From: Asaia krungthepensis NRIC 0535
Lineage (GTDB): Bacteria; Pseudomonadota; Alphaproteobacteria; Acetobacterales; Acetobacteraceae
Assembly: GCF_025995175.1 (NCBI RefSeq)
Contig: NZ_BAPV01000016.1
Coordinates: forward strand, 1 to 34,489
Direction: 5' to 3'
DNA length: 34,489 nt
Below, in pieces: positions 1-34,489 of this stretch (the stretch's first letter is position 1; each line of letters opens with the position of its first letter). Below the pieces are notes generated by a model, which did not search any database, was not told the origin of the DNA, and saw nothing but the letters and a program-made list of their open reading frames with translations. A program made the translations under genes and the position numbers.

Positions 1-82
1 GTCAGCACGCCACAAACCAGAAATCAGGAGCCAGCCGCGCCAATCAACGGTTCTTCGAACCCTCCAGGTGTGATAGAAAACA

Positions 83-109
83 ACCGGGGCAGGATCATCC
101 TGCCCCGGT
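83..109 (-). terminator. Rho-independent terminator of the first TonB receptor gene
   Basis: A perfect 12-bp inverted repeat (83-94 and 98-109, GC-rich, loop TCA) lies 46 bases past the stop codon of the receptor gene at 156-2600. On the minus strand the hairpin is followed by TTGTTTTCTATC, a T-rich stretch. This is a textbook intrinsic terminator for leftward transcription. Nothing else recognisable was found in positions 1-155. Confidence 0.85.
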
Positions 110-155
110 CTGGCGGTGTCGCACGTGGCCCCCGATCTCTCCCGAGGGCAAGTCC

Positions 156-2600
156 TCAGAAATTGGCGCTGATCGAGCCGAATGCCATGCGCGGCGCGCC
201 GATCAGGAAGGACTGATAGGATAATGCGCCATTCGCAATGTTCAGCGGGTTTCCGTTTTCTCCCATCGTTGCGATGTAATGCGTGTTCTGCAGATTGGTG
301 ACACTCAGAGAGAGGGTCAGGTCCTTCAGAGGATGCAGGCTCCGCTTGATCGCGGCAATATGGGTAAGATTATACTGGATCCCCAGATTGGAGAGCCAGT
401 AGGACGGCACCTTGACATCGCCCGTATAGCTGAAGTTGCGCTTGCTGTTGAAACTTGCATCGACATAGGCCGTCAGACCCTGCCAGTCATAGGAAAGGCG
501 GGTTTTGTACATGTAGCGCGGATAATTGACGATCTGCGCGCCTTTGAGGTGATAGACCGTGCCTGCCTCGTTGATATTCTGGTCATAGGTCGCATGGTCG
601 TAGCTGAAGCTGTTGGTGAAGACGAGATTACGTACCGGCATGATGGTGAGTGCCGTATCGACACCATTCATCGTGACCCCGCCTACATTCGAGACAGTGG
701 AAATGGGATTGACGGAGGAGCCCGAAGTGACCTGCTGGAGCCGGTTGTTGAAATTCGTGCGATAGCCATAGATCGATAGCCCAGCGTACTGGCTTGAATA
801 ACGATACCCCGCTGCATAGGTCCAGGCCGTCTCAGGCCTGAACGAGGATTTGCCCTGATCGAATGCCGTTTGTGTCACGGCAAAAGGCGACGCGCAAAGC
901 TTGTAACCGCATTGCGCATAGGTATGGACGTTTTCGGAAATGTCGAAGAAGAGCTCGTGATGCGTGAGGAAATGCCAGTCCGCACTGATATGCGGCAGGA
1001 ATGCCTCAGCCGTGGTCAGACCGACGCCACTCGCAAGCTGCGTCGTCGGCGAATAATAATCCGGATTGGCATAGCCATTACCCACGCGTGTGGTGCTCAG
1101 CACGGATTTGAACCCGAAATGGAGCGCCAGATGCTCGATGGGACGATACGTGTCCTGAACGAAGGCCGTGAAGGTGTTCGTGCTGTAATCCTGATTGAAT
1201 ATCTTGGCGAAGGGATGCTTCCAGTAATCCAGCGGATTGGGCAGCTTCTCGGTCAACTGGCCATCCACGATGTTCGGCATCTGGAACACATACTCGGGTG
1301 ACTGATAGCTGTTGTTCTCATACCAGACACCGCCGCCCAGCGTGTTGTCACGGGTTTCATACTGAACACGCGAGAAAAACCCGAGGCGCTTGATGCCTGG
1401 CGCCTTGCGCAATTCGGAAAGCGGCGAGCCATTCGGAGAGGGGTAGTAGGGCGTGGTCCATGTCGCCTGGTTGGTCTCTCCGTGACCATAGGCCGTACTA
1501 TCCCAGAGCAGGTGATCCGTAAGTTGCAGATGCGCCCTCATGCCCCCCAGATAATCGGCGCTGTTGAGGGTCGCGTCATAATAGGCGGAGTCCTCAGGAT
1601 CCTCCAGCCCGGCAAAGGAGGAGGGGAAAATGCCGTTCGCCGCATTGATGGCTGCCTGCAGCCCGCTCTGCTTGCCATTATAGTAATTGGCGACCTTGTA
1701 ACCGACCTTCTGGATTACCTCGGGCGAGGTATCGGGCGTCGAGAACTGATGCTCATCGGCCCAGTCGAAATAGGTCGAGAAATAGCTCTCCTGCCCGAGG
1801 GGCTGCACCAGTTTGGCGTTGACCTGCTGGATGAACTGATCGCCCGTCCCCTTCCAGATCTGGCCGTCCTGCCGGCTATAGGAGGTATAGAACCGCGTAC
1901 CCGTCCGATTGAGATCGCCGCTGTCGAAGCGGAGGAAGGTGTGGTAATTGGCATAGCTGCCAAAACCCTGATTGATCGTCCCGCCCAGCTTGTGAGCCGG
2001 GTCGCGCGATATATAAGCCAGCGACCCGCCGAGATTGCTGGTCGAGGCTACATCCTCGGCACCGGCGGATTGGGAGATATCGATGCGGAAAATATTTTCC
2101 GCTGAAATCGCGAGTAGCGTGTTCAGCCCGTTATAATTACGCAGGGATTGCTCACCCAGCGGCATGCCATCCAGCGTGAAACCGATCTCCTGCTGCTGGA
2201 AGCCGTGCATGAAGAGCTGTTGCGACCAGATATCGACACCCTGGGGCTCAGCAGACTGGAACATGATGCCAGGCAATTGCGACAGCACCTTGAGAGGGTT
2301 CGTTCCGGCTGGAGCCTGAGACAGGAGCTTCTGGCTCACCGTCACGAGAGCACCGCGCGTGATGTGCTTGGCCTTGACGTCGAATGTCTCGGAAGTCGAG
2401 CTGAGATAAACCGCCGATTTCCCGACGGCCTGGGGCGTGACCGCCGCCACTTTTGCGCGGGCGGCCCGAGGCGGGGTTCCTGCCTTCGCTTTCGTGCCGT
2501 GCGCCGGAGCGGGGGTGCTCTGTGCCATGGCGTGCGGGGCTGCGGCAGAAACGAGCATGGTCGAGATCAGACAAAGTTTTGAAAACGAAATGATCCGCAT
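156..2600 (-). CDS. TonB-dependent outer-membrane receptor (probably hut-linked)
   Basis: This 814-residue protein has a Sec signal peptide (residues 1-26, cleavage after AMA), an Ala/Pro/Lys-rich linker, a TonB-box-like stretch around residues 70-76 (ETFDVKA), a plug domain from about residue 80 to 200, and a long beta-barrel ending in Phe (ISANF). Such receptors take up scarce ligands across the outer membrane using energy from TonB-ExbBD. The substrate cannot be read from the sequence. The gene lies downstream of the ABC/NCS1 transport operon but has its own upstream region (2601-2755) with a TTGACC -35 element and a HutC-like operator. That suggests it supplies a histidine-related or metal-chelated compound to the hut pathway. 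A strong terminator follows it. The family assignment is secure; the ligand is inferred only from context. Confidence 0.9.
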   Translation of the reverse strand: MRIISFSKLCLISTMLVSAAAPHAMAQSTPAPAHGTKAKAGTPPRAARAKVAAVTPQAVGKSAVYLSSTSETFDVKAKHITRGALVTVSQKLLSQAPAGTNPLKVLSQLPGIMFQSAEPQGVDIWSQQLFMHGFQQQEIGFTLDGMPLGEQSLRNYNGLNTLLAISAENIFRIDISQSAGAEDVASTSNLGGSLAYISRDPAHKLGGTINQGFGSYANYHTFLRFDSGDLNRTGTRFYTSYSRQDGQIWKGTGDQFIQQVNAKLVQPLGQESYFSTYFDWADEHQFSTPDTSPEVIQKVGYKVANYYNGKQSGLQAAINAANGIFPSSFAGLEDPEDSAYYDATLNSADYLGGMRAHLQLTDHLLWDSTAYGHGETNQATWTTPYYPSPNGSPLSELRKAPGIKRLGFFSRVQYETRDNTLGGGVWYENNSYQSPEYVFQMPNIVDGQLTEKLPNPLDYWKHPFAKIFNQDYSTNTFTAFVQDTYRPIEHLALHFGFKSVLSTTRVGNGYANPDYYSPTTQLASGVGLTTAEAFLPHISADWHFLTHHELFFDISENVHTYAQCGYKLCASPFAVTQTAFDQGKSSFRPETAWTYAAGYRYSSQYAGLSIYGYRTNFNNRLQQVTSGSSVNPISTVSNVGGVTMNGVDTALTIMPVRNLVFTNSFSYDHATYDQNINEAGTVYHLKGAQIVNYPRYMYKTRLSYDWQGLTAYVDASFNSKRNFSYTGDVKVPSYWLSNLGIQYNLTHIAAIKRSLHPLKDLTLSLSVTNLQNTHYIATMGENGNPLNIANGALSYQSFLIGAPRMAFGSISANF

Positions 2601-2692
2601 GATGAGTCACCGTCGCGCTATGCTGGCGGCTCGCGGCCGGAGACGGGCGAGCTGCTCTCGAAGGAGGAAGGGCCCGCCCCGGAAAAGGCTGA

Positions 2693-2710
2693 CCATAACG
2701 CAACGCTAAG
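2693..2710 (-). promoter_or_regulatory. Dyad CCATAAC-N5-GCTAAG, candidate LysR-type box
   Basis: This 18-bp element matches, with one changed base, the CCATAAC-N5-GTTAAG dyads at 21005-21022 and 27793-27810. In gene orientation it reads CTTAGC-N5-GTTATGG and ends 92 bases before the receptor start codon, close to the 101 bases seen at the second TonB receptor gene. It directly abuts the HutC-like operator at 2711-2722. It has the T-N11-A spacing typical of LysR-family sites. Its function is inferred. Confidence 0.35.
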
Positions 2711-2722
2711 ATGTATATACGA
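2711..2722 (-). promoter_or_regulatory. HutC-like operator with -35 element for the TonB receptor gene
   Basis: The 12-mer ATGTATATACGA differs from the perfect palindrome ATGTATATACAT upstream of hutU at two positions. On the minus strand a TTGACC hexamer (2732-2727) precedes it by exactly four bases, the same arrangement as at 7479-7490 and 18491-18502. An operator just downstream of a -35 box would block RNA polymerase when occupied. The -10 element is weak (TTAGCG after 17 bases). Confidence 0.5.
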
Positions 2723-2755
2723 GTACGGTCAACTAAATTCGAGCCGGATTCGTAA

Positions 2756-4174
2756 TCATTTCACATGTCTCGACATACGGGCTGTCGCAAGATAAATCAC
2801 GGTTGTGACGGCCAGTCCGGCAATCCATGAGAGATCGGCCCCGCCCAGCAAACGCGCCATAGTCCCGGTATAGAGTCCCGTCGATATGAACGGGACTTGT
2901 GCTGCCAACCCTATTGTATAGGCGAGCAGAGCCGGACCGTTATACCGTCCGTACACACCTCCATCGCGTCTGAAAAGCGACGGGAGATCATAGTCTCCAT
3001 GCCGCAGAACGTAATAATCGAGCAGATTGATCGCCGACCACGGCACCATGATCGACATGAGAAGTTCGAGGAAACTCGCATAGGCGGTCTCGAACCGCCC
3101 CGCCATGAAGAGTGCCAGCACGAAGGACAGGGCAAGCAAAACCAGGGTCACCGCTCCACGCCACCCTTTGCCGAAACGATGCGTCGGGGCGAGGGTATGG
3201 AGCACGGTGATGGAGGAAAGCGCTCCACAATAAAGCGTCATGGCGTTCGCCACGACCAGTCCCAGCGACAGCACGCCCAGAATGGGAGCAGCCGCAGAAC
3301 CGAGGCACTGGATCAGGCGGTCATTGACAGCCGGTCCGGCGAGAGCGCCCACGACCATCGCGACCAGTGAGCCCAGCACACAGCCCCAGTATGTCGCGTG
3401 AAAGGCCTGTTTTTCACCTGTCCGCGTCCGCGGCAGATAACGCGAATAATCCGAAACATAGGGTGCATAGGCAATCTGCCAGAGTGCGGCGATGGACATG
3501 GCTCCCAGAAAGCCGGAAACCGTGTCATGCCCCCCGGTTGTCAGCGCTATGCCCGGGGCAGAGGGCGCGAATAATACGGCACCCAGACAAAGCATGATCG
3601 CCCCCCCACAGAGCAGGGCAATGTAATGGGTTAGGCGATGAATGGCGCGATAACCCAGAACGGCAGGGACGGCTGAAATGACAGCAATGGCGATCATGCC
3701 CGGTGTACCCCCCAGAAAAGGGAGCATCATGGCAAGCCCCTGCGCGCCCAGAACCAGATTCGACGCAGCAAAACCGAGAAACATCAGCACGATCAGTGCC
3801 GTCATGGGGGCTGCCCCGATCATGCCGAACTGGGCGCGGGACTGGATCATCTGCGGAATACCGAGGTGAGGCCCCTGCGCCGCGTGAAGCGCCATGAACA
3901 CTCCGCCCACGACATTGCCTATAAGCGCTGCCAGCAAGGCCATCAGGGGGGTCAGATGGAACTCTCCCCGCATGACCCCGCCCGTTGCGACGGCCAGCAT
4001 GGTCATGTTGGCGCCAAACCACAGGCCGAACAGGTCCGATGGCTTGCCATGACGTCTTGACGACGCAATCGGATAGATCGTTTCGAATTCGACTTCGGTC
4101 ATGCTGCCGTCATCCGGCTGAGCATGCTCCGCGGATATTGATGTGGAGTTCCGATCGAGAGGGGGATGCTTCAT
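2756..4174 (-). CDS. NCS1-family (purine/cytosine permease-like) transporter
   Basis: A 472-residue integral membrane protein with about twelve hydrophobic segments and the NCS1 hallmark region near its start (FGLWFGANMTMLAVATGG). NCS1 permeases import nucleobases, hydantoins and related heterocycles with cations. As I remember it, a permease of this family serves urocanate uptake in Pseudomonas hut loci, so urocanate or another imidazole is a plausible substrate here. The start is placed at the second of two adjacent ATGs (4174): the AGGAG there is seven bases away but only four from the first ATG (4177). A longer reading frame upstream overlaps the ABC ATPase gene and is not credible. It is the last gene of the PhyH-ABC operon, four bases after the ATPase stop codon. 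Confidence 0.85.
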   Translation of the reverse strand: MKHPPLDRNSTSISAEHAQPDDGSMTEVEFETIYPIASSRRHGKPSDLFGLWFGANMTMLAVATGGVMRGEFHLTPLMALLAALIGNVVGGVFMALHAAQGPHLGIPQMIQSRAQFGMIGAAPMTALIVLMFLGFAASNLVLGAQGLAMMLPFLGGTPGMIAIAVISAVPAVLGYRAIHRLTHYIALLCGGAIMLCLGAVLFAPSAPGIALTTGGHDTVSGFLGAMSIAALWQIAYAPYVSDYSRYLPRTRTGEKQAFHATYWGCVLGSLVAMVVGALAGPAVNDRLIQCLGSAAAPILGVLSLGLVVANAMTLYCGALSSITVLHTLAPTHRFGKGWRGAVTLVLLALSFVLALFMAGRFETAYASFLELLMSIMVPWSAINLLDYYVLRHGDYDLPSLFRRDGGVYGRYNGPALLAYTIGLAAQVPFISTGLYTGTMARLLGGADLSWIAGLAVTTVIYLATARMSRHVK

Positions 4175-4178
4175 CATG

Positions 4179-4955
4179 TTACTCCTGCCCGGCAAGGTCG
4201 GACACGGCCTCCAGAAAAACGCGCATCGACAGAGGGGCTTGCGACCCGAGCATTTGGCCGGCCGGTCCGCTTGCGGCAATACGGCCTTCAGCGCAGAAAT
4301 GGACGGTCGAGGCGATGCTGCGCACCAGGCGCATGTCATGGCTGACCACGATCATGGTCAATCCATCGCGTGAGAGGTCGCGCATCACGCTCTCGACCTC
4401 ACGCACCAGCGCCGGGTCGAGAGCGCTTGTCGGCTCATCGAAAAGAATCAGGGCAGGCGACATGGCCAGGGCTCGGGCAATCGCCACGCGCTGTTTCTGC
4501 CCCCCCGAAAGACGATCGGGGTAATGCTGCGCAAAGCCCAGCATTCCCACCCGGTCGAGATGGGCACTGGCCATCATGCGTGCTTCTTCCCTTGGGCGCC
4601 CCTGAACCACGCAGGGCCCCTCCATCACATTTTCGAGCACAGTACGATGCGAGAACAGGTTGAAATGCTGGAAGACCATGGGCATGCGGGCCCGCGCCGC
4701 CTGCAATTGGCGCCTGGGGGATATCTGGAAAAGATTGCCGTCCTCGGAACAGAGTCGCTCGCCCCCGAATGTGATCTCGCCACGATCCGGCGTTTCGAGG
4801 AAATTCAGACAACGCAGAATGGTTGATTTTCCCGCCCCGCTCGGACCGATGAGACAGGCAATTTCACCCTCCTCAACAACGAGGTCCACCCCATCGAGTA
4901 CCGCCCTGCCCCCATAACTCTTGCCAAGCTGTCTGACCGTCAGGACAGGATTCAT
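4179..4955 (-). CDS. Polar amino acid ABC transporter, ATP-binding subunit
   Basis: A 258-residue ATPase of the HisP/GlnQ/ArtP group. It has Walker A GPSGAGKST (37-45), a Q-loop near 96, the signature LSGGQ (149-153), Walker B LILFDEP (169-175) and the switch-region VVSHDM. It would power import of an amino acid or analogue with the permease and binding protein encoded just upstream. Its ATG overlaps the permease stop codon by four bases, indicating translational coupling. In a HutC-controlled operon, histidine or a histidine derivative is the natural candidate substrate, but family membership alone does not fix this. Confidence 0.93.
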   Translation of the reverse strand: MNPVLTVRQLGKSYGGRAVLDGVDLVVEEGEIACLIGPSGAGKSTILRCLNFLETPDRGEITFGGERLCSEDGNLFQISPRRQLQAARARMPMVFQHFNLFSHRTVLENVMEGPCVVQGRPREEARMMASAHLDRVGMLGFAQHYPDRLSGGQKQRVAIARALAMSPALILFDEPTSALDPALVREVESVMRDLSRDGLTMIVVSHDMRLVRSIASTVHFCAEGRIAASGPAGQMLGSQAPLSMRVFLEAVSDLAGQE

Positions 4956-5668
4956 CGCACGGCCTCCTTCTCCATGGTCGGAACTGTGCCAGACATCCTA
5001 TCGGGTCCGGATCGGCGATTATGGGCGAGCCGGTTCTCGAGATGAAGGATCAGACGTGAGGAGGCAAAGCTCATGATAAAATAGATGATCGCCACGAGCA
5101 GATAGATGTTGCCCCCATCGAACGTGTCTGAAATGACGATGCTTGCATTGCGCAAAAGCTCGTTGACCGAAATGAACGACACCAGCGCACAATCTTTCAG
5201 CAGGGCAATGAAATAGCCCCCGAGTATCGGCAATGCCGCCAGCCCCGCCTGGGGCATGATCACGCGGCGGTAAAGTTGCACCCCCGACATTCCGAGCGAA
5301 ATGGCGGCTTCTCTCTGCCCACGATCCACGGCATTGATGGTGCTTCGGAATACCTCGGACACATAGGCCGCGAGGTTGAGTGATAGACCCAGAATGGCGG
5401 CCGGGAAGGCACCAAGCGTCAGGCCCCAGCGCGGCAGCGTGAAATAGATGATCAGCAGTTGCACGATCAGAGGCGTATCACGCATGATCTCAACGAACGC
5501 ATTGAGCGGCCATCTCAGCAATCGTGTCCTGGCACGACGGCCAAGGGCGATAAAAAATCCTGTCACCGTCCCGAACAGCATCGCGACAAGAGAAAGCTCG
5601 ATCGTGACGAGCGCTCCACGCAGGAGAAAGGGCAGATATTCGCCCGCCTCGGCCAGGAAATCGAGCAT
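4952..5668 (-). CDS. Polar amino acid ABC transporter, permease subunit
   Basis: A 238-residue inner-membrane permease of the HisM/GlnP family. It has about five hydrophobic segments and the EAA loop that contacts the ATPase (EAAISLGMSG and following residues, roughly 138-160). Only one permease gene is present, so a homodimer is likely, unlike the HisQ/HisM pair of enteric histidine permease. The gene starts eight bases after the binding-protein stop codon and overlaps the ATPase gene by four bases. It sits between partner genes in a tightly packed operon. Confidence 0.92.
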   Translation of the reverse strand: MLDFLAEAGEYLPFLLRGALVTIELSLVAMLFGTVTGFFIALGRRARTRLLRWPLNAFVEIMRDTPLIVQLLIIYFTLPRWGLTLGAFPAAILGLSLNLAAYVSEVFRSTINAVDRGQREAAISLGMSGVQLYRRVIMPQAGLAALPILGGYFIALLKDCALVSFISVNELLRNASIVISDTFDGGNIYLLVAIIYFIMSFASSRLILHLENRLAHNRRSGPDRMSGTVPTMEKEAVR

Positions 5669-5676
5669 GGAACCAG

Positions 5677-6630
5677 CTACTCCGAATCAGTACGGTCGGG
5701 CAGGACAAGGTGATCCTGCTGCGGCTCCCATACGCCGTAACGTTTCAGTATCGTTCTTATTGTGCCATCCCGACGCATTGAGTCCAGAGCCTCATCGACA
5801 GCAACCTTCAGATCTGGACAGCGATCTGAAATGACTACCCCTTCGCTTCCAAGACGATACGGGGCCTTGGCCTGTATCCCGGCCCAGCGCGGCTTCGGGG
5901 CATAGAAAACGGGCGTGCCCACAGTGCGCAGATCGGTGAAATGCGCTTTCTGGGCATGAAGCGTTCCCTGATCGACGATCACTGCCGCAACCTGATGGTT
6001 GCGCAGCGCCGTGAAAGGGTCGGCGAACGTCTCGAAATCAGCCACATCGGCCGCCACACCATCGGCCACCAGCCGATGCGCGGTTGCTGAATCGCTGGTC
6101 CCCATGACAGAGGCAATCGTCTTGCCCTTGAGATCGGCAAGAGACCGGATCGGCGAGTCCGCCAGCACGATCACATAGTCATAGAGCATGAAGTAAGGCG
6201 TCGAGAATAACACATGCCCCCGTATCCGCCGCTCTTCGGTAATATTGACGTCGCTCAGAACGATATCCCAGCGACCCGCCTTGAGCCCGGGCACCATGGT
6301 CGGCCATTCGGTGATGATGAATTCGGAACGTGCCACACCAAGGCGTTGCGTCAATACGTCCAGAAGGTCGGCATCGATACCGTGATATACCCCGTCATGG
6401 CTTTGCCAGAGAGAGGGGTGAGCGCCAAGCAGCCCATTCCCGACGCGCAGCACCCCCGATGCCCGTATCGTGTCCAGACACCCGGCCTGTGCGACGCCCG
6501 ACGTCGCCAAAGTGAGAAGACAGCAGGACGCGAAACGACGCGCGCCCGGCCAGCGGCACTGGCGTAGCCACGCACGGATCGTGCTGGCTTTTCGGGACCT
6601 GCGCTGCGCAACGGGAGCCGGCTCGGCCAT
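5677..6630 (-). CDS. Amino acid ABC transporter, periplasmic substrate-binding protein
   Basis: A 317-residue solute-binding protein of family 3. A long basic N-terminus (residues 1-32, rich in Arg) precedes a hydrophobic segment and a likely signal-peptidase site after AQA around residue 49. The mature part begins with the typical LDTIRASGVLRVG pattern and includes VSDV/NITEERR and a type-II periplasmic binding fold. No in-frame ATG or GTG further down offers a shorter leader, so the unusually long N-region seems real. The ATG follows the TGA of the PhyH-family gene with no spacer and has a poor ribosome-binding site, which points to translational coupling. The ligand is unknown; a histidine-like compound is inferred from context. 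Confidence 0.88.
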   Translation of the reverse strand: MAEPAPVAQRRSRKASTIRAWLRQCRWPGARRFASCCLLTLATSGVAQAGCLDTIRASGVLRVGNGLLGAHPSLWQSHDGVYHGIDADLLDVLTQRLGVARSEFIITEWPTMVPGLKAGRWDIVLSDVNITEERRIRGHVLFSTPYFMLYDYVIVLADSPIRSLADLKGKTIASVMGTSDSATAHRLVADGVAADVADFETFADPFTALRNHQVAAVIVDQGTLHAQKAHFTDLRTVGTPVFYAPKPRWAGIQAKAPYRLGSEGVVISDRCPDLKVAVDEALDSMRRDGTIRTILKRYGVWEPQQDHLVLPDRTDSE

Positions 6631-7437
6631 TCAGGCTGCCGTTGCGAGAACAGGAAAATCGGGGCCCACCAGTTTCTCGCCATCTCGCAGGGTCAGATGG
6701 GAGAAAGGGGGCGATCCCTTCCCGCCCCTGTCGGCGAAGCGCGCATTATCGCCTACCAGCCGCGCCGAGAAAACCCGCCTCCTCGTGACCGCGCCCAGAG
6801 TCGCAGCCGCCCCATGCACCGTCCCGAAATCGAAGGCAACGGCATCGCCGGGCTCCATAGCGGCGGAGACGATCCGGTAAGCACTCCTGTCGGCATCGAT
6901 ATCCGGCATGGGTGTGCTGTCATCGCCCGCATAGAGGGGTGTCCCGTCAAAACGCATGGGCTTGTGATCGACGCCCCAGCGATGGGACCCGGCGACACAT
7001 TCCAGCGCATTCGCCTGGGGCACCGGGTCGAGCGGAATCCAGAAACTCACGCTTTGCGGCCCGCTCACACAATAATAGGGACGGTCCTGGTGCCACGGCG
7101 TCACGAGCGATGTTCCTGGCTCCTTGACCAGAACGTGGTCGTGGAAAAACCGCGCTTCCTGCGCGCCCATCAGCGACGCAGCAAGAGTCCCGAGAGGAGA
7201 GTCCTCGATGAATGTGCGGAATTCCGGGATCCGCTGCCAGTTGCAGAGATCCTGAAAAAATGGCGCCGAGTCTGCCGGCTGATAGGATCGTTCAAGTGGG
7301 CTGGGCGACGCCATCAGCCGATCGATTCCCTCACGCAGGGACTCGATCCAGGGCGTAAAAATACCCCGCAGAATGACGACGCCGTCATCACGGAACGCAT
7401 TGACCAGTTCTGGCGACAAGGGGGAGGCAGACATCAT
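6631..7437 (-). CDS. PhyH-family Fe(II)/2-oxoglutarate dioxygenase
   Basis: A phytanoyl-CoA-dioxygenase-like protein of 268 residues. The metal triad is visible as HQD (H116, D118) and a distal His in TVHGAA (H208); an Arg about 13 residues later would bind 2-oxoglutarate. The family includes ectoine hydroxylase and other enzymes acting on small amino-acid-like molecules. It is the first gene of the operon with the amino acid ABC importer and NCS1 permease, so it probably acts on what they import. Start choice: AGGAG precedes a GTG (7440) by eight bases and two ATGs (7437, 7434) by eleven and fourteen. I chose the first ATG; a GTG at 7458 has no good site upstream. The reaction is unknown; hydroxylation or oxidative N-demethylation of a histidine derivative is only a hypothesis. 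Confidence 0.85.
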   Translation of the reverse strand: MMSASPLSPELVNAFRDDGVVILRGIFTPWIESLREGIDRLMASPSPLERSYQPADSAPFFQDLCNWQRIPEFRTFIEDSPLGTLAASLMGAQEARFFHDHVLVKEPGTSLVTPWHQDRPYYCVSGPQSVSFWIPLDPVPQANALECVAGSHRWGVDHKPMRFDGTPLYAGDDSTPMPDIDADRSAYRIVSAAMEPGDAVAFDFGTVHGAAATLGAVTRRRVFSARLVGDNARFADRGGKGSPPFSHLTLRDGEKLVGPDFPVLATAA

Positions 7438-7478
7438 CACAGCATGATCTCCTGACACAATCTGACAGTGAGCCTATG

Positions 7479-7490
7479 TTGTCTGTACAA
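7479..7490 (-). promoter_or_regulatory. HutC-like operator and -35 of the PhyH-ABC-NCS1 operon
   Basis: TTGTCTGTACAA is a near-palindrome with half-sites TTGT/ACAA. On the minus strand TTGACC (7500-7495) lies four bases before it and ATAGGC seventeen bases after the -35, matching the layout at 2711-2732 and 18481-18502. Its centre is about 121 bp from the centre of the operator at 7600-7611, so the divergent region 7438-7631 carries two sites. Confidence 0.55.
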
Positions 7491-7570
7491 GAGAGGTCAA
7501 TTGATTTCCGTAATGAAGAAGCAGAAAATCGAGATGAAGATTGTGTATAAGACGCCATAAATCTTCACGC

Positions 7571-7611
7571 TTGCATGATCCGGGTCGATATCGTTAATCT
7601 TGTCTATACAA
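7571..7611 (+). promoter_or_regulatory. Promoter and HutC-like operator of the hisC-like operon
   Basis: TTGCAT (7571-7576) and TTAATC (7594-7599) are separated by 17 bases and resemble a sigma-70 promoter. TTGTCTATACAA (7600-7611), an 11-of-12 palindrome of the HutC type, follows immediately and would cover the transcription start. Because the predicted start of transcription is near 7606, an upstream in-frame ATG at 7575 would not be in the message. This supports the GTG at 7632 as the translation start. Confidence 0.5.
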
Positions 7612-7631
7612 CCATAAACTGGATATCGGAC

Positions 7632-8783
7632 GTGCATTCTTCCCCCGGAACCCCGTCATCCGTCTCATGCTGCCGACCCGAAATCGCGGCCCTGCCAGCC
7701 TATAACGCTGGTCTCGCCTCAGACGCGGTCAAGGAACGATACGGTCTCGATTCTATCGCAAAACTTGGCAGCAATGAAAATCCCCATGGGGCCCCGCCTC
7801 AGGTGCGCGAGGCCCTAGCCGGCCTTTTCGACAAGCTGGCCCTTTATCCCGAAGCAGAACCGAGACTGCGCGCGCGTCTTGCCACCTATCTGGATGAGCC
7901 TATGCAGACGCTCATCCTGGGAAATGGCTCGGAACAGCTCATACGCATGATCATGCAGGCGGTAATCTCCCCTGGCGACAGGGTGGTGACCGTTCTGCCC
8001 TCGTTCGGACTGCATATCCTGAACGCGGTGGCGATGGGAGGGGTCGTCGATGCCGTGCCGGTCACCGAGACTTGCGAATTCGATCTCGAGGCCCTTTGCG
8101 CAGCGGTATCCCGACCAACGCGTATCCTCATCCTTTCCAATCCATCCAATCCTGTGGGCTGCATGATGACAGAGGCCCAGCTGGAAACACTGATTTCCGC
8201 CTGCCCCCCTGACTGTCTGATCGTGATCGACGAGGCTTATCGGGAATATGCGGCCCGCACCGCGCATTACCCGGATGCGCGCCGCGTCCTGCGCCGCCAA
8301 TCCCGCCCCTGGATCGTGCTCGGAACGTTTTCCAAGGCATGGGGACTGGCGGGGTTGCGCATTGGCTGGGCCCTGAGTGACACCCCCGCCCTGATCGCCG
8401 CGCTTGAGGCCGTTCGCGACCCGTTCAATACCAATATCGTCGCACAACTCGCTGCCCTCGCTGCCTTGGAGGGAGAGAGCCATATGCGCGAGAGCGTGGC
8501 GGCCACGGTCAGGGCTCGGAATGTCCTCAAAGCCGGGATCGAGGCCATGGGCCTGGACGTCGCTCCCTCGAGCGGTAACTTCCTGTTTGTCAGACTACCC
8601 TGCCCTGCCGCACCGGTTGCGGAGGCGCTGCTCCGTCACGGTGTGATCGTCAAACCCTGGAAGGAACCCGGGTTCACGGACAGGATACGCGTCTCCATCG
8701 GCCTCGATGAGGAAAACATGCGTTTCACCCAGGCACTGCGTGCCATTCTTGCCGAGCCCCCTGCCCTTGAGGAACTGCCCTGA
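7632..8783 (+). CDS. HisC-like class I/II aminotransferase (hut-associated)
   Basis: A PLP-dependent aminotransferase of fold type I, closest by eye to histidinol-phosphate aminotransferase: LGSNENPHG near the N-terminus, NPSNPVG, DEAYREY, and FSKAWGLAGLRIGW with K235 as the PLP lysine. HisC enzymes also transaminate aromatic amino acids and histidine. An ATG at 7575 would give 402 residues, but the stretch to 7632 contains the promoter and operator, so a GTG at 7632 (383 residues, near the usual HisC length) is preferred; its ribosome site is weak. The next gene begins one base after its stop codon and encodes a D-2-hydroxyacid dehydrogenase. In that setting the likely role is interconversion of histidine and imidazolepyruvate rather than histidine biosynthesis. 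That role is inferred. Confidence 0.85.
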   Translation: MHSSPGTPSSVSCCRPEIAALPAYNAGLASDAVKERYGLDSIAKLGSNENPHGAPPQVREALAGLFDKLALYPEAEPRLRARLATYLDEPMQTLILGNGSEQLIRMIMQAVISPGDRVVTVLPSFGLHILNAVAMGGVVDAVPVTETCEFDLEALCAAVSRPTRILILSNPSNPVGCMMTEAQLETLISACPPDCLIVIDEAYREYAARTAHYPDARRVLRRQSRPWIVLGTFSKAWGLAGLRIGWALSDTPALIAALEAVRDPFNTNIVAQLAALAALEGESHMRESVAATVRARNVLKAGIEAMGLDVAPSSGNFLFVRLPCPAAPVAEALLRHGVIVKPWKEPGFTDRIRVSIGLDEENMRFTQALRAILAEPPALEELP

Positions 8784-8784
8784 A

Positions 8785-10182
8785 ATGAGACCCTCTGCGT
8801 CAGACCGTATCCGACTTGTCGCCGAACTCGACACCCTGTTTCCCGGACGGGTCTCGCGCAGTCCCTCCCTGCTGGAACAGCACAGCCACGGCGAAGGCTA
8901 TCACGCCGCCCATGCGCCCGATGCTGTTCTTTATGTCGAAACGACAGAGGAGGTCTCGCAGGCCCTCGCATTCTGCAACGCCCATGACCTGCCCGTTGTG
9001 GCTTTCGGTGGCGGCACATCGCTTGAAGGGCAGCTCAATGCTGTCGAGGGTGGAGTATCGCTCGACCTGTCGCGCATGACGGCAATTATTGCGGTCCACG
9101 AAAATGATCTCGATTGTCGCGTTCAGGCCGGGGTGACCCGTCAGGCCCTGAACCTGCATCTGCGTGATCTGGGACTTTTCTTTCCGGTCGACCCGGGGGG
9201 CGAGGCAACGATAGGCGGTATGTGCGCCACACGCGCCTCGGGGACAGGGGCTGTACGCTATGGTACCATACGCGAAAACGTGCTGGGCCTGACTATCGTG
9301 CTGGCCGATGGACGCATCATGCAGACCGGGGGGCGCGTGCGCAAATCAGCCATGGGCTATGACCTGACCCATCTCATGATCGGTTCGGAGGGAACACTCG
9401 GGATCGTCACCGAAATACAGCTCCGCCTGCAGGGAATACCTGAGACCACGGCCGCGGCCATCTGCCAGTTCGACACCCTCGCGGGGTGTGTCGAGACTGC
9501 AGTGCAGGTCATGCAGATGGGCCTGCCGGTTGCACGCATGGAACTGCTCGACGACGTGCAGATGCAGGCTTGCATCGACTACTCGAAGCTCGACTCCTAT
9601 CGCCCCGTGCCCACCATGTTTTTCGAGGTTTCCGGCGGCCCGCAGGCCGTGGCGGAGCAGATCGGCACGATCGAGGCCCTGAGTGTGGATAACGGGGGAG
9701 CTTCCTTCGCCTGGAGTACGCGCGATGATGAGCGCGCCGCACTCTGGAAGGCCCGTCATGCCGTCTACTGGGCCTGTCTCGCCTTTCGTCCCGGCTATGT
9801 CGGCATTTCCACAGATGCCATCGTGCCCATATCCGCCCTGACCGAGATGATTCTGGGCGCTAAGAGCGATATCGAGGCATCGGGCATTACCGCGCCTATC
9901 GTCGGCCATATCGGCGATGGTAATTTTCACACGGTCATGCTCGTGCCACCGGGGGAAGACGCTTTGGCGCGCGCCCATGATCTCGATGCCAGACTGATCG
10001 CCCGCGCCCTTTCTCTGGGCGGGTCTGCAAGCGGTGAGCACGGGGTGGGACTGGCCAAACGTGACTACCTCCCGCAGGAACACGACCCGGTTTCGATCGA
10101 CGTGATGCGCAGTATCAAGGCCACGCTCGATCCGAAAAACATCCTCAACCCCGGCAAGATCTTTCCCGCAGCACGACCATGA
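8785..10182 (+). CDS. FAD-linked D-2-hydroxyacid dehydrogenase (GlcD/Dld type)
   Basis: A 465-residue flavoprotein of the vanillyl-alcohol-oxidase superfamily. Its FAD domain shows GGGTSLEGQ, RASGTGAVRYGTIRENV and GSEGTLGIVTE. Its C-terminal substrate domain shows VGHIGDGNFH, SGEHGVG and NPGKIF, the pattern of D-lactate dehydrogenase (cytochrome), GlcD and D-2-hydroxyglutarate dehydrogenase. The ATG at 8785 follows the aminotransferase stop codon by one base, with GAGGAA about ten bases upstream; a longer N-terminus would overlap that gene. The stop overlaps the hutD start (ATGA). D-lactate, glycolate or D-2-hydroxyglutarate are possible substrates, but the aminotransferase neighbour and HutC-like operator make D-imidazolelactate the most interesting candidate. 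Confidence 0.88.
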   Translation: MRPSASDRIRLVAELDTLFPGRVSRSPSLLEQHSHGEGYHAAHAPDAVLYVETTEEVSQALAFCNAHDLPVVAFGGGTSLEGQLNAVEGGVSLDLSRMTAIIAVHENDLDCRVQAGVTRQALNLHLRDLGLFFPVDPGGEATIGGMCATRASGTGAVRYGTIRENVLGLTIVLADGRIMQTGGRVRKSAMGYDLTHLMIGSEGTLGIVTEIQLRLQGIPETTAAAICQFDTLAGCVETAVQVMQMGLPVARMELLDDVQMQACIDYSKLDSYRPVPTMFFEVSGGPQAVAEQIGTIEALSVDNGGASFAWSTRDDERAALWKARHAVYWACLAFRPGYVGISTDAIVPISALTEMILGAKSDIEASGITAPIVGHIGDGNFHTVMLVPPGEDALARAHDLDARLIARALSLGGSASGEHGVGLAKRDYLPQEHDPVSIDVMRSIKATLDPKNILNPGKIFPAARP

Positions 10183-10751
10183 TCGCGCCCCACGACCTCA
10201 CCACCTTCCCGGAGACGGACTGGAAGAACGGTCAGGGTCGTACCCGCGAACTGGCTCGGGGTGATACACAGAGCGGGACATGGCGGGTCAGTCTTGCCTC
10301 GATCGAGGGGGATGGTCCGTTCTCTTCCTTCCCGGGCCTCGTGCGCCATCTTGCCCTTGCCTCGCCCGGCCATCTGATCCTGAGCACCGCGGGCGACTGC
10401 CCTCATCATCTCGACCGTGCCGGCGCCATTCTGAGCTTCGACGGCAGCATGACCGTGACAGCGGCCTGCCCCTCGGGCCCGGTCATGGCATTCAATCTGA
10501 TGGCCTCGCACGGACAGCCTGCCCTTCTGCACGCCCATGAGACGCCTTTCACACTGCCCCATACCCTGCATTTCACCCTGCTTCCCCTGAGAGGCCCATG
10601 GCATGTCGCCGGACACGGACCGGCATTCGGCCCGGGCAGCGTCCTCCAGGGGAAGAGTGCCGCAGGCGATACGCCCCTGAACATTTCCCCGATGGCACCG
10701 TCCGGGCCACAGGCCCCGCTCTGTCTCGCCGCCTTGATCCCTTCTCCCTGA
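10179..10751 (+). CDS. hutD: HutD family protein
   Basis: A 190-residue protein with the HutD pattern at its N-terminus (WKNGQGRTRELA, then WRVSLASIEGDGPFSSFPG). HutD is a cupin-like protein common in hut loci. It is not an enzyme of the pathway; in Pseudomonas it has been proposed to set an upper limit on hut expression, perhaps by binding formylglutamate or urocanate. The start ATG overlaps the stop codon of the D-hydroxyacid dehydrogenase gene, so the two are translationally coupled. Finding hutD in this operon, away from hutUH, ties the aminotransferase and dehydrogenase to histidine catabolism. Confidence 0.85.
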   Translation: MIAPHDLTTFPETDWKNGQGRTRELARGDTQSGTWRVSLASIEGDGPFSSFPGLVRHLALASPGHLILSTAGDCPHHLDRAGAILSFDGSMTVTAACPSGPVMAFNLMASHGQPALLHAHETPFTLPHTLHFTLLPLRGPWHVAGHGPAFGPGSVLQGKSAAGDTPLNISPMAPSGPQAPLCLAALIPSP

Positions 10752-10775
10752 CCCTCAATCCGCCGGAGCCTTTTC

Positions 10776-11726
10776 ATGAACGATCTCAGCTATCTTCCTG
10801 TCATCGATCTCGCCCCGGCCCGTGCCGGTAATCTTGAGGCGACAGGACGCGCCATCAATGCCGCCTTTTCACAATCGGGTTTCTGCTACGTGCGAAACCA
10901 CGGCATTCCGGAAAGCCTGCTTGAGGGGATCCATCGCGAGGCACTCGATTTTTTCCATGCTCCGATGGAAGAAAAACTTCTTTGCAAGCCCCATCAGGCT
11001 GTAAGGGGTTTCAACGCGCTCAACCGCACCACCATGTATGGCGCGGCCAATCCGGATTATAAGGAGTTCTTCCAGATCGGGCTCGATCTGCCGCCGGATC
11101 ATCCCCTTGTCCTCGCGGGCCAGCCCTTGCGCGGCCCCAATCTCTGGCCCGAGGGGCGGCCAGGTTTCCGCACCGCCATGGAGGCCTATTTCGAGGCCGT
11201 AGGCGTATGCGGGCAAATACTTCTGCGCGCTGTCGCCTGTTCGCTCGGGATCTCGCCCGATTTCTTTGTCACGCGCTATGCCAGACCGTTGCAGCGCAGT
11301 CAGGCCATCTGGTATCCGCCCCACCCGCCGGAACGCGAGGCAGATCAGTTCGGGGTGGCTCCTCATACGGATTATGGCTGCATTACCCTGCTCTGGCAGG
11401 ATGACACCGGAGGGCTGGATGTGCAGGGGCCTGATGGTACCTGGATTCCCGCGCCGCCCATTCCGGGAACGCTCGTCATCAATATCGGCGACCTTCTGTG
11501 CCGGTGGTCGAACCGGCGCTATGTCTCGAACATGCATCGCGTCACCAACCGGTCCGGACGCGAGCGTGTTTCTTTCGCAACGTTCTACGACCCGGATTAC
11601 GACGCCCGGATCGATCCGCACGATCTGAACCTGCCAGCCGGTACAGACGCCCTCTATATGCCCGTCTCCGCCGGGGATTACATCATGGAACGCATACGCG
11701 ATTCACAAAAGCCCAGGCAGGGCTGA
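10776..11726 (+). CDS. Isopenicillin-N-synthase-like Fe(II)/2OG oxygenase
   Basis: A 316-residue protein of the 2OG-Fe(II) oxygenase superfamily, IPNS-like branch: N-terminal DIOX_N segment (LPVIDLAPA, FCYVRNHGIP) and catalytic jelly roll with HTD (H197, D199), the distal His in NMHRV (H254) and R264-x-S266 for the 2-oxoglutarate carboxylate. All metal ligands are present. It is the fourth gene of the aminotransferase operon, 24 bases after hutD, and ends four bases from the convergent LldD-like gene. It is unrelated in subfamily to the PhyH-type dioxygenase at 6631-7437, so the locus has two distinct oxygenases. The substrate is unknown; oxidation of a histidine derivative is inferred from the neighbours only. 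Confidence 0.88.
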   Translation: MNDLSYLPVIDLAPARAGNLEATGRAINAAFSQSGFCYVRNHGIPESLLEGIHREALDFFHAPMEEKLLCKPHQAVRGFNALNRTTMYGAANPDYKEFFQIGLDLPPDHPLVLAGQPLRGPNLWPEGRPGFRTAMEAYFEAVGVCGQILLRAVACSLGISPDFFVTRYARPLQRSQAIWYPPHPPEREADQFGVAPHTDYGCITLLWQDDTGGLDVQGPDGTWIPAPPIPGTLVINIGDLLCRWSNRRYVSNMHRVTNRSGRERVSFATFYDPDYDARIDPHDLNLPAGTDALYMPVSAGDYIMERIRDSQKPRQG

Positions 11727-11730
11727 ACCC

Positions 11731-12891
11731 TTATCCGTCAGAGTGAAGCACAGTCCGGCCTGCCTCGCGCAGCGCCTGGATCGTGCACAGCCCGGTAAGC
11801 GCCATGCAATCCGCCGTCTCACGGATCAACCGGTGCAGGGCGGTCTCTACATTTTTCGTTCCGCCCGCAGCCAGGGCCCAGGCCCAGGGGCGGCCCAGCG
11901 AAACGGCCCGCGCGCCCAGCGCAAGGGCCGTGACGACGTCACCGCCATGACGCACCCCGCCATCCACCACAACATCGAGCCGATCCTGCGTGGCGTCCAG
12001 TATGTCGGGCAGCATGGTGAGAGGCGACGGTGAAGGGTCCAGCTGTCGGCCACCGTGATTGGACAGGATCAGCCCGTCCACGCCACAGGAAACCGCCTGC
12101 CGGGCATCATCGGGATGGAGCACGCCCTTGAGAACGAGGCGGCCTTTCCAGCATGCCCTCAGCATCTCCAGATCGGCCCATGACAGGGTGGGATCGATCC
12201 GGGATGCAATGTCACGGGCCTGCCCCATGATACCGCGCGCTCCAGTATAACGCCCCATCGTCCCCAGATCGTTGCGTCTTGCCCGCAACCGGTCGAGAAG
12301 CCAGGCCGGGTGCCGGGCCAGACCCATGCTCTGGCCGAGACTGGGGCGCACACGGTCACGAAACCCGTTCCGGATGTCGCGCGGGCGCAGGGGTGTGATA
12401 GCGGTATCGATGGTCAGAACAAGCGTCCCGACCCCGCTCGCTGCGGCCCGGTCGAGCATATCCTGCGTCACGCCACGGTCACGCAGGATATAAAGCTGGG
12501 CCATGAGAGGCGCTTTTACTGCCGCCACCTCCTCCAGAGCATGGATGGAAAAGCTCGAAAGCGCCGAAGCAATCCCGCATCGTTCCGCCGCCCGCGCCGC
12601 GCCGATCTCGCCATCGCTATGAAACAGCCCGGCAAACCCGACCGGCGAGAGCAGGACAGGCGCCTTCAGAGCCATGCCGAAACAGGTAGTCTGCTGGTCG
12701 ATACAGGATACATCGCGCAACCCGCGAGGCAGGAGCGACCAGCGCGTGAAAGCGGCGCGGTTGGCGAGAATTGTCTTCTCACCATGGGCGCCGCCATCGA
12801 GATAATCCGCAAACAGGCGAGGCAGGCGACGGCGTGCCCGTGCCGCCTCGATCGTGAAAGCGCCGTCATCCGGCGCGATCACCCCCCTCAT
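11731..12891 (-). CDS. FMN-dependent L-2-hydroxyacid dehydrogenase (LldD family)
   Basis: A 386-residue alpha-hydroxyacid dehydrogenase/oxidase. Catalytic features are intact: Y30 in [11 protein letters not shown]134 in AQLY, TID (160-162), K255, and H279/R282 in [10 protein letters not shown]. Members oxidise L-lactate, glycolate, L-mandelate and similar acids with FMN. The ATG overlaps the hutH stop codon (ATGA), so it is translationally coupled to hutH and belongs to the hutUH operon. This placement suggests imidazole-L-lactate, oxidised to imidazolepyruvate, as the physiological substrate, mirroring the D-specific enzyme in the opposing operon. The loop after the TID motif ([14 protein letters not shown]) differs from the usual lactate-enzyme pattern as I remember it, which may reflect different specificity. 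The family is certain; the substrate is inferred. Confidence 0.9.
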
Positions 12892-14435
12892 GCGGCGTCG
12901 AGCGTGGGGAGCTTCAGCGATTGGCTCGCCGCATGGACAAGCGCCCCTGAGGCAATAAGAGCATTGGCAGCCTCCATATCAGGCGTGAAGAGCCGGTCCT
13001 GTGCGAAAAACGGCACGGTCTCGCGCAGCAGGGCCGCCGCCGCGACCAGCGGCGCGGAGGAACGCAGCGGGGCCAGGAAATCGAGCCCCTGCACGGCCGA
13101 AAGATATTCGATGCCAAGAATGGTGCGTACATTCTCGTTGATATCGCCAACACGGCGCGCCGCGAATGTCGCCATCGACACGTGGTCTTCCTGATTGGCC
13201 GAGGTAGGCAGGCTGTCCACGCTTGCCGGGTGGGCAAGCGTCTTGTTTTCAGAAGCAAGGGCCGCTGCCGTGACCTGGGCAATCATGAAGCCGGAATTGA
13301 CGCCACTGTCATTGACCAGAAAGGGCGGTAATCCGCTCATGCCAGGATCGACCAGCAGGGCAAGACGACGCTCCGCAATCGCCCCGATTTCCGATACGGC
13401 AATCGCCATCAGATCGGCCGCGATGGCTACAGGTTCGGCATGGAAATTACCCCCGGAGATCATTTCGTCCGTATCGGGGAAATGGATGGGGTTGTCCGAC
13501 ACGGCATTGGCCTCGATCAGCAGGACGTGAGCCGCATGGCGCAATGAGTCCAGCGCAGCCCCCATGACCTGGGGCTGGCAGCGCAGGCAATAGGGATCCT
13601 GCACGCGCTCATCGTCGATCTCATGTGACGCGCGTATGGCAGAGCCGGCCATGAGCGCCCGATAAATGGCAGCACATTCGATCTGGCCCTTCTGGCCGCG
13701 CAGGGCATGAAGCCTCGGATCGAAGGGAGCATCCGTCCCCCGTGCGGCATCGAGGGTCAGCGCGCCGGTCACAAGCGCGGTCTGGTGAAGGGTTTCCGCT
13801 TCGAAAAGAGCGATAAGAGCCAGAGCCGTCGAGGTTTGCGTGCCATTGAGAAGGGCAAGCCCCTCTTTCGGCCCGAGTTCGACAGGCCTCAGCCCGGCAC
13901 GCTCCAGAGCCACGGCGCCCGGCAGACGCTCACCGGCGAAGAAGGCCTCCCCCTCGCCGATGACAACCGCCGACATATGAGCAAGAGGCGCGAGGTCGCC
14001 CGATGCCCCGACCGATCCTTTTTCCGGGATCACGGGAATGACCCCGCGATTGAGCATGTCGAGCAGCAGGCGGACGATCTCGTACCGCACTCCCGAATAG
14101 CCTCTCGCCAGCCCATTGGCCTTCAGCAGCAGAATGAGTCGCACGACCGGCTCGGCCAGAGGCTTGCCGATTCCCGCGGCATGGCTGAGCACAAGGTTGC
14201 GTTGCAGATCACGCAGCTTTTCATCGGGGATGCGTGTCTTGGCCAGCTTGCCGAAGCCGGTATTCACGCCATAGACGGCCGCACCGCCCGCCACGATGCG
14301 GTCGACCGAGCGCGCGGCCTCGCGCAGGCGCGGTTCGGTGCCTGGCTCGAGCAGGATTTCAGGCTGGTCGAGAATGAAGCTGCGCAGGGACGCCAGATCG
14401 AGAGCGCCGGGAATGAGAGTGAAAACAGGCTTCAT
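12888..14435 (-). CDS. hutH: Histidine ammonia-lyase (histidase)
   Basis: A 515-residue cytoplasmic enzyme that converts L-histidine to trans-urocanate and ammonia, the first step of the hut pathway. The MIO cofactor triad A144-S145-G146 sits in [11 protein letters not shown], and the conserved Tyr and loop appear in [13 protein letters not shown] (residues 53-65). [10 protein letters not shown] and NEDHVSM-like (NQEDHVSMA) motifs are also present. Length is normal. It starts six bases after the hutU stop codon and overlaps the LldD-type gene by four bases, forming hutU-hutH-lldD. Expression is probably driven from the operator region upstream of hutU. Confidence 0.97.
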
Positions 14436-14441
14436 GATGGA

Positions 14442-16133
14442 TCAGGCTCCGTCGATCATGGGCAGGGTGAGACCCTGTTCCCGGGCGCAGTCTTTAGCGA
14501 TATCGTAGCCCGCATCGGCATGGCGCATGACACCGGTCGCGGGGTCATTCCACAACACACGTTCCAGACGGCTTGCGGCCTCCGCCGTGCCATCGGCGAC
14601 GATGACCATGCCCGCATGCTGTGAGAAACCCATTCCCACGCCGCCGCCATGATGCAGCGACACCCAGGTGGCGCCAGAAGCCGTGTTGAGCAGGGCATTG
14701 AGCAGGGGCCAGTCGGAAACGGCATCCGACCCATCCTGCATGGCCTCGGTCTCGCGGTTCGGGCTGGCCACTGAGCCGCTGTCGAGATGGTCCCGACCGA
14801 TCACAACAGGGGCCTTGAGCTCGCCGCTTGCGACCATCTCGTTGAAGGCAAGACCGAGCCGGTGGCGGTCGCCGAGCCCAACCCAGCAGATGCGTGCGGG
14901 CAGGCCCTGGAACTGGATCTTCTCGCGCGCCATGTCGAGCCAGTTGTGCAGATGCGTGTCATGCGGGAGCAGTTCCCTGACCTTTGCATCGGTCTTGTAG
15001 ATATCCTCGGGATCGCCAGAGAGAGCAGCCCAGCGAAAAGGCCCGACGCCGCGGCAGAAGAGCGGCCGTATATAGGCCGGAACAAAACCCGGGAAAGCGA
15101 ACGCTTCCTCGCATCCAACCTCGAAGGCCATCTGCCGGATATTATTCCCGTAATCGAAGGTCGGGACGCCCATACGGTGAAATGCCACCATGGCCTCTAC
15201 CTGAAGACGCATCGAGTCCTTGGCGGCCCGCTCTACGGCAGCGGGATCTGTCACGCGCTTATGAGCCGCCTGATCGAGCGTCCACCCTGCGGGCAGATAA
15301 CCGTTCAGCGGATCATGGGCCGATGTCTGATCGGTCACGGCATCGGGCCGGACGCCGCGACGCAGGAGCTCGGGAAAAATCTCAGCAGCATTGCCCAGCA
15401 GCCCCACCGAAATCGGCGCATCGGCCTTGCAGGCTGCATCGATCCATTCGAGCGCCTCATCGAGCGAGTCCGTCTTGCGGTCGAGATAGCCCGTCTCAAG
15501 GCGCTTCTCGATACGGCTCGGCTCACATTCGACCGCCAGCATCGACGCACCTGCCATGACCGCGGCGAGGGGCTGTGCACCGCTCATGCCGCCCAGACCA
15601 CCCGTCAGGATCCAGCGGCCGCGCAACGACCCCCCATAGGATTGCCGCCCCATTTCGACAAAGGTCTCGTATGTCCCCTGCACGATGCCCTGACTGCCGA
15701 TATAGATCCACGACCCTGCGGTCATCTGGCCGTACATCATCAATCCGGCCCGATCGAGTTCGTTGAACCGGTCCCAGTTTGCCCAGTGCGGCACCAGATT
15801 GGAATTGGCAATCAGAACACGCGGCGCGTTGGGGTGGGTGCGGAACACACCAACCGGCTTGCCCGACTGGACGAGCAGCGTCTGATCGGCGTCCAGATCG
15901 GTCAGGGCAGAGACAATCCTGTCATAGCAGGCCCAGTTGCGGGCCGCCCGACCGATGCCGCCATAAACCACCAGCTCAGAGGGCTTTTCGGCCACATCGG
16001 GATCGAGATTATTCATCAGCATGCGCAGCGCCGCCTCGGTCTGCCACGACCGCGCTGTCAGCTCCGGCCCGTGGGCCGCGCGAATAACCCTGTCATTGGC
16101 CAGCCTGGCTGGCGAAGAATCCTGGGCGCTCAT
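14442..16133 (-). CDS. hutU: Urocanate hydratase (urocanase)
   Basis: A 563-residue NAD-dependent enzyme converting urocanate to 4-imidazolone-5-propionate. Visible motifs are YGQMTAGSW, the NAD-binding [11 protein letters not shown], the catalytic Cys region ([15 protein letters not shown]), and [17 protein letters not shown]. The start chosen is the ATG at 16133, five bases after AGGAG; a TTG further upstream at 16169 would read through the operator palindrome. It is the first gene of hutU-hutH-lldD. A perfect 16-bp palindrome lies 17 bases before the start. Confidence 0.97.
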
Positions 16134-16150
16134 GACATCTCCTGACCCGA

Positions 16151-16166
16151 ACATGTATATACATGT
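16151..16166 (-). promoter_or_regulatory. Perfect 16-bp HutC-type operator before hutU
   Basis: ACATGTATATACATGT is its own reverse complement over all 16 bases. Two TTGACA hexamers occur on the minus strand, at 16179-16174 and 16169-16164; the latter overlaps the palindrome, so a bound dimer would occlude the promoter. GntR/HutC repressors bind TGTA-N2-TACA-like sites released by urocanate. It is the best copy of the motif shared by six sites in this window. Confidence 0.75.
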
Positions 16167-16193
16167 CAAGGTGTGTCAAAAGGGCTCTTCCTG

Positions 16194-16319
16194 TCAATCG
16201 AAAATCGTCACGCTTTGCGAATGATAGGCCAATGCGTCGCGCATCTTGGCGTATCTCGCGTGAGTTCCTGTTGTCGCGGAAGCGCGGAGGCTCATTTCCA
16301 GAGTGAGAATGCGGACCAT
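16194..16319 (-). CDS. Possible 41-residue small protein between hutC and hutU
   Basis: A 41-codon frame starts at an ATG (16319) preceded by GGAGGGAAGGGCTTGC, an unusually strong Shine-Dalgarno region for an intergenic stretch. The product is MVRILTLEM... ending QSVTIFD, slightly basic, with no signal peptide, membrane segment or family I recognise. It lies in the 244-base gap between the hutC stop and the hutU start and ends 27 bases upstream of the hutU operator. It could be a leader peptide, a small hut-associated protein or chance. Coding status is uncertain. Confidence 0.25.
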   Translation of the reverse strand: MVRILTLEMSLRASATTGTHARYAKMRDALAYHSQSVTIFD

Positions 16320-16377
16320 GCAAGCCCTTCCCTCCGACCCCGGATAGTTGGGGCGTTCCGCGGAATTTGTCGCCCTG

Positions 16378-17103
16378 TCAGGGCCGATAACGCCCGACAA
16401 AGCTGTAGCGACTTCCGGGATAGGTGAAGATGCCTTTCATCACCACACGCTCGTCCACCCAGGTGCGACGCATGAGTTGGAGGCAGGCTTCAGGGGCGTC
16501 AAGGTCGAGCAGATCGCAGGTTTCCTGGCTGGGCGTGACAGCAAAGACGACATGCTCGATTTCCTCAGGGTGGGAAATCGAGGAGAGATGCCGGTGGGGG
16601 TGCGACAGGCTGAAATCCTGCTCCAGATAATCGGGGGCAAAATGGGGCGAGACGAAGCGTTCCTCAACCTGAAGCGGCGTCCCATCTTCGAGATGAACGA
16701 TGATCGAATGAAAAAGTCGCGCGCCGGGGCGCTGGCCAAATGCCATGGCGAGATCGCTGTCGGCCCGGATCGCATCCAGGGTGATGACACGCGTCGTATG
16801 GGTATGACCGTTCGACACGATATCTTCGGCAATGTCGCGCAATTCGAGCAGTTCGACACGCTTGAGCGGCTCGGCCACAAAAGTGCCTACACCCTGTGCC
16901 CGTGTGACCACGCCATCAACGGTCAGTTCGCGCAGGGCACGATGGACCGTCATGCGTGACACACCCAGAAGATCGACGAGTTCACTCTCGGAAGGAAGCC
17001 TGTGCCCCACCTCCCACTCCCCCGTCTCGATACGGGAGAGGATATATGATTTGACCTGCTCGTAACGTGCGGCCGGCTTGTCCTTGCCCAGCAATATGGT
17101 CAC
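16378..17103 (-). CDS. hutC: HutC, GntR-family histidine utilisation repressor
   Basis: A 241-residue regulator with an N-terminal winged helix (residues about 10-78: ARYEQVKSYILSRI, LPSESELVDLLGVSRMTVHR, GVGTFVAE) and a C-terminal UTRA ligand domain (about 95-238, ending SRYSFVGRYRP). HutC represses hut operons and is released by urocanate. The start is a GTG at 17103 with AGGGG about ten bases upstream; no ATG is in frame nearby. It lies between hutI and hutU with its own operator-like site at 17134-17145, so autoregulation is likely. Palindromes of one type at six sites make this the obvious regulator of the whole locus. Confidence 0.93.
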   Translation of the reverse strand: MTILLGKDKPAARYEQVKSYILSRIETGEWEVGHRLPSESELVDLLGVSRMTVHRALRELTVDGVVTRAQGVGTFVAEPLKRVELLELRDIAEDIVSNGHTHTTRVITLDAIRADSDLAMAFGQRPGARLFHSIIVHLEDGTPLQVEERFVSPHFAPDYLEQDFSLSHPHRHLSSISHPEEIEHVVFAVTPSQETCDLLDLDAPEACLQLMRRTWVDERVVMKGIFTYPGSRYSFVGRYRP

Positions 17104-17133
17104 CCGCTTGCATCCCCTTTTTGCCCACGCCAG

Positions 17134-17145
17134 ATGTCTATACCG
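17134..17145 (-). promoter_or_regulatory. HutC-like operator upstream of hutC
   Basis: ATGTCTATACCG matches the left half and centre of the locus motif (WTGTMTATACAW) and departs from it in the last two bases. It is 30 bases upstream of the hutC GTG and lies in the 110-base gap after hutI. An autoregulatory site is plausible, but this is the weakest copy. Confidence 0.4.
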
Positions 17146-17213
17146 GTCATACCCGGCTCGCCAGTCTTTAGCACGGGATCATGACCGCCCTGCTTCCGAC
17201 TTCGCTGCTCCCG

Positions 17214-18458
17214 TCAGAGAGCCTGATCCGGGACGCCCGCAAAGACACGCCCCACAGGCACCACCCCGCCAATCCAGTAGGCGAGCTCGTGAGGGGCGGT
17301 AATATCCCAGAGCGCCATGTCGGCTGCCATTCCGGGCGCCAGCATACCGCAGGTTTCCGAGAGTCCGAGCGCGGCGGCCGCGTGACGCGTATGGCCTTCC
17401 AGCGCTTCGCGCGGTGTCAGCCGGAACAGGGTACAGGCCATGTTCATCACGGCCGTGGGGGAGAGCAGAGGCGAGGTGCCAGGATTGCAATCCGTCGCGA
17501 GCGCCATACGCACGCCATGCTTGCGAAAAGCCTCGACGGGAGGCAGTTTTTCCTCGCGGACGAAATAAAATGCCCCCGGCAGGAGAACCGCCACCGTGCC
17601 CTGTGCCGCCATGGCCCTGACACCCTCCTCATGGGCATATTCCACATGGTCGGCAGAGAGAGCCCCGAGCCGGGCCGCAAGCATGGCACCGCCCAGATCT
17701 GAAAGCTGATCGGCATGAAGGCGCAGTGTGAAACCGCAATCCCGCGCCACGATGAACAGACGCTCGATCTCGTGAGGCTGAAACGCAATGCCTTCGCAGA
17801 AGCCATCTACGCTGTCGGCCAGTCCCTCGGCTGCAATTCGAGGCAGGAGGTCGGCACAAAGATGATCCACATAGGCGTCACGACGCCCCTCAAATTCAGG
17901 CGGCAAGGCATGAGCGCCGAGAAAGCTCACATGCACGCGCAGCCTCAGTTCGGAACCCAGACGACGCGCCACACGCAACTGTTTGAGTTCGTCCTCGAGC
18001 GTCAGTCCATAGCCGGATTTGATCTCCAGAGTCGTCACGCCATTCGCCATGAGCCGTCTGGCTCGTTTCTCGGAAAGCGCGAAAAGTTCGTCCTCGCTTG
18101 CAGCCCTGGTGGCTCTCACAGTGGAGAGTATTCCCCCGCCGCGTCGGGCGATCTCCTGATAGGATACGCCGCTGAGACGCTCGGAGAATTCCCCGCTTCT
18201 GTCGCCGGCGTAAACAAGATGAGTATGTGGATCGATCAGCCCCGGTGTCATCCATGCTCCCCGGCAATCGATCACCTCCTGCGCCAGGGTTTCGGGTGCG
18301 CCGGGGAGCTCTCGACATAATCCTGTCCAGGCAATCCGGCCCTGTTCGACCGCAATCGCCCCATCGCGCAGCACGCCGGATTCTGTCTCGCTATCGTGAT
18401 GACCTGCATGGGGCGCAAGCGTTGCAAGATGGGCGTTGATCCAGAGCCTGTCCCACAT
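17214..18458 (-). CDS. hutI: Imidazolonepropionase
   Basis: A 414-residue amidohydrolase-superfamily enzyme that opens the imidazolone ring to N-formimino-L-glutamate. Metal and substrate motifs are present: [40 protein letters not shown] in [10 protein letters not shown], and [10 protein letters not shown]. Length is typical. An AGGAG sits ten bases before the ATG. Its promoter region faces hutF across a shared operator: on the minus strand TTGCGC (18530-18525) and TAGACA (18507-18502) are separated by 17 bases. hutC follows after 110 bases. Confidence 0.97.
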
Positions 18459-18480
18459 CGTTGCGCTACTCCTGTCCTGC

Positions 18481-18502
18481 TTGACCTGACTTATCTATAC
18501 AT
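18481..18502 (+). promoter_or_regulatory. Shared hutI/hutF promoter region with HutC-like operator
   Basis: TTGACC (18481-18486), four bases, then TTATCTATACAT (18491-18502), a variant of the hut palindrome. This TTGACC-N4-operator layout is repeated, in gene orientation, upstream of the PhyH operon and the first TonB receptor gene. The operator also overlaps the probable -10 of the leftward hutI promoter, so one bound repressor could silence both directions. Confidence 0.5.
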
Positions 18503-18607
18503 GTCTAGTTATGAGAGCGTGAACGCGCAACGGTAATCGCAACACATTCCTCGCCGGAGCTCTTGGTTCCGGATCAATCCCCCTGTTTTCATCCTGCGGA
18601 GTTCCGG

Positions 18608-19987
18608 ATGTCCGAAATGTCGTCTCCTCGCGCGGTTTTTGCCAGGCAGGCTTTCCTGCCCGGTGGCTGGCGTCATGACGTGCGTCTGCAATGGGAGGGA
18701 GGGCATTTCGTTCAGATCGACGCCCATGAAACACCCCGTGCGGGCGATCGGGTCGTCGACATTGCGGTGCCACCACTGGCCAGCCTGCATTCTCATGCCT
18801 TTCAGCGCGCCATGGCGGGACTGGCGGAGACACGCCGCGATCCTGCCGACTCCTTCTGGACCTGGCGCAAGCAGATGTATGCGCTTGCCTCGCGCATCAC
18901 GCCGGACGATATGCGTGTCATTGCGGCCCAGCTCTATCTCGAAATGCTGAAGGCCGGTTTTTCCCAGGTGGGCGAATTCCATTACCTGCATCGCGGGCCC
19001 GATGGAAACGCCTATAACGACAAGGCGGAGATGGCCCTCGCTGTCGTTCAGGCCGCACAGGATACGGGCATTGGCGTGACCATATTGCCGACGCTCTACC
19101 GCCACGCGGGGTTCGGCAAGGCGCTGGCACCCGAGCAGGCACGTTTCGCAAGTTCACCTGAGTTTATCGCAACCATTCTCGAGACCATCGAGACACGGCA
19201 CAAGGGCAATCCCCTCATCAAGGCGGGGCTCGGGCTGCATTCGCTGCGCGCCGTCGACAGGGAGAGTTTGGGCCGCATGCTGGGAATGATCGGCAAGGAC
19301 ATGCCGATCCACATCCATGTCGCTGAACAGCAGAAGGAAGTTGCCGACTGCCTCGATTATCTGGGCAGACGTCCTGTGGCATGGCTCCTCGACGAGGCGC
19401 CGGTCGACCGGCGCTGGTGCCTGGTTCATGCCACCCATCTGGATCAGGATGAAACCCGCCGTCTTGCGGCCTCCGGAGCGGTCGCCGGGTTATGCCCCAT
19501 CACGGAAGCCAATCTGGGCGACGGGCTGTTCCCGTTGGAAGCCTATATCACCCAGGGCGGGCGTTTCGGTATCGGAACGGACAGCAATATCCTGCCCTCG
19601 GTATCCGAAGAGCTGCGCCTTCTCGAGTACGGTCGCCGTCTTGTGAGCCGGAAACGCTGCTGTGCCCTGCCGGGCGACACGCTGGGATCGGTCGGGCGTT
19701 ATCTCTACGAAGCGGCTCTCAAGGGCGGGGCACAGGCCTGCCAGCAAAATGGCGGCAGACTTGCCCCTGGCATGAGAGCCGATCTCTGCATTCTCGACGC
19801 CGAAGCCTTGGCCCTGCCCGGTCTCCAGCAGGACGCGATTTTCGATGGCGCACTCTTCGCCCGCCCGAGCCTGCCCGTGCAACATATGCTGGTCGCGGGA
19901 GAATGGGTCATCGAAGGCGGCCGCCATGGCCAGGAGAAGACTATAGCGGATGCTTTCAGGCGTGTGGTGACGAAGCTGCATCATTGA
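18608..19987 (+). CDS. hutF: Formimidoylglutamate deiminase
   Basis: A 459-residue amidohydrolase converting N-formimino-L-glutamate to N-formyl-L-glutamate and ammonia. Motifs: LHSHAFQRAMAGLAE with the metal HxH, FWTWR, GEFHYLH, HIHVAEQ, HATHLD and FGIGTDSNI with the conserved Asp. The ATG at 18608 has GGAG six bases upstream and gives the usual family length; a TTG at 18563 is less likely. hutG follows after 44 bases. The hutF/hutG pair defines the five-step, formylglutamate branch of histidine degradation rather than direct formamide release. Confidence 0.96.
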   Translation: MSEMSSPRAVFARQAFLPGGWRHDVRLQWEGGHFVQIDAHETPRAGDRVVDIAVPPLASLHSHAFQRAMAGLAETRRDPADSFWTWRKQMYALASRITPDDMRVIAAQLYLEMLKAGFSQVGEFHYLHRGPDGNAYNDKAEMALAVVQAAQDTGIGVTILPTLYRHAGFGKALAPEQARFASSPEFIATILETIETRHKGNPLIKAGLGLHSLRAVDRESLGRMLGMIGKDMPIHIHVAEQQKEVADCLDYLGRRPVAWLLDEAPVDRRWCLVHATHLDQDETRRLAASGAVAGLCPITEANLGDGLFPLEAYITQGGRFGIGTDSNILPSVSEELRLLEYGRRLVSRKRCCALPGDTLGSVGRYLYEAALKGGAQACQQNGGRLAPGMRADLCILDAEALALPGLQQDAIFDGALFARPSLPVQHMLVAGEWVIEGGRHGQEKTIADAFRRVVTKLHH

Positions 19988-20031
19988 TCGCCCCCAAGAA
20001 CAGACCAGAAAGAGAGACAGGAAACCGGGCC

Positions 20032-20841
20032 ATGAGCGAAACGAGCGTTTTCACCCTGACACGCGGCGAGTCCCCGGTCCTGATTGCGCTGCCGCATAAT
20101 GGCATCCTTCTGGCCCCGGGCATGGAAGCGCGCATGAGCGCCACTGGCCTGGCACGACCCGATACGGACTGGCATATGGAGCGCGTTTATGACTTCGCCC
20201 CTGAACTGGGTATGGGCGTTATTGCAGCAAAATATTCGCGCTACGTCATTGACCTCAATCGTGGGCCCGATGATGCCACGCTGTATCCCGGTCGGCCGAA
20301 AACCGGGCTTGTGCCAGAATTCAGCTTTGACGGCGACGACCTCTATCGCCCCGGCGAAATCCCCGCAGAGGATGAGATCGCCCACCGTCTCGAGACATAC
20401 TGGAAACCCTATCATGCAGCGTTGGAGGCGGAGCTCGAAAGACTGCGAGGTATATGGGGCTGGGCCGTACTCTGGGACGGACATTCCATACGCTCGGTCG
20501 TGCCCCGGCTTTTCGAGGGGCAACTGCCTGACCTCAACCTCGGGACCAATGACGGGGCATCCTGCGATGTCCGCCTGACAGATGCGCTGGGCAGGCTCCT
20601 TGCTGGCCAGAGCAGCCTGACCACCATCGTCAACGGGCGGTTCAAGGGCGGCTACACAACCCGTCATTACGGCCAGCCCTCACGCAACATCCATGCCATC
20701 CAGATGGAGATGGCCCAGAGCACCTATATGGCGCATGAGCAGGCGCCCTGGACGATCGATGAGAGCAGACTTGGAGAGACCCAGACCGTGCTTCTCAGCC
20801 TCATGCGTTATCTCACCACATGGCGCCCCTCTCCGGGCTGA
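20032..20841 (+). CDS. hutG: N-formylglutamate deformylase
   Basis: A 269-residue zinc-dependent N-formylglutamate amidohydrolase giving glutamate and formate, the last hut step. Recognisable segments are SPVLIALPHNG, DTDWHMERVYDF, RYVIDLNRGPDD, LWDGHSIRS and GGYTTRHYG, with the His/Glu-rich IQMEMAQSTYM region near the C-terminus. The ATG at 20032 is preceded by AGGAAAC; a longer frame upstream overlaps hutF and is not used. It is the last gene of hutF-hutG, followed by a possible terminator. Confidence 0.95.
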   Translation: MSETSVFTLTRGESPVLIALPHNGILLAPGMEARMSATGLARPDTDWHMERVYDFAPELGMGVIAAKYSRYVIDLNRGPDDATLYPGRPKTGLVPEFSFDGDDLYRPGEIPAEDEIAHRLETYWKPYHAALEAELERLRGIWGWAVLWDGHSIRSVVPRLFEGQLPDLNLGTNDGASCDVRLTDALGRLLAGQSSLTTIVNGRFKGGYTTRHYGQPSRNIHAIQMEMAQSTYMAHEQAPWTIDESRLGETQTVLLSLMRYLTTWRPSPG

Positions 20842-20854
20842 AACGGCTCTCATG

Positions 20855-20880
20855 CGCTCAAGTCCGTGAGCGGGCTTTCT
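20855..20880 (+). terminator. Possible terminator after hutG
   Basis: CGCTCA (20855-20860) and TGAGCG (20867-20872) form a six-base stem with a six-base loop, followed by GGCTTTCT. The stem is short and the T-run poor, so this is a weak candidate. The rest of the 282-base gap to the next gene holds the dyad at 21005-21022 and nothing else I recognise. Confidence 0.4.
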
Positions 20881-21004
20881 AACGTCCAGACGGCCTCCAT
20901 CCTGCGGTCACCTTCTGGCCGCCGAAACCTTCCCCCCCTGTCACAGGACGGCCATCAGAGCCCTGTTCTGAGCGCGTGGTTTGTCGCGTGGTGTTTCCCA
21001 ACCC

Positions 21005-21022
21005 CTTAACAGAAAGTTATGG
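21005..21022 (+). promoter_or_regulatory. Dyad CTTAAC-N5-GTTATGG, candidate LysR-type box
   Basis: Read on the minus strand this is CCATAAC-N5-GTTAAG, identical in its fixed bases to the element at 27793-27810. Inside it TAAC-N5-GTTA is a dyad with T-N11-A spacing. It ends 101 bases before the TonB receptor start codon. The LysR gene at 25524-26414 is the obvious candidate to bind it. Confidence 0.5.
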
Positions 21023-21123
21023 CTTGCCTTTCGTTTCGAAATCGACACCTAGCGTTACCTGCTCCCATATTGGTTCGATAACGGAATGTAATGGTCATTA
21101 CCGAGCGACCGAAGGGCAGGATC

Positions 21124-24024
21124 ATGAGTGCAAGTCAGGCCGTACGCAAAACACTTCTGGCCTTCACGATCCTTTCCGGAGGCGGAAGTAGCGCCGCATG
21201 GGCCCAGACGACGCCGGATGCGCCGCAGGGTCAGGTGTCCCATGTGAAATCGGCCAAAGGCACCCCAACGCAGCGATCGCCGCAGATCAAGGCACCTTCC
21301 CGATCCCGCTCTGACAATGAGGCCTCAGGTCGTGAGGTTCTGACGGTCACGGGCACCCATATTGCCAATAGCCGTATTAAATCGCCCACGCCCGTAAGCT
21401 CGCTGAGTGCCCAGGAGATCCGCAACCAGTCTCCCACCAATAATCTGGCCGACCTCGTCAATCAGTTGCCGCAATTTGCAGGAAGCGTCACGCCGCAGAA
21501 TTCCACTCTGGCCTTGAGCTCGGGCCTTGCAGGGATCAACGCCCTCAACCTGCGCAATCTGGGGCCTGTGCGCTCGCTGGTGCTTCTGGATGGGCGGCGC
21601 GTTCCGGCCTCCGCCATTACGGGCATTGTCGATATCAACACCCTGCCCCAGCAGCTTGTCAAACGCGTGGATGTCGTGACCGGGGGTGCATCGGCGCAAT
21701 ATGGCTCCGATGCGGTGGCCGGTGTCACCAACTTCATTCTCGACAAGACCTATACCGGGCTCAAGGTCGATGCAGATTCAGGCATCTCGAATCATGGTGA
21801 CGGTCAGAACGAGCATGCCGCCATTGCGGGAGGGTTCGGCTTTGCAGGTGGCAAGGGCCATGTTCTGCTCAGTGGCGATTACGCTCATCAGGATGGCATT
21901 TTCAGCATCGATCGCGGCTGGAACCGCAATGGCGACCGCATCGTGGCCAACCCGGCCTACGCAGCAGGAAATGGCCAGCCCTATTATATCCGTGTGGGCG
22001 ATGCGGGCACGAATAATGCCCTACCGGGAGGAATCATCAACGCCTCTACGGGTGGCGTGACGAATGCATTGCGTGGCCTCTATTTCGGCCAGGGTGGGAA
22101 TGTGAACCGTTACAATTACGGAACTCTCTCGACCTCGAGTGTGTCCGTGGGGGGCGATCAGGCTCTGGCCAACAACAATGTCAATCTCGGGCTCCAGCCC
22201 GAAAGCGATCGCAAAAATCTGTATGGCCGCCTGAGTTACGACGTCGCCCCCTGGATGACGCTCTATGGGGAAGGCTCCTATAACCAGAGCGAATATATCT
22301 ACAATGCGGGTCCGCAATATCTCAGCTCGATAGCGATCAAGGGCACCAACCCCTATCTTGTCGATGCGCTTGGCGCAGCCGCCCTTAAAAACGTCACCGG
22401 GGTGACGGTCGGCACCACCGCGCTCGACATGCCCTATCGACAGATCGACAATTACCGCACCGTTCAACGCTATACTTTCGGTGGCGAGGGCAATTTCACG
22501 ATGTTCGGGCGGCGCGCCTCTTGGACGGCCTATGCGCAATACGGCGTCATGCATTCGCATGAGCAGATCAATAACGTGATGAACACCGCCAAGATCGCCA
22601 ATGCGACGGATGCCGTGCGCAACTCTGCGGGCCAGATTGTCTGTCGTTCCAGCCTGACCGACCCGGGCAATGGCTGCGCGCCTATCGATTGGCTGGGCAC
22701 AGGGGTCATGTCGCAGGCCGCTATCGGCTACGTTCTGGGCAATCCCTGGCGTGAGCAGCGTTTTCAGGAGATCGTGTCGGGGGTCAATCTCTCGACCACG
22801 CCTTTCGCCACCTGGGCGGGCGATGTGAACGTGGCCGTCGGTGGCGAATATCGCGACGAGCGCGCTTCGGGCTATGTCCCGACCGAGTATCAGAAAGGCT
22901 GGTCCGTCGGGAATTACCTGCCCACTTTCGGCAATTACAACGTGAAGGAAGCCTATCTGGAAACCGCCGTGCCGCTTGCGCGCGGGCTGGCCTTCAATGG
23001 TGCGGTACGCGCCACCGATTATTCCACCTCGGGCTACGTCACGACATGGAAGATTGGCGGCACCTGGCAGCCTGTGCGCGACATTCTCTTCAGGGCCACG
23101 CAGTCTCACGATATCCGCGCACCGAACATCAACGAGCTTTATAACGCAGGCACGTCGCAGACGACCACCGTCCTCGATCCTGCGACCGGCAAGACGAATA
23201 CCGTGCTGTCCACCACCACGGGCAATCCGAACCTCAAGCCGGAAACAGCCAATACGACCGTGGTCGGTGCGGTCATCACGCCGCGCTATGTGCCGGGGCT
23301 CGCGCTCTCCATCGACTGGTTCCATACCAAGATCAAGCACGCCATCCAGCAATTCTATCCGCAATCCATCGTCGATGAATGTTATCAGGGCTACACCACG
23401 TTCTGTTCTGCCATACGCCCCGACCCCAGCGGCACACGCGATCTGCTGATCAGCGCCTCACCCTTCAATTTTGCGAAGCTGGAAACCAGCGGCATCGATA
23501 TCGACGCCTCCTATACCTTCCCGCTGCGACGCATCCTGCGGGATGCGGGAGGGGCCTTCACCATTCATGGTCAGGCAAGCAATTATCTCAAATATGTCTC
23601 CGATTCCGGCATGGGTTATGTGGTCGATACTGCGGGCGATATCACCAACGGACCGCCGAAATGGATCTATCGCTTCTCGGCCACCTATAGCGCCGAGAGC
23701 TACAGCATCACGGCCGTGGCACGCGGCATCAGCGCCGGGAATTATTCCAACAGCTACGTGCAGTGCACCACGACCTGCGGGGCCTATAACGCAAATTATC
23801 CTTCGATCAATAATAACCGCGTGCCGGGCAATTTCTATTTCGACATGAATTTCACCTACAAGCTGCCCGTACGCAATGTTGGCGCCATGCAGCTCTTCCT
23901 TAACGTCACCAACCTGGGCAATGCGCCGCCAATTCTCCTGCCGACAAGTGGGCTGGAAGCGGACTCAACCTATTCCAATCTGCTCGGTCGCACCTATCGT
24001 GGTGGCGTGCGCATGGAATTCTGA
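21124..24024 (+). CDS. TonB-dependent outer-membrane receptor
   Basis: A 966-residue receptor with a signal peptide (residues 1-28, ending AWAQ), a Pro/Ser/Lys-rich linker, a TonB box (REVLTVTGTHI around residue 70-80), a plug with LRNLGPVRSLVLLDGRRV and GGASAQYGSDAVAGVTNFI, and a large barrel ending RGGVRMEF. The plug is of the type often seen in receptors for peptides, carbohydrates or large organic ligands rather than classical siderophores, though this is only an impression. The ATG at 21124 is chosen because it begins the signal peptide and has AAGGG seven bases upstream. The PBP4-like gene follows after five bases, so the two are co-transcribed. Confidence 0.92.
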   Translation: MSASQAVRKTLLAFTILSGGGSSAAWAQTTPDAPQGQVSHVKSAKGTPTQRSPQIKAPSRSRSDNEASGREVLTVTGTHIANSRIKSPTPVSSLSAQEIRNQSPTNNLADLVNQLPQFAGSVTPQNSTLALSSGLAGINALNLRNLGPVRSLVLLDGRRVPASAITGIVDINTLPQQLVKRVDVVTGGASAQYGSDAVAGVTNFILDKTYTGLKVDADSGISNHGDGQNEHAAIAGGFGFAGGKGHVLLSGDYAHQDGIFSIDRGWNRNGDRIVANPAYAAGNGQPYYIRVGDAGTNNALPGGIINASTGGVTNALRGLYFGQGGNVNRYNYGTLSTSSVSVGGDQALANNNVNLGLQPESDRKNLYGRLSYDVAPWMTLYGEGSYNQSEYIYNAGPQYLSSIAIKGTNPYLVDALGAAALKNVTGVTVGTTALDMPYRQIDNYRTVQRYTFGGEGNFTMFGRRASWTAYAQYGVMHSHEQINNVMNTAKIANATDAVRNSAGQIVCRSSLTDPGNGCAPIDWLGTGVMSQAAIGYVLGNPWREQRFQEIVSGVNLSTTPFATWAGDVNVAVGGEYRDERASGYVPTEYQKGWSVGNYLPTFGNYNVKEAYLETAVPLARGLAFNGAVRATDYSTSGYVTTWKIGGTWQPVRDILFRATQSHDIRAPNINELYNAGTSQTTTVLDPATGKTNTVLSTTTGNPNLKPETANTTVVGAVITPRYVPGLALSIDWFHTKIKHAIQQFYPQSIVDECYQGYTTFCSAIRPDPSGTRDLLISASPFNFAKLETSGIDIDASYTFPLRRILRDAGGAFTIHGQASNYLKYVSDSGMGYVVDTAGDITNGPPKWIYRFSATYSAESYSITAVARGISAGNYSNSYVQCTTTCGAYNANYPSINNNRVPGNFYFDMNFTYKLPVRNVGAMQLFLNVTNLGNAPPILLPTSGLEADSTYSNLLGRTYRGGVRMEF

Positions 24025-24029
24025 CCTCC

Positions 24030-25499
24030 ATGCGTCTTGCTGCCCTTCTTCTGGCCTCGACAATCGGGCTTGCCGCCTGCGCACCCCGCCTCCCCCCGGA
24101 CCTGCAGGCGGGGGATGCCCTGTCCAGCACTCTCGCGCCACTTCTGGCCCCGCTTGAGGCAACAGGCGCGCGCTGGGGCATTCTGGTGACCGACACGGCC
24201 AACCACACACTATACGCTCATAACGCGACTCAGCGTTTCATCCCTGCCTCGAACACCAAGCTATTCACCACGGCGGCCGCCCTTGCCGCACGCGCGATTC
24301 TTGAGAGCAACGCTTCAACCGCCGGAACGCGCCTGTATCTGATCCCGCACCGGGGAAAATCGCCCGACCTTGTGTTACTGGGTGCCGCCGATCCCGCTCT
24401 TTCAGACAGTTCTGAATGCCTGGAGCATTGTCTTGTCACCCTGGCCAGCGCCGTTTCTGCCGCGGGCATCCGATCCGTCCACAAGGTGATCGGCGATGAC
24501 ACTCTGTTCCCGGACATACGCTGGGGCGAAGGGTGGAGCTGGAACAATCTCGCATCGCCCTACGGTACGGCAGTTTCCGCCCTGACACTCGACAACAATA
24601 TCGGCACCCTGACCCTTTCTCCCGCATTGAAAGCTGGCCTCCCGGCTCGCCTGACGGAGATCAGTCCACCCTATCGCTTCGCCAATCGCGTCGAGACAAC
24701 AGCTACCGGTCCTGCATCTGTGCGGATGGCCCTGATGCCAGGGCAGGAGACGGGCACGCTGAATGGTACTTTCCCGCGTGATGCCTCTCCGATGCGGGTA
24801 TCTTTCGGTCTGGTTGATCCTGCCTTGACGGCGGCAGAACATTTAAGGGCACGATTGGAAACACTGGGCATTCACACTGCCCATGTCATGGCGCGCCATC
24901 GCGCTGCCGACGAAACCCGGTTCGAACTCCCCGCCCGGGCGCTCCTGCTTGCCCAGCACCCGCAGATGTCGCTCGGCAACGATATCCGCGTCATTCTGAA
25001 GGACAGCCAGAATCTCCACGCAGAGCTTCTTCTGCGTCGTCTGGGTCTGATTGCAGGAGATGGCAGCGTCGAAGCCGGTCAACGCGAGCGTATGGCGCTG
25101 CTTGCGCAGAGCGGGGTGATTTTCAACCGCCTGACCCTGGCCGATGGCTCAGGTATGTCCAGCTATAACCGTGTGACACCGCGCGATATCGTCTCTCTTC
25201 TGCTCTGGGCGGATCGGCAGCCATGGGGGAAGGAATGGGAAGAGGACCTCCCCCTTGCCGGAGAGGACGGGACCCTCGCGAAGCGCTTCCAGGGCACGAT
25301 GGTTGCCGGGCATTTCCATGCCAAGACAGGGACGCTGAACGGCACCCATGCGCTCTCTGGCGTGCTCACGGCGGCAAGCGGACGAAAACTCATGGTCTCC
25401 ATCCTGCTCAATGACGTCCCGGAGGATCTGCCCGCCACTTCCCCCCAGGCCACAGAGGCCATGGACCGGATTGTCGAGCGCGTTGCGGCCATGAACTAA
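24030..25499 (+). CDS. PBP4-type D-Ala-D-Ala carboxypeptidase/endopeptidase lipoprotein (S13)
   Basis: A 489-residue penicillin-binding protein of the DacB/S13 family. The three active-site motifs are intact: SNTK (S74-K77), SYN (378-380) and KTG (432-434). The large insertion between the first two motifs typical of S13 is present. The N-terminus is a lipoprotein signal with lipobox LAAC (Cys17), so the protein is likely membrane-anchored in the periplasm, which is unusual for classical soluble PBP4. It begins five bases after the TonB receptor stop codon. The pairing with a receptor suggests scavenging of peptidoglycan fragments or D-Ala-containing peptides instead of routine wall maintenance; this is inferred. 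Confidence 0.9.
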   Translation: MRLAALLLASTIGLAACAPRLPPDLQAGDALSSTLAPLLAPLEATGARWGILVTDTANHTLYAHNATQRFIPASNTKLFTTAAALAARAILESNASTAGTRLYLIPHRGKSPDLVLLGAADPALSDSSECLEHCLVTLASAVSAAGIRSVHKVIGDDTLFPDIRWGEGWSWNNLASPYGTAVSALTLDNNIGTLTLSPALKAGLPARLTEISPPYRFANRVETTATGPASVRMALMPGQETGTLNGTFPRDASPMRVSFGLVDPALTAAEHLRARLETLGIHTAHVMARHRAADETRFELPARALLLAQHPQMSLGNDIRVILKDSQNLHAELLLRRLGLIAGDGSVEAGQRERMALLAQSGVIFNRLTLADGSGMSSYNRVTPRDIVSLLLWADRQPWGKEWEEDLPLAGEDGTLAKRFQGTMVAGHFHAKTGTLNGTHALSGVLTAASGRKLMVSILLNDVPEDLPATSPQATEAMDRIVERVAAMN

Positions 25500-25523
25500 A
25501 AAGGATCCTGAGAGTACCGCTCT

Positions 25524-26414
25524 TCAGAGGCGCGCCATTTCGCGGGTGAATTCCTGCTTGAGAATCTGGATGAAACTGCGCGCCATGCGCCGCAGTGCAT
25601 GATCCTCACGATACACGGCCGAGCAGGTGATGGTCATGGGTGGATCGAGGCGACGCGCTGTTGGGAGGGTGGGGTCGTGCAGGGCGGTAAAGGCATCGAC
25701 AATCGCCCAACCTGCCCCCAGCCGGGCCAGTTCCGCCGCCATGTAATGGGTTCTCACCCTGATCGCCGGGGAGACCTCCCATCCCGCTTTCTTCCATGCA
25801 CTGCTGAGCGCCCAGGAGGTCGGGTCATGATCCGCAAGGCCTATCCACCTTGCCGGATCGATGGTTTCGAGGCGGACTGTATCGCCCCTTGCCGTATTGT
25901 CGAGCAGAACGAGCGGTATTTCCGCCAGGCTCTCGCAGATCAGCCCCGGCTCTTCCGTCGAGCCAAAGAGGATGCCGAAATCCAGATCGCGCTTGCGCAA
26001 CCCGGCAATGATTTCTGCGCCGTGGAGCGTGTCCACGCTCAGCATGTTCTCGCCCGACTTTTCGCGATAGCGATTGATCACACGCGGCACCACGCTCAGC
26101 CCGAGACTTGGCACACAGCCGATGGACAGTTCATGGCCGCCCCTGCCCGTCCGCAGATTCTCCGTCAGCCGCGAAAGATCGGCAAACTGGTCGAACAGGG
26201 CTGTGATACGCGGCAACATGATCTGCGCCTCGCGTGTTGGCACCAGCCTGCCCTTTATCCGGTCGAACAGGGCAAAGCCGAGCGATTGTTCCGCATAGCG
26301 CAACGCCTTGCTGGCGGCGGGCTGCGAGACGTTGAGCGCCTCTGCCGCCTGTCGCAGCGAGCCCGTGCGCATGACATAGTAAACCAGTTCGATGGAGCGC
26401 AGACGCAGCGCCAT
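25524..26414 (-). CDS. LysR-family transcriptional regulator
   Basis: A 296-residue LysR-type regulator: N-terminal winged helix (residues about 5-62, with SLRQAAEALNVSQPAASKALRYAE) and a C-terminal periplasmic-binding-like effector domain. It starts two bases after the stop codon of the S12 hydrolase gene, so the two form one operon, transcribed away from the DadA-like and acylase genes. The T-N11-A dyads at 27793-27810 and 21005-21022 flank this group and are its likely targets. The effector is unknown; a D-amino acid or acyl-amino acid would fit the neighbours. Confidence 0.92.
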   Translation of the reverse strand: MALRLRSIELVYYVMRTGSLRQAAEALNVSQPAASKALRYAEQSLGFALFDRIKGRLVPTREAQIMLPRITALFDQFADLSRLTENLRTGRGGHELSIGCVPSLGLSVVPRVINRYREKSGENMLSVDTLHGAEIIAGLRKRDLDFGILFGSTEEPGLICESLAEIPLVLLDNTARGDTVRLETIDPARWIGLADHDPTSWALSSAWKKAGWEVSPAIRVRTHYMAAELARLGAGWAIVDAFTALHDPTLPTARRLDPPMTITCSAVYREDHALRRMARSFIQILKQEFTREMARL

Positions 26415-26416
26415 GA

Positions 26417-27637
26417 TCAGCCCCTTGTGACAGACGTCGCGACGGGTCGTGGAGCATCGAGCCCCAGCGCGCGCGCCGCCTCCGTAGCAATGGCCTGACG
26501 CAGGGCGACCACGCTATGGCCGCCAGAGGGATGCACCCTGTTGGTCAGGATGATTACATAGCTATCGCTTGGCGGGTCGATCCAGAGCGACGTGCCGGTA
26601 AAGCCGGTATGCCCGAACGAGCGCGGCGAAAAATACGCCCCGCGAGGTGTCGAGTAATGCGTGGAGATATCCCAGCCGAGACCACGCAGATCGGTTTTTC
26701 CCGCTGGCTGCTGGGGGCTGGTCATCAGCGCAAGCGTGTCGCGTCGCAGCGGGAATGCGCTTGGTCGCCCTGCCAGACGATCCAGCAGCGACTGGGCATA
26801 AAGACACATGTCATGCGCGTTGGAGAAGAGACCGGCATGACCGGCCACGCCCCCCATACGGCGGGCGGTGGGGTCATGCACCACACCGCGCAGCATGAGT
26901 CCATGCTCATCGAACTGCGTTGGTGCGATGAGCGGCGTCAGGGAGCGGCCGGGACGATAACCGCTCTGCGTCATACCGAGCGGGTCGAGAATATTGTGCT
27001 GGACGTAGGTTTCCAGCGGCATCCCGCTCAGACGCTCCACCACCAGCCCCAGTGTGATGAAGTTGACGTCGCTATAGACGAAGCGATCGCCGGGTGGCGT
27101 GGCAGGGACACTCTGCATGGCACGCCTGACGGCCTCAGCCTTGCCCTGCCACGGGTCGGTCAGGGCGATATCGGGGGGCAGTCCCGAATAATGCGTCAGC
27201 AGGAGACGAATGGTGATGTCGCTTTTTCCGGCTGCAGCAAAATCCGGCAGAATGGTCGCCACTGGCTCGTCCAGGCTGAGCCTGTTCTGTTCGACGAGTT
27301 GCATCACTGCAAGCGCCGTCATGCTCGGCTTGGTGAGCGAGGCCATATCGAAACGGGTATCCCAGCTTTCAGGCTCCCGCACCGGCACGAGAGCCCGGGC
27401 GCCATAGACATATCGGTGGACGATCCCGCCGCCGTGACCGATCGCCAGCACCACGCCCGGGCATTGACCCGCCTGCACCGCATCCCGCGCCAGACGATCA
27501 ACTGACGCGAACGGATCGGGAGTGGCACACCCGGCAAGGCCTGATGAAAGACCGCCAGCAGCGCCGAACACCGCCATGCCGCTCCGCAGAAAATGGCGTC
27601 GATCGAGTATCAAGGCAGGTATGTCGTGTCTGATCAT
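26417..27637 (-). CDS. Serine hydrolase of the class C beta-lactamase fold (S12), probably exported
   Basis: A 406-residue S12-family hydrolase (class C beta-lactamase, D-aminopeptidase, EstB-like esterase). Active-site motifs: SLTK (S100-K103), YSDVN as the YxN equivalent, and HTG in GHTGFTGTS. The N-terminus has a Tat-like signal (DRRHFLRSG) and then LAGC (Cys37), a plausible lipobox, so a Tat-exported lipoprotein is likely. The ATG at 27637 starts this signal; an upstream start would add an unlikely leader. It is co-transcribed with the LysR gene. Substrate could be a D-aminoacyl peptide, an ester or a beta-lactam; the sequence alone does not decide. Confidence 0.88.
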   Translation of the reverse strand: MIRHDIPALILDRRHFLRSGMAVFGAAGGLSSGLAGCATPDPFASVDRLARDAVQAGQCPGVVLAIGHGGGIVHRYVYGARALVPVREPESWDTRFDMASLTKPSMTALAVMQLVEQNRLSLDEPVATILPDFAAAGKSDITIRLLLTHYSGLPPDIALTDPWQGKAEAVRRAMQSVPATPPGDRFVYSDVNFITLGLVVERLSGMPLETYVQHNILDPLGMTQSGYRPGRSLTPLIAPTQFDEHGLMLRGVVHDPTARRMGGVAGHAGLFSNAHDMCLYAQSLLDRLAGRPSAFPLRRDTLALMTSPQQPAGKTDLRGLGWDISTHYSTPRGAYFSPRSFGHTGFTGTSLWIDPPSDSYVIILTNRVHPSGGHSVVALRQAIATEAARALGLDAPRPVATSVTRG

Positions 27638-27792
27638 AACGGTTCCGGCATGACAAAATGGAAAGGCAACACACCACACCATGCGTCCCGCGCCTAGTCC
27701 TCATGAGACGACGTTCTGATAGAGGATATCCCGATCTTCGCACGTTTTATCCTGCCAGATGAAAGGTTTGATACCCATCCGGTTCTTTTCGC

Positions 27793-27810
27793 CCATAACC
27801 TGAAGTTAAG
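27793..27810. promoter_or_regulatory. Dyad CCATAAC-N5-GTTAAG in the divergent promoter region
   Basis: The element contains TAAC-CTGAA-GTTA with T-N11-A spacing, the classical LysR-type pattern, and lies between the divergent S12-lysR and dadA-acylase operons (83 bases before the TTG start of the latter). Its thirteen fixed bases recur exactly at 21005-21022 on the other strand. LysR regulators usually bind in the divergent region next to their own operon, which fits. Confidence 0.5.
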
Positions 27811-27893
27811 AGAGGCGCCCATCTTCCCAATAGGTCGCCCATGCGTCTCCCCCTAGGCTCACCCTATCGATTACGGGAAAAAAGGCCTCGGCT

Positions 27894-29096
27894 TTGGCGC
27901 AGCGTCATTCAGTCACCATTATCGGCGGTGGAGTCATCGGTCTGACCACTTCCTTCGCCCTGTGGCGCGCAGGGCATGAGGTCACTCTGGTCGAAAAACA
28001 GGCGCGCATTGCTTCGGGTGCCAGCCGGGCCAATGGCGGGCAGCTCAGCTATCGTTATGTCGCCCCCCTCGCGAGCCCTTCTGCCCCATTCGAAGCGCTG
28101 TCATGGCTGGGTCGATCCGGCTCGCCAGTGGCGCTTCACCCCAATGCCGACCTCCATCAATGGGGATGGATGGCCCGGTTTCTGCGTTCCTGCACCGAGG
28201 CCCGTTTCAGGGCAGCCAGTTCTGCCTTGCTGACGCTGGCGCTCGAAAGCCAGCGGGAACTGGCAACATGGCGTGACCAGGGACTTTCGGGATTCGACTG
28301 GAGACAGCCGGGCAAGCTGATCCTGTATCGCCATCACGCGTCATTCGCGAAAGCGGCGAAGGGTCTGAGCGACAGGCAGTCGCAGCGCCTCCTCACGCCG
28401 GCAGAATGCGCCATGATCGAACCCGCTTTCGCTGCACTCGCCCCCGAGCTGGCAGGGGGACTGTTCACAGACAGCGAAGAGGTCGCCGATTGCCACGCTT
28501 TCTGCCTGAAACTGCGCGACGCGATGCAGGGCCATGAACGTTTTCGTCTGCTGCACGGAAGCGCTGCGCTTGAGCGCTCGGGAACCCGTTGTCTGGTCAG
28601 GCTCAATGGCGTTCCCCTGCCGTCAAACAGGGTCATCCTTGCTGCGGGGCTCGCCTCACGCGAACTCGCACGCCCGCTGGGCGTGGGTCTGCCCCTCTAT
28701 CCCCTGCGCGGTTACAGCCTCACCGTGACTCCTCCCGCATCCAGCCTGCCGGAGGTCAGCGTGACCGATTATGACCGACGTGTCGTTTATGCGCGCCATG
28801 GTGCCAGGCTGCGCATTGCGGCAATGGTCGATATCGGCAAGTCGGGCGCCAGAGGCGACGAACGCCGTCTGGCCCAGTTGCGCCGCCTCGCCCAACAGAC
28901 CCTTCCGGAGGCCGGGCCCTATGACCGGGCCGAGGCCTGGGCAGGCGAACGCCCGGCCACGCCAGACAGTGTGCCGATCATCGAGCGCGGCCCCTGTGAC
29001 AATCTTCTGTTCAATGTCGGCCATGGAGCGCTTGGTTTCACCCTTGCCCCGGGCTCGGCCAGACGGATCCTCAGCCTTGTCGGAGAAACGATGTGA
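27894..29096 (+). CDS. FAD-dependent oxidoreductase, D-amino acid dehydrogenase (DadA)-like
   Basis: A 400-residue flavoprotein of the DAO/DadA family. It has an N-terminal Rossmann motif TIIGGGVIGLTTSFAL with the ADP-ribose Glu at the end of the second strand (VTLVEK), ASRANGGQLSYRY as in DadA, a mid-domain LYPLRGYSLT, and C-terminal ERPATPDSVPIIERG and NVGHGALGFTLAPGS. DadA enzymes oxidatively deaminate D-amino acids at the inner membrane and feed electrons to quinones. The start is a TTG at 27894 with AAAGG eight bases upstream; no ATG or GTG is available before the Rossmann motif. The acylase gene starts within its last codons, so they are translationally coupled. Confidence 0.87.
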   Translation: MAQRHSVTIIGGGVIGLTTSFALWRAGHEVTLVEKQARIASGASRANGGQLSYRYVAPLASPSAPFEALSWLGRSGSPVALHPNADLHQWGWMARFLRSCTEARFRAASSALLTLALESQRELATWRDQGLSGFDWRQPGKLILYRHHASFAKAAKGLSDRQSQRLLTPAECAMIEPAFAALAPELAGGLFTDSEEVADCHAFCLKLRDAMQGHERFRLLHGSAALERSGTRCLVRLNGVPLPSNRVILAAGLASRELARPLGVGLPLYPLRGYSLTVTPPASSLPEVSVTDYDRRVVYARHGARLRIAAMVDIGKSGARGDERRLAQLRRLAQQTLPEAGPYDRAEAWAGERPATPDSVPIIERGPCDNLLFNVGHGALGFTLAPGSARRILSLVGETM

Positions 29097-31507
29097 GCCA
29101 AGCCCGCCCCCTGCCCAATGGCCGGTTTTCCGCCGGACGCCGCTCGTTCCTGCACGGTGCTGGCTGCGCGGCCCTGCTTTCCTGCGTGCCCCGCGCGGCG
29201 AGATCGGAACCGCGACATCAGGGGCTGGATGGGCTGAAAGCCCCTGTGACGGTCGTGGAGGATCAATGGGGCGTACCCCATATCCGTGCTGACTCGATCG
29301 GGGACGCATTTTACGCCAATGGTTATCTGGTGGCGCGCGACAGGCTCTGGCAACTCGATTTCGGGTACAGGCAATCACTGGGTCGCCTGGCAGAAGTCTT
29401 TGGCCCCTCTTTCGTCCCGTCGGACAAGGCCAATCGCCTGTTCCTGTATCGGGGCAACGCGGCGGAAGAACTGTCACGCTATGAGCCGTCTGTGCGTGAT
29501 GCCGCAAGCGCGTATGTGGCTGGCATCAACGCCTTCATCCGCTCACTCCCGACAGATCTTGACGATATCGCGCCGGAATTCGCCCTTTACGATTATCGTC
29601 CCCTCGAATGGCAGGTTGAAGACCTGATTCGTATGCGCGCCGAACCGACAGGCAATACGGCGCTGGAGATCCGACGGGCCCGTCTGGCCGCTCTGGGACC
29701 TGAAGCCCTGCTTTATGACGCCTATCTGACCCCACGCGAGCCCGACTGCCCTCTTGTTCCCCCGGCGGGGCTGGATGTGTCCAAGGTCACCGAGCATGAT
29801 CTGGGCGCGTTGGGCGTTCTGCAAAAACGCCTGCCACTCGGAGCCATTCACGCCGCCACCCTTCATGGCGATATGGGACATCGCAAGGCCAATGAGGGAA
29901 GTAATGCATGGTGTATCGCGCCCTCACGCACGGTGACGGGTCGACCGATCCTTGCCAATGACCCTCATCTTTCCTTTGGCGCGCCCGGCCCGCGCCATGT
30001 GCTGCATATGACTGCACCCGGACTGGATGTGATCGGTGCCGGAACACCCGGCATGCCCGGGATCATGCAGGGTCATAATGCCGATATTGCCTTTGGGCGG
30101 ACAAATTTTCATATCGACCAGGAAGACCTCTTCGTTCTGAAAACCAATTCCGATGATCCCTCCCAATACTGGCATGACGGGGGATGGCGGCGGATGGAGG
30201 AGAGCCGCGTCACCATCGACGTGCGTGGGGCAGAGAGCGTTGAGGCCGTTCTACGCTACGCGGTTCAGGGGCCTGTTATCTCGGCAAATCCCGATGAAAC
30301 CCGGGCGATTGCGCTGGCCGCCACATGGCTGGCACCGGGAGCGAATGCCATGCTCGGCAATATCGGCATCAATCTTGCCACTGACTGGAACAGCTTTCGC
30401 GAAGCCTTGAGACACCATACGAGCCCGACCAATTTCACCTATGCTGATCGGCACGGCAATATCGGCTGGCAGGCTGCGGGAGGGCTCCCAAGACGGCGAC
30501 CCGAGCATGATGGCCTCATGCCTGCCCCGGGGGACGGCAGATATGACTGGCTCGGCCTGCGCCCGCTTGAAGATCTGCCCCATCTCTTCAATCCGGCAAA
30601 AGGCTGGTTCAGCACCTCGAACGAAATGAACCTGCCCACCATACCGGCCTACACAATCAGCCATGAATGGAGCCCGCCCTACCGCCACGAACGCGTGGAG
30701 CAGGTTCTCGATGCGACACCGCGGGCCAGTCTCAGGGACAGCGTAGCCCTGCAACATGACACCCTCTCTTTGCTGGCCCTGCGTATGGTCGCCCTACTGC
30801 CCGATCTTGCCGCGCCCAACACTGCCTTGCAGATGATGAAATCATGGGATGGGCATGTGACCGCCCAGAGCGCAGCGGCGGCTCTTTATGAGGTCTGGTC
30901 GACCCGGCTTTCGACAGCGCTGCACCATCGATTCGTGCCCAAGGAGTCTGGCGCGCTTTTGTCCGGCACACTTAGCCCGGTGGTTCAACTCGGCCTTCTT
31001 GAAAATCACGAAGCCTTCGGAGCAGCAGACTCCAGGCAGAAGCGAGATGATTTTCTCCTCGAGGTGCTGGGAGAGGCCTGGCATGAATGTTCGGAACTCA
31101 TGGGGCCACTGCCTGCGGCGTGGCAATGGGGGCGACTGCACACCCTTACCCTCCGCCATGCGCTGGACAATGATCCGGCGGTCGCCCGCGCCTTTCCGCC
31201 CCTAGGCGGCGCGACATACGGTTCGAGCGGGGACCATTACACGGTCATGGCACGCTGGTATGACCCCGGGCATATCAAGGAAAACCCTTACGCCGTCACA
31301 GGGGGGGCCAGCTATCTCATGGTATGCGATGTAGGCGCCTGGGATAACTCCCTTTTCCTCAATTTCCCCGGTCAGTCAGGGAACCCCGCCTCGCCTCACT
31401 ACGGGGATTTCTTTGCTCCATGGTATGCCAGCGACATGCAGCCCCTCGCCTTTTCCCGACATAGAGTGGACGAACTGGGGCGACGCCGTTTCGTCCTGTC
31501 ACCGTGA
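29093..31507 (+). CDS. Penicillin-acylase-family Ntn hydrolase, Tat-exported
   Basis: An 804-residue precursor of peptidase family S45. It has a Tat signal (GRRSFLHGAGCAALLSC, residues 15-31), an alpha-chain region (VVEDQWGVPHIRA, ARDRLWQLDF), and a self-cleavage site before S270 in NEGSNAW, the N-terminal nucleophile of the beta-chain (about 535 residues). NDPHLS and the Asn/Arg region further on are typical. Family members cleave amide bonds: penicillins, N-acyl homoserine lactones, N-acyl amino acids, cyclic imides. Start is GTG at 29093 with GGAG seven bases upstream, overlapping the DadA-like stop codon (ATGTGA). Coupling to a D-amino acid dehydrogenase suggests release and oxidation of a D-amino acid from an N-acyl or peptide substrate. 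Confidence 0.9.
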   Translation: MSQARPLPNGRFSAGRRSFLHGAGCAALLSCVPRAARSEPRHQGLDGLKAPVTVVEDQWGVPHIRADSIGDAFYANGYLVARDRLWQLDFGYRQSLGRLAEVFGPSFVPSDKANRLFLYRGNAAEELSRYEPSVRDAASAYVAGINAFIRSLPTDLDDIAPEFALYDYRPLEWQVEDLIRMRAEPTGNTALEIRRARLAALGPEALLYDAYLTPREPDCPLVPPAGLDVSKVTEHDLGALGVLQKRLPLGAIHAATLHGDMGHRKANEGSNAWCIAPSRTVTGRPILANDPHLSFGAPGPRHVLHMTAPGLDVIGAGTPGMPGIMQGHNADIAFGRTNFHIDQEDLFVLKTNSDDPSQYWHDGGWRRMEESRVTIDVRGAESVEAVLRYAVQGPVISANPDETRAIALAATWLAPGANAMLGNIGINLATDWNSFREALRHHTSPTNFTYADRHGNIGWQAAGGLPRRRPEHDGLMPAPGDGRYDWLGLRPLEDLPHLFNPAKGWFSTSNEMNLPTIPAYTISHEWSPPYRHERVEQVLDATPRASLRDSVALQHDTLSLLALRMVALLPDLAAPNTALQMMKSWDGHVTAQSAAAALYEVWSTRLSTALHHRFVPKESGALLSGTLSPVVQLGLLENHEAFGAADSRQKRDDFLLEVLGEAWHECSELMGPLPAAWQWGRLHTLTLRHALDNDPAVARAFPPLGGATYGSSGDHYTVMARWYDPGHIKENPYAVTGGASYLMVCDVGAWDNSLFLNFPGQSGNPASPHYGDFFAPWYASDMQPLAFSRHRVDELGRRRFVLSP

Positions 31508-31838
31508 TGCGCGGATTATCCGAGTGTCTGCATGTAGCAGTCATATCGTAGCTGATATGATTCCGTCGAAAAAAGGCAGCGCATTTTCGAGGTAACCAGG
31601 CACGCCGAACGAACCACCCGTTGGAAAACGATCACAACAGACTTTTGATCGAAGCCCCGCCCTTGAGGATGACGGGGACTGTAGCACCACTGATTTTTAA
31701 GGGCGGTCGACGTCCCACTCTCTATTTTCCTGCATGGAAGCCCTAGGGTCAGCATAGAACGATTGCAATGTTGACGAGACGGAGCCGGTCTAGAGATCAG
31801 ACATGGTACCAGTTGATCATTCGAAGAATGAAAAAATC
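31508..31838. other. Intergenic stretch after the acylase gene
   Basis: These 331 bases separate the acylase from the convergent glycosyltransferase gene. A seven-base hairpin (TCATATC at 31541-31547, GATATGA at 31554-31560) lies shortly after the acylase stop, but without a T-run. The remainder gives no convincing protein on either strand. It probably marks the junction to acquired DNA. Confidence 0.3.
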
Positions 31839-33245
31839 TCAACCAACTTTATCGAGAAAAATTTTGTCTATCGACATGTCGATGAAACCGCGAGACGTCA
31901 TAACGATCTCGAAATTTTCTATCTCGTCTTCGTCATGTTCAAACTCGATCTCAAAAAACGTTTTCTCGTTTCGGTATCCAGGGGAATATATTAATGCGAC
32001 TTCCTTGGCACACAATACGTCTTGCCCTTTATTATAGGAGGCCGCAATGATCAGGGAGCAATTTTCATCCCGTGGATAAAGGGCCGAAACCTCTATTCGC
32101 GCCGCAAATTTACCTCTTGGCAATCCGATATAAGGTCCGAAACACACGATCCCTTCCGGGGCATCATGGGGTATTATTATACTTTTCCCAAAACGAAAAC
32201 CAACATTTGTTAATAAATGCTCGGATCCTATAGTTATTGGAAATAATTTAGGTGTATAATCGCGGAGTTTATCAACACTTTTGAACAAATATTCTGATAC
32301 ATCTATCGAACGGTCTCGCGACATAACTATCCAGTCTTCTTCCATAATCCGCGTATTATTGTCGGAATATGAATTGAAGCCGTCTATATATTTCGGATAA
32401 TAGACACCAAGGTGGTAGATATCGCATATGATAAAATTATCCAGTAAAATCTCAATGGATTGCACTACTGATCGATCGTCATTTTGATGCGTAAGATAAA
32501 TATTATCTATCGTCTTTGAAAAATGTTCGAAATGAATATATTGCTCTATCGCGAGTCTTGAATAGAAGTTTCGCTCCTTTTCTTTCGTACCAGGCAAGCT
32601 TGGGTTAGAGTTGTAAAATGTCATGAATTCCAGATCGACGAAAGGTACATCCCAGATTTTGCGGACATCTGATGTCCTGCCAAGGTGAAACCAGTCGCCA
32701 TAGTGGAAAGGAAGGCGCCCCCCCGCGAAAGGATTTAAGGTGTAAAGCGAGGAAATCATCACTGGCATATCAAATACTGTATAAGTTCCTCTCTGATAAT
32801 ATTTTTCGTATAGATCATCGTACTTCAGCAATACGCCTGTGTCTTTGAATAGGAGGTCATTGCGAACCCTGAGCACGTATTTTCTAGACGCAAGCTTCAG
32901 GCCATTCTGGGCTGCCTCAATCATGTGATTTGCATGACAATTAGTTCCGCCGCGGAACACGGGCGGAAAAGGGTTCGCAAGCCTCGCATAAGCAATTTTA
33001 TCTGCATACTCGTTCACAAGAGAGCAAAAATTGTCCATCGCTTTGTTATAAGAGGCGCAATATCTCTCGCTAGATTTGCTGAAATCTATGAAATCAGAAC
33101 TTGATATACAAAATATGATCTCAGCATTACGGAATGCCTTTCGATAAGACATGAGAATATTGGCAACTTCGCCATGATTGCTCACAGAGCAATTACCTTG
33201 GATCACGAGGCTAAGATTACTACAATCCGTTCCGATAGTGCTCAT
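31839..33245 (-). CDS. WavE-like glycosyltransferase, probably horizontally acquired
   Basis: A 468-residue protein. Its N-terminal half matches the WavE lipopolysaccharide-synthesis pattern as I know it: SLVIQGNCS near residue 11, a CHANHMIEAAQNGLKLASRKYVL segment that leads to RVRNDLLF (an Asp-containing motif like the RxD of such transferases), and a conserved PFHYGDWFHLG. The C-terminal ~100 residues (from about LPRGKFAARIE) look like a separate beta-rich, perhaps sugar-binding, module. The ATG at 33245 is preceded by GAGAAG; an upstream TTG at 33320 is less likely. It is markedly more AT-rich than all genes to its left and lies next to an IS relic, so lateral transfer is likely. The role would be in surface polysaccharide. 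Confidence 0.65.
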   Translation of the reverse strand: MSTIGTDCSNLSLVIQGNCSVSNHGEVANILMSYRKAFRNAEIIFCISSSDFIDFSKSSERYCASYNKAMDNFCSLVNEYADKIAYARLANPFPPVFRGGTNCHANHMIEAAQNGLKLASRKYVLRVRNDLLFKDTGVLLKYDDLYEKYYQRGTYTVFDMPVMISSLYTLNPFAGGRLPFHYGDWFHLGRTSDVRKIWDVPFVDLEFMTFYNSNPSLPGTKEKERNFYSRLAIEQYIHFEHFSKTIDNIYLTHQNDDRSVVQSIEILLDNFIICDIYHLGVYYPKYIDGFNSYSDNNTRIMEEDWIVMSRDRSIDVSEYLFKSVDKLRDYTPKLFPITIGSEHLLTNVGFRFGKSIIIPHDAPEGIVCFGPYIGLPRGKFAARIEVSALYPRDENCSLIIAASYNKGQDVLCAKEVALIYSPGYRNEKTFFEIEFEHDEDEIENFEIVMTSRGFIDMSIDKIFLDKVG

Positions 33246-33588
33246 ATTTTTCTTCTCTGATTTCAGGCACAAACCGTCAAGAAGAGCCCTTATATCCTTA
33301 GGGTCAATAGATATAACCAATAATCGAAAAATTATCGTGATAAAATTACTGTGTTCTAAAAAATTTTATTCCAAAAATCAGGATTCGATCAATATTTTTT
33401 TATATTATAATCAAATCACGACTAAATTTTGCAAACTTTCATGATATAATACCCCCGTCCCGCCAATGAAACGTGGCAGGCCCTACAAGAAAGATGGTGC
33501 AGAATAAAGCTCTTGTATAGCTATAATGCTATGTGACGACCTAAGGCATGTCGCGCCTTGAAGCTGTTGTGGGTCTGCGTTGCTCTTT
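33246..33588. other. AT-rich upstream region of the WavE-like gene
   Basis: These 343 bases are very AT-rich up to about 33450 and must contain the promoter for the leftward glycosyltransferase gene, but no single -35/-10 pair stands out. From about 33460 base composition returns to that of the flanking IS relic. No gene was seen on either strand. Confidence 0.3.
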
Positions 33589-34438
<850 letters not shown>

Positions 34439-34462
34439 GAAGTTGGAGCAGATGTGATTCAA

Positions 34463-34485
34463 GCTCTGGATGTGGACACCAGAGC
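34463..34485. repeat. Hairpin near the end of the IS relic
   Basis: GCTCTGG (34463-34469) and CCAGAGC (34479-34485) form a seven-base stem with a nine-base loop, 24 bases after the transposase stop. It could belong to the right end of the IS or act as a terminator, though no T-run is visible before the window ends. Confidence 0.3.
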
Positions 34486-34489
34486 AGAG

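What the first reader, a model, noticed from the sequence alone, without database searches (positions are those of the whole stretch)
7571..14435. D- and L-2-hydroxyacid dehydrogenases plus a HisC-like aminotransferase built into a hut locus: candidate imidazolelactate utilisation system
Two unrelated dehydrogenases of opposite expected stereochemistry (GlcD/Dld type at 8785-10182, LldD type at 11731-12891) and a HisC-like aminotransferase (7632-8783) are tied to hut genes by overlaps: lldD-type start with hutH stop, and GlcD-type stop with hutD start. The simplest reading is oxidation of D- and L-imidazolelactate to imidazolepyruvate, transamination to histidine, then HutHUIFG. Breakdown of imidazolyl-L-lactate through histidine has been described for Pseudomonas testosteroni (from memory); a compact two-stereoisomer gene set under HutC control would, to my knowledge, be new.
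Basis: partly seen in the sequence, partly recalled or inferred. Interest (0 to 1): 0.82.

Follow-up and report, generated by a model that had tools for sequence, protein, structure and literature searches.

The report
Histidine locus with imidazolelactate salvage genes
An acetic acid bacterium (Asaia) carries, wired into its histidine-degradation genes, enzymes that by gene context most likely turn both mirror forms of imidazolelactate back into histidine so that it can be eaten; this would give candidate genes to a route described long ago as biochemistry, but no enzyme has been tested.

Summary
A HisC-like aminotransferase (AT), an LDHD-type FAD D-2-hydroxyacid dehydrogenase (not GlcD) and an FMN L-2-hydroxyacid dehydrogenase are built into a complete hut locus, with 4-base overlaps. 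The block recurs in the six relatives found with this LldD, with HutC-like operators at the same promoters. The genome has separate lactate enzymes and another HisC-like protein.

Beyond the family, relatives of this AT lie beside one of three kinds of 2-hydroxyacid dehydrogenase (LDHD; a GlcD-like cousin; the unrelated LldD), often inside hut loci. In rhizobia and Rhodobacterales the pair goes with a VanAB-type Rieske oxygenase. AT-linked LDHDs share a pocket serine (15 of 15) absent from 28 of 28 others, in two separate branches.

Best reading: imidazolelactate -> imidazolepyruvate -> histidine -> Hut, inferred from context (0.6). The oxygenases probably feed in modified, perhaps N-methylated, imidazole acids. 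A new variant of a known kind.

The parts
156..2600 (-). TonB-dependent receptor (TonB1)
   Evidence: PF00593/PF07715; 76-99% identical at the same place in 6 of 6 relatives
2711..2722 (.). HutC-like operator upstream of TonB1 (2 mismatches)
   Evidence: site at the same place in 3 of 6 relatives
2756..4339 (-). NCS1-type permease (longest frame; true start probably further in)
   Evidence: PF02133; same place in 5 of 6 relatives
4179..4955 (-). ABC transporter ATPase, amino-acid type
   Evidence: PF00005
4952..5668 (-). ABC transporter permease
   Evidence: PF00528
5677..6630 (-). solute-binding protein, family 3 (amino-acid type)
   Evidence: PF00497
6631..7458 (-). PhyH-type Fe(II)/2OG oxygenase
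   Evidence: PF05721; nearest solved relative MysH; HxD...H and Arg residues invariant in 13 aligned rows
7479..7490 (.). HutC-like operator in PhyH/AT divergent promoter (2 mismatches)
   Evidence: at least one site at this promoter in 6 of 6 relatives
7600..7611 (.). HutC-like operator upstream of AT (1 mismatch)
7632..8783 (+). HisC-like aminotransferase, proposed imidazolepyruvate aminotransferase (GTG start)
   Evidence: PF00155; just below TIGR01141 and below NF003496 cut-offs; tree
8785..10182 (+). LDHD-type FAD D-2-hydroxyacid dehydrogenase, proposed D-imidazolelactate dehydrogenase
   Evidence: PF02913/PF01565; pdb 8jdc; metal- and carboxylate-binding residues kept; pocket Ser342 shared by AT-linked LDHDs
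10179..10751 (+). HutD
   Evidence: PF05962
10776..11726 (+). IPNS-type Fe(II)/2OG oxygenase
   Evidence: PF14226/PF03171; HxD...H...RxS invariant in 13 aligned rows
11731..12891 (-). LldD-type FMN L-2-hydroxyacid dehydrogenase, proposed L-imidazolelactate dehydrogenase
   Evidence: PF01070; below LldD model cut-offs; catalytic Tyr/Asp/Arg/Lys/His/Arg kept
12888..14435 (-). HutH histidine ammonia-lyase
   Evidence: TIGR01225 695 bits, cut-off 539
14442..16133 (-). HutU urocanate hydratase (ATG 16133)
   Evidence: TIGR01228; start
16153..16164 (.). HutC-like operator upstream of hutU-hutH-lldD (2 mismatches)
   Evidence: site at hutU in 6 of 6 relatives
16378..17103 (-). HutC repressor
   Evidence: TIGR02018 264 bits, cut-off 220
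17214..18458 (-). HutI imidazolonepropionase
   Evidence: amidohydrolase; orthologue at the same place in 6 of 6 relatives
18563..19987 (+). HutF formimidoylglutamate deiminase
   Evidence: PF22429
19984..20841 (+). HutG N-formylglutamate deformylase
   Evidence: PF05013 found in frame 19492-20841

Best explanation
The block is an enlarged hut regulon that salvages 2-hydroxy analogues of histidine. Imidazole acids enter through TonB1 and the ABC or NCS1 transporter. D-imidazolelactate is oxidised by the LDHD-type flavoenzyme and L-imidazolelactate by the LldD-type flavoenzyme, both to imidazolepyruvate. The HisC-like aminotransferase makes L-histidine from it, and HutH-U-I-F-G degrade it. HutC represses the PhyH/ABC, AT-DLD-hutD-IPNSox and hutU-hutH-lldD units together. 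The two 2OG oxygenases probably feed modified imidazole acids into the same pool. Shown: genes, overlaps, operator-like sites, conservation, recurrent linkage. Inferred: every substrate, transport, the direction of the aminotransferase, HutC binding, and the role of the oxygenases.
For: Genes and overlaps. Block conserved in 6 of 6 other relatives found with this LldD (7 of 147 genomes searched, own included). HutC-like operators, 4 found against 0.14 expected, at the AT/PhyH and hutU promoters in the window and in 6 of 6 relatives. Separate paralogues for lactate: canonical LldD (577.4 bits, cut-off 550) beside a TPP enzyme, and E. coli-type Dld; another HisC-like protein (269.8 bits, cut-off 276.55). 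AT search in 319 Pseudomonadota: 14 loci in 12 other genomes; 7 of 14 have a hut catabolic gene and 10 of 14 a 2-hydroxyacid dehydrogenase homologue in the fetched stretch. Three kinds of dehydrogenase pair with this AT: LDHD and a GlcD-like type (subfamilies of one FAD superfamily, 31-35% identical), and the unrelated FMN-type LldD, as hutH-hutU-AT-LldD on plasmids. ATs of the window, 6 relatives, Klebsiella, G346, G222, G335, G388, Caballeronia and G191, all near hut genes, group together (84/84, moderate), away from the genome's other HisC-like protein. LDHDs linked to such ATs carry Ser at window position 342 (a side-chain pocket position) in 15 of 15, the 28 control LDHDs in 0 of 28, and the 15 fall in two separate places of the LDHD tree.
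Against: No substrate was tested. Mouse LDHD also has this Ser and does not act on hydrophilic side chains, so Ser342 does not spell imidazole; it was picked out after the fact from six pocket and channel positions, and the other positions differ among AT-linked LDHDs. LDHD-type enzymes are common (75 of 190 genomes, own included). Related ATs also sit with VanAB-type Rieske oxygenases and no hut genes in the stretch (4 of 14 loci) or with HisD-like genes, so the AT family is not confined to imidazolepyruvate. The gene set is sporadic (7 of 147 relatives for LldD; 13 of 319 Pseudomonadota for AT; own included in both). The reading does not by itself explain two conserved 2OG oxygenases.
Confidence: 0.6

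Rival explanations
1. The true growth substrate is an N-methylated (or otherwise alkylated) imidazole acid. The PhyH and IPNS-type oxygenases remove the alkyl group, as VanAB-type Rieske enzymes would do in the rhizobial and Rhodobacterales modules, and AT plus dehydrogenases handle the keto/hydroxy forms that arise. Imidazolelactate is then one of several entry compounds.
For: Both oxygenases in 6 of 6 relatives. The same kind of AT/dehydrogenase pair goes with VanA homologues: 57-62% identical to P. yeei VanA in rhizobia, Gemmobacter (operon copy) and G130, and 83-89% in five other Rhodobacterales plasmids. Formaldehyde-dehydrogenase (FrmA) genes lie beside the Leisingera and Shinella HZN7 modules and beside the block of one relative, G068. 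Nearest solved PhyH relative is MysH.
Against: Oxygenase reactions unknown. IPNSox at 50% identity or more also occurs without hut genes in the fetched stretch (G287, G882, G762, G780, G784). FrmA was seen in only 1 of the 6 relatives' stretches. PhyH and IPNSox also occur in hut loci without AT or dehydrogenase in the stretch (G364, Azospirillum), so they need not belong to one linear route.
Confidence: 0.21
2. The oxygenases make imidazolelactate: one hydroxylates imidazolepropionate at C2, and DLD/LldD and AT then lead to histidine.
For: PhyH-family enzymes include 2-hydroxylases (recalled); AT, a dehydrogenase and IPNSox lie together in G191, G388 and Caballeronia SBC1.
Against: PhyH sits in a hut operon of G364 and IPNSox in that of Azospirillum with no AT or DLD found in the stretch; direct oxidation of imidazolepropionate to urocanate would be shorter.
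Confidence: 0.08
3. DLD and LldD are ordinary D-/L-lactate (or 2-hydroxyglutarate) dehydrogenases, and the AT is a spare HisC, placed there by chance or for redox supply.
For: LDHD homologues are widespread; most pocket residues are ordinary for bacterial LDHDs; neither HisC-like protein of the genome reaches the TIGR01141 cut-off, so which one serves biosynthesis is open.
Against: Separate canonical LldD and Dld in the genome; hut LldD below lactate-model cut-offs; overlaps, shared operators and recurrence with other kinds of dehydrogenase.
Confidence: 0.06
4. The genes work backwards: AT removes surplus histidine as imidazolepyruvate and the flavoenzymes recycle imidazolelactate leaking from it.
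For: Histidine degradation through an aminotransferase is reported in Candida glabrata (title in a reference list).
Against: HutH in the same regulon already removes histidine; dedicated transporters in the block.
Confidence: 0.05

Closest known systems
Imidazolyl-L-lactate and imidazolylpropionate degradation by Pseudomonas (now Comamonas) testosteroni, Coote & Hassall 1973
   Same: A Comamonadaceae plasmid (L220) has a GlcD-like dehydrogenase in a hut operon, and G335, whose hut locus matches L220 at 80% DNA identity over 66% of the query, also has the AT there.
   Different: Biochemistry in another bacterium; I found no gene assignment in the searches made; the title names only the L form of the lactate; no LDHD + LldD pair was seen in L220 or G335; C. 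testosteroni itself was not examined.
Paracoccus yeei pLM20P5 catabolic plasmid (PMC4447125)
   Same: Complete hut set plus HisC-like AT plus LDHD on one 28-kb plasmid; the authors mark HUT, HIS and LCT modules.
   Different: In the passages read, authors treat histidine and vanillate use as separate traits; it has VanAB and an AspA-like hydrolase, and no 2OG oxygenase or LldD was found.
Plasmid hut operon of Klebsiella, Escherichia and Enterobacter (L204)
   Same: hutH-hutU-AT-LldD in one run with HutC-like operators; AT 49% identical.
   Different: LldD only 39% identical and no closer to hut LldD than to other Asaia paralogues; has an iron-containing alcohol dehydrogenase; no LDHD or 2OG oxygenase in the stretch.
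HutC regulon of Proteobacteria (PMC5343134, passages)
   Same: HutC, hut enzymes, HutD, TonB receptor and COG1457-type transporter as members.
   Different: No AT, 2-hydroxyacid dehydrogenase or oxygenase named for HutC in the text passages (figures not held).
Mammalian LDHD (PMC10589216, passages)
   Same: All five subsite-A residues conserved and Ser365 of subsite B; general D-2-hydroxyacid dehydrogenase with a flexible pocket.
   Different: Mouse enzyme has no activity on hydrophilic side chains; imidazolelactate not mentioned in the passages seen; other subsite-B residues differ.

Membership tests
Canonical hut pathway (five-step, HutHUIFG) | hutH, hutU, hutI, hutF, hutG with HutC | tested here: met
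HutC regulon | HutC-type operators at promoters of the added genes | tested here: met
   sites at 7479, 7600, 16153, 2711; AT/PhyH and hutU promoters in 6 of 6 relatives. Consensus recalled; binding itself not tested
LldD, FMN-dependent L-lactate dehydrogenase | score over curated LldD cut-offs (NF008398, NF033901) | tested here: not met
   318.7 (cut-off 376) and 286.5 (cut-off 550); another paralogue of the genome meets both
FMN 2-hydroxyacid dehydrogenase superfamily | catalytic Tyr, Tyr, Asp, Arg, Lys, His, Arg | tested here: met
   (residue roles and numbers of human HAO1 recalled)
GlcD glycolate oxidase subunit | TIGR00387 cut-off; Tyr at the Ala363 position of LDHD | tested here: not met
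   312.9 (cut-off 567.9); Gly at that position
LDHD-type D-2-hydroxyacid dehydrogenase | Arg347, His398, His405, Glu442, His443 (mouse numbering) | tested here: met
LDHD-type D-2-hydroxyacid dehydrogenase | activity on D-2-hydroxyacids | not testable with these tools
   needs enzyme assay
HisC histidinol-phosphate aminotransferase | score over TIGR01141 / NF003496 cut-offs | tested here: not met
   273.0 (276.55) and 481.3 (540); the other HisC-like protein of the genome also just misses TIGR01141 (269.8), so this is weak
Fe(II)/2OG oxygenases (PhyH; IPNS/DIOX type) | HxD...H iron site and 2OG-binding Arg | tested here: met
   invariant in alignments of 13 rows each; motif roles recalled
Imidazolelactate catabolic route (P. 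testosteroni type) | growth on imidazolelactate through imidazolepyruvate and histidine | not testable with these tools
   needs growth test and assay

The most novel reading that the evidence does not exclude
A broadly scattered, mostly unrecognised salvage system for modified histidine skeletons: one clade of HisC-like aminotransferases serves as imidazolepyruvate aminotransferase, coupled to whichever 2-hydroxyacid dehydrogenase is at hand (LDHD, GlcD-like or LldD) and to interchangeable dealkylating oxygenases (2OG PhyH/IPNS types in acetic acid bacteria, VanAB-type Rieske enzymes in rhizobia and Rhodobacterales), with HutC control where hut genes are at hand. LDHDs recruited to it took on or kept the same pocket serine in two separate branches. 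Asaia then takes up D- and L-imidazolelactate and N-methylated imidazole acids, and the 'vanillate' module of P. yeei pLM20P5 is really a methyl-imidazole demethylase.
Probability: 0.28. Interest if true: 0.78.

Novelty: new variant of a known kind. Interest (0 to 1): 0.62.

Why it matters
Imidazolelactate and imidazole propionate turn up in metabolite studies of blood and gut (search listings), and bacterial use of imidazolyl-L-lactate was published in 1973 (title only). In the library searches made here no listed title or abstract start assigns genes to it; the lists were capped (for example 20 of 241 and 30 of 65 papers), so this is not proof of absence. The locus gives named candidate genes for both stereoisomers. 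It also turns 'histidinol-phosphate transaminase', 'D-lactate dehydrogenase' and 'vanillate demethylase' annotations near hut genes into testable predictions. Asaia is a known symbiont of mosquitoes and flowers (recalled), where lactic acid bacteria may release such 2-hydroxyacids (inference).

Tried and rejected
Rejected: GlcD identity. Mostly rejected as evidence: the LDHD pocket that differs from mouse (Val101Leu, Trp351Tyr, Ala363Gly, Ile407Val). Of the 29 control LDHDs fetched, 28 were aligned (L155 gave no usable frame): Leu80 in 27, Tyr328 in 21, Gly340 in 26, Val384 in 15 of 28, so these are ordinary; Trp329 (a channel residue) in 4 of 28; only Ser342 sets AT-linked LDHDs apart, 15 of 15 against 0 of 28. 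The controls are the best-scoring 29 of the non-own hits, not a random set. Rejected: close kinship of the plasmid LldD with the hut LldD of Asaia (39%, no more than to other paralogues). Weak: PhyH at about 48% is mostly a LysR-linked or otherwise placed family. Of 12 PhyH neighbourhoods fetched (of 33 non-own hits), 5 showed a HutC- or HutH-like gene (G130, G364, G211, G462, G125); of 10 plasmid PhyH neighbourhoods opened (of 23 records), 1 did (B. cenocepacia, HutC-like), four examined by tblastn and six by annotation only. IPNSox at 50% or more outside the family: 4 of 9 loci inspected showed hut genes (G388, G191, Caballeronia SBC1, Azospirillum), 5 did not (G287, G882, G762, G780, G784; G762 lies on an 11-kb contig); Caballeronia SBC2 was not opened there. 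Such IPNSox is rare: 1 of 250 genomes in the order of G388 at E <= 1e-85. AT relatives without a dehydrogenase found nearby: S. meliloti pSymA, Shinella WSD5-1, A. vitis, 4 of 14 genome loci (G446, G263:C22, G413:C12, G253), and the more distant ATs (33-37%) beside IPNSox in G910, G815 and G821. Literature: ten searches used; the 1973 paper is not held. No structure prediction was run: the orthologues at hand came from sources that the tool says it does not take, and window plus the two named Asaia loci alone would be too shallow.

Full report
1. What is there. The window is a whole 34,489-base contig (G000:C16). The named loci with 94% identical LldD are from Asaia lannensis and A. bogorensis, so the host is an Asaia or very near it. 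Reading left to right: a minus-strand run TonB1, NCS1 permease, ABC ATPase, ABC permease, solute-binding protein and a PhyH-type 2OG oxygenase (156-7458); a plus-strand run AT, LDHD-type dehydrogenase (DLD), HutD and an IPNS-type 2OG oxygenase (7632-11726); a minus-strand run LldD, HutH, HutU, then HutC and HutI (11731-18458); and plus-strand HutF and HutG (18563-20841). DLD/HutD and HutH/LldD overlap by 4 bases.

2. Conservation. LldD at E <= 1e-90 was found in 7 of 147 relatives searched, own genome included. In all 6 others the gene order from TonB1 to HutG is the same; G008 lacks NCS1 at that place and has a 54% homologue elsewhere on the stretch. Outside the two close Asaia genomes (4 of the 6) identities fall to 57-66% for LldD, 59-65% for AT and 36-45% for HutD, and stay at 74-79% for DLD, PhyH and IPNSox. 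Both oxygenases are present in 6 of 6. How many of the other 140 relatives have a hut locus without this block was not examined.

3. Regulation. The pattern TTGTATATACAA (recalled HutC-type consensus) with up to 2 mismatches has 4 matches in the window against 0.14 expected, and 0 of 100 shuffles reach 4. They lie upstream of TonB1 (2711), on both sides of the PhyH/AT divergent promoter (7479, 7600) and upstream of HutU (16153). In the relatives, at least one site lies in the PhyH/AT gap or at the 5' edge of the AT frame in 6 of 6, one at the start of hutU in 6 of 6, and one before TonB1 in 3 of 6 (with coordinates). The 7600 site argues for GTG 7632 as the AT start.

4. Paralogues. The genome has a canonical LldD on C4 (577.4 bits, cut-off 550) next to a TPP enzyme, an E. 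coli-type Dld (PF09330, 419.7 bits), a 1017-residue frame with DLD-like pieces that by size could be a YdiJ-type enzyme (not tested), and a HisC-like protein on C60 (269.8 bits, cut-off 276.55). The hut LldD falls below both lactate models. So lactate oxidation does not need the hut copies. For histidine biosynthesis the argument is weaker, as neither HisC-like protein passes the model.

5. Recurrence outside the family. A search of 319 Pseudomonadota with the AT gave 14 loci in 12 other genomes at E <= 1e-65. All 14 neighbourhoods were read (11 fetched, three already held). Seven have a hut catabolic gene in the stretch: G346, G222, G335, G388, G191, G130 and, about 8.5 kb off, G446. Two have only a HutC homologue (G263:C22, G413:C12); four have a VanAB-type Rieske pair plus a GlcD-like dehydrogenase (G413:C2, G211, G263:C14, G192); one has neither (G253). 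Ten of 14 have a 2-hydroxyacid dehydrogenase homologue. In G335 the run is HutG, HutF, AT, GlcD-like, HutI, HutD, HutU, HutH, HutC. Caballeronia SBC1 has HutH, HutC, ABC transporter, IPNSox, GlcD-like, AT. The Klebsiella plasmid pKPN-0c4e has hutH, hutU, AT, LldD, Fe-ADH, with operators before hutH and before the ABC genes. A near-identical AT-LldD-FeADH stretch has a match in 77 of 72,556 plasmid records (63 of them over at least 80% of the query) and in 28 of 5,426 E. coli genomes (22 over at least 80%), on plasmids only. P. yeei pLM20P5 has the whole hut set with VanAB, AspA, LDHD and AT. Of 15 plasmid AT neighbourhoods opened (of 147 records and 74), 12 have a dehydrogenase nearby and 3 do not.

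6. Trees. ATs of the window, the 6 relatives, Klebsiella, G346, G222, G335, G388, Caballeronia and G191, all near hut genes, form one group (84/84, moderate, not starred), while G130 and P. yeei lie with Rhodobacterales ATs and the rhizobial VanAB-linked ATs form a third group. This one AT group is paired with LDHD plus LldD (Acetobacteraceae), a GlcD-like enzyme (six loci) and LldD alone (plasmids). LDHD and the GlcD-like enzyme are subfamilies of one FAD superfamily; LldD is unrelated to them. The exchange of dehydrogenases beside one AT is the strongest argument that the step before the aminotransferase is oxidation of a 2-hydroxy acid.

7. What the residues say. DLD keeps the five residues that bind metal and glycolate in mouse LDHD (PMC10589216, passages; alignment). 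Most side-chain pocket differences from the mouse enzyme are shared by ordinary bacterial LDHDs. One position is not: window Ser342 (mouse Ser365, subsite B) is Ser in 15 of 15 LDHDs linked to such an AT (7 Acetobacteraceae, G130, G211, 6 Rhodobacterales) and Ala, Pro or Thr in 28 of 28 controls. In the LDHD tree the Acetobacteraceae lie among the controls (98/98 with the control L149) and the other eight linked ones apart; at least two changes are forced by well-supported branches. So the serine came or stayed twice with the linkage, which hints at a shared substrate class. It does not name imidazole: mouse LDHD has the same Ser and is reported inactive on hydrophilic side chains, and the position was noticed after the fact. 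LldD keeps the catalytic set and has Phe where HAO1 has Trp110, which is not diagnostic.

8. The oxygenases. Both keep iron- and 2OG-binding residues. The nearest solved PhyH relative is MysH; the nearest solved IPNSox relatives are 9ovh, named ethylene/succinate-forming enzyme, and 6jyv, a probable iron/ascorbate oxidoreductase. PhyH sits between hutU and hutD of G364 without AT in the stretch, and IPNSox in the Azospirillum hut locus without AT. So the oxygenases may act independently of the AT step. The VanAB-type enzymes that accompany related AT-dehydrogenase pairs, with FrmA beside Leisingera, Shinella HZN7 and G068, point to methyl removal as a common companion reaction. That is inference.

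9. Literature. Searches were the ten allowed. In the capped lists no title or abstract start assigns genes to imidazolelactate use. Coote & Hassall 1973 was seen only as a title in reference lists. P. testosteroni is now Comamonas testosteroni, Comamonadaceae. A Comamonadaceae plasmid, L220, carries a hut operon ending in a GlcD-like dehydrogenase 70% identical to that of G335, so the family of the classical organism has at least this element in a hut operon; C. testosteroni itself was not examined.

10. Verdict. The imidazolelactate reading is the best one but rests on context and one residue pattern (0.6). The conserved oxygenases mean that the substrate range is probably wider. Interest 0.62.

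Noticed in passing
L204 (Klebsiella pneumoniae pKPN-0c4e) 334-15371: Enterobacterales plasmids carry a full hut operon with HisC-like AT, LldD-type oxidase and an iron-containing alcohol dehydrogenase; the last could be an NAD-linked dehydrogenase for a further hydroxy compound.
   Followed up: partly
L214 (P. yeei pLM20P5) 12515-21113: AspA-like hydrolase, VanAB-type Rieske pair, LDHD and AT lie together beside hut; similar sets, with no hut catabolic gene in the stretch, in Paracoccus, Leisingera, Mameliella and Pseudohalocynthiibacter. The published vanillate reading deserves a test with methylated imidazoles.
   Followed up: partly
L206 1302-10089, L207 585-10116: S. meliloti pSymA and Shinella: HisD-like, SDR-type and zinc alcohol dehydrogenase genes, polyamine-type ABC and the AT, with HutC annotated in Shinella and a HutC-like operator in both; may be a histidinol-type catabolic set.
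   Followed up: no
window 21091-31507: A second block: TonB2, S13 D-Ala-D-Ala carboxypeptidase, LysR, beta-lactamase-fold protein (PF00144), DAO-type FAD oxidoreductase and penicillin-amidase-family protein.
   Followed up: no
L081 and L129 (G130): One genome combines PhyH, a VanA-type and a ring-hydroxylating-type Rieske oxygenase, AspA-like hydrolase, LDHD, AT, HutC and hut genes within about 30 kb.
   Followed up: partly
L199-L202 (G413, G211, G263, G192): Conserved module VanA-VanB-AT-GlcD-like-ABC transporter without hut genes in the stretch, in four genomes of one unnamed genus.
   Followed up: no
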